From Paralichthys olivaceus (lineage: Eukaryota > Chordata > Actinopteri > Pleuronectiformes > Paralichthyidae), in NCBI RefSeq assembly GCF_024713975.1, contig NC_091096.1:4615501-4679500 (forward strand): DNA of 64,000 bases, given 5' to 3'. A program made the position numbers and the translations under genes. This document shows positions 1 to 64,000 of this stretch, piece after piece (the first letter of the stretch is position 1; every line of letters begins with the position of its first letter). The notes beneath the pieces were generated by a model that was given only the letters and a program-made list of their open reading frames with translations, was not told the origin of the DNA and ran no database searches.

Positions 1-298
1 TACGGTATCTATAGATGGAGCTCTATATGGAATTCTGTGTTGTGTGCACTTTCTCGTCTATAATGAAATCTGTTTCTATCTGGGTTTCTGTTGAGAGCCG
101 GCACCTGTATTTCAGTCTTAAAGTGATTATGAGAACGCTGTGATTAAGACATTAATCTTATTATGATACTTATTTCAAGCCCATATGGTCAGTCAGCTAA
201 TTTAGATGCCTTAATCCAGTTAAAATAGTTTTCCAGCCATCCTTCACGTCTCAACATGACTGTAAGTGAAGCCAAAATATGAAGCATACGAACGCTGC

Positions 299-460
299 CA
301 TCTTGCGCAATGGCAGCCAGAGTCTGTCACAGTGGCGATTAGGGAGCGAGCTGCGGAAGTGAGGTCGATACCGTGGATATTACCCAAGATCCCCGGCTTC
401 CTGAACAAGGAGAGCTGCCGCTGCAACAAATCCACCAAACTCTGTTCAAAATTCTTCATA
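299..460 (-). promoter_or_regulatory. Possible minus-strand promoter and first exon (ETS plus YY1-like start)
   Basis: On the minus strand a CACTTCCGC box (GABPA/ETS type, near 352-361) lies about 50 bases before GCGCAAGATGGCAGC (around 297-311). The latter resembles the YY1 initiator AAGATGGCGGC of housekeeping promoters, in which the ATG is often the start codon. From the ATG at 301-299 the frame reads MAAFVCFIFWLHL before a stop; a splice donor could lie inside it. The block is richer in CpG than its AT-rich surroundings. The gene would leave the window at the left edge, so its identity cannot be given. This is inference from motifs only. Confidence 0.3.
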
Positions 461-855
461 TTTTAAAAGATTCCTGCTGAATATTGGAGATTTTTTTTTA
501 ACAGTTCAGCTCAACTCTTCCACTTGCCGGATGTGATTGAGTCAATTTAAAACTCTGACTCTGAGTCAGTTCCACACTTCTCACAGGAGATCGTACCCAC
601 TCACCAAAGTCACATATAGAGCGAAACAGACGTTCTGGGTGAGGAGTGGGAATGAAAGAGGAAACATTCTCAGTGAACCATCAAAGTCATTTTGAAGCTG
701 CTATTTTAAGGTACAAAGTGGCATCGTGTTGCTTTTAAATGACGAACCACTGCAGTAACTAACATGAGTAATTAAACTGGCTTTATTGGGTCACGTAGAC
801 CTGCACAGAATAGCTGAACCCCGAGTGCTACGGCCAGCAAATCCTGGTAAGCCCT

Positions 856-856
<1 letters not shown>

Positions 857-883
<27 letters not shown>
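857..883. repeat. (CAG)9 trinucleotide repeat
   Basis: Nine uninterrupted CAG units followed by GAGGAAG. No long open frame or splice context ties it to a coding exon, so it is listed as a simple repeat. Confidence 0.9.
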
Positions 884-886
<3 letters not shown>

Positions 887-2345
887 GAAGTTGTGTAGTG
901 TGCCTGATGCTGACCTGATTCATTCCAGAAGCTGCCCGGTGGTCCCATGTACCTAGTTCATTTTGCCAAGCTTTCCCATCCAAGTCAATTTCACAGCCTG
1001 GCTGTGGTGAGTTTTTCTTTTTTTCTTCTCTTTCCTTTTCGTCTCTTTCAAACTCAATTTCAAGGAGTTTCTGTGAGACAGCAGCAGTGACCTCTGTGTT
1101 GCTCGATCACATTTTCCCATTAATTTAAAGGCGCCGTAGATGCCTTCCGATTACGACATGAATAATAAATAGGTCTCTGGTGGGAGTATCCCTGTTTAAT
1201 TCACTGTCTATCCATGTGTATTAAGGAAACTGCTTTTCCACGGTGAGAAAACAGAAACAGCTTCAGATGACATTGTTGTTCCAGACTTAATGAACAACCC
1301 ATCAGGACGTGTCACAGAGGGACGTTCCGATGTGAGCTGCACAGACAAACGTAAAACCACTTCAACGCACAATCTGGTTTCAGGTGTGATCCTGGTGCAG
1401 ACGTCACATGATATCTGTTGCTTCACTTTCAGCTGCCAGATTAACCCCCCCCTCCTCTGTATTTCACTGTGATTATGACTGTATCACTTCCTCAGATCAA
1501 TAGCTTTGATGAAACTCTAATTTGCGAAGTAATTAAAGATTATGACAAATCTTCCCCACAGTGATGAAAGAACAACCTTCAGAACTGAGAGGGAGAAGGT
1601 GGATGAATTAAGATTCTGGTGCACAGCGAGTGTGCTGCAGGCGTAGGTGCACGGGGTCAGTGTGCATCAATTCATGAGTGAGGAATTACACAGATCATCA
1701 AAAGATCGCCATTCAGCGGGGTCGTCCTGATTATCGTGGCATTAATGCAACATGTGAAAAACCACCATTCATAATTCAATAAGTGTTTCGCCTCGATGAA
1801 AGCACTGGGTTCTGGTCACATCTCCTGTCTGTACATCGTGTGCTGCTCCTCCGCATGATGACTGTCAAGGTGTTATGTCTCCCCCTAAAGGCACCCTGAG
1901 GAACAGGAGGAGGGTCCTGCGTCTGTGTGTGTGTGTGTGTGAGTGAGTGTGACAGGCTCCTGAACTGATAGGCAGGATAATCATATAAACACTCCGAGCT
2001 GTTTTCTAATCACTGCCAATAATACATCTCTGTCATCTTTAATGATCCATTAGGTACATGTGGATGTGATTAGGTATTTGAAATGAGTGAAATTCAGGGG
2101 AGATACTGTCTGCATCTAATTACATCCTCATATCTACACAGTTTAAAATAAAAAAATAAAAATACTGCATTAAGTACAAACCACCATTAATCCAGTCGTG
2201 TATAATTCAATACAGGTGTTTTAATTTAACTTGAATAATCACTTTACATAATCTCAGGTATATATATATATATACACACAACGATCTGTGCATTCTGTAC
2301 AAAAGTGACTAAAAATATAAAACAATGTTTAATATAGGGTAGAAA

Positions 2346-2843
2346 TTACATGAATTCCCGAAGTTTCTCCTTCACTTTCTCTGCGATGTTTGCGTGGTAT
2401 TTCATTTGGGAGAGAAGAGCTCTGGCAGTCTGGAGCTCCGCTGATTAAAAAAGACAAAGAGCGCAAAAGGAGATTGAATCAATGACTCACTCTGCGACTT
2501 AAAGGTAAGCTTCAGCATAGATTATAAAACAAACAAACGAGCGTGTGGGCGTAACAGAAAATGCTTCGCTGCAACATAATACCTTTACGAAGGGCAGCGT
2601 CTATCCGCTCTGTCAAGTCTGCCAGTTTCCCTGCAAGTGAGGAGGAGACAAGTTCCAGTTCTGCATATGTTAACAAGACATGGGACACATCATGCTGTTC
2701 TTTATTCCTGGAAATTCAAAAGCACGCTCGCCTCTGAGATGAACTGCTTGATTCGAAGTGAAACAGACAACAGCGAAATCAAAGAGACACATCGTGTCAA
2801 CACAGTTTGATGCGTGCGTCATCCGGCACTCAAGCACAAGTGA

Positions 2844-2882
<39 letters not shown>

Positions 2883-5800
2883 CATACATACATACATACA
2901 TACATACAGGCATATATATGTTAGATCTGTGAAGTATGCATCGGTTTTTCACCTTATGTGCTTTCTATATCAAAGGAAGGCAAATATGTATGACCTTTAT
3001 GTCACTTAACTCTTAGTTAAAGTTGTAATTACTTCCACTAAATCAAATCCAATAACATCTCTGTTTAGCATTTCTTCTGCATTAGCCAATCAATATATAC
3101 ATTTTTCAATTCCTGTATATTTCTATGTATTTTTTTATCAGTAGTGTTTTCAATCCCCGCCTACTCACCTACATGTTTTCTTTCTTTGGCTGCATTTGAA
3201 ACCGCACACATACTTGCTCCTGTGTTGTGTTTTCTGCTGTTGCGTAGCTGCTCAAAAAGTGTTGTCTGCGGTGTGCAATGACTTGCTGTTACCATGGTAA
3301 CCACAGGTATCGCCACATCAACCAGAACGGAGAATCTTGAACCCTTAAACCCTTAAAATAAGCCACGTCCCAACTAGGCCAGTGAGCAATTTAAAAAATG
3401 GAATGGTTTTATTGAATATATTGTTTTGATTTAAATAATTGTTGGAGACGGAGCCTGGAGATGTAAAAATACTCATTTAACTTATCATAAATCTGAAATA
3501 GATGATGTGTCAGCACCAATTAACCAAGTGCTCGTCCACTTGAGCAAATGTATTATTCATAATGAGCTCAAATCCCTCAAACAGACTTTCGTTTTTGTTT
3601 ACCTTTCGTGTCTTGGCCGATCTTATTGGCTTCCTCTGGAGTCCGTGCCTCATCAAGAGCTTCATTGATCTCCATCAGTTCCAACAGAAACTCAGAATCA
3701 GCCCCAGAGTCCGTGCCCTCCTCTATACGCATCCCCTGCAGCTCCAGCTGAAACATAGGGGGTGGGAGTTCATCAGGCTCCTCTAAATGCATGTCAATAA
3801 TCTTGAAAATCAGATGGTGAAGATGTTTCTCTCTGAACAAGGGATCAGACACACAGCTCGTAGTTATGGAAATAAACTATTCATTAGGAGTAGAGGCAGA
3901 GATTTCAGACTCACCATATAAAGGCCACGACTCAAAGGCTTAAGCAGAGTCGTGTAAGCTTTGTTCACGAGAGACGATTGGCTTTCTGAAAACTCCTGCT
4001 CCGTCTGCAAAAAGAGGGTTCTGTTAGATTTGCTTCTGTCCATATTCATTTATTGGAGGAAAGAAAACCTGTGTTATTGTTGCTTCCAGACATGTACTGG
4101 ACTCAAGCACGGTGCTGTGTGTGAAAATGCAAATGTGTGGGTCAGTTGCTTGGGACATTCTCTGGAGTTTTCACATCAATCTGTAAAAAAAGGGAATTAA
4201 ATCTGAGACATGTCTTCTCCAGAATCTAACCTGTCAATTTTCTAAAACACCAAATCCTCTGTGATCTTGTCAGTTAGATGTGTGACACACAGCTGTACCT
4301 TTATAGTCGAGCAGTTTGGGACCCTTCAAGGGATGCAGGCGCAGGTTTGACACAACAGATGTGTAAGAAACAAGGAGGGGAAGTATAATATCTCGGAAAT
4401 GGTTGGCAGATCTGAGTACATTTCGCAGCTATCAGCTCTGTCAGCTCTTGTGAAAATCAATAGGCTCAAGCTCTGGCCCATGGGCCCATCGTGTGGAGCT
4501 GTTTCTGTAATAACAACCAGTACAGAAGGTGGCTGCCTTGTAGCCTTGTATAAGTAATGAGTTTTCTATATGTGATGGAGGCCCCTGAGGCTGGAAGATG
4601 TCTAATTAAGAAAAAATGGCCAGAGGTGCTGATAAATAAAACAGAGTCTGTACATTGTTGGACAGGTTGTGTGTGAGGAAAGTGTTCAGGCTCGGCTGAA
4701 CGTGAGTTTAGCTTTCATATCGAAACCTGATAGCATTCTGCATTGTGCTTTTCCACCTGAGTGTGCAGAGTAAATTACAAGGGGAGCAACAGACTGCTGC
4801 TCCTCCCTCTATACAATGATGGGAAATCTTTATCCATTATTATTTACGACTCTGTAAAATAACCTATGAAAACATTAGACTTTAAAGTGCTCTGATGCAT
4901 CGGAACAAATCTTATTTCTTGTTGAGGATTGATTTTTTTTTTAAAGATGATCTAGTTGAGGTTTTTATGCAAAATATATTCTCAGTGTGCTTCAGGCCGA
5001 GTGTGATTTACCGAGCAGCTCCTCAAATCTATTTTATCCATAACAACATTCTGGTGCAAGAGAGGTCTGCTTATGAAAATAGACAAATCAAAAGTGAAGA
5101 GAGCTCCATCCAAACACAAGAGGACAAACCAAGAAAATCAAGAAAAATAGAAGTTTCGGCTTGTGTTTCAAAAAGTTTTAAACAAACAAAGGTTATTTAC
5201 TAATCATATCATTTATGTCAAATGACTGAACTTTCCTTTGAAACGGGTAATTAAGTAATAATTTAATTGATAATTGCAAAATGTAAAACTCCTGTTGTTT
5301 GTAATGTCATTCTAGTTTCTACCATCAGGCCATCAGATTCCTAAACTCATGATAAACAGATAGAGTTGTTTCTTCATTTGCAACGAATGTCACACTGCAC
5401 CTTTGAATGTGGAGAGTTTTAGTTTTGTATTTGACTTTTTTTATAGTGAGTAACCTTGCTTTTATTCCAATTTAACTATTGCCCTGCTGAGCTGAGCTGT
5501 GTCTTCTTGTCCAACACTTTCATTGTACTGTCGACCCTGTGTTGACAAATAAAACTCCACGTTAGATTAAATCCTAATTTCATTTTCAACTTGATTCCTT
5601 AATCTTTCTTGCTGTGTCTCGGCCTTGTTTGCATGTAAGCTTCCTGCGCCACACATTTTGTCATATGCAAGTCAACGCAGGGGGTCTACAGTACAATGAA
5701 AGATGTAGAGCAGACAGTGCAATAGTTAGATACAAATAAAAGCAAGGTATAAATAGATGGGGAAAGCTCCATCAGTGTCCCCTTCTCAGCCCCCGGCCTA

Positions 5801-6289
5801 CCACAGACTTCTGGCAGAAGTTGTCTGGATGCAGGGCCCTCTGGAGCTGCAGGTATCTTCTCTGCAGCTTTTGTGCATCCACAGTGAAAGTGTGGTCGCT
5901 GCAAAGAGGCAACACGAGGTCTCATTACATGCTCATGTAGGTGCAATAAAAAAAAGTTGGAGACAAGACACTTACCAAGCCATGATCTCGAAGTAAGACA
6001 TCCCTTCTTCTGGGGGCTGCACCGCTTCACATGACATGCAGAAGAACGAAGGAGCTTTGCCTCGAGGCTGCTGACACTTCCAGCAGTTCAGCTCGACCTG
6101 ACGCGTGCAGAAGTTCCTCTGTGAATGAGGTGGATTCGTGTGGTAACTCAGTCCTCTGTCCTTCACCGGGGCTCTGGTGTCCGTGCTGCAGAGCCATGTG
6201 GACAAACTGTGTCCCGGACCCGCAGCAGAAACCCGGCTCGTCCTCACCAGAGCTCGGGCTGAGCACACAACCCGCAGTGAGTTCAACAT
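2346..6289 (-). CDS. hscb: HscB mitochondrial iron-sulfur cluster co-chaperone (J-domain protein)
   Basis: HSCB delivers the ISCU-bound Fe-S cluster to the HSPA9 chaperone in mitochondria through its J domain. Coding exons, 5' to 3': 6289-5976, 5898-5802, 4004-3915, 3747-3603, 2630-2583, 2440-2346. All junctions are GT-AG and phases agree, giving 262 aa (human 235). The N terminus has the vertebrate metal-binding four-cysteine module (CWKC and, 13 residues later, CMSC), followed by the J domain with an intact HPD ([12 protein letters not shown]), [26 protein letters not shown], and the HSC20 C-terminal helical domain ending [20 protein letters not shown] chose the ATG at 6289 because what follows ([19 protein letters not shown]) resembles a mitochondrial targeting peptide. 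An in-frame ATG at 6451 would add 54 residues that fit poorly. The gene is head-to-head with lrrc8a. Confidence 0.93.
2847..2908. repeat. Compound (TA)n-(TACA)n microsatellite in an hscb intron
   Basis: Alternating TA from about 2847 to 2878 runs into TACA units to about 2908. It lies in the hscb intron between 2630 and 3603. Small open frames across it (poly Ile-Tyr) are artefacts. Confidence 0.9.
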
Positions 6290-7147
6290 GTCTGGGGGGT
6301 TCGAACACACAACCACACAGGGTGCTCCTGTCAAAACATCAACATCCTCTTGTCCCCATGTGACGGGCAGAGGAGGAAGGTCGCTCTTCTTCGCGTGTTT
6401 CAAGCGCCGCCCCTGCTGCCTCCCCTCGGCCGGGCGGTGCAGGTAACACACGCTTACAGCTAGCTAGCCGAGCTGCTAGCATCAGTAAACACATACTTCT
6501 CATCAGCCACCGGTGTTTAACAGCTGCGCTGGATTTTGGTCGTAGCTCAACAAACCGTGTAAGTTCAACTCCCCGGTGGGTTTTTACAGCGTGTTAGCAG
6601 CAAACAGTCACCTTTCAAACCGAGACGTGAACTTCACGATGAAGGAATCAGCCGGGGTGGTTAGCATGTAAGCTAGGTTAGCTTGCAAGCTAACGGCAGC
6701 CTAGCTTAGGTTCGCTAACGTGCTTTTACAGCAAAAACATTCTAATTATTTTTGGGCTCGTGCCGAAACTCGGACTCTTGACAGACAACGATTTATTTCA
6801 ATCAAGCTGTGGCGTCATGTCGTTTTTTAACAGTGTACTAAAAAACATCCAACTTTTAACTTTCGTATTAAACGCGAGCTAGCTAGCTACTTGACAAAGA
6901 CATCTCATGTTCGGGCTACAAGCGGTGGCTGATGGGTACTTTCGTTGTTATTGTTATTCATGTAAATGTTAAACAACACATGTGTGTATGTTCTTTAATA
7001 TGACGTAGAACACAAACAGTGTTCGCAGCAGGAGACAATAAACACACACACACACACACACACGCAGGTGACTTTCTCTTCTGTTCAGTATCTCCTGTTT
7101 GTGTTTGGCCACATTTTGATTTCTCACTGGTTTTCTTTATTTTCCAG
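6290..7147. promoter_or_regulatory. Divergent hscb / lrrc8a promoter region
   Basis: The hscb start codon (minus) and the first lrrc8a leader exon found (plus, 7148) are about 860 bases apart and point away from each other. The segment 6380-6450 is locally GC- and CpG-rich, including GGCCGGGCGGTGCAG followed by GTAACA at 6443, which could be the donor of an untranslated first lrrc8a exon. Repeated GCTAGC-type motifs occur at 6460-6480 and 6660-6720. No TATA box is placed with confidence. A CA repeat lies at about 7042-7065. A shared CpG promoter is inferred; start sites cannot be read from sequence. Confidence 0.5.
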
Positions 7148-7274
7148 ATCTTCTATTGAGCCTCATGGCGATGAGTGTGGCGATGTTTAACCAAGAGCTT
7201 TGGATACACAGAGAGTGGCTGGTCCACCAGAGACACCCTCAGGCACAGGAGCACAGATAACACCTTCCACACTG
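7148..7274 (+). other. lrrc8a: lrrc8a 5' UTR exon with a 31-codon upstream ORF
   Basis: A candidate untranslated exon is bounded by a good acceptor (TTTTCCAG before 7148) and a good donor (CTG followed by GTGAGC at 7275). The next acceptor on the strand, CCCCCACACAG, ends seven bases before the lrrc8a ATG at 9271. Inside the exon, an ATG at 7165 opens a frame of 31 codons ending with TAA at 7258-7260. Three ATGs share the frame within the first seven codons. If the exon is used, the upstream ORF could lower lrrc8a translation. Its use in a transcript is inferred from splice signals. Confidence 0.55.
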
Positions 7275-9263
7275 GTGAGCACTTCTCGTAGTCGTGTTTG
7301 TCGGTGCTTCATCATCCTCCCGGTCCAAGGCCGCTTCAGTGGAATCCCTGAAAAAGTCCCTTTGAACTTGAGCCAGTTTATATCTGCTTATTTGGCCGAA
7401 GATCACACCAGGCGTCTTCACTTCCAGCTTTTACAGTTTCCTAAGAAAGTACAAGCCGTGACGAACGCCCGCTCCTGATACTGTGTGTGTGTGTGTGTGT
7501 GTGTTTTTGGAGGGGGGGCGTCAGTCAGGGTGCAATAGGTGACGGCAGAGTATTCCAGAGAGACAGTGGTTGGAGACAGCAGCTTCCATAAGGTAAACAG
7601 GATCTCCTCCTGAAGGTCGAGGGAGGTGCTTCTCAAGGCCCCCACAGACAATACTCTGTGTATTATTAACGGAAATGGCTAAGAATAGAGAGCAGGGGAG
7701 CAAGGTGGCTCCTCTGGCGGTCGTGTTGTTTGGGTTAAACCAGCCAAAACGGAACATCATCTGTGGAAGAGTGACTTCTCAAAGCTTACATGCTGGGTGT
7801 GTCACATTCGCGCGAGGCTAGAGGTTGATCTGGAGGGTTTTATTTGGCTCTACTGCACAGCAGCAGCCAGGGAGTAGTTGTGGATCTCTCTTTGACTCGT
7901 TATTTATGGAGTTACTGCGTTTTACAGTGTGGATTTGTAAGTAGAACCAATTTTCCAGTGGCTTAAAGAGCATTTCTATCTATCCTTGCACAAACCTATG
8001 TTGTTCATGCATGCTTTTTATATATATAGATTTTTTTAATATTATATTTTCATACCAACAGGTTGGAGTAATAACTTGCTACCTGAGAACAAGGTGTAGA
8101 TTTGACTTTGACTTTGTCCTATCATACTATAGGAAATTTAATTTAGCCACCATATTACAAAAAATTAAACTTAAACAATTGAGTTATGCTTGAAAATTCC
8201 CTTTTTGTTTCTATTCATTTGTTTTTTATTGCCATGTATTCTGTGAAGCACTTGTTTAGACAAGTGCTATACAAGTGACTTTACTGTTGATATTATTATC
8301 TCTTATTAGTCTGATTCTTTATTTAGGTTTTCTTGGTCAAAGAATAGATCTGCCAACTCTGCTTGCCTGTCTATAATGTTACTTCACTTAGATGTTTTCC
8401 CTCAGTGACAGACATGCCCCTCAGTTGGGAAGCAGTGGCAGAAAACTGACATTCCTGGAATTGATGATTTGACAATCAACAAGAGCCAGTTCTAAATCCC
8501 CCTAATGTGTAAACAGGACAAAATCTTTGAGTTTGATTTGTTTTACAATGTTCACATACACATGACTGATATAGGTTTCTGTATCTTTATCCAAAAATGT
8601 CATTTTTGATTTTTCAACATATTAATATCATAATGATACATATTTATGCACTAAAATGCACTCATACCATGTGAAGCACTAAGTTACTGACTTATGTGTC
8701 CCTGGAAATTACAGTGCCCTTTTATTGAAAATCTGACCTTATTATTTAATATTAAACCAATAGAACATGACTGTTTTGTTCATTTATGTTTACAGTCTTC
8801 ATACACTTATTAGACAGGTGTCTGTATATGAATTATTTGTTTATCTTCATATGGATAACCCATTAACTCCTAACCAAAATCTTGTCTTGTTTAAATTGAA
8901 TTGCAGAAACTTTGACTTTATATTTTATTGATGTCTGGTTTGCCATTTGGCCACATTTGAAATGTTTTGTCCAGTTTGACTCCATTTTGAAGGCCGATTA
9001 ATTGTGTGTGTTAAACAACAGCTAAATCAATAACACAGTAGCCAACCCCAATGAAGTCACTCAGGCAATTCTTGGTCACAACAATTGAGAATCTCTTTTT
9101 CATTAGTCCAAGCACCCTTCAAATTAACTGTCTGGATTTCTCTGATGTGTGACCTTGTTAGTTGGTATGTAATATTGATCTGTCAGTTTGGTATTGTGTT
9201 GTGGTTTAGGTATTGATGGAATTGAATTTATTATGTCCTAAAATCTCTTTCCCCCCCACACAG
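7275..9263 (+). other. lrrc8a: lrrc8a leader intron
   Basis: AT-rich intronic sequence between the leader exon and the main coding exon. It holds a GT run at about 7483-7504 followed by a G tract. No other gene or clear repeat family was recognised. Confidence 0.5.
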
Positions 9264-9270
9264 ATAAACC

Positions 9271-11774
9271 ATGATCCCCATCACTGAGTTGCGGTACTTT
9301 GTGGACACTCAGCCAGCGTACCGCATCCTGAAACCATGGTGGGATGTTTTCACTGACTATATCTCCATTGTTATGCTGATGATTTCCGTGTTTGGAGGGA
9401 CATTGCAGGTCACCCAGGACAAGATGATCTGCCTGCCCTGCAAATGGGTGGTCAATGAGACCTGCAAAAAGAACTTCAACGCCACCCTCTCCACATCACT
9501 GTTCCTCGAGCCCAAAGGGATCCAGTACGATCTGGACCGTCACCAGTACAACTATGTGGACGCTGTGTGCTATGAGAACAGATTGCACTGGTTTGCCAAG
9601 TATTTTCCCTACCTAGTATTACTCCACACCCTTATTTTCCTAGCATGCAGCAACTTTTGGTTTAAGTTTCCACGAACTAGTTCCAAACTCGAGCACTTTG
9701 TGTCCATCCTGCTGAAATGCTTTGACTCCCCATGGACAACTAGGGCACTGTCAGAGACAGTGGTTGAAGAGAGTGACCCAAAACCGATGAAAATGAACGG
9801 CTCGATGGACCACAAGGAGTCCGTCATCAGTGAGGATGTTGAAGCAAGTGTTCCTATGCTCCAAAGGACAAAGACACGCTTTGAGCAGGGCATCGTAGAT
9901 CGGACGGAGACGGGGGTTCTGGAGAAAAAAGAGGGTGAACAAGCAAAAGCCCTGTTTGAAAAAGTGAAAAAGTTCCGTATACACGTTGAAGAGGGAGACA
10001 TTGTGTACAGACTGTACATCCGTCAGACTATCATCAAAGTCATCAAGTTCATTTTGATAATCTGTTACACAGGGTATTATGTGCATGATATTAAATTCAG
10101 CGTTGACTGTTCGGTAAATATAGAGAGTCTGACGGGTTACAGCGTGTACCGCTGTGCTCATCCGTTGGCTACACTTTTTAAAATCTTAGCCTGTTTTTAC
10201 ATTAGCTTAGTGGTGGTGTATGGTTTGATCTGCATGTACACACTTTGCTGGATGCTCCGGCGCTCTCTGAAGAAATACTCCTTTGAGTCAATACGGGAAG
10301 AGAGCAGCTACAGTGACATACCCGATGTAAAGAATGACTTTGCATTCATGTTGCACATGATCGATCAGTACGACCCTCTGTACTCTAAACGTTTTGCCGT
10401 GTTCCTCTCAGAAGTGAGTGAAAACAAGCTGAGGCAGCTGAACCTTAACAATGAGTGGACATTGGACAAGCTCAGGCAGAGGATCACTAAGAACTCTCAG
10501 GAGAAGTTGGAGTTGCACCTTTTCATGCTAAGCGGCATTCCAGACACTGTGTTCGACCTGATGGAGCTGGAGGTCCTTAAACTGGAGCTTATCCCAGATG
10601 TCACCATCCCCCCGATCATCGCCCAGCTGATCAACCTGCGGGAAATGTGGCTTTATCACACACCAGCAAAAATCGAAGCTCCAGCGTTGGCTTTTTTGCG
10701 CGAGAACTTGAAGTCCCTGCACATCAAGTTCACTGACATCAAGGAGATTCCCTTATGGATCTATAGTTTGAAGAATCTGAGTGAGCTCCATCTGACAGGG
10801 AATCTCAGCGCGGAAAACAACCGTTACATTGTCATTGACGGGCTTCGGGAGCTCAAGAGGCTCAAAGTTCTTCGTCTGAAGAGCAATCTCACCAAGCTAC
10901 CTCAGGTGGTGACTGACGTGGGCATGCACCTCCAGAAGCTTTCCATCAACAATGAAGGCACCAAGCTGATGGTGCTCAACAGCCTGAAGAAGATGGTGAA
11001 CCTGACAGAACTGGAGCTCATTCGCTGTGATCTTGAACGCATACCGCATTCGATCTTCAGCTTGCACAACTTGCAGGAGATCGACCTGAAGGACAACAAC
11101 CTGAAGACCATCGAGGAGATCATCAGCTTCCAGCACCTTCATCGGCTCGTCTGCCTTAAGCTCTGGTACAACCAGATTGCCTACATTCCCATCCAGATTG
11201 GGACACTCACCAACTTGGAGAAGCTGTACCTGAACAGAAACAAGATTGAGAAGATCCCCAGCCAGTTGTTTTATTGCCGCAAGCTGCGCTTCTTGGACCT
11301 GAGCCATAACAACCTGACCTACATCCCAACCGACATCGGAACCCTCCAGAATCTTCAGTACCTGGCAGTGACGGCTAACAGGGTGAGCACTGTTTTCCAA
11401 CCATTTTGAGCTTAATGTTGGGTATTTGATTGATTGTATCCTAACCCTTTCTCTCCTTCTCTTTGCCTTCACATCATCCTCCCTACCTCGGAATAAAGAT
11501 CGAGAGTCTACCAAATGACTTGTTCCAGTGCAAGAAGCTTCGCACTTTGAATTTGGGAAACAATTGCCTGCACTCTCTGCCATCGCGGTTTGGAGAGCTG
11601 ACCGGTTTGACACAGCTGGAACTGAGAGGAAACCGCCTGGAATGTCTGCCCGTGGAGCTGGGCGACTGCCGACAGCTGAAGAGAACCGGACTTGTGGTGG
11701 AGGAGGACCTCTTCAACACGCTGCCCACGGAGGTTAAGGAACAGTTGTGGAAAGTCGACAAAGAACAGGCTTAA
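9271..11774 (+). CDS. lrrc8a: LRRC8A, obligatory subunit of the volume-regulated anion channel
   Basis: LRRC8A (SWELL1) assembles with LRRC8B-E into the hexameric plasma-membrane channel that releases chloride and osmolytes on swelling. Exons are 9271-11382 and 11499-11774, joined by a 116-bp GT-AG intron, giving 795 aa (human 810). The start MIPITELRYFVDTQPAYRIL is nearly the human one. TM1 is about 24-47, followed by extracellular Cys54 and Cys57. TM2 is about 111-131, and an Arg at 104 matches, as I recall, the human pore-lining Arg103. TM3 and TM4 follow (IIKVIKFILIICYTGYYV, FYISLVVVYGLICMYTL). The cytosolic C-terminal half is about 15 leucine-rich repeats, ending DLFNTLPTEVKEQLWKVDKEQA split by the last codons. 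Identity to human LRRC8A is very high throughout. Fish often carry two copies (lrrc8aa, lrrc8ab); which one this is cannot be told here. Without the intron splice the frame stops at 11409. Confidence 0.96.
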
Positions 11775-14700
11775 ACAGGTCACAGTGTCACTGTTAGTGA
11801 AGTCGGATACCCATCAACTGGGCCCCGAAACTGGAGGACTACTGGGGACAGTGTGTCCCAGAGGGCTTGCTAAAGGCGGCAGTAAACCTGCTGCGGTGTA
11901 CTGCCCTTAAGGTTGGGTTATCAAGAACCAGTGCCAGTTTGGCAAAACCAAAATACTAAGTGTGGTAGCTTCTGGTTGTTCTCTTAGTTCCTAACTATCC
12001 AGTTGATTTTTTTTTTTCTTCCCTTTACATTCAACAATTATGCTTTTCAGCAATAATGTAGCAGGTGCCATTGTGATTATTTTTTCCCTCTGAATTGTGG
12101 TGGAGAAGTTTAAAAACTGCAAAATGTGGGTCAACTTTGCTACAACAGCAATGGAAATAAAACGAGGTTTCCGATAGGGTTGGGTTGATGGGCAATGGCT
12201 GTGGCCCCCTCCCCCGTTCGACTCTGACAGACAGTTGCAGCCTGCCATGCACAGATTCAGTGTCGACCTGGAAATATATATTTATTACTTGTCTGCGGGG
12301 ATTTTGCCATAGATACACTACATGTAGGCTAGGCTACTTTAAGGAGTATTCGCCTGACGCCCGGGCCACACTGGCTGGACTTGCTTTTCACTTTGGGCGA
12401 ACATGTTAACAGATTAGAGCGGCCACACTGACTCCAGTTCAGCCGCAGAAGCCGTGCTGCTCATCCAGAGAATAGAGGACTCGCCAATTTTCTCTGCATA
12501 ACACATGCTATTCATAGAAGACTAGAAAGTGAAAATCATCTTTCACCACAGTTTTAAGTATCTGTTGAATGTGTCACAAACACAAATGTTTGCAACACAT
12601 CCTGTACACGTTTTAAAAATAAAAGCACTCCAGCGTGTCTGTTGACTGAATCCATTCATTTGTTTTAACAAGGCTTTGATTGTTGATGAACCAGAAGATG
12701 CAGAGCTTGATGACATAGTGTCCTGGCATTTAGTTGAGTACACAATCAGACTTTTATTCAAGGAAACAGTAGTTACACCAGCAGCTCTGCTGCAGAACCG
12801 CAGCAGACACGCTGCCAGTGTCAACATCAGACAACCGCGACACGCAGCAGAACCGTGGCAGAGCTGCTCCACGGTGCATCTGCAGCCAGTAAGAAGCTGC
12901 AGAAGGAAGCCAATGAATTCTCCCGTTCTCTGCTATCCCAGTGTTAAACACATAGCCTCCTAATCGTTATATTGTTACTTACATCTTTTCACAATGACCC
13001 CCCTTCTTTGGGCATTGTCCATCACGATGTTTCACTGCATGCATCGTCATGTGCCAATTAAGTTAACATCCCCCAACCCTAGTTTCCAATGTTTGGTTTT
13101 TGGTAAATAAAGGTAAGAAAGGGTTCTTGTCAAATCAAGTTTCATCACACTACTGTAAGAATGTGTCCAGTGAAATCAGGAGCAAACAGGGTGATCTCAG
13201 AGACCTCTCCCTCTTAATTGCGTTTTGCAAACATCATTTTCTCCAGTGTTTCTGATCTTCATTAAACTCCTCACTGTATTGTAGCATGCTTAGGTAAAAA
13301 ACATGAAACTGGTTAAGACAAGAGGCTGAAACTTTAATATGTTAGGGGGGAAAAAGGTTATATTCACTTACAATATGACAATAATATAATTGTATGCAAT
13401 GACCTGTATCCGTCACAAGCATACTACACATTCAAGTTAGCAATTCCACAAGTTTGAATCCGAATCTTGGCTCCGAAGTCTCTGTCAGTTGTCCAGAACT
13501 GACCTGAAACAAGAAACATAGCTCTGGTGTTAAGTGTGTCTGCTTCAGATGGATGTTGATGACGTCCAGATACCTGAGGTCTGCTTGAAAAATGTTGAAA
13601 CATGCTGTCTCTGAGTTGTTGGATGAGGTGGGAAGACGAGGGTCAGTGAGGACACAGTGCAAGTGCTACACAGGAGTTGTCGTCTTAGGCTGGCCTGAGT
13701 GTTGATAACAATACATTTGGTGTTTAAGACTGAAGAGTTTGATCCTTACTGATTGAGGAAAGACAAGTACTGCTCTGTGTCGCAGTGTATGAGGAGCATT
13801 ACAAAGCATCAAGCTGCACACAGTGAAATTAGTCGAGCATCTTACCAGGGAGCAGAATACTAATGAGTGGGAATGTGAGCTGGTTCCTTGTTTGCAATGA
13901 GTTGCACAAAACAAAATGTACAAACTTTGGGGAAATGCTGACGAGCTTTGCTTAACTGATACTCAAACCCTGTATTAGTTTATTAACTACGCCGTCGTGG
14001 ATATGATGGTCTTCGTGTATACACTGATATTTGAGTCGTAAGACAATGACATGTCTTCGAAACCTGTCTGAGCACCTGGCCATGTGTTCATGTAATGTTC
14101 TTGTAACATTGTAATGTGATGTTTGTATCTCAATAAGGAAATTATCTTTTTAATCTCACTGAAATGCATTATTACATTGAGCACCCGTGCTTGAGCTTAA
14201 AGCCATCATTGAAAACAATAATTGCATTTTTTATGGGACAGAAAGAACATTGCAATAGGATCCAACAACCATCAATGAAATTAAAAAGTGACATTTTAAA
14301 CTTTTGATTTGACTTGAAAAAGTATAAAACTTATCAATAAACAAGCCACAATCCACTTGTCATTAATTTCAGTGGCAAGAACAATTAGGCTTTATTTTTG
14401 AAACAGCCACAGATTTCAGGTCCTTTCCCTTAACTTTGATTTACTCCTTGTGTTTTTGTATTGTTATTGTTGTTCACCCGTGTTTTTAGGCGAATATTGC
14501 AGTTTTGATAATGCTCCTTTAAAATAACAGATTAGCACGGCACCACCTCACTGCTAACCACCACCTTAAGATAGCAAGGCGTAAAACAAGGCCTCATTTT
14601 AAAACCAAGAAACCTTCGGGGGCTCAGACACAAGCAATGGCATTTTCTATTTTAACAGCATGGGCACTAGACTGCATTGGTCTGGAACTGATTAAGAAAT

Positions 14701-16940
14701 GTGTCATGATTGGCACCGCTTTGCACGGGGTGTAAAAAAAAAAAAAAAAAAAAAAAATCTGCTCTTATATGAAAAAGTGATCGTAGCATCACACTGGAGT
14801 TAAAATGTCAGTTCTTGAAGTTAAACAATATTCCTGTGAGGGAAATAAAAAAAAGACAAAATGCTAGAAAAGAAGAAAAAAAGATTCTTAAAGCCATATT
14901 TACAAAGTCATATCTTACTATTTTAACTTGTCAAATTAGATTTAAGAGAGTTAAAGCTAACTTCTCACCTTACTGTAGTGTTTTACTTCGATTATTCACA
15001 CGTATGTAAGGGTTGGCTACAACGTGATGTACATTTTGGCATCAGTTGTACGAGACGTCCTTGTGCCGTCACGACCCTACGAGAGCATCAGCTGCATGTT
15101 CTCCTGAAAACAGACGAGACGGAGGTGTGCTAAGAAAAACATCCACGTGTGTCTGTAAGAGTAATTGAGGTTCTCAATGTTTTCTCAACCTATCACAGTT
15201 TTTATTTGATTTCACTGAATTGTTCAAGATGTTATAATGTTTCTATATATTTTTTGCGTCCCATCATTAATGGGCGTCCGTACTCTCCAGGTCAGCTCGT
15301 GTCATTGTCACCGTGTTTATTTCTCTGGTTTCAAAGTGCGATCGTTTCATGAGACAAAGTTTCAAACTTTTACCCTTAGACTTTTCTTCCCTTGTGTTTT
15401 TCTGCCACATTATGCAGCGTGATGCTCAAAATGTGGAATTCAAGATCAATGCAGAGCTCTGACAAAGTTCAGCTCACAACAGGGGTTCCTGTGTTTACTC
15501 TGAGAATTAAAAAAAAAAAAAACCTCAGTCTATGTTTTAACCTAACTGCAAGAAAACTCCGAACAGTAGCAATATCCAAAAAACTGGGTTTAAAAACATT
15601 GGAATGGTTATGTGCATGTATTTCATGAACATGTTAAACTATCCTTAACTGTGCAATATTGCCTTTATTTAAAACTATGTAAGCGTCAGTAGTGATGTAG
15701 TTTTCAGATGTGCATGGGCATTTATTTCTGTTGCATTCATTTTACTAAGGTGATGGTGACTTTCAAGTTGAGCTGATTAGAGGAGCCGGGAGAATGCTTT
15801 TGTTCTATAGCACCTCTGCCATATGTCACATATAGGTCAATGCAAACACTGGTATACAACTTACTGAATACACTGCATGTTTTCTGATATGGGAAGGTTG
15901 AAGAGAATGACTGCCAGCCACGAGATTATAAAGGTATTTGATTAATATAAGTATCTACAAAAACGCAATTAGTTTGCTCCTTACCTTTAAATCCCAAACT
16001 GGAGCATTTAAAATGATTTCCAGATCACCTCAGCAATACGCCACAGACTAAGACAATCAATTTAAGGCTGACATCACAAGTGTCAGATGTCAGGTCTTGT
16101 AGTGAGAACTGCAAGTAAATGGTCAGTATATTAAAAAAATCATAGTGTAGGTTGCTAGTAAAGTGGTTTTAGTAAATAGATTTTTGTCTCATAGTCATGT
16201 TTATATTTTTTCTAGATTTTCCGTCTTCTTTATCTTTGTTTTTCATTTTGACAGCTATTAGTATTATAATAGTAAAACAAAATTTCTCAGGAAACCAGCT
16301 GTACTCACTTCTCTTATGAGTTGATTGCCTATTTTTTTTATTACACCGGGTTTTTCTTATTTATTTAAACAGTTGTGGTAACATTTTATATGCAGTTCTA
16401 TACATTATTTTCTAGTTTGGTGTATTTAATATCAACTGCTGGTTTAAAACAAAATGTGTTTGTGTTTGTGTTTTTAAAGAGACCACTTGGTTTAACCTTG
16501 GATTCTGTGTTGTTTTTTGTTTTCCATCAATGACCGGGTATTGAATGAGCTGTTGTGTCCGATTTGTTTGAATTGTGATTGTTATTAGCACAGATGGACG
16601 TGTGTGTGAGAGCTTTGTGTGTGTACAGTATGTGCGTTTGCATGATGGGACTTAGCGACCCCATGTTATCCATGTCCTTTGTTCTTTAAAAAAATATATA
16701 ATTTTGGGTACAAGGTCATTTTCAACATTCCCCATCTCCATTCCAATCATAGCTGATGTACATACATGAGTTTGTGCAGTGATTTTATCATTATGATTAT
16801 TATTATTTGCCAAAATGTTTTCATTGTTAAAGGAAATCATTTTCAGTGTTGGCCCTTATGACAGCGAGTCAGGACATATGTCTCATCCTCTTGTACACCC
16901 TCCCCTGGGGTAAAGTAAAATAAACTTGGTTGACCACATT
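11775..16940 (+). other. lrrc8a: Probable long 3' UTR of lrrc8a and following spacer
   Basis: About 5 kb of AT-rich sequence follows the lrrc8a stop with no supported gene. Candidate AATAAA signals lie at 13106-13111 and 16919-16924. A Pumilio-type TGTACATA lies at 16757-16764, shortly before the second signal. An A run occurs at about 14737-14757. The open frames here are short and overlap on both strands. A GC-richer island at 12330-12960 looks like a decayed repeat and is listed separately. That the UTR reaches the distal signal is inference. Confidence 0.45.
12330..12960. mobile_element. Possible decayed DNA-transposon remnant
   Basis: This island differs in composition from the surrounding AT-rich sequence. 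It contains GGCCACACTGGCTGG near 12364, GGCCACACTGACTCC near 12420 and inverted-looking GCTGCCAGTGT near 12810, together with CAG/CTG-rich blocks. A plus-strand frame reads ALIVDEPEDAELDDIV near 12670-12718, acidic in the way of some transposase C termini. No terminal inverted repeats or target duplications could be fixed, so the class is unknown. Confidence 0.25.
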
Positions 16941-17609
16941 TGTATTTGTCTGTTCTGCTTCTGCTCTGGTGATTTGGAAAAGTCAGTTTACTCTGGTATT
17001 ATCATTTCCTCCAATGCCATGTAGGACACTGGTTAATGATATGGTCTTAATATTTATTCAGAGGTTTCTTAGAAGTAGCAGTAGCTCTTACTATTTGATG
17101 AACATGTCATAAACACAGAGTTCTGTTATTTGTGTGACATGATAAGGGCCTTGCACTTACATCCCTCTTTTCTACTCAAAGGTTTTTAAGTGGGCATCTG
17201 TGTCAAATCCACTTTTAAGGACCATCATTATGCCAGATGTGTGCTTATAATAATCAAATGAACCCAAAGAAAATCTGATGATATCCAATCTACAACGCTT
17301 CGAGGAGCATGAGAGGGAAATGGTGGGTTTAAGGGCCCAGATGTTTATTTGAGGTGTACGTGTTCACGTCTTAACAACATCATAAAGTTACTCTTTATGT
17401 ACACTGCTTATCCACTTTGAGTTTTTATTTAGTGCGATAATTAAATTCAAACAAAAAATAATTAAAAAGTTTAATATAAGTAATATAATATAACATATAA
17501 AAAGTCAGATACACTACTAAAAACTATAAATCTCTATGCACTCAAGGATGCAGTGTTACATTTAAGCATCTATCTATCTATTCATCTATCTATCTATCTA
17601 TCTATCTAT

Positions 17610-17653
<44 letters not shown>

Positions 17654-17790
17654 ATCTGACAGTTTTATAATAACAGTACAGTTTCTTCACCCACCCCCAA
17701 TGATGTGGCATGTGGAACCATTCTACGCCGGGTCCCTGCGCGTAGTCGGACACGTTTCTCCGACACACCTTCGTTGGCCCTGCGTCTGAA
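16941..17790. other. Intergenic spacer between lrrc8a and ppil3
   Basis: AT-rich sequence with a compound microsatellite: CTAT units from about 17569 to 17610, then TC units to about 17655. The last 90 bases before the ppil3 ATG are CpG-richer (CGCCGGGTCCCTGCGCG) and probably hold its promoter and 5' UTR. No other gene seen. Confidence 0.6.
17569..17655. repeat. (CTAT)n-(TC)n microsatellite
   Basis: Tetranucleotide CTAT repeats, with two CATT-type interruptions, run directly into a TC dinucleotide tract. It sits about 140 bases before the ppil3 start codon. Confidence 0.92.
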
Positions 17791-18114
17791 ATGGTAAATT
17801 AAATGTTGCAGCATTTTCCAGCTGAATTCATCTCCATTTAAATATCGGAATAAATAGCAAACAAATTATAAACTCTTTTTTTTTTTTTTTTTACTTCATC
17901 GCAGTTGATGCAGCTAAGATACATTTCGCTAAACACGCTTATTTAACATGGAAGTAGCTTAGTTTTGCTATATGGGCTAACAGGCTACACAGCTAGCATC
18001 ACTACGAGCTTTGTGTTCTCTTGTGTCTCACAGGCTGTCACTCTCCACACGGACCTGGGAGAAGTTAAGATCGAGTTGTTCTGTGAGCGAACACCGAGAG
18101 CATGTGAGGTGAGT

Positions 18115-18157
<43 letters not shown>

Positions 18158-19404
18158 ACACATGAACCTCCACTGTTTCCCTCGGAGGCAGGTTTGAATG
18201 AAGTTTCTCGCTGTGGTTGAGGGGAGCTGTTATGATAGTTTACCATTTGGGTGTGTTTTCTATTCACCCATGTGCAGAACAATATGTGCAGATGTGGTTA
18301 TAATAAAGTTTATGATTACACTGTAAAATATCAAGCCTAGGGTAAATTTCTGCGTCGTGTGGGTTTTCTAAAGACGTCACCTGGTTCATGGAAAATGTAT
18401 TCTTCTTTTAAATTTCCCTCGACATCAATAAAGTATCCATCCGTCTATCTAACGTCTCTATCGGCCACTTAATGGGTACAAGAATTGATATAAGCATCAG
18501 CCTTTAAAATTCTATATTCATCTGGTTCTTGTATTCTCGACTTGATGAAGTCTTCATATTTCATGTCCCTTTTTGTTTTACAGAATTTTCTGGCTCTGTG
18601 CGCCAGCGGCTTCTACAACGGTTGCGTCTTCCACAGAAATATCAAAGGCTTCATGGTTCAGACGGGAGATCCCACAGGTTTGTCACAGCTCTCGTGTGTG
18701 ATCAGTACCTGAAATTTCAGCATTCACCTTTCTCACTTGGTTATCCTGTCTTCCAACTCAATGTTGTAGGAACGGGTAAAGGAGGAACAAGTATATGGGG
18801 TCGCAAATTTGAAGATGAGTACAGTGAGCACTTAAAAGTGAGTTGGCTAGTTTTTATAAATATTTGATTTTCATTCAAGGGGTCAAAGTTCAGTGTTGTA
18901 ACTCTTGCGTTCTTCAAATTTGTTTCATTTCAGCATAATGTGAGAGGGGTCGTCTCGATGGCGAATAATGGCCCCAACACGAATGGATCCCAGTTTTTCT
19001 TCACATACGCCAAACAGCCACATCTGGACATGAAGTACACTGTGTTTGGAAAGTATGTAACCTGTTTACCAACCAATCAATGAATGATTCTGTGAGATGA
19101 AATTAGTGCTGCTAATGTAAATGAGAGCAGTCAATCAATCTTGTCAGTTATTGATCAAATTTAATTTATATAATGCATCATAAACTGAAGGGGCATCCTC
19201 AGGCCTTTTTGTACACGTCTCTGCATGACCTCTGTTCAGTTTAGGTCAGCTGACCTCTCACTCTCTTCAACACACAGGATTATTGATGGCCTGGAGACGC
19301 TGGATGAACTGGAGAAACTGCCCGTCAATGAAAAGACGTTTCGACCGCTGACTGAAAGTCGGATAAAGGATGTGACCATTCACGCAAACCCTTTTGCTGT
19401 ATAA
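17791..19404 (+). CDS. ppil3: PPIL3, cyclophilin-type peptidyl-prolyl isomerase
   Basis: PPIL3 is a small nuclear cyclophilin found in spliceosomal complexes and is expected to catalyse proline cis-trans isomerisation. Exons are 17791-17793, 18034-18108, 18584-18677, 18770-18837, 18934-19052 and 19278-19404. All are GT-AG with consistent phase and give exactly 161 aa, the human length. The first coding exon holds only the ATG, in a good context (GAAATGG). Signature sequences are [39 protein letters not shown] with the catalytic Arg, [18 protein letters not shown], and [11 protein letters not shown], in which His replaces the cyclosporin-binding Trp of PPIA, as in human PPIL3. The protein ends [12 protein letters not shown] repeat lies just after the exon 2 donor. 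AATAAA-type signals occur near 19612 and 19850. Confidence 0.96.
18116..18162. repeat. (CA)n microsatellite in ppil3 intron 2
   Basis: A run of CA units with one TA interruption starts about 8 bases after the donor of coding exon 2. Confidence 0.92.
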
Positions 19405-20291
19405 CCCACCTGCACATCAAATTGTGTTAGTGTGTGGTACCTGGCCAAAGTTAAAATTAATCATTTGTGTTTATGCTACAGATTGAATCGACATCAATAA
19501 GTGAAAGACTGAGGCTGTGAGATGTTTCAAAGTGAGGTTTATAGATCAAGGTTTACTTGTCACAGATCTAGAATTTAAATGGGTTTTTAGGTGGAAAACA
19601 TCTTATTGTCTAAATAAATAAACATTTTCACTGTTTGATTTCGACCGGTTTTAGCCTCATCTATTATTGAAAGTTATAAGAAATGCCTATTTTTCTTCAA
19701 AACAATTTCAGCATCTCACAGCATTTGTAATGGAAATTATACTTAACCTGTTCATTTCCTTCTTTGTCTTCTCGAACATTTACACCATAAAAATAATTTT
19801 TGTTTCTTTAAACTGACTGTAAATGTACAACCTTGTTTTTTAACTAAATAAATCTTTTGTACTTGTTTACTCGTGGTCCAATTCATAATTCAGTAGCATT
19901 TTTTATTAGCATAAAAAAGAAAGACAACTAAAATGGTTTTAACTTTTCCATTAAGTTTAAAAACTGTATATGCACATAATTTAAAAACGAATCCCTTTTA
20001 TTTATCAATTTAATTAAAATATTTCCCAGTTTAATTTTTACTTTTCTGTCACTCATTTTATTTATGTCGTATAGATATAAATGGAGTTATATAGTGAGCC
20101 TTGTGTATTAGACGGGTTTTGATGATCTGATAATGATAATAATGATAATAAAGGTGTGGTGTAGTTTGTTTACAGTCTGAGGAATCATTCATGATGTAGT
20201 AACTATGAACTACGCTCGTCCTGTGACGTCATCATCAGTGGACGAAGCATGCCTGTCAGGTTCACATAGACAACACACAGTCCTCAGAGAA
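19405..20291. other. ppil3 3' UTR and spacer to the SDR gene
   Basis: AT-rich sequence with AATAAA-type signals near 19612-19620 and 19848-19855. The right end holds the CRE and promoter of the next gene. No other gene is seen. Confidence 0.6.
20224..20231 (+). promoter_or_regulatory. Perfect CRE (TGACGTCA) in the SDR gene promoter
   Basis: The palindrome TGACGTCA, the consensus CREB/ATF site, lies 60 bases before the ATG at 20292. CREs at this distance from a start are commonly functional. Here it is a motif match only. Confidence 0.5.
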
Positions 20292-23374
<3,083 letters not shown>

Positions 23375-25010
23375 GGCTGTGTATGTTAACATAGAGCAGT
23401 CTGCTAATATAGTACTTTCAAACTCTCCAAGTCTCTGCGTCTTTGTATCCAACAACACTGTGGTTGACAGAATTTGCTGCAGTGCCACAAAAATTAAACT
23501 GAGGAGAAATGTTGCGGAGAGGGAAACAAACAACAAGGCATTACTTCAAGGACACCATTTTTCTTTGTGTTTACAATGGCAGGAGCTGTCAGGACGTTGA
23601 CAGTTTCAGGTGTGAAACGAACAGACGGAGACTAAAATGTACTTTTCCGAGTAGGCAGTTTAAATGCATTTTGTTATCTCGCTTTGCTTCTGCTATGAAA
23701 TGTTCAATGATGAGGAAAAATAACTGAAAGCTGCTTATCAACAAAAGGTTTTAGACATTTATTAAATTACCTTTTTCATTAGACTTCATTCACACAGCAT
23801 AAAATGTCTGTACAGACCTGTGAGCTCATGTAATGTGGTGGTTTATTGTTGTGTATTGTGACAAATCCTCTGAGTGTGATACAGATCGGTGGGACTGCTG
23901 CGCAAATTAACCAACAGTTAATTAAGTTAAGTTAATGTCCCAAAATACAGCTGATTGTCCAGGACTGTAACATAATCAAACGTAAAACCTCAAACAGACT
24001 GAAGAATCTTTTAAGCTCCACATGAGTGAGAATGTGCTTAAAACACGGCCTTGATATCTGGTTTTGAACTGGAACACGAATCAGAATTTAAATAATATTT
24101 AAATAGACTCCACTGTAGCAAATACAAGCTGCATAGTTAAACATCTACATTTTAACAATGAGAAAGAAACTTTATTCATAGTGTCAGACTCGTAAAAAAA
24201 AAAAAAAAAGAGTACTGAAAATGTAAGAATACCATGAAAATATAATTTAATGAATTTGTAATTCGTTTTGTGTGTTTTACAATCTTCCCTTTTATTCGTA
24301 AAGCACAGACTTTGCTTTGCTGAGAGCTGACGGGGGTTTATTGTTGGCGTGTCAACCGTTGCAGCACCAGGTTTCACCTCTGCGTCGTCCCACTTGCTGT
24401 GAGATGCGAGGTGCGGTACGAGGTAGCATCTGGACACACCGGTTCTCGGTTCACACTGTGGAAACCTTTGGCGGAAACTTAAACACGGAAAGCACCACAC
24501 AGCAGTTTGAAACGTCTGTTTACACGTGGGGTGTCTCAGCACTGGACAGTTAGCGAAGGCTCATAAAGACTTACCTGGTGGCAGCATGTGCCTGTTTACC
24601 TGAATGAGTGGATGGATGGTGTATATGCCGAAAGGCTGCGGAACAATAACTATTGCACTTTATATTACAATATACAGTACATATACATGTATAAATAATA
24701 TCTTAATATTAAAATAGGAATTATTGCAATTGCAGATGTAACGTTTCCTTATTTCTGTACAGATATTACTTCCAAAAGGGGCATTCAGATCTTTCCAGTC
24801 TCTGAAAAAGAAGCTTATTATTGTTTTCCATAGGCTGATCAGTGCCTCAAGTCTTAACTCTGCATTTCTAATGGGCTGCCTCTCTCCGGTGCCGACTCCT
24901 GTTTCTGCAGTCCAAGCATTTGTTGTAGAGAGAAGACGGAGGTCTGAGGGACTCGTGTCCCCCATGCAGTCACTCCTTTAAGGAGTATTCCTGACCCCCT
25001 CCACAGGGCC
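23375..25010. other. Convergent 3' UTRs of the SDR gene and col27a1
   Basis: The SDR gene (plus) and col27a1 (minus) end towards each other across 1.6 kb. A TTTATT at 24171-24176 (AATAAA on the minus strand) could end the col27a1 transcript about 840 bases after its stop; another lies near 23756. An A run lies at about 24194-24208. The open frame at 24317-24553 has no recognisable homology. No further gene is supported. Confidence 0.5.
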
Positions 25011-27285
25011 CTATAAGAAGCACACGGGTCCAACCTCGAGGTGATAGCGTGCCCCGGGTTCTGCTGTCGGTAGATTGTGCACATCCACTATGGGGAGCAG
25101 GTTCGGGTCCTGGGTCTGGAAGATGAAGTGGGTCTGATGCCAGCGTCCATCTTTGATCTGAAAGTGAAAGATGCATCATGTCATGTGCTGTGTTAATGTG
25201 AAAGATGGCATTCAAAGGGTCAGTTCTCCAGGGCTGTGTCACTAATCACTATATAGTGAGTTTGCCTTGATGTAGGGGTGCCCTTCTTCAGCTGAGTACC
25301 TTATCAAGTGTTTCATCCTTTTCATCACAAGACTAAAGCACTAGATCAGCCTATTGCTGTGACGATTTTGTGAGCATGCTAACAGTGCGTACCCAGCAGT
25401 CATCGATGGGTATGTGCGGCTCCAGGAGGTCCCCTGCTCTTATCCTCTCTCCGCTCCAGGCCTTGAAGCTCACGGCCCTGGTTGAAGGCTGCAGCGAGGG
25501 TCCTGCTGCCCACACCGCAGTGTTGAGACAGTGAATGATGATGTGCTGCACGGCCTCTGTGCTCAAGAGGTGGATGAAGTTCATCTGGATACGACCCACT
25601 CCTATCTCCAACTGTGAGGCAAGTGGATTTTTGACAAGTTACTGATCATGAGTTTCATTATTTAAAGTCAGAATCTGCATATCGTGTGTGTGGATGTGAT
25701 TCAGAGCGCAGGTCTTTCAGGGTTGTTATGGAAGCTATTCCAAAATACACTATATGGACAAAAGTATTGGGACACCTACAGGAGCTTTTAAGACATCCCC
25801 GGGTCAGACACTGAAGTGGGCCTGACTCTCTGTCTCCGTTCTAGTTCATCCCACAGGTGTTGGATGGGGTTGAGGTCAGGGCTCCTGGTCAAGTTCTTCC
25901 AAACCAGACTCACCCAACCGTGACTTTATGGACCCTGCTTTGTGCACTGGGGCGGAGTCATGCTGGAACAGAACACCTTCCCCCAAACTGTTTCCACAAA
26001 CTCGAAGCATAGAATTGTCCAAAATGTGTTGTTAAGCGGAAGCGTGAAGATTTCCCTTCCTTGGAACTAAGGGGCCGAGTCCAACCAATGGCAATGTGAC
26101 TAAAACAACGTGTCCTTATTCTTTTGTTCATATCGGGATTTCATTAAGTGTTTCATCGTGAGCTCCAGAGGATTTGAAAATCATATGTAAAGTAGAGAAT
26201 GGGCCTGTTTTTTATTGAGCTTGCTCACAAGCTTTCCTGGTTTAAATATTACTAACTGGTAATTGTTGTGAAGTGTTGGTCAACTTGAGCACGTGCACAT
26301 TCCCATGTGGGAATTGAGGTATTGATATTAATTAGAATGAGTTGCATCTGGATCCCAAATTCTGTCTTTGAGGATCACTGTCTTATTTTATTTGCTGTTA
26401 ATACAGGAATTGGATCAGAGTATGATGGGTTGTTTTTTTGTTTTTTTTGCTGTAGAGCTGAAATAAAACTCCAAAATGAAAGGATGAAAGGATGGACGAC
26501 AGATTCTTCAGGTTAACTTGCCAACTGTGTGTCTTTTTGATGGTGATTTAGCCAAGTCTGAAGATTAAATGTGACTCCCTAAGATTCAATGAATGATTTA
26601 TCCGTCCAAATAGTGCTTGTGTTTATTGTACAGAGCCAGAAAATGAGCAGCTGTGTTCCTTTATTTATCACATCAGTGGCATTACATAGACAGTCACACA
26701 GCCAAACTCAAACTCTGGGCTTCTCTACTTCTTGAGATGTCCTAAGACAACATGAGGAAAACGTTATCCTCAAGGACATGAGCGCTCGTAGATTTAATAT
26801 TCATCCTCTGTCTGCACAGAATTCTCCTGAAGCGATCCCTTCTCTGTCTAAATGATACGTGTTAAAATTTTATAGGGCGTTTTGTCTGAGAGAGGCAAAC
26901 CTTGGATACTGTGATCGGTTTCAGGCAGGTTTGTCCTCCAGCGGTGAAGTTGCACGTCACCTCAACAGTGTCAGCAGTGCAGCCGAGGTTTGGGTCGATC
27001 CAGTACGTGCCTATCAAAGACGAGCAGCCGGGTGTGGAGGGGGAAATGGCTCTTATCAATCAAAACACATTGAATATACGTATGGGAACGACAGAGCGGT
27101 TTAAACGTCTCCTCACCGTCGTACATCCTGTGTTCACAGTTGTAGAGGTCTCTGCAGATTCTGGCAGGATTGTCATGGGTTCCCAGCGGGTTCTTTAAAC
27201 TCTGGATCAGAGTGCTCAGATGCTGCAGGGTCTTGAAAACCTCTGTGCCCTGGTCTAACATGGGCTGGTCCAAGTTCTGAAAGGT
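25011..27285 (-). CDS. col27a1: col27a1 exons for the fibrillar collagen C-propeptide (COLFI domain)
   Basis: Four exons: 27285-27117, 27010-26901, 25611-25393 and 25157-25011 (TAG at 25013-25011). The COLFI domain directs trimerisation of procollagen chains in the endoplasmic reticulum and is removed by a proteinase after secretion. Seen in order: [20 protein letters not shown], the cysteines of [74 protein letters not shown], and the last residues EVGPVCFL. The phases (0, 1, 0, 0) join without conflict. An Asn in CNFTAGG gives the conserved N-glycosylation sequon of this family. Confidence 0.94.
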
Positions 27286-30200
27286 CTGCATTAAAAATAT
27301 TTTCCTTATCACTTTTCTTTACACCACATTATTTTGTTCCTCTTAAGCCTGGAGATATATTTACAGTTTAGCCAAGTGTTCACATACTTGCTGTACTTTT
27401 CATTCTATAACTAAAAAACATGACGAAACTAGGTGCATATTGTTTCTTGTGGACTTGTAGTGTTAATTCTGAGGATGTGAAAGCACCAAAAGGACGCAGG
27501 ATATTTAAAGGAGCCGTGGTGTGGACACATAGTTAAAAGCAATGATTTCATGCCCCATAAATATATTCTAATAATATTCTGGGACAACATGAAATCAACC
27601 AACAGTCAACTGTGATTCTTTGCAATGAGCATTTTTCCCTTTAAAACTGACCTCTTGCCTCAGTGCAGTATGGGAATCAATGATGACTTGAAAGGCAGCG
27701 CCAAGAGCCTCATTTCTCTACCGAAGAAGAAGACAGCGAGACAATAAGTTAACCACAACTGCAGAGATAATCTTGACTTTTCTGTGTCTACATGTCTTCA
27801 TTCCCCTCAGAAAACCCTGAAGCGACACTGGAGAGAAACATACTCACAAGTGAAAGGGTAGAACTGGAAAGACCCTGGAAAACAAAGGGAGGAAACTATT
27901 ATATTCTGTCCTCGATCATTTAAATGAAATGGTTTCTGAGTAATCCTGCTGACAAACCAACAATGAAAACAACCTCCTCTGTGGAGGTACTGAAGAACTC
28001 ACCGGTGGCCCTGGTGGTCCACGAGGACCCGCAGATCCCTGAAAATTCACATAGCCAAGATGAGATAGTGATCAAGTCATCCATTCTTTTGCTCTCAGAC
28101 AGACTTGACCACAGGCCTGAGCACAGAACTGTGACTAAGCTGCAGGAAGTGAATAACTACTCACCCTTGGTCCTTGCAACCCCTGATGGAAACCAAAGAA
28201 AAATAAATCAATATTCATAAGTGGACGATTTCACAATAAAAGAAAGAGTCTGAAAGCAGATGTGATATTATTCTATTATGCACAGTGCAATGTCATCTCT
28301 CTGCTGCAGATTCAATACCGTCTTTATCTACTGTGTGTTCTGTTGCTGTTGAATTGCCCTTTTGCATCTTTGCAAGCTTACACTCAGAAATCTTATTTAC
28401 ACTCAGCAAACCCACACGTGTGTTGCGCTTTGTGAATTATGCCCGTGTACGAGCACTCAACAAACCTCTTTACAAAAAGCTTGAGATGAGCATGCAGCCA
28501 ACATTTATCACCCTGACAGGAATTCCACAGCATCTAAGTGTCACTGTGAGTGTAACAACAAACAGTGGAGTACAACAGGAAATGAAAAGTGCTGAAGGCA
28601 AAGCAGGCCGAGTGGTGCGCTGTCTCCATACTAAGTATCCTATTCTGTGCTCACAGTACAGACAGAAAAGGATTCATCAAAAACAGCACCACGCACCGTC
28701 TCCCCCCGACTTCCTTTGTCCCCCTGGGGTCCCTGATGGAGAGAAAGGAGACACAGGATCACTCCATCACTGCCAAAAAAGCAGAGGGAACTCGCATAAA
28801 GCTTGGCAGAGAGGATGAAATACGAGGTACATACAGGATGACCGCTGGGGCCAATGATGCCAACGGGACCCAGAGCTCCCTCCATACCCTGGAAAGCAGT
28901 GGCATGTTAGTGACTGAGGACACATGTAATGGAGCATGTGATGGAGCGGTGCTTATATTTCATGGTGGTTGTGGAGTTTGTGAGAGTTCAGGGCTCCGAC
29001 TTTGATAAATGTTACTCAAGTGCCATTCATCTTACCTTTAAACCACGTGGTCCTCTCGGGCCCTGTATCCCTGCTGACCCCATGTCTCCGGGAGGTCCCT
29101 GGAAACATCAGTGTGTGTTTAGTTGATTAGTGGATAAGTTATTCAGAGGTTAAACCAAGTGGCAAATTACAGTGATGCCATCTATTGGTTTGAGAACTGC
29201 CATTTCGTGTTGAAGCCTCCAGTTTGGCACTTAGGCCATGTTGGTTTTTTTTGAAACCAGAAGAAACCATATGGGGTGAGCCTGACTGAGAGCTTGAGGT
29301 CACGCCCACCTAACACTGCACCCTGCACCCATTGGATGGGTAGCAGCTGTCAATCATGAGGTATCCAAGCGGGAACACACACCGTGCTTCAAATGGCAGA
29401 AATGTCTTAAGCTGCAGTTCCCCTAATGGTCACTAGGTGGTGAATTAAGAAAAAAGTATTTCCCAATCCCTTACCTACATATTAATTACATTAATATTTA
29501 TTTCTGAGGAGTTTGTGGACTTATCCCACCGTAAACAAGTTCTTCTAGCTATCGTTAATATTTTTTTTTTCACGATTTTGGCTCAGAATTAAAAATCCAA
29601 GTGCTTCCTGATTTACTGTTGATTCACTTTAATTGGACAATAGTTTCAACATCATATAAAACCTCTTAATTTCTCATTTCACTTGGCTAATTAAAGTTAC
29701 ATGGAACTCGTGGACCTCAATGTATATTCAAGGCTTAGAAACGAGGCATGTTTGGGTTCGTGTTTGCTTTACTAACCACAGTCTCAGTCTATTACCCTCA
29801 GGTGGGGATTATACCACTCAGGTTCCCCTGCTCTACGGAGCAATACATCCAAACACACGATTTAAAATGCTTGTTCAGAAATGAGTTCATGGCGTCACAG
29901 ATGTTTCCATATAGCTGATGGCTCCTGCATTCCTCTTTGTGCAACGGCAAACAAAAGCATTAAGTTCGCAGCAGAAACAAACTTGTTGCCTTTGTGATGT
30001 AATATTTGCATAGAAACACTTCCCCAACTGCTTAATGGCACATATGCTCCAAGTTTAATCTCTGCAACTGCAGCTGTAAAACTAAAGGGTTTGCCATAAG
30101 AGTACCACAACAAAAACGGTTTATGTTCGATTAGGAAGTGATTCTGAAGCATAAACAAAAAAGCATCAAAAACTTCTCTATTATTATTTAAAATGAGGTC

Positions 30201-33200
30201 AGTGCTTTTGCCATCAGATAAATACAGCCATTAAAAATCCAGCCTTTATTCAGGTTTTAACGATTTAGATTTAAGAACTTTGAAGAAAACTATGAACTTC
30301 AGTTAAGTTTCTTCTCCATGTTGGTTTTGAAGACATGTTGATTTAATTTTGTAGTGTTTTACATTTGACCCAAAAGACATTTAAAAAAAGTTAAGGAAAT
30401 TCAATACAAGTGACATTAACGTCATAGTAAATTTGAACTGTCAAAGTTTTTAAGCAATTAAAAGTTCTAAAGTTCAGATTGATGGATTTTAGACTTGTTA
30501 AGATGACTAGCAGAAACCCTTAAATCACGCCTAGACTTTCATTTCTGCCTTTAATTTTCACCTTAGACTCAATTCCTCCTGAATCCAGACTAATATACTA
30601 TGTGCGGAACACTAGAGCTCATCTGCTTCACACTCCTGTTCAACTCCCACTGTGGGAAAATATCCAACGTCACTCTCAGGGTTTTAAATAAAGAGTGGGA
30701 CTCAAGTGAAGCCCGCTTTGTTTCTTCAGCTGGTAATAATCTACAGTGCAGCAGCGCTGTAAGTGAAGCAGAATTATGGTGCAGCAGATGTTATCCTGGG
30801 GCATGTTACATTAATACCGGAATACCTACCAGCTTTCATACCATTCTTCGTTAATGTCATGTACCTTGAGACAATTTAAAGCATTTAAACTTCACACAAG
30901 AGTACTTAAACTAAAGTTAAACCCAGACATTAAGCCATTTCTGACCTTTGGGTTAAGAGCTTTTAGCTCAGAGCTTTGTGATTGATGTGAGGTAATCATT
31001 TTGTGAGGGGAACTTGATGGGATCGTACCTTTGGCCCAAACAGACCGAACACGCCTGGAAATCCTTGTTCACCAGTGTCCCCCTGATACACAGAGAAGGG
31101 AAAGTATGACAATCTCCATCTCTGCACAAGGACTGAACATAAGGAGCTGCAGTAAATTCATTTCACAAGTCAGTGCTCACTGGTTGCCCTCGAAGTCCGA
31201 GGTCTGCTTGTTTTCCTGGAAGTCCCATCCCACCAACCGAGCCTCTTTTCCCTGATGGACCAGTTTGACCTGGGAGACCCCTCTCACCCTGGAGAACACA
31301 CAAAGACACTTAAAGCACATCCTCACAACCCATCACTCAAACTCAAAAAGATTTTTCACAGTCTTTTCTGTATTTTTCTATCTTGGAAACATTGTAACAA
31401 CAGCAGATCACGTCTTTGGATTCTATATTTATTCAACAATGTGCCTGAGAATGAGAAGCTTTTTTCTGACTGCAGCTTCTTTGCTCACAACATTAGGACG
31501 CATCAAGCTTTTTGACTGTTCACTGCAGTACCTTGGTTTGGGCTTGCATATTGTTGTTAGCCGGTGTGTCGTTTTTGCCTTCATCTGTTGATGATGAGGA
31601 TGATGCTGCTTTTCCGACTTTTAAGTTTCTCTGGGCTGTATTCTTATGTTTATAGTCCTGTGTTGTGATCATTTCAATTAATGCTGAGCTAAACTACAAT
31701 AAAAAGCTCCCAAGCGTTTACTGGTTTCCATCAATGGACACTGCATTTAGTTCAGACCAGTAAGGAGGCACAAAGCCAAGAGTGGAACCTGGATATGAGC
31801 AGTCCTGGGCCTAGCACCCTACATTATTCAACTGCCCCTAATGATGTAGGAAACACGAGAACAAAACTAAAGTTCACGTCATAAAATATCCAGATTCAGT
31901 AAATGTATGACCATAAATCACCAACACACAATCAAACCACAATGCAACGTTGTGCCCTCACTCGCAGGCAATGAGGTGAAAATTGCCTCTAATAAATAAA
32001 GCCCCTGTGTTTGTTACGGTCATGCATATGTACATTTTATATGATATTGTTGAGGCCATTCAAGTCAAGATTTTGCCAACTCATTGCTGCTTTGCAACAC
32101 TAACTCCCCAAATGATTGCATTGGATATTAGGTCCTTTGAGACACTTTGTAAAGTCTTTGTGCAGACGTTGGCATTAGAGATCAGAAAATGCTCCAAATA
32201 TAAAGGCAGCATTATGTTGCCAAGGGAGGTAGCCTTGGCACTGTGATGCTGCTTTGGCAGATTAAAGCTGCGTTGACAATTTCCATTTGATACTGGCAAT
32301 AAATCTGCCTGCTTTGTAATCTTTGAAAAAAAAAACCTTATGCAATAATTTAATATTAAACTCTTTGTGAATAAGATGAAAACTTAAAAAAGTTGCAACT
32401 TCTCCTGCAGCATTCTCACCTTAGGTCCAAAGGAGCCTTGACTTCCAGGGAGTCCTGTCACACCACTTTCACCCTGCAGCCCAGGTTTTCCAGGTAAGCC
32501 CACTTCTCCATCTCCTCCTTGCTCCCCCTTCAGACAAAAGACAAACAATAATCAGAGCTGATATAGATTAAATTTAGCAAAACAAATAAGTGCACTGATC
32601 TGTCCTCACCTTGACTCCTTTAACTCCATCTTTACCAGGCAGTCCGTCTATTCCAGGCAGCCCCTCGAATCCCTCCCTGCCCACAACTCCCCGTGGGCCA
32701 GGAGGACCCACTGGACCCTTATGTCAGACAATCAAACGTGTTTATATATATAAACATAGTTACACGTAGCTTGACTGTGAGTTCAAGTCAAGTCCGATTT
32801 TGTTTATTTAGTCCAACATCACACATTTTCCTCAAGACAGCTACGCCTGAGCATAACGCTTCCAACTCACCGGTGGTCCTTTGGTCCCAGATGTGCCTGT
32901 TGCCCCCGATTTTCCTTTCTTACCCTGGAGTATAAAGAGTTCATGTTGCACAGTTCATGACATGATTGCATGACAGAAAATAAAGTCCAGTAACACAGCA
33001 GTGAGTTTTCTCATCATGCCAAAATCATGCCACTTTTATTTACGTCCTTACTTGATCACCTTTGGACCCTTTCATCCCTGGTTGTCCCTTTGGCCCAGGA
33101 TGTCCCTAAAACAATCGTTAGTGTTTTGATTTGGATTGTGTTTGAAAAGTCTGACTGTGACTGCCTGAGTTTTACAATTCTAGAAAAATAAATTGGATAC

Positions 33201-36200
33201 TTACAGGAAGCCCTGGGGCACCAGCTTCACCTCTCTTTCCATCAAAACCCATTTGACCCTAGAAAAAGTCATTTCTGCAGTTCAGTGTATAGATCATTAC
33301 TTAAACCTCACTGACTCTATACCTGCAGAAAAACGCAATCCGCAAAAGAATTGTTTGTTTTTTTCCACTTACAATGAGTCCCGGGTCACCTGGCTCTCCT
33401 CTCTCTCCTCTGTCTCCAGGAGGACCCTGGTTTCATACAGAAACAAATTAATTAAACAATCCGAAACACTGCTGACAAACAACACAACAAAAACGAGTCC
33501 ATGTGAGAAACTCACTCTGTCACCTTGGGGACCTGCAGGACCTTCTACCTTACTGTCATCCCCCTGTTCACCCTGAACAAGCAACACAGGAAAACACAAA
33601 CAATTGCGATCAGTGGTAGTTCCCCCAAAAGTCAGTGGTCTGCAAAATCAATGCATCTTTTGTTTCAGTATAACAATCGTCCACTCTCTTTCTGCATGAA
33701 CAGCAAAATATTACATGTGCTATTACCCACAATGATCCCATTTCACATAATGGTGCCAGTGTCTGTTCCAGGGTCTTTATGGAATTCATTAACCAAAAGC
33801 CACAAATGTGTGTATGATTTTAATAGTCATGTGTCGTGCATGTGTCAGTTTAATTCAAGGAAAGAAGAGGCCGACAGGCATCTAAAAGCAGGAGGGTGGT
33901 TATCAACTTCCAGGAATTGACAGTTACACAGATGAAAACCGTGGGAATGATGCATTTACCATAACCGTGATGGGGATATGTACTTATCTGCAGCATGTTT
34001 CAGTGTCAGGGTTACCTGGCTCTCAATTGAAAATCATAAATTTTGTAATTACCCGTATAATAGGGTGATATTGATTTAATTATAGAGCAGGCACAGCCAT
34101 TATTTTGAGGATATTGGCAAAGAGAATACAACAAACATTCACATCCAGATGGCTTCAGCCCAGGGACTTAAAAAGAATGCAAATTAGCGCCTCACTAAAC
34201 TCTGGTGCAGTGTGTTCTATCGTGTGCTGCTCCTGTCAAATAAACACAAATTATAGTGCTAATATCCCCAAAATAATGAGCAGGGGAGTCCAGGTGCTTG
34301 GCTAATTATATACATTTGACAGCGCTTAGTTAATTGGATGTGTCCGAGTTCTTATCATCGATCAAATTAGGGAGGAGTTGAGGAATCTTGCAAGGACAAC
34401 AGCACGGACAGAGGAGGCACTAAGTAGGGACACGACTGAAGTTTCCATGCATCAAACAAACTGACCATGTACTCAAAGTGCTGCCCCTGGAGCTCCTGTA
34501 GACACAGTCGCAGTGCAGACGGCGATTAGGAAAAGCAAATACGTTTGTGAATGTACCTTTTCACCTTTTGGTCCAGGTGGTCCCAATGAGCCCTGTGGTC
34601 CCATGTGACCCTGTGACAAGAAAACAAGTTTGTGACTGAATCTCATTTTAGAACTGTAATTAACTGTGCGTCAAACAATTTGATTTAACTTTAGTCTTAA
34701 ATGTGCAAATATCAGGTTCTAACACAGGAAGTCAGTCAAAATGAACAGCAACTTAAACATAGTAGCATCCGACAGTTAACACACAAAATGCAGGTTTAGT
34801 CTTTATCAGAGGCTGCACCAAACATTATCTACATCATCTAATAATGAATAATAACAATTATATTTAATAGAAAATAGACAAAGACTGAATACTAGAACAA
34901 GTTAAATGGCCTGGGTCACAGTTTTTAACATTTTTGATTTGATAGCAGCAGAGTTTTGGAAGTTCTTAACATCCTTCAAGGAAATGTATCACCCCATCAC
35001 TGAGATGGATTGCTTACCTCGTAACCTGATATGCCTGGATTTCCTTGTTGGCCCATTCTTCCTGGTGCCCCCTTGGGAAATTACGTACATATATTTAGCC
35101 CACATCCGCCAAACAGGCAATTAAGTCCTTCAATCATCCTGTTAAGAACTTACCACTGGTCCGATGGTGCCTCTCGCTCCCTTCTGTCCAACAAACCCCA
35201 TTTCTCCCTGCTCACCGGTTGGCCCGGTCTCTCCCAGGTGACCTTGGTGACCCTTGCTCCCCTGGAGAGAGGCCGTCAGTGAGCAGGTATGCAGTGAATC
35301 TACAAAACCTCCCCGAACAGCTGTGTGTGTGTGTTGTTTGACAATTTCAACCATTTAATACTGAACGTCTACTTGACGAGCAGTAGCTGACCTCGGTGTT
35401 TGACAGAGAACTATTCAACTCCTCGTACAGGAGGACAAACTCACAGGCATCTGAGAATAAAACGTGCATTTTCGCCTCGAGCAAGTGAACTGACAAACCT
35501 TTTGTCCTGGTTTTCCTCTTTCACCATGTTTGCCAGGTTTACCCTCCTGACCCTTGGAAAAAAATTGAACGGGGCTGTAAGTGGACAGAAAAAGTCTCCT
35601 TTTCATGGGAATTGAATTAAATGCAGAGTTAGCTGCTGAGACACTCACCCTCACACCCACCAGTCCAGGAGGCCCAAAAGGTCCTTCTTCTCCTTTCAGG
35701 CCAATTTCCCCCCGCTCTCCTTTGGCACCCTCTGGACCAGCTTCTCCCTTTTCACCCTGACACCAGCAGAACAAGTCTATAAGAAACAAGTGACTGTACA
35801 ACTGTGTAGGAGCCTGATGGGTTCTCCTCAGTAAACAAACACTGTAAATTTTACCAAATCTTTCTTGTCAAGATGCTTATACCAAACAGACACGTTTAGT
35901 GGGACGTCATGAATCTGAACATCAAAACATAATCTGATGAACACAACTACGGATCATGACAATGCTCTGATTTTCATTCTCCTATTAGTTCACAGTTAAA
36001 GCTGCAAATCTCTCTGGAGCTGCTGGACTCTGGTTGACTCTATTCTAATCCTCTGTGCCCCTGAGCTCACATTTGACCACCTTGTCCAAGCCAAGAGCTG
36101 CTTGTGGCTCAGTCTGTTAGTGGCCATCCTTCCAGCAGCCTGGCTCTGCCGAGTAGATCGGCTTTTTTCTGCTTTCTTTGTTTCTTTTTTTTATTTTTCT

Positions 36201-39200
36201 GTCACAATACTTGCCAGACAGCAGAGCTCTTAGAATAGTCACTCTATCTGTTTTCAACTTGGCGTCAACACAATGCAGCTCCAACTGTACAAAAGGGCAA
36301 AAAATACGCAACTAGCTCTAATGAGAATAAGCTTCTACAATAAACAGACAAGTTCATTGGCTTCACAGACAAATGGCTTCAGGACAGGGAGAAAAAATTA
36401 ATGTTGAAATGAGTGACAATGTGATTACTAGTCCCGAACAAACATTATTTTTTTCATTTACTGTGTCCCATGATGCATGTCTCTAATTTGCATTTACAGT
36501 TTCTTTTATTTTCATACTTGCCTTTGCAGCATCTGGTCCACTTGGTCCAGCCTCCCCATCGATGCCTGTCTCTCCCTGATAGACAAATATAAAAACATTA
36601 TGGATGCAAACCAGGGACATTGGACGTCAGTCACAGTTGGGGGTGCTGAGAGACAGTTTATATCATGACCTCATATTAAATGCAGAGCAGCAGCGCCAGA
36701 CAACAAACCTGACCACTAACTCACAGTATGTCAAAGCAGCATATTACAAAGTTCAATTGTGGACATTTCACACATGGAGTTTATTGTGTATTGTGTGTAT
36801 CTGAAGTCATTTCTAACTTTATTGAGCCTAAGTCCTGTTCTTCATTTGTGCATCAGAGAGGCCACATAGAAAATACACTGAATGTTCCTTCAATTAAAAA
36901 AATAATTATATTCAAAATCTTACTCCTGAAAATGTAATAAAATAAAGTGAACTTTTTTTCTTGCAGTAACACCCGTCGCAAGTAGGGGTGTAACTGCATC
37001 ATGTTTTTCCGACACAGGGACAGTAATCACAGCAAAAACATTCATGCATCAGGCACGAAGCAAAGCTTAAAAAACTCTTACTTTAAATGAATCAAAATTT
37101 TGAGTTGCAAGTGACTCGTCTACTTTTGAATATTATTGAAGGTTTGCCAGAATTCCCTGTGCCTCATTAACACTGAAAGAAAAGCATTGGATACTCACTC
37201 TCTGGCCAATCAGACCCTGTTCCCCAGTGTTGCCATGCAAACCGGTGGAGCCCTGCCAGGAGAAGACACATGATGTTACTGATGTGCGGCTTTTGTTTTT
37301 CTTTCCACTGCAGCTATTTATACCAGTTTCCCCTCAGTAATAAAGACAAGTATGTCTGCGTCCCAAACCTGGAGGTTGCAAAACAACATTTTCAATAAAG
37401 AAATAAAGAAAAAGGAGAAAAGAAACACAATCTAATTGATCGTCCACCTCAGTGCACAATAAGCTTTCTCAGTTTAATTTGCCACAACTTCAATTGGAAA
37501 ACTGGATTACGATTTCTGATTGGGCTTTGATAATCTCTATAAACAGATTTTTCAGAAGGAATATGATTTAAATCATATCTGAGAGGCCGGATACCTTCTG
37601 GTTTCCCTTTTATTGCAGTGTGACCAGTCATGTTTGAGTTGGCTTTGGTAGCTTCCTGGTAAACACGAACGAAATTTATATGCAGATAACTATCAATAGG
37701 AATTAGCCAAAATGTTGTGTGGACCGATAAAAAGCATCAGCGTTTGTGTTTTGTGTGGAAAAACGTTCAACTAGTGTGATTAAAGAAAGTAGTCAGACTG
37801 TCAACGGGTTATGACGAACGGGGTCCTGGCCCAGAAATCTGCTGTCTACATCAGAAGCCCCCGAAATATTGGCCGTTGTCCCCGGAGAAGTTAAATGTTT
37901 TTCTCCACAAAGTATGATTCAAATTCTCCGATCTTGCTCCCAGGACTGGAACACAGACATGGTTCCGTGAAGTGAGAGCCCACCACGACTACCATCACTA
38001 TACTACCAACACTTTACTAACGCAAAGGTTGTTGTAATCTTATCATCCAGCAGATCAATGGCTGAAACCAATAAAAAATTTCAATAGCATATAATCGTCT
38101 TCACCTTCTCCCCAGTTTCACCAGGCAGTCCTCTCTCTCCAGCCTTCCCTGGTGGACCCTGTCAGAAAACAGCCTTTACTTTTCAGCCCTAATGTAAAAT
38201 TCAGTGGGAGCTCTCACACCAGCCGTTTAATCAAACTTACCGTCGGCCCCATCTCCCCCAGAGGCCCGATCGTTCCCTGTGGCCCTGCTGGCCCCTGCGG
38301 TGACAGAAGAACAGGCGTCAATACCAAGGTTAAAAGAACTTTGCAATCTTGGACAACACCTCTGAAAGTGACGACAGAGGGGGAAAAATATGAAAAGAAA
38401 TAAGAACCAGCCGGAAAGTGTGGATTTGTGGAGATAAGTTAATCTGCAGGGCTAAGAGCTTTCAAAACACGGAGCCAAAGCTTCTGTAAGTGATGGAAAT
38501 GGGCCTGCTGTTATCAAGGCACATTCAGACTACAATACAGCTGCCTCTCCAGGAAGAGCAGGGTGTAAATCAAATTGTCTCAGACTCACTAAACTTCTCT
38601 GCTTGTGTCTGTGAAACTCAGGCAAAATAAAAGGAAAAAAAGAGGATGAGGTTGTTCGGGGTTTTTCGAGCAAGGCTGTGGGTTTTGAGGATAATATTTG
38701 AGGCTGAATAGAAGATGTCAAAGTGGACGTTCAGAGTTTATGTTCAAGGGGAAGAAGACGGGTGAACAGTAGGTGCTGGACATCATCATATATGAGACTA
38801 TACATCCACTGTGGGCTTCTGCAACTTCCAAAAATGTACATAGCTGCATCAGATAGAGTAAAAAATAATATTTCCATTCAGTAGTGGTTTGATAATGAAG
38901 GTTATTTTAAAATATGGAACCAAAATCATCAACTCACAGGCTCTCCTGCAATTCCTTTGGCTCCTGGAGGTCCCGAGGGTCCTTGAACACCCTGAAAATA
39001 ATACAGTTATTTATAACACACTTGATATTCAAACACACACCCACTAACAGAATACAGTGCACCACACAACTCTCTCCACTGTATCCACTACTGTTGCCCG
39101 GAAATGTCTCCACCCCAAAAAGATCCAGACAGACCTAAGTCAGACCTGTGTTTGCCCCCAATCACTTACTGGAAATCCCTTAGGCCCAGATTCTGCTGCC

Positions 39201-42200
39201 TCACCAAGCTTCCCCTGCAGCGTCACGACAGAAACAAAGAAGTGTCAGACAGGTTTTAATGGCGCTGTCCGAGTCTGATATCATCGGCATAAATAAATGG
39301 ACTTCATGAATGTAACATTTTAGTCTAAAGGACCAAATTAAGTCTCATTCACCACACACAGGGCATCTGTATGCTTTTCAAACAGCCTTCAGGGGCCACT
39401 CAGGGTTCAGTGTCCTGCCACAGGGCACTTCGACACGTGCACCGGGCTTCTTGTGGATAGCAGACGATCCGTTCTAACTTCAGAGCTACAGCTGCCCGAG
39501 TAGTTTTTAGTTTTGTGCATGCTCCGTGTCCCTCTCACGGTTTTATTACGCAAGAAAAATAATTTTGTTTGATTCATTATTTTAGCTGGAGTGGATCTGA
39601 GTAGATGGGTGGATCTATGATTATTCATTTATTTTTATTTCCTTCAACGTGTCAAGATAGGGTGATGGCCTTGGCGTAGGTATGTGCTCCCTGAGGGCCC
39701 TTCTCTTTTCCAATAATTAGCTGCTTTGCACAACTAGCTGATGCTGGAGTTTCACAGACCAGCTGAGGATGCACAAACATCTGGCAGTCAAAAATATAGA
39801 ATTCAAGAAAAACTCTTTCAGTATTGTTCTTGATTTATTAGCAGTTTTAATAGATGTGTGTCCTACTTGACCGTGCACTGTGTGGAAGAACAATGCAGCT
39901 AATATACTGCAAGAATGTTTCTCCACGACTGCTCTAATGAGACATTTCTCTCATTAGGACAAAAGTTTTGACATCATTTTACCGAGATTCTTTTTCTGCA
40001 GCCTACAGAGAGAATGACCAAATGCACTCAAACCAGAATCCTCCCTAAAGCTGCTAATAATGTCATTAAGGTTTTGAATGGAAAATAAAGAAGCCTGATT
40101 TTTCTTACCATCTCTCCAGGGAGGCCCAATTTTCCTGGTGGACCGTCGGGGCCCTGCGACGGAAAAAAACATCCAAATCAGTAAAACCGAGCTTTCTAAA
40201 ACCCCCAGAGTTAAATTGTTCCCGACTTCGAGGCACAACCAGCAACATCAATATTTCAGGACTCTTTGATTTAACGTTGCGTTGTTAGATTTGTAGTTAA
40301 CGAGTGTCCTCTGAAGATTCTTTAGATGTTAAAAATAGTTAATAATTACAGACTGCTGAACAAAGCTGCTTTGAAAAGTTATTTTTCCCTCCATTAAGAA
40401 TCTTGAGTCATTTTGTTTATCCTCGCTTTGCATGGGAGAGATTTGATGTGTGCAATTAGGAGGCTTAAGGCCAGACGTTGCTCAAAGGCAGTTTGGCATG
40501 GAAAGTAACATTATCAACAATTAGACACAAAATTGAACTCAACAAGCGTTTTATTAACTTTGACTTTTTCACCATGTGCTCACCTTTATTCCTGCGGAGC
40601 CTTTCTCCCCCACCGGGCCATCAGGACCCCTTGGACCCTGCACAAAGAGGTAAGTTGGCACTAATGAATAGCTTTGGAAAACCTGGCCTCTAATAGACCT
40701 GAGGCACATGTTGTTTAATCCATCAAGTCAGTGAATTTAGCCCAGTCAATCTCCATTTCTGTCATCTCCATTCAGTGCAGCCCGGGAGGCAGCTCTCTTT
40801 GTTTTATAGTGAACTTTGCATGTAACCACACTGCGGTGACACGATCAAAGATTGTGGCTGCTTTGCAAATACTTGGCATTTGGTGATTTAGCTCCGCGCT
40901 TTGCCCAATCCACACTGTGTGGACTTTGTCCCCCGTCTTTCCACCATCACACAGAGTGGCGTCGCCTGCACACTGGGGTTATTGTAAAGAAGCCTCGGGG
41001 AAAAGGTCACAAATCCTGTTGCTGATTCATCCTTCAGCTTTTTTAAAAGTGAATCGAACCTATACGCTGTCCGAAAACATTGAAGGACCCACGGCTGCTC
41101 ATGTAAAAGTGATCCGAGCAGAACAAGAGCAGAACACGTGCTCCTTCCTGTAGAAATCCTTAATGAACACACACACAGTGACTTAAAACTGTTACTGAGG
41201 AACAGCTATTGTATCCCTGTATTTGGCTTCATGTCACAATAGTGACATTCGTGTTTCTGTGTCATTTTCATATGTTGCCTGTTTTCGTCTGTGTTCTTAA
41301 ACGTATCAAAATGAAATAGAAATATATGAACCCAGTGGACACATGTGATTTCATAATCAGCTTATGTACAAGGGACTGCCACAGCATCATGGTTAAAAAA
41401 CCCTTAACGAGGGTTCCTGCTCCTAATTTCCTGCCAAAAGCGTTGTCAGTTAAGAGGTGTGTATCATGTGTTTCTTAAAACTAAAAAAGCAAAAGAAAGT
41501 ATGAATAAGAATAGAATATATTGCTTTTACTTCGTCCCATGGATCATTTTGAAATGTGTGTCCTAAGGAATAAAGCTTTAATCCACTTCTTTTTAAGGTA
41601 ATGTCACTATTTTAAATTGAAAAAACTGTGCACAGGAAAAGGTTATCACTGGTTATCACTGGTTTTCCCTATTCCAACTGTGAATTACTTTGTAATTAGG
41701 AGAACGGTGTTTAATCATCATGGTCTGAAAATCTAATTTCCAGAGCCTTGATGTAATTTTCCACTATTACACTTATTAAATATTGCATTTGAGACTGCCT
41801 GTAATATTAGGGGGGAGCTGTGTTAAACAAATCCAGAGAATGAAAAGCCTTAATTATACCGCTTATTCATGTTAGATCAATTATTCATTCAGTCCGATGA
41901 TCCTGCTGCGCTGGAATCACTGGAATTATCCCGAGCTCATGGCAGACACAGCAACGCACACACATTTCCACGTCCTGACACTCCAGGCTGTTTGTGCAGC
42001 ACCATGTTGGGACAAGCTGATTAACATATTATAACTCCCTTACTCCTACTAAAACATGATCTTATTCTACGTGTTGTGTCTGTGTAGAAGTCATGTAGAA
42101 AGATAAACGAGGTTACTGAGCATTCATCTTTGATGGTTGGATTTGAAACAGAAACAGTTCTTCACTTTATTCCACTGAGATGTTCTGCAATTATGAAATT

Positions 42201-45200
42201 TAAAAAAAATGAAACGGCGACGTTCGTGGCTGTGTGACACAGAAGTTAAATGCTGAAGCTGTGATGGCAACATCTGGGTGTAGACTGAACTGTTGTGTCG
42301 AATCATTTGTTAACACAGATTTCAGTTACTTGCCCCGATGCCTTTGGGCCCTCTGATGCCGATGGATCCTTGTGAACCAGGAGGCCCCTGAACGTGAGTG
42401 AAAAAAGGTTTGTTTTTAAAATGTATACCTTCATCGCACATAAAGCTGTGACGACGGTAAAGTTGTAAACTTACTGGGATCCCTTGTTGTCCACATGATC
42501 CCGTCTCTCCAGGTATTCCAGTGTGACCCTGACGGACACAACGTTACTTAAATGATAAAACTATATTATTCCAATACATCTTGAATTTGCTCTTAGATCT
42601 CTGACCTTGGATTAATCTTCGTATTGGACGAGTATTATTTAATCAGTCTCTCTTAACATATCACACCCCCTTTCCTTACGTATGCAGAATTGAACCCCCC
42701 CATGGTACGAGAGACGGGGTCCAGACTTACTCCTTACCATCGGCCCCCGTTCCCCTGGTGGCCCAGGAGTGCCTGTTTTCCCTCGATCCCCCTGAGGATT
42801 TAAAAGCAACAGTTAGAGAAACTCAACCTAAGTAAAGATGCAACTGAAGACTATTGTAGAATAGAATAAGAGAGAGCAGTACAAATGTACTTATGTTGGG
42901 TAATTGATTGACGTGATTAATCTACAAAATATGTTTATTTGATTGTCTTTACTTTTAACTTTGAAACATTCCAAAAAACTGCCAACCCATAAACAATGAA
43001 TTGATTATTGAATGTGCTGTAAATTGCTTTATTTTAGCACTAATCACATGCTAGATGGACAGAAAGAAATTCATCAGATCAAACTTGACGTTGCACGACA
43101 CCAGATCGTGACGCTAGCAGACCGTGACAAATTGCGACCGCGCTAACCTTTTCTCCGGCGATCCCCGTCTCTCCAGCAGGCCCAATAAAACCAGGCAGTC
43201 CCTGAAGGAGAGAGAACACGCTGTCATGACTGAGTCTTATTAGTTCTAGTGAAGTTATATTTCCCATAATGGGCTTCTCAGCTTTGGGGCCCAAACAAAA
43301 CTGACACAAGCACACACATGGACACACACTTAGCATCAAATAGAAATCAGCAGAAAGAGGGAGAAAAGCCTTTACCCTCTCGCCAAGCTTTCCGACCTCG
43401 CCGGTTATCCCAGTCTCGCCCTACAGCAAAGCAGCCAATTAGCATATCACAAACTTATTCATGCCTTTCGTTTTTAGTTCAAATCAGTCGAAATGTGCTC
43501 GGAGGCCTGTTCCCCTGTGGTAACGGAGGATTAACATCTAATTTACACATATTCAGATGATATATCATCATAAAACAGAACCAGGGAGAGAATGCTCAGT
43601 TATGGATGACAGTGGTTTGGCGGCGGATGTGCGACTGTTGGGTCTGACCTTGAGTCCATCTGGGCCCGTCAATCCAGGGAATCCCTGCCTCCCAGGTCTG
43701 CCCTGAACAAAAAGCAGAAATGACACATGGAAGTGTACCGCAGCTCCACACACACACACAACAATAAAGTCTCCATGTGTCCTGAAGAAGGTGCAGTGTG
43801 TGATTCCGCCCGTGCCTCGAGAGGCCGAGGCACAGAACCAACCAACAATTGGTGCCAAAACAACAACAACAACTACAAAAAACTTAATTATCCAGAAAAC
43901 AAAGAGTTGTTTTCAGCATCAAAGCATCTTATCATCACTGAAGCCACCGGGTCATTTGTGTTTGTTTGCAGTAATCACCTGTGGGTTCCACTGCTGGGAA
44001 ATAACAGACTGGAAGTTAACCATTGCAAAAGATAGTGTCATTGGTGAAGTCTTCTCTGTTGGTTAGCGTGGGATGACTCCAAACAAACACTTTTTTTGGA
44101 CCGAGAGAGTCGCTGAGGACTTTTATTTATGATGTAAAGCAGCTCGCTGACAATGTCAATTATAAAACGGCACAAGTTTGCCCCTCGTGGCTTCTTCATC
44201 CACCACGTTCCTTCTTCAGATCATAAACTGTAGATAAAGATACGAGTTTCAGCTTCCTTCCAACATCCAGAGGTGAAGCCATAATATACATTGACGTCAC
44301 CTGAGCAGTTACAATCAGAGGAGGGAGCTGCGGTATCAAGGTCCTGCTGATACACATGATGATCTAAACCAAAGAGTGTTTACAAGGATGGATGATGTGA
44401 CTGCTTCCCAAAAGTGAGGCCAAATCATCTGACTCACCCCCTCGTGGGTGTCTACAGTGGGGGGTCATGTTCTCCACCTCCTCCATTTTAGCAGATGGGT
44501 CAGGGACCAAACTAAGATAATGGTTGGTTCTTATCACACTGATGTTTGTTCAAGTGTTCATGTTTCCATCGAGTTTTTAAACACTTCATAAGCAGCACTG
44601 CGCAGTACTATTATCTCCAAATGACATTGAAAGGGATAATTTGGCTTCATTTTTGGAAGGAAGTTGGTATTTACAGTCTGTGATTCAGATACTGAAGACT
44701 CCCGACATAAATCTATATAAGGTGGAGAGATATTTGAAAAACAAACCATAAAAGGAACCAGTTGATTTATGTTATAATACCTCTATCACACGATTGACCT
44801 CCCTGGAAACTACTTCATAATTCAAGTATTTTATGAATCAATCATCACATTAAACTTTATCTGACAGCTTTATACTGGACATTGACAGACAGCTGCTTTG
44901 ACTTCCTTTACTGCGCACGTGTGTGGTTTCTTCTTTATGATAGAAAAGGGCAGCAAATAACAATTTAGAACAATAGAGGAGATCAGTCAGCCAACAGACT
45001 GTCTGTCCATGTGAGACCATAGACTGCAGATGAGACGCATGGTGCTATTGTGTAGAATGTATTGTGGTGTGGTGTGTGTAAAGAGGACGCTGCATGATTA
45101 TGGTTCTGGGGTGTTTTCTGGGTTCCTGGGTTTATCCACTCACCTCGAATCCAGCAGGTCCAGCTGGCCCGACCGGTCCCTCATCACCCTGAAAAATAAA

Positions 45201-48200
45201 ATTATAGCAGAAGATCAAGGGGAAGAGAAACGTCTTTGGCTCAACACACCAAAGTCAAACCTACCTGAAGTCCCAGTGTTCCTCTAGGGCCTGGCAAACC
45301 GCTAAACCCTTGCTTTCCCTGTGGATGACGAAACCAAAAATAAACTTTCATTTCTCAAACTTGACGCTTCATGTCTAAGTTGTAATATCCACTCTGCTGA
45401 CCTTGGGTCCTTCAAGGCCGTTTTGACCTGGTGGGCCAATGTCCCCTGGAAAGCCCTGACAGAAGATAAACCAAAACTTCATCATCACACACTTTTATAC
45501 TTTCCTGCACACTACAACACATTTATAGACAATATAAACATCTTATCAAAATATTAGTAAATGAAATCTGTCGTACCTCTGGGCCAGGGGGGCCAGGTAA
45601 ACCATCAGGGCCCTTTTCCCCAGGTTTGCCCTAAGACATATCACAAAGAATCAATAATATAATAATAATTTCAACATCATATAACATAACTTTTAAGAAT
45701 CCTGTTTACATTATATATATTATTGCTATTTATTTTTGATTTCCTTTTGATTCTTTTGAATCTTTTTTTTGCATGCAGGGAACATAATCAAGTAAAAATG
45801 AATCTCACACGACCCTGAAAATAACAAGAAACCTTACATCATACCATCTTAATTCAAAGAAATGTTCAGGACATTATGTCGAAGTTACAAGGAACCAAAC
45901 CATTGAAGCTCTGAGCGGAGGAATGCGAGGAGCACAGGTGGGAACAGCTGCGATCAAGTAGAAGGTCAAGCAAGCAAGGGAGCAGGTTTTCCCAGGAATC
46001 TCAAAGCAGATCAACGAGCACTCAACATATTAAGGACACTTAGGAGCACATGTGCCAACTGTAGCGCTGACTGACGGATTAGTCGTGACGCTCGAGGAGC
46101 ACTTGGACTTGAAATTGCCCGTGTCCTGCTCTTTCAGGGGGTTGTTTGTGGTTATTGAGCTTAAAATTCTTCGCCTGAAATTCCCCCTAAGCACGAGTCA
46201 CTGAAATCTGCTTTTCAATACATTTGAAGAATTCTACTCATTTTTATTCCTGAGCGGTTTTTAAACCGACTGCATTGTTAAGAGTTTTTCGAGCAATTTC
46301 AACACACGGAAGCAGCTAAAGCAGAAAATAAACTGTTTAGCACAGTGCCTTATCTGCTGAGAACACAGACGCAACCAAAGCAGTTAAGCATGAAAAGAAG
46401 TTGCTAGATGTAAAGAGTATAGTACATATACATATCACAGAGTGAAAGTGCAGTCTGATCATGGATTAACTACATGTAGTGTGATGTTGTTATATATCTT
46501 TCTCTCTGCTGGTGTTTGAAAGTAGCCTACCTGTGGTCCAGGTTTTCCACGAGGTCCAGCTAACCCAGGTGAGCCACGAATACCCTGTCACATAAAAGGT
46601 TGGTCATAAAACAAATCCCATAAATCAAATGTGGGTTTGATACAGAAACACAACAAAAACATCTCTAAATGAAAAATCCACAAGCCTTTAAATATCTGGA
46701 GATTCTCCTGAAACTATCCAGAGGGGCTGTATGTGAGAACGTTTTCTGCAGTTTTTCATATGTGAAAGACAAAGAATGAGATTATTTTAAAGGTTCATGT
46801 CTGAAACCAGCTCATGTCTCATTAACCCCAGTGGAGACCGAGATACCGAACAAGGCCCTGCTCTGGTCACTTAACCAAGGACACTTTGGCATACAGGAGA
46901 AGTAGGGAATCGAACCACCAAAACCTCTTCTACCACCAGAGCCCACACCGGCATACACATACCTTGTCCCCCTGGAATCCACTCTCCCCAGGCTGTCCTG
47001 GCAAGCCATCTTCCCCCTGGGAAAATGCAATGATAAATGACAGAATGTTAGCAGAACATTTTTCAATCTACATGCACCACAGGAGTAATGAGTCATATAT
47101 TACACGTCTGTGCTGTGCCCTCCAGCAGTCATGGATTTTACAAGGTTAGGGGTCTAAGAAAGACGTATGCAGATCACCTTATCACCTTTCAGTCCTGCGT
47201 CCCCTGGGTTTCCTGGTACTCCCTTTAAAGCAAAAAGAGAGAAACGAGCATTAACATCATGTTAACTGTGGTTCACCTTGTGTCAGGCTGTGAGAAGAAG
47301 ATGTGACCAGGCTGTGGAAGAGGACACAGAGTTTACAAAATCCAAAAATAGCAAAGCGTTTGAAGCTGTTTATGAGCAACTCACTATGGTCACATCCATA
47401 TCACAACCAGAGACACACAACATGTCCACTTTGTTTACCTTGAGTCCTGGTGGTCCTGTTAAGCCCATAATGCCAAGAGGGCCCATGTCTCCCTGTCACC
47501 AACAACAAACACACACATACACTTACTAGAATGAATAAGCAGATAAAACTAAAACTACAAAAAATACACGCTCACAGTCACAGCTGCTTGTGTTAGCAAT
47601 AACTAGATATTATAAGATTTGATTTATACTTGTGTTTGCTATATATCTGTTTTTTGTATATCTCCGTTGTTAAAAGACAATACTCTGTGGCCTGTAAGAA
47701 TTTGGACGGACAAGAGAACCAACCAGTGTTACATGCATTAGGTTAACAGCGTTAAAATGAATGGTCTTCCAGGATTAATCCATTATCTTCAGACTACCTG
47801 CGAAAACCTGTCTTCACAAAACGTTTGTTCACCACTTTGTTTTCCCCAAACTAGACAGACACTATGAAGTCTGAGTTATTTTATACATGTTCTGAACATT
47901 TACTTGGAGTTTGCAGCGGTTTGCACATCACAAATCAACGAGCAACAAAACACATGGTCTAAAATAGTGTGTATCGCCCCCTGGTGGCCGACATCATATG
48001 TTAAGTGTTAAGTTTGGTTTTAATTACTTATTTTATATTCTGGCTTTATTTTTGTATAATGATATGTATAATGATCTTTACATATGATTGTTCATATTTC
48101 ATATGAGTTTCAAATGTGCATTCTGCATTGAGGCTGGTGTACACATGATTTGACCAAGATTGCCTTTGCCTACAGCTTTACGAAAAAACTAATCTATATG

Positions 48201-51200
48201 AAAACTACCTGATTAGAGAATAAAAGATTATCTAGATGCCCTGACATTTGATGCCAGCTGTTGGCAGTGTCCAGTTTGTGATGCTCAGTGCTGCAGACAC
48301 GTTTCAGCAGCAATATTAAAGTATTAAGGCTTGAAATCCTGGACCAGTTCTCATAATCTGCAACAGAGTTGAGTTTTCTGAGCTGAATGTCCAAATAGAA
48401 AGATGTTGACAAATAGCAAGTAAGGAATCAAGGTTTCTCACGCAGCCTACTCGTTTCCAGAGGGGATAAAAAAGGGAATCAAGGACACCGAGTATAAACT
48501 ATAAATCACAAAATTGAAAAACTTTAGAAGCAATGAGAGATATACAACACTCACAATAAGACCAGGGACTCCATGTGGCCCAGGAGCTCCCAGTTCACCC
48601 TGAGAGGAAGAGAGAGAGATGCAGAAAAGATGCAACATGAGCAGAGGGAGATAGAGGTGTTGAACTGCGGCAGAGGAGGAGGAGCGTTCACTACGTTTCC
48701 TCATTCTGTTTGTTTACTCGTTTGCTTGTGCAGTGATAGCAGAGTAATGTGTTTCTCCAGGCAGTTTAGCATACTGAGTGAGCACTTGGCTCTTGACACA
48801 GAGGCTTGTTGTCCAAGCGATGCATCCCGCGGCCACATGCCGAGTCCACATCCTCTCCAAACCACGCAACCAACGGAGAGATGGATGACACTCGGCCCAG
48901 TGTGGCCTTCCTGTCGCCGCCTCCATTTCGTTGTGAATGAAAGGAGATGAAATTCAGCCAAATGGAACATCCCCTCGTCCCTCTGCTGGGAGAGGAAATG
49001 AGGCCCGGAGGAGGCTCTCGGGAGGTCAGCCAATCACAATCTAACCCCGACCCTGTCAATCACGAGCAGTGTAGGTCAAACTAAAGAAAGAGGAGAGGCG
49101 AGTGAAAGTGCTGATGCTGCCCTCGTATCAGTATGGGTGATGATGGGTGAGTGAGTTGCTGCGTGACTGCATGGATATGCTCCACAGTCTTGTGCAGTAA
49201 TAAAATGTTCCTTCTTCAGAGTAAAGCTCTAACTTTGGAAAAAAGATATTTTTCAGACACTGGTCTAACGGGACATAGGCTGAAGAAAGAAGTGAAGAAG
49301 TGCTGAAGTAGACGTTTTTTACTGTCACTTGATCTTTATAAGTGTATTTTTCATCTCTTCTGAGGGTTAAGTCTGAAACCTTTGCCAAAAGTGAACAGTG
49401 TGTGCATGTATCTGTATCTGGTCACTTACTGGGTTTCCATCAGGCCCAGGAGGTCCCCTCTCTCCAAAGTCCCCAGGAAACCCCTGAACACACAAACAAA
49501 CAGAGGACAGTCATGTAACCAGAGAGGGAGCTGAATTTCTATCATGTTCATTCAGTTCAAACATCTATTCTGATGTTGAATTTTTATTTAGACATCACAC
49601 TATTTGTCAGGGGAGTTATCACACCAAACACAAGGGATCGTGTTTCCAAAAACTGACGTCTGCAGAGCAAAGCCAAGCAAATTTCACCAAACGCGATCCT
49701 GCCGCTTCATTCCTGAGAGACCAGCAGGAAATTCCATGGCTGAGTGTTTCCGAGCGGCCGAGTGTCTGCTTGTGCACGTGCTCGGCCCTCAGCAGCCCGC
49801 CGACCAAACCCCCAGGACTCGCCTAAACGGCTGAATAAAGCTGTTTGGCCCTGGAACTGCTGACTGCGTCGTTTTTCTCTTTTTTGCATGGTGCTCGTAA
49901 TTCTATTAGAGGGGCAGAACAAGAGGCGTGATGCAGTCGAGAGGCCACATGCTCAACATGTGCTTGTCAGTGTGCCAAGGTCAATGTGCAACCCACCGCG
50001 ACATCACGGCTCAGCACTCGCCCACAGAGAGTCAGCTCCACGGTTAGAGAAATGATAAATAGCAGAATGAGGATTGGATCGCTCGTTCTCTGTCTGCACA
50101 CGAGCAGAGAGCACGGAGACCTCGAGAGATGGCAGAGATGGGATTGTTTGTGTGGCAGCCTGCCTCTTCAGAGCGTTAGGCAAATGTGGATAAAGTAATA
50201 AGCGGTAATTGGTGCAACATGAAGCCCACAGGAAATGTGGAAAAACCTGCTTCTTTCCAAAAATGTCAATAGATGACTGGTTCTGATCAGAAACACATGC
50301 AAGTCTTTGTTCTCATATCGACAGCAGCGTTCAGCGAGTTCGGCAAAACCATTCATCATCAGGTCTGTCCAATGGAAGCCCTGCCATTCTGATCAGTGCA
50401 AGAAATACTAGATACTAAAGGCTACTTTGGTTAAGTCCTTAAGAAGTTAATCATGTGAATCTCTGCTGGAACAAACTCTTTCTCTTCTCTTTTACTGCTG
50501 ACTCAGGACAGAAGAAAAGCTTTTCACCACAGAGAAAAGGCTTGCTCATGGGCTGGCTATTACAAGCATACCTTTGGACCACAGACTGTGTCACAGACAA
50601 TTACTTCATCATAATATCAAAATGAAAACAACCAGACCGAACCTGGGGAAAATACCAGATTTACATAAGCACTTATGTGCAGTATTCATGTTTTCCATGT
50701 AAGCCTGGAAGGACAGGAAATTTACTTCCAGGCGCCGATGACGATAGACTTCCCTGGTCTGTGGGCAAGGGCTCTGAAGCCAAACCCACAACTGACACAT
50801 CATGTTATCATAAATCCAATGGAAAACAAGCACAGTAATAAACACTATATAACATAGAATGTTTCCTAATCACCTTCAGCCACAGAAAATGAATCATACA
50901 GGATTTATAGAAAAGCCATTGTTGACTTTAATATGATGCCAGTAACTTTGTAAAGAGGAACAGACTGAGAATTTGAATGTAATCCGCTGACACAGGAATA
51001 TTTGTGTTTCCAGTACATTCAGTTCAATGTTTAGGGAGTAGTTTTCTCCCTAAATCCCTAAAAAATCCATATAATAATCCCTATGGCATCATTGTGCCGC
51101 AGCGTGGAAGTTACCACAGCTTTTCTTCACAGATTTACGACTGAGGCCAGGGGAGGCTTCAGTGAGAACTGGAGTATCTGTCAGAGTAATGGTCAAATAA

Positions 51201-54200
51201 TACACTTTAAAGTAGCTCTGCGCCACAGGAGGAGTCCATAGATCAAGACAAAACATCCTCACTTTCATTAGGCTGCATTAAAAATGTTTGTCTAAGAAAA
51301 GTATGTTGAGAGAAAACTTTACCGGCCTACCCATCTTGCCCTTCTTCCCATGAGTGCCAGGAATACCCTGGAAACAGAAGAGAAAACAAGAGCTGAGAAA
51401 CAGGAAGAGAAAACTGGATAAGGAAGTAAAGGAGGAATAAAAGTGCATAACGTCAGAACAGAAATTATGCGATGATAAGACTGAATAGCTTTAGTTACAC
51501 CAGCGGCCCTGTGAAGCTACGATGCTTCTTAAATAACAGGAAACAAGTGTTCGGATGATGTAACAATGGAGAAAACAACCACTAAGGTTTTTACCACTAA
51601 TGGTGGCACAAATGGAAATACTCCACATTTCAAACTCAGATCTCAAGGTTCAGGTTCACGTTCTCAGCTATCATCGGACAAAGGTTTACTCGTTAGCCTC
51701 AACCCCTGTCTGTTAGTTCACAAATGTGTAGTAGATCATTTTGCTGAGATTTTCACCCATTTCCCAGGTAATTAATTAAACTGGCTTATTAATAGGTTGG
51801 ATATTTACAAGACTGTGCAGCTTGATTGAAGTTCAGAGGATTATTGGGCATTGGTGGAGGAATGTGCTATACTGAGTGTCATCTTATTAAAGCTATATGA
51901 GACAAATTGTGATTTGTGAATATGGGCTATACAAATACATTTTGATTGTTTGATTGATCGACCCCGACAGAAAACACTGAGGCTCTTGAAACAGCTGGTT
52001 TGAAGTCCTGCACTTAATTTCCAGATGTTATATGAGACCACAATGCCCAAGATTTGCATAATGCTCAATGGTAAAGTGAGAAAAGAGGCCGACTTTTGTT
52101 ACATAGACTAGAAGTGGTTGACCAATCACATCAGAGTGTGTCTGCTGGCCAATCAGAGCAGGAGGAAAGTGATGTGTTTGTAATAACACATGTAAAAATG
52201 ATCAAACTAAACATGTCTCCTTTAATCTCGGCTGTTCTCTGAGCAATGTACAGTAAATGTTCAATATGAGGCTGTAGCATATTGAAGCCCCGAGTTCTTT
52301 ACCAAACTGAATCCAAAACTTTTTACCCAAGAGTTGGCGGACCAGACTGACTGATACACTGATCGTGGAAATATGTGGTGCCAGTAGGCTGGGGTACCAA
52401 GATACTCAAGAGTCTGTTGTGATCCACTACCTGAAAGTTTCATATTGACTCTGTCTGACTTTAAGTAAGTTTAAATCTACCTCGGACATTATAACCTTAT
52501 CCAAGACAGGCGAGACTTGGAGGTGAGGGTTGTCTGTTCTCCCAGGTTTGATCCAATACAGCATGAGGCAGCTTGCTCTACTTATTACTTATAAAAGTGA
52601 TTTGGGGAAATGTGCCTGGAGTACACAAAAAAATGCAGTCTATTTCTATTTCATCAATTTGGCCCATGGACAGTCATATAATTCAACCCTGTAGGCATTT
52701 ACTCTCAAAGCCACTAATACTCACTCTCTCGCCATTAGGACCGGGAAGACCAAAAAGCCCAGGGATGCCGATGTGACCCTGAAGAGATGAATAAAAGATG
52801 GAATGGAGGAGCACATGAGGCAAAGACAGATGAGAGAGCAAAGGAAGACGGACAAGAGGGCACAGTGAGACTGGGCAGACATGATGGGGCTGGACAGTAG
52901 ATGTCAACAACACCAACACACGTGTAATTATCTATACTAAGACTTGAGCGATGATACTTTGATCTGATCACAGCACTGCAGGCTGTTTGCTTCAGATGAG
53001 TGGTCATGATGAGCCAAGCCTTGAGGCAAGTGTATATGCCCATGGACTGCATGGTGCTGGCTTCCACGATGTAGTCCAAGGGCACATACCCACACATCAG
53101 GGATCTCTGAAGATCTCGCTGCCGTTCCTGCTCAGTGGAAGAAGAAGACAAGAAAACCTGGACAAGAGGCAGTAAGGGGAAATTAGAACGACATTACATG
53201 AGGTGGTACCTTCTGAATGTGTCGTGGCTGCAGTCGGCAGCAGAGCGATATAGTTTTATGATATTTGCCCAAGCATGGAAATGACTTGAAGACAGCCAGA
53301 GTTAATTGCTCCTACGGTGCATTAAATATATATTAACAAAACCATCTGCCATCAACTATCATCCTGGAGTCAACAGGCGTGGATGAGTGGTGTTTATGAA
53401 ACTGGCCTTATTAATATACCCACACTGCTTAGGTAAGTCACTGAGCGTGTAGTTTACAGTTTTAACTAACCCACAACTGGTTAGGTAAATAATTGAGCAT
53501 GCATTTTACAGTTTGAACCAGCCCATACTGGTCAGGTAATTCACTGAGCGTACATTTCACAGTGTGTTTTAAGAAATGTTTTTGCGGCACAGAGAAGAAA
53601 CCTGCTTCTCTCCACTGTGGCCTTCAGTGTAAGGATGCAGGAGGGTGTCTTTCTCCTCTAATGCTTCACGTTATATGACTCATACAATGTACAGTTTCAA
53701 AGCACATTTTATTACCACAACACAAACACACTTCCATAAAAATGTTAGCTAAAGCTGCATTCTCCAGCATCTACTTACCCTGACTCCTTTCGGCCCCATT
53801 TTTCCTACAGGCCCAGGAAAACCCTAAATAAAAGAGACAGCAAAACATATTTCTGTGGTTACAAACAGCGGCAGGGCTTCAGTAACGATGCTGCTTGAGT
53901 CCGTAATTAGAAAATCTGAGAACAAAATGTTTTGATTTGATCTAAACATCCTCACGACCTGATGATAAGCGTCGGCTTCTTAAAATACTAATTAGTATCT
54001 TGGCTGACATTTGCGGCGTTAATACTTCAGCAGCATTCAACTTCTCAGAGTCGCTGCCAGCAAATCCGCCGGTGCAGGAAACATCTTCCTCCAACTACGA
54101 AGATCAACTCCCGCCCCCCCCCCCCCCCCCCCCCAGCAGAAGTGCCGCATTTTGACATGCACCTACAGCCCCGATGATTCACAGTGTACAGATGGTAGGG

Positions 54201-57200
54201 GGTGCTAAAACCTAATCCATCACACACCACTAAGTGTCTGCAGGGATCACAGCTCAGACATAGTAAGTGCGCTAAAGCACAGAGGCAAACGTCAAGACCC
54301 GTGCCTGAACTCTGTGTTATCATAAACATTCAGGGAGCGTGAGCGAGCGACTGAGCTGTTGCCCAGCTGTTTTTAAAAGTCTAAATTTGCTTAAAGCTAA
54401 AAGGAAACAGATTTTAAATGCAGAGGAACTCTAATGTTCCCCAGGTTTAACTTCTTCTATGCACTATTCCTCGAAGTGCAGCGATTGGAAGGACACAGGA
54501 AGCTTGTTTGTCCCTGAGGAGCTGTGGCATTAGTCACACTTTTATTACCTTTTCTTTCTCCGGGGTAGTGCTTACTATGGAAACCTTTTGACATTTTATT
54601 TCCTCGCTGGACCACGGGCATCCATCGCTGAAATTCCACCACAGGTGCTTCAACAGTTTAGAGCTGTTGTCACTCTTTCTTTTCTTTCATTCAGCTGCGA
54701 CAAACTTTTTATTTGGATTTACCAAATTAGGTTTTTTCCAGGCTGAGATGCCCGTGGCTGGGATTCATTTTTTCTTTTTGTCAGCATCCAATATCTTTAA
54801 ATGTGATTTTCCGGCCACAGACACGACACAAAAGGATTCAGTGTTTCCCCTATAATTCCCATTTCATTCCTCAATCTGACAGTAAACAAAAATTACCAGA
54901 TGAAAATTTGATTTATTGAAAGGTCACAATCACCCGTATATTTTCAAAAAAGCTGAATTCAGAATTAAGGATATTACCAACCTCCATTTATTGTTATATC
55001 ATGGTGTTTGTTTCTGTGTTTGTATGTGTCTCTCGCTCTCTTGTGTGTGTGTGTGTGTGTACGTGTGTGTGTGTGTGTCTATGTGGCTCTAATCGACCAG
55101 CACCGCAACACTAGATTTACTGCACCTGCCTGCCAGGATAGCCTTTGGCCCCCGGGCTTCCATCATCTCCCAGTTCACCCTGTGGAGAGAAAGATGGAAC
55201 CGAAATCAGCACTAGAGGGGGGCGAGAGACTCAGTCACGGAAAAGGAAGGAAGGAGAAACTGAAGGATGGAGGGAAGGAAGTAGTATTCTTCAGGAAATA
55301 TACTTTTATCCACACATGGAGCCTCGCCGATTGGAACGGAAGGGAGACGGTATAAGGACCGAATCCATAAAGTCATAAACAGCACTCAGGTATGGAAGAA
55401 TCTACATCTCTCGTCTTTTCTGTAAAGAGCTTTTGTTTAGTCGAGTCGCTGCAGCTTAAGGAGAGAGACGCCACTGCAGCCGTCGCCACTCGAACCGTTC
55501 AATTAATCCTGCAGTAGGTGCTGTTACAATGTGGTCGAGCCACAGGCTGTTAAGACAACTGCTGTGAGCACAGTCCTCAATATGTTTATCCTCATCAAAA
55601 GCACAGAGCAACTCGTGAGTCATTTCTTCCTTGTGGTGAGAAGACGCAGCCAAACGCAGCATCCAACCGGGAGGAAGGTTTAATTCTACATGTATGGGGA
55701 GAGTAAAACAGGATTAGTTAGTGAAAGACATGCAAGAAATTATAGAATGAATTTGAAGCCAACATCTGGCAACAGGTTCTGCATTTTCTTGTTTTTATGG
55801 AAGAACTGGTAAATGTGTGTTTTATCAAAAGTGTTGGAGAGTTCTAGTGAATGGCCAGAGAGAATTTTTAGTAAAAGCAGCTGCATAAAAGTTATAGAAT
55901 AGAAGCAATTTTGGCATTTTCAAGAAATATTCATCTTTAATAAAACAAATCAGGCACATGAAGAGTGCTAACATCTATGAAAAGATTAAATTCGGTGCAA
56001 ATCTGGAAAATTATCCAGATTTTGTGAATCAAAATAAGCATTTTAACTTATTTATGTATTCAATAGTATTGACTTACTATGCTGAAACAAATATTCATTT
56101 CACCTATATCAGAGAGAAGATATTTTGCCTGTGTTCAACGCAGTGTAGTTTGCGGAAAAAGTCCAGATAGTCTATGTATCTGATCTCAATACATGTAAAT
56201 GCAATATGTGCGCACTCTGACCGCGCAAGTTGTAAATTTGTTTATTTTTGTGGCCAAAGTTAAAGGTGAAATTTGCCTGATCTGCTTTTTTATTTCTTAT
56301 TCTGTGTCCAGCCTATTAACACATATTACTCAGAATATTAGGAACACCTCTCTACATATTGCAGTCAATTCCACTATTCCACTGATCAACAGTTGGTGGC
56401 AGTAACACGTTAATAAACATAGCAAGCGGCAGCAAAAGGCAAGATAGAAAACCACTAGCCTGTGTAGATATTTTTAATCTGACTTGCTTACGAAGGAGGA
56501 GTGTGGTCACCACATCTGCACGTTAAACCATGTCCCAATGTCTCCGAAAGAAAAAGACTGGATCATCTCTTTAGAGGAGACAGGAAAAGTTTTCTGCTTT
56601 TCCTCAATGTGACACAGCACATTCTTTTCAGAGACAGAGATACACAAGATTTGAATCAGGGAGGAGGAAGAGGAGGAGGAGGAATGAGCCGGAGTGTCCA
56701 AACTTTGTAGCCCACTTGCACTGCTGCCAAAATATCTCTCTCACTATTTCCCCGCTGAAGACTCCCAAATGACTAACGTGTCTTCTTCTCTCCCATCACC
56801 CCCCTTTTTTTAACGTCCCAAAGTCTCTGTGTTAATATATTCTCTGCCATTTCCTCCTCTTCTCCTATTGTGTAACTATAAATGGACACACACACACACA
56901 CACGCACACAAACAGCATGTGCACTGGATTCAGACAACGTGGTGGGACGTACAAGAAATGGGGGAGGGACCAAACTAATGATTTTACAGTTGTTTTTTTG
57001 ATGGTATATTTACTTTTCAGAAAATCCTCATGACTGTTTTTAATTCTTATTTTAAAATTCACACTCTCACCTCAAACACTAGCAGTTACATGTTACACTT
57101 ATTGAACTAAGGGGGAAAAAAAGGTCAGATCTATTGCAAAGTGAAGTGATGAATAAAAAGTGGAATACTCACAGGTTCACCTGGGAGACCGGAGGGACCA

Positions 57201-57217
57201 TGAGGACCTTTTTGTCC
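25011..57217 (-). CDS. col27a1: Collagen type XXVII alpha 1 chain, 3' part (54 exons; 5' end beyond the window)
   Basis: COL27A1 is a fibrillar collagen of cartilage and developing skeletal tissue. I trace 54 exons on the minus strand from 57217-57173 to 25157-25011, totalling 3459 coding bases (1152 aa): about 907 residues of Gly-X-Y helix, a short junction and the C-propeptide. Helix exons all start with an intact Gly codon in phase 0, mostly of 54 or 45 bases with five of 108. The C-propeptide sequence ([51 protein letters not shown], end [11 protein letters not shown]) is type XXVII rather than type I, II, V or XXIV. mir-455 lies in an intron, as in human. The signal peptide, TSPN domain and variable region are missing because they lie past 64000. 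Fish have two paralogs (col27a1a, col27a1b); this one is not assigned. Confidence 0.95.
25744..26115 (-). mobile_element. Degenerate Tc1/mariner transposon fragment
   Basis: The left end CACTATATGGACAAAAGTAT resembles the terminal repeat of a very common fish Tc1/mariner-like element. On the minus strand, positions 25877-25830 read [17 protein letters not shown], the region around the last acidic residue of the DDE catalytic triad. Further right, minus-strand blocks match the preceding transposase portion but with stops and shifts. The element is short and inactive. It lies in the col27a1 intron between 25611 and 26901. Confidence 0.7.
27652..29098 (-). CDS. col27a1: col27a1 exons for the end of the triple helix and the C-telopeptide-like junction
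   Basis: Exons 29098-29036 (63 b), 28888-28835 (54), 28732-28697 (36), 28182-28165 (an 18-base microexon, GLQGPR), 28038-28003 (36, ending GPRGPPGPP), 27874-27848 (27, GLSSSTLSL) and 27717-27652 (66, [20 protein letters not shown]). The helix ends with the 36-base exon; the next two encode the non-helical junction before the C-propeptide. All are flanked by AG and GT and keep phase 0. The two smallest exons are the least certain individually but are required for spacing. Confidence 0.85.
29155..29450. mobile_element. Fish interspersed repeat (non-autonomous, class uncertain)
   Basis: The phrases GATGCCATCTATTGGTTTG, AACTGCCATTTCGTGTTGAAG, GGCACTTAGGCCATGTTGG and GGTCACTAGGTGGTG match a short repeat that I recall as abundant in percomorph genomes. 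Terminal repeats were not defined. It lies in the col27a1 intron between 29098 and 31029. Confidence 0.45.
29451..31028. other. col27a1: Remainder of a large col27a1 intron
   Basis: AT-rich intronic sequence without Gly-X-Y exons, RNA genes or recognised repeats. Confidence 0.5.
31029..36575 (-). CDS. col27a1: col27a1 triple-helix exons, 3' block
   Basis: Fifteen helix exons, highest coordinate first: 36575-36522, 35756-35649, 35552-35499, 35261-35154, 35071-35018, 34610-34557, 33572-33516, 33426-33373, 33258-33205, 33105-33052, 32924-32871, 32717-32610, 32527-32420, 31288-31181 and 31082-31029. Sizes are 54 or 108 except the 57-base exon at 33516. Three exons break the Gly-X-Y register or lose a Gly: 36522 (PDAAK), 33516 (DDSKVEG) and 31181 (KQADLG). 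The exon ending at 36522 uses a GC donor. Several acceptors end AAG rather than CAG. Confidence 0.92.
37199..43702 (-). CDS. col27a1: col27a1 triple-helix exons, middle block
   Basis: Thirteen helix exons: 43702-43649, 43420-43376, 43201-43148, 42791-42738, 42528-42475, 42387-42334, 40637-40584, 40153-40109, 39214-39170, 38991-38938, 38294-38241, 38158-38105 and 37252-37199, all 54 or 45 bases. Exon 42475 encodes a cysteine inside the helix (GSCGQQG). Exon 42334 ends at a GC donor. Exon 39170 has Ala where Gly is expected (GEAAESG). The intron 40638-42333 (1.7 kb) contains no further helix exon that I could see. Confidence 0.92.
44220..44760. mobile_element. Fish interspersed repeat (class uncertain)
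   Basis: Blocks such as CACCCCCTCGTGGGTGTCTAC, GGGGGGTCATGTTCTCCACC, TTTTTGGAAGGAAGTTGGTA and ACATAAATCTATATAAGG match a dispersed element I recall from percomorph introns. It occupies most of the 1.4-kb col27a1 intron between exons 43649 and 45144. The consensus and boundaries are from memory and approximate. Confidence 0.4.
45144..57217 (-). CDS. col27a1: col27a1 triple-helix exons, 5' block within the window
   Basis: Fifteen helix exons: 57217-57173, 55179-55126, 53823-53779, 52778-52725, 51367-51323, 49483-49430, 48599-48555, 47492-47439, 47222-47178, 47016-46963, 46584-46531, 45630-45577, 45455-45402, 45318-45265 and 45188-45144. Each is 54 or 45 bases and keeps perfect Gly-X-Y. By comparison with the human gene as I remember it, 57173-57217 would be exon 8. 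Introns here are longer (up to 2 kb) and hold mir-455 and repeats. Confidence 0.92.
46826..46958 (-). mobile_element. tRNA-derived SINE fragment beside a col27a1 exon
   Basis: On the minus strand the element has GTGGTTCGATTCCC, an RNA polymerase III B box, followed by CCAAAGTGTCCTTGGTTAAG. That order is typical of a widespread fish tRNA SINE, which usually reads GTGTCCTTGGGCAAGACACTGAACCCC. The copy is diverged. It begins only a few bases after the splice donor of exon 46963-47016. Confidence 0.55.
47973..47992 (-). promoter_or_regulatory. CTCF-like binding site in a col27a1 intron
   Basis: The plus strand reads ATCGCCCCCTGGTGGCCGAC, so the minus strand reads GGCCACCAGGGGGCG, the core of the CTCF consensus. 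It lies in the intron between exons 47439 and 48555. Such cores also occur inside some repeats, and binding is not shown by sequence. Confidence 0.4.
53008..53103 (-). ncRNA. mir455: mir-455 microRNA hairpin in a col27a1 intron
   Basis: The minus strand carries the whole mir-455 precursor. The 5p arm is at 53088-53067, starting TATGTGCCC and differing by one base from human as I recall it. The 3p arm is at 53050-53030, starting GCAGTCCATGGGC. They are separated by a loop around AAGCCAGCACC. The arms pair through UAUGUGCCC-UUGGACU with AGUCCA-UGGGCAUAUA, leaving only a U-U mismatch and a G-U pair. Both seeds (ATGTGCC for 5p, CAGTCCA for 3p) are intact. It shares the sense strand of its host gene, in the intron between exons 53779-53823 and 52725-52778, matching human intron 10. 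mir-455 is known as a cartilage microRNA co-expressed with COL27A1 under SOX9. Confidence 0.95.
53418..53569. repeat. 51-bp minisatellite, three diverged copies
   Basis: Three tandem units start at 53418, 53469 and 53520 with a constant 51-base period. Shared blocks are CCCA-ACTG-T-AGGTAA, followed by TGAGC and then TTTACAGTTT. The copies differ at several positions. They lie about 315 bases upstream (in transcription sense) of mir-455, in the same intron. Confidence 0.85.
54114..54134. repeat. C21 homopolymer
   Basis: Twenty-one consecutive C in a col27a1 intron. Its true length is unreliable in most sequencing data. Confidence 0.9.
55043..55080. repeat. (GT)n microsatellite in a col27a1 intron
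   Basis: GT units with one AC interruption, 46 bases below the lower boundary of exon 55126-55179, that is just past its donor in transcription sense. Confidence 0.9.
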
Positions 57218-60200
57218 CTGTTGATGGAGAAACATTCAGTTAGACGTTAACTCATCCAACAATAAGCGTGGTAGTATGAGGAAGTACTGTGGAGAAAGCC
57301 ATTATGTCAGTCTGGGTCAAATTTTATCAAATTTTTATTGTTTATCACTTGGTACTCAAGAGCATCTCAGTTAACACCACTGGGGCTGAAATCATTCGGG
57401 CGTGGACCTGATTTTGTTTCCATAAACATTTCAATAAAATAATCAAATCACCACGACGGTTTAATTTAAATACCCAGAAACATAATAGATGTGAATCTAA
57501 GTACTGGCAGGTTTACTTTTTAATTTTATTTAAAATGCTTGTTTATGATTTCGAAACAAGCTCGTGCAGTTTTTATTTGTTGTTCCATCAAAGCTGCACT
57601 GCTAAGAGTTTGAGTTTTCACCTCCACCACTTCAGGAACAAAACTAATAAGAATTATTCAAAATAATCTTTCAGTAATTAAAGCAATATGCCAATAGGTG
57701 AAACTGAAGAGGGTAACTAATCGTCACCTTCATGCCCCGTGGGTTCAAATGAACGCGTCATCGAGATGAATTCATCTTTCACACAATGAAGATCTACAGC
57801 AGATAGACTCGTGAAGTCATGACAGCCACCAGCTGTGTTGGCAACAAGTCACCACCCAGGACCCATACAGAGCTTTTTCCAGAGTGTGTGCACGAGGCTT
57901 CAAATCTCCGTCTGTAAACATCGTGTGAAACTAGTTGGCCCACTGATGTAAAGCAGGACTCAACTTAAAAGGCTGCTTTGCTGAGTTCATGCAGGCCTGA
58001 TGGTTATGAAGATGAACAACCAAAGAATTGTTTCATTACAACTAAGCTGATTTCAATGCTAACATTTAAGCGCTTATTGAGTTTGCTATGATTAGATTAT
58101 TTGAGGTGTGACAAATAAACCAGGAACGATATTTTTTTCCAATCATGTACGATATACAGAACAGTCTGTGTCTGCGTCTTTCAACATTTCACTTCAGCTT
58201 TCTGGTGCCTACAACCAATAAAATATTTAAACCGAGGACACCATGTGCTTAAATGAGAATATTCTATAGAGGACGTGTATGATCCTGTGAATTATTTATC
58301 AGTAATGGAGCTCGACATGGCTGTTGTCTTTGGAAACTTTGGACACTTGATTACAATTTAAAATGAGTTTTTGTGGCTGCAGAACTTCCACGGAAAATCC
58401 ACGGACCCTCCGCCGGGTCAGGGCGGGTTGAGACGCTGAGGCAGAGTGAGACTGACACGTCTGACGCGATGAAGTGAGCTCATGCTGTCAGGCTAACATA
58501 CCACGTTGTTAAAGAAGCTGATAGCATTCCAGTGTTATCATCTTAAATCCAAAAAGTACATTAAAAACATGCCATTGGAACGTTTCAATAGACTCGCAGC
58601 TGCAAACCAATCAACTGAGATGATGATGTAATGATGTGAAAACTGCTCTGTTAATCATCAACAGGAAGCTACAGTTGATTTTGACGTTGGGTTCTGAGTC
58701 CAACAAAAAAAACGTCCTTACAAAAAAAACAAAAGAAAAAACACCCCGGCTGTTTTTTTAGATTTAACATTCAAATTTGCTCCCACACCTCCTGCGGCGT
58801 TTGGACAAAGAGTGGAACCAGATGCGGTTCCACTGGCCTCAACAATTCTATCAAATGCTGTAATACTGTGTCCTGTCAAAACTCCTGATTATTTGTCTGT
58901 TTATCTGCATTGAGGAAGCAATGTGCTTCTAGTTAGACGTGTCTGATGGGATGTTTCTGGGAATAGATGAGTCTCCTGCAGGAGCCACGACAGGACATAA
59001 GAATGTTCTGGGCCCTCGAGTGAGGCTCAAACAGCTGAGTACAGTGAACGAAAGGGAGAAGAAGCTGTCCCTGAAGTGTGGATCGTATATATACGAGCTG
59101 AAACAGCCTTCACAGCTCTGTCAATCCATCGTGTGATGAAGAGATGGCAGAAGATCACATTCTCCATTCGTTCTCCCTCTCTATGAGGAGCAAAGTATTT
59201 TAATTAGTGGAACTCACACCAGATCGGCCCTTTGGCCAGAAGGCAAAGTGCGGCAGTCGTGGTGTCCCCCCTGACAAAGTGTGTAACTGCCAAAAACAAT
59301 GTTGTTCTTTCCCTAATTTTTTTATTTTCTCCAAGATGTCTTTCTTGGATAAATCAGACTATAAATAAACAAATAAAGGTATGAGAATGAGAACAGCTGA
59401 GGAGCAGGAAGGAAAAATCTTGAGGGCCACACAGCTAATAAAAAGCTGAGCGTGATTCCAGTGTGCCATGATCAGAGTTGGCTGCGTAAAAGGCCCACAG
59501 GTCCAGCGCTGGTAATACTCTCCGGTGTTTCTGCTTTACACACACATGCATGAATGTCTTCTTAGTTTACAGAGCAGCACGGCTGACTGACTCCCAGGCA
59601 ACCTCCCCATTACATCTTTACACATTTCCCACAGTGAGCGAGGCTTTCTCTGGCAGCGGACCAGCTGAAAACTCTAGAGAAAAGGGTCCATAAAGCTGCA
59701 GCACAGGTCACAGCTCGTACCGGCTGCTTGGACAAAAGCAGACAAGAGAACAAACCTCCAGCTTCAACTGTTCCAGATGATGGAACTTCAGTGTAATTTG
59801 AATACAAAAGTGCGCTGTAAGGACTTTTTGGCTCCCAGGCCCAGTGTATGATAAAAAAGAAAAAAGACAAGAGAATTAGGCACAGCTGAACACAGCTGCA
59901 AGCAATGAGGTGTCTGGTGGGTTTCAGCAGAGCCAAGCTGACTGCCTCGCTTTTATGAGCTGGAGGCAAACAGCATTTTATTCATTCGTATGGCTGTCAG
60001 CAGTTCAGTGTCATCAAGGTTAACACAGGGGTGATCAGGGGGGACCAGAATCCTACCTGAGATGATCGTCACAGGACAAAGACAGACAGGAAACAAGGGT
60101 CTGTTATGATCACTGCAGCCTCAGCCAGGACGTGTGTCCACACCCAGCAAACATCCACAATTACCATAAATCAGCAGGAGGAATATCAGCTTTTTCCCAT

Positions 60201-61309
60201 GACTCCACGCTCCATGACTCACATGGCAAGAGGAGGTCTTCCTTTTTTCACGTTGGAGTCCTCCCCACTGTACTTCGCTGAATGGAGGAACCTTGAACAC
60301 TCCAGATGGCTTTTCAAAGCCGGCCCCGACCAATTACATAACAGGTCGTTGGAGATCCCGCCAAGACAAAATTGCACTCGTACTATTGTATCCCGAATGA
60401 TGTGTGTGTGAGAAATAAAAGTTGCTTACAAAGGACTTCTCATTTTTCTTAATTCAGATTTTTGTGACATCCGAATCTGAACCTTACTTCAACCTTCACT
60501 GCGACGCAGATTCTTTCTCCAGCTTCACCGCAGCGTATTTCTGACAGCAGGAAACAAAAGGCGTAGTGTGTCGAGTGTAATTTAAAGGTTGGCCCGTCTG
60601 AGGATATTTTTTTTTTATGACTTTGTTTTTTGGAGCTGAGGCCGTTGCAACACAATGTCAGGTAATTCATCAGTGGCTCGCTTTCTCATTCTCGTTTCAT
60701 CCAAAAAGAAAATCCACAAGGAAATTAAAGTCTATTTTAACTCCATATTAATTAACTTCCTCCAGTGTTTCCCATTAATTACCTCGACTGTTGCCTCCTG
60801 CTACCGTCTAATTTGTCCCGCCACAGTTTTATAATGAACTGAAACAGTATTTTCTCCTCTCATAATAACAGAAACATGGTGTTTTGTATTGTTGCGTCAT
60901 CCTAGAGCTGCACAGGTTTGGATGGTTTGGGTGAAATATTAATGGAAACAATAAAAATTATTCTGCTCATCAAGTCTTATTTCTTATCTCCATGAAGCTA
61001 ACCCCTCCATCCATATGCCTGAAGCATTTTAAAATAAAGTTGACTTTACATAATGAATTGATATCTTGAGTGAGTCACAACACTAAGTTGAGGACTTATT
61101 GGATCAGATGATGACATATTCAGACCGTGGGAACAGATTCAGCGAAAAGGCCAGATAAGAATCACCCACTCAATAGCAGATGCACCATGAAACTAGAATT
61201 CCACTCTGTGGAGTGCCCAAATTTAAAAAAGCCAAAGAGCTCAGGCCACTTTACGTTTCTCAGCTACACATTGATTTGTGACAGGTTTGTAGTCTTATTT
61301 GTTACGGCT

Positions 61310-61690
61310 ACATCCCAATAAAACCACATTTAAATCCACAAAATCCAGACCTTTACTTTGCACAAAATTTCTGCACAGATTGCGGCTCGAAAATGATCGA
61401 TACCAACTTCCTGAATACGTTTTTATATCAAGATTTTCACCTAATTCTCTGAGAAATCAGCAAAAACTTTGCGTAAAGTTTGAAACATATCCTGGATACA
61501 TCCCCTGATCCAGATCTGAACCAAAATTTAATGAGTTGTAACATAATTCTACAAGGTTTCACCAGGTTTACACAAAAGACTAAAAAGCCTCGACTGTATC
61601 TGCATCACACACAATAGAGACGCGAGAGGAGGTTTACAATGTAAACACCATAAAACAAATGGTCTTCCTGACAAGACTTTACAAGGCTGA
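61310..61690 (+). mobile_element. RTE-type LINE 3' tail fragment
   Basis: The phrases CTGATCCAGATCTGAACCAAA and AATTTAATGAGTTGTAACATAA, the AATTCTCTGAGAAATC block and AAGGTTTCACCAGG resemble the 3' end of fish RTE/Expander LINEs, the same family suggested at 21085-21300. Boundaries are approximate. Confidence 0.45.
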
Positions 61691-62769
61691 TGTTTAATAT
61701 TTGCATACTTCCATCAACCAGATCTTGGGTCAGTCTGCCAACACTTGCATGCAAACAGAACTTGGCGTAACACCAGTTCCCCTATCTGAGCCACAGATAC
61801 AATCTGATTCTCAGAGAAACACTGTCCTCATTTAAATCTTAGAGATTTCCTTCCTCTGAATAAATAGGGCGGTTTCCTATCCATGATAATCCTCAATTAA
61901 TATCATGTACTTGGGTTTCAGTGCAGTCTTTGGTGGTTTCAGTGCTGCTTCCAAATGTTTTAGCCATGCTAGCAAAATAAATGTGGGTGAAATGCTGAAT
62001 TTGTTATGTTTTTGGCATAAAAATTGTTGTTACCCTCTGCAGTGATGGGTTGTCATGGAGGATTTTTTGAGGCCTGCTTTTTGTTGGAATCAACTTTTAC
62101 TACAGACAGCTAAAAAACATTATACTAGACCATAACCGCAAGCATATTGTTGCCCAGTTGTCCTACGAACAAGAACAGCCTGTTGAGACAAAACCTAATA
62201 AAGCTTATTTATCTGCTTCATAAAGCCCCATTGTCAAAAACTATCCACATTATTCTGAACCCCATGATACTCCACATGAATAATGGGCCCAACCCGCCAT
62301 TCATCACTGACACTGGGTCGTCAGGTCAGACTCCAATATCCCTTGGTAGCAGAAGGCAATGGATTGTTTACATTATCCTGTGTGTGAAGATTTACTCTCA
62401 GAAAAGTGACGACACTTACTGTATGGCATAGCATTAGCACAGTGCAGGATAACATTGATTAGCAACATGTTACATGAGTTACGCCATGCACGTGGGTGTT
62501 GTAGTTCATTTTAAGTCAATGCCGCGGCCATCCTGCTAGTGTGAATACGCACGAGAGTACAAAGTATGTATTGATACGCAGCTGAAAATAGTCCGAAAAT
62601 AGCCACATAAACCAAAAATGCAATATTTACCTAGATTAGCTTTTTAAAGATTTACATCTTCAGTAAAGAATCAATGGGCCTGGGCTGAGTGCCAGAGACA
62701 AGGTAAGGATGTTCAAAAGGTATCGAGAGAGGGACTGATGCATTGTTAGTGTAACCCAGGTTGTTGTCT

Positions 62770-62871
62770 GTAGTTTACACAGTTACAGATGTTCATTAAA
62801 GGCATCACCTGAAGCTGGAGGTAGTTTACATAGCTTACAGAGGTTCGTGAACGCATCACTTGCAAAATGGC
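62770..62871. repeat. 51-bp tandem duplication
   Basis: Two units start at 62770 and 62821. Both read GTAGTTTACA, then GTTACAG or CTTACAG, GTTC, and GCATCAC. They have drifted but keep the 51-base spacing. Confidence 0.75.
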
Positions 62872-63353
62872 GGCAGGTGCAGTTTGTTCTGAGGAAAAGC
62901 AAAATCACTTTTATCAGTTTGTGTAAGAGTTGAGGATAAAGTTATCATGGGGTGAAACTCCATCGTGTTTCCTCCCACATGTCGAGGATTATCCCGGTGA
63001 GTCCGCTGCTTGACTAAGATGATTAACATTAAAGTTTAAATTCACTGGGAGTTTTTTCGTTGCAGCTGGGATGTTTGTTGTGTGAGTGGTGTGAAGTGAA
63101 TATCCTGTACTTGATGTTAAGGAGCTGTTTCACTGCTCACGTGTGTCACTTTGAAGAAGCTAAACTTAGGCGCTACATTCATAGCTGCTGCTAAGCTCAG
63201 GTATTGTGTTGATGCTTCCATTGTGTCAAAGCTAAATGATGAGCAAACAAATGTCTTATTATAGTTATTGTAACCGTTGTTATGTGGATTTGTGTGAAGA
63301 GTAACTGCTGAGGATCTGTTGAATTTTTACAAAGGAATTCAAAACTGGTGACT

Positions 63354-63760
63354 TAAAGGTCCAGTGTGTAAGATTTAGGTGAAAGGGAACTATTGGCAGA
63401 TATTAAATGTAGAATAATCCTCATGATGTTTTCAATAGTTTGTTTCATCTGAATTGTATGAATTGTAGTTTTCTTTAGTCCAGAAAAGGCCCTTTATATT
63501 TATTGACTTCATATTTACATGGAGGGGGTCGTCTCTACGGAGGCCGCCATGTTTTTACAGTCGTCCAGACTGCACAGACTAAACACCTTTTGAGTTTTTA
63601 ACATGCAACTTTTCATTTTTACTGATTTTGTCGCCTCTATGGACAAAAAGGGTCAAAATGTTTCTTCTGTCTCTTTTGAGAAACATGTGCATTCATTTTG
63701 AGAAAAAGACACAGCTGTTTGCAGGATGCATAGCGATGAGGTCACGTATCTTCTTGTTGC
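63354..63760 (+). mobile_element. Fish interspersed repeat (common percomorph type)
   Basis: GGTCCAGTGTGTAAGATTTA, GGTGAAAGGGAACTATTGGC, AATAATCCTCATGATGTTTT and GTCTCTACGGAGGCCGCCAT in this order match a non-autonomous repeat that I recall as very frequent in percomorph introns. Its transposon class is uncertain to me. The right boundary is approximate. Confidence 0.6.
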
Positions 63761-64000
63761 TGTTTGATTGAAAGCTGTAATTTGAAAACATTATAATTTA
63801 GTTTTAGAACCGTTCATACCCTAACCCTGCTGTAAATCAGTGCGTCTGAACTCGCCGGTGGTCTGACCCGACCGCAGTTATGGACAGAATTCTTCCTTGC
63901 TTTTGTCGGTCATAAGCAATGATGAGACCATATAACCAGTTAAAAAGTCCTTGTAGTACGTTTAAATGGTTTCAGCTAATTCTTATGGTTTGGGTTGTAA

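Follow-up and report, generated by a model that had tools for sequence, protein, structure and literature searches.

Does the intronic hairpin of a collagen gene on contig NC_091096.1 of Paralichthys olivaceus belong to the mir-455 family, from which strand is it read, and does it occupy the same intron as in mammals? These points were addressed in a single stretch of 64,000 nucleotides, called the window here.

Identity, strand and fold of the hairpin

The whole window was searched by cmscan with Rfam 15. At gathering thresholds the sole match was mir-455 (RF00709), on the minus strand from 53102 to 53019, scoring 113.3 bits where the gathering cut-off is 70, at E 1.3e-26; the covariance model was covered end to end (model positions 1-84 of 84). 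An earlier sequence-only reading had placed a mir-455 hairpin at 53008..53103 and had named Rfam as one check on it; the hairpin was borne out over the full length of the family model.

53019..53102, minus strand: mir-455 precursor hairpin (full-length match to Rfam RF00709)
53067..53088, minus strand: miR-455-5p arm (placed by sequence and coordinates; pairing at 19 of 22 bases)
53030..53050, minus strand: miR-455-3p arm (sole match in the window at <= 3 mismatches; 18 of 21 bases paired)

Folding of the 96-base segment 53008-53103 gave -39.7 kcal/mol on the minus strand (z -3.04; 5 of 200 shuffles as stable or more so), a stable hairpin as that reading had expected, and -42.5 kcal/mol on the plus strand (z -3.80; 0 of 200 shuffles as stable). 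When 96-nt segments were tiled over both strands of the whole window, 8 of 3,994 folded at -39.7 or below, namely the mir-455 segment on each of its strands and six segments at five other places. Since both strands fold well, folding does not give the strand of the hairpin, and since the fold is good without being unique, identity and strand rest on the Rfam match. Folding alone as proof of mir-455 was dropped, the antisense and the six strand-segments at five places being equally stable or better.

Against the human MIR455 precursor, 88 of 96 positions agreed and 8 differed. Six ORFs of at least 20 aa overlapped 53008-53103, four on the minus and two on the plus strand, so that open frames do cover the hairpin on both strands as the sequence-only reading had said; the longest of those over the segment (138 aa) gave no Pfam match. 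No inverted repeat of at least 12 was found around the hairpin in the repeat scan, probably because of mismatches in the stem. A scan for the mir-455 core pattern in viral and genome contig collections, aimed at stray vertebrate DNA, returned 0 matches.

Mature arms

Arm limits were set as in the family; they are the same as the ones read earlier from the letters, 53067-53088 and 53030-53050, both of which proved exact. Even with 3 mismatches allowed, the window held the 3p string at a single place, and none of 100 shuffles contained it. Both arms were paired in one duplex, with a predicted 3' overhang of 3 nt rather than 2. By comparison with the human sequences, the 3p arm was identical to miR-455-3p and the sole change in either mature arm fell at 5p position 9, outside the seed. 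A CNNC motif is expected about 16-18 nt downstream of the 3p arm, and some microRNAs do without it; here, CNNC started at +4, +19, +27 and +32 after the 3p arm, +19 being the closest to that distance.

Position 17 of the 5p arm is A. Position 17 of miR-455 is reported as edited in mammals and birds, and bony-fish miR-455 is reported to be edited as well (PMC4197820); we take the edited position to be one of the 5p arm. A zebrafish miR-455-family read, as printed (PMC2684549), has GTATGTGCCCTTGGACTACAT in common with the 5p arm here and differs from it at the 3' end, which is ATT in the read and ATCG in this arm.

Exon model of the host gene

A fibrillar collagen gene hosts the hairpin, and both lie on the minus strand. 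Scanning for Gly-X-Y coding gave a ladder of phase-0 minus-strand exons, mostly of 54, 45 and 108 nt, and collagen exons with AG/GT splice sites flank the hairpin on both sides on that strand. The hairpin lies in an intron of 1,000 nt, with 676 nt upstream and 240 nt downstream of it. Exon numbers are those of the human register described below.

28003..57217, minus strand: col27a1 exons 8 to 54 as modelled (47 exons; Gly-X-Y with splice sites)
53779..53823, minus strand: modelled col27a1 exon 10, 45 nt, Gly-X-Y (exon scan)
52779..53778, minus strand: host intron of 1,000 nt, GT...AG, numbered 10 by the human register (splice sites and register test)
52725..52778, minus strand: modelled col27a1 exon 11, 54 nt, Gly-X-Y (exon scan)
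25011..27318, minus strand: C-propeptide-coding stretch with COLFI pieces (Pfam and frames)

Exon 8 (57217) is the first exon of the model, earlier exons and exons 55 and 56 not having been located. Exons 31, 36, 42 and 49 came from relaxing the Gly rule or from visual inspection of the frames, and exon 9 from the first scan only. A gene of 61 exons should have 51 of them downstream of the hairpin; 49 are accounted for here, as exons 11-54 (44 exons) and five C-terminal coding pieces. Two collagen exons on the minus strand, 28 (42334-42387) and 36 (36522-36575), have GC instead of GT donors.

COLFI (PF01410) was matched by four of five C-terminal peptide queries (E 3.2e-8, 8.1e-12, 1.5e-6 and 1.6e-8); the fifth, taken from a different frame in which stops were written as X, gave no match at all. 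The COLFI C-terminus of type XXVII collagen is in this way also found in the host. The last exon, at 25157-25011 with the stop included, codes for 48 residues after a CTTTCAG acceptor, and 48 is the number of residues left after Lys1812 in the human protein of 1,860 residues.

Three minor features were seen along the gene. The hairpin intron contains, upstream of the hairpin, a tandem array at 53418-53563 (52-nt unit, 2.8 copies, 78% matches). Minus-strand frames at 25700-26140, between C-propeptide coding pieces, resemble a broken Tc1/mariner transposase. The 2.5 kb past the stop codon hold one 7mer-m8 site for the 3p arm (24914) and two for the 5p arm (24592 and 23366), uncontrolled counts that carry no claim of host self-targeting.

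Register of the exons and number of the intron

For human COL27A1 (NM_032888.4), introns are printed after c.2619 (intron 17), c.2673 (intron 18) and c.3249, and acceptors before c.3556 and c.4261 (PMC12956644); a deletion of exons 38-60 is given as c.3718_5436 (PMC8105406). Each of the 47 exon ends of the model was taken in turn as c.2619, and c.2673, 3249, 3555, 3717 and 4260 were then scored for falling on exon ends. One register agreed with all five anchors, one with four and three with three, the others with fewer. The length fit had been noticed before the test, which is accordingly a check of a match already seen, and c.4260 is the weakest anchor, fitting only with 57 nt for exon 42, a point also noticed beforehand.

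In the register with five of five, the exon ending at c.3717 is numbered 37, as in human, and the exon that follows the hairpin is number 11; this being the sole such register, the hairpin lies in intron 10. The four-of-five register would equate human exon 17, 18 codons in length (PMC12956644), with an exon of 45 nt, and it misses c.3717. Further positions agree with the chosen register. Exon 8 starts at c.2125 in the model, in agreement with c.2089 printed in exon 7 (mouse equivalent); exon 19 spans c.2674-2727, in agreement with the published c.2683 in exon 19; and the published Gly codon c.3988 is the first codon of modelled exon 42 (PMC12956644). Phase-0 Gly-X-Y exons are held in a common register with human COL27A1 at five of five published boundaries, and this register and the COLFI pieces point to col27a1 as the host.

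Mouse miR-455 is stated to lie in Col27a1 intron 10 (PMC8260725; PMC2965114). A wider listing of COL27A1 as the miR-455 host gives introns 5-7 and 10 in human, 7 and 10 in mouse and 18 in chicken, numbers that depend on the transcript (PMC3675212). Intron 10 and the strand of the host gene, the two features expected of MIR455 in COL27A1, recur here. The sequence-only reading had put the hairpin on the sense strand of col27a1, cited intron 10 and taken the pairing of host and microRNA to have survived the split between fish and tetrapods. Its strand agrees with the Rfam match and the collagen exons, both on the minus strand; its intron with the five human anchors in one of 47 registers and with mouse intron 10 in print; and the pairing, from the Rfam match and the intron 10 register, is conserved, as was to be expected.

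The mir-455/col27a1 pairing found here is already known in kind, an ordinary and expected orthologue. An explicit statement of col27a1 as the host of fish mir-455 was not found in the article passages searched, which is a weak negative. The locus is one more for the known conserved pairing of miR-455 and collagen XXVII, and the exon count adds that the exact intron, beyond the host gene, is common with mammals. Use of the same intron is in keeping with an old co-regulation of miR-455 and collagen XXVII; the understanding of the mir-455/col27a1 system is unchanged.

Proposed expression and alternative explanations

The explanation that we hold with very high confidence is that of a mir-455 orthologue within intron 10 of a col27a1 gene, probably expressed and processed in the standard way. 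The family, the strand, both arms, the intron and the exon register are read from the sequence, and transcription, processing, tissue and targets are inferred. In Paralichthys olivaceus, mir-455 and col27a1 would share a minus-strand transcript; Drosha and Dicer would cut the intronic hairpin to release miR-455-5p and miR-455-3p; both arms could load Argonaute and repress target mRNAs; and the main site of action would be host-expressing cells of cartilage and notochord. Counting against this are the 3-nt predicted overhang, the slightly better antisense fold, a nearest CNNC at +19 and the two miR-455 forms in print for zebrafish (PMC2684549).

Published data on this course come from mouse and zebrafish. 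Both miR-455 arms are reported at about equal abundance in mouse chondrocytes, where control of miR-455 by Sox9 has been suggested, and miR-455 knockout in mouse left Col27a1 expression without significant change (PMC8260725). Pri-miR-455 and Col27a1 are induced together in mouse macrophages (PMC2965114). In zebrafish, notochord and cartilage are sites of col27a1a and col27a1b expression (PMC2794549), and Dre-miR-455 is represented by 41 reads, with the star strand also seen (PMC2684549).

The hairpin might instead be a decayed, unprocessed copy of mir-455, for instance where col27a1 is duplicated and the second gene does the work. Zebrafish has two such genes, col27a1a and col27a1b (PMC2794549), and two forms of miR-455 are in print for that fish, as two miR-455-like reads (PMC2684549); the host helix here has, moreover, four breaks in Gly-X-Y (listed below). 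Set against these is an Rfam match of full length, well above the cut-off, and arms that differ from the human ones by nothing in 3p and by one base outside the seed in 5p, where drift would be expected of a dead copy. We consider decay very improbable. That the hairpin arose by chance, or that a functional microRNA lies on the plus strand, would accord with the better plus-strand fold (-42.5 kcal/mol) and with the six other strand-segments as stable in the window; the Rfam match, however, is limited to the minus strand (E 1.3e-26) and the host gene is read on that strand, so that we give this reading next to no weight.

Breaks in the collagen helix were found in four exons, 31, 36, 42 and 49.

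39170-39214, minus strand: Gly-X-Y break, exon 31 (exon model)
36522-36575, minus strand: Gly-X-Y break GPDAAK, exon 36 (exon model)
33516-33572, minus strand: Gly-X-Y break, exon 42 (exon model)
31181-31288, minus strand: Gly-X-Y break GKQADLG, exon 49 (exon model)

Two interruptions are described for the human protein and a third for zebrafish col27a1b (PMC2794549), so that the four here compare with two in human COL27A1 and three in zebrafish col27a1b. The host could with four breaks be a b-type duplicate. That it is a duplicate col27a1 with an eroding helix and an almost unchanged mir-455 in intron 10, kept partly as a carrier of the microRNA, is a speculative extension that we consider unlikely.

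Other genes in the window

LRRC8A, a subunit of the volume-regulated anion channel, was recognized at 9271-11774 on the plus strand, the best PDB matches reaching 1442 bits against <= 986 for chains whose name gives LRRC8C or LRRC8D only; its protein carries on in another frame at about 11463-11774, probably past an intron. The start of a short-chain dehydrogenase-like gene lies at 20443-20769 on the plus strand (PF00106, E 2.3e-8) and runs into a CA-repeat tract.
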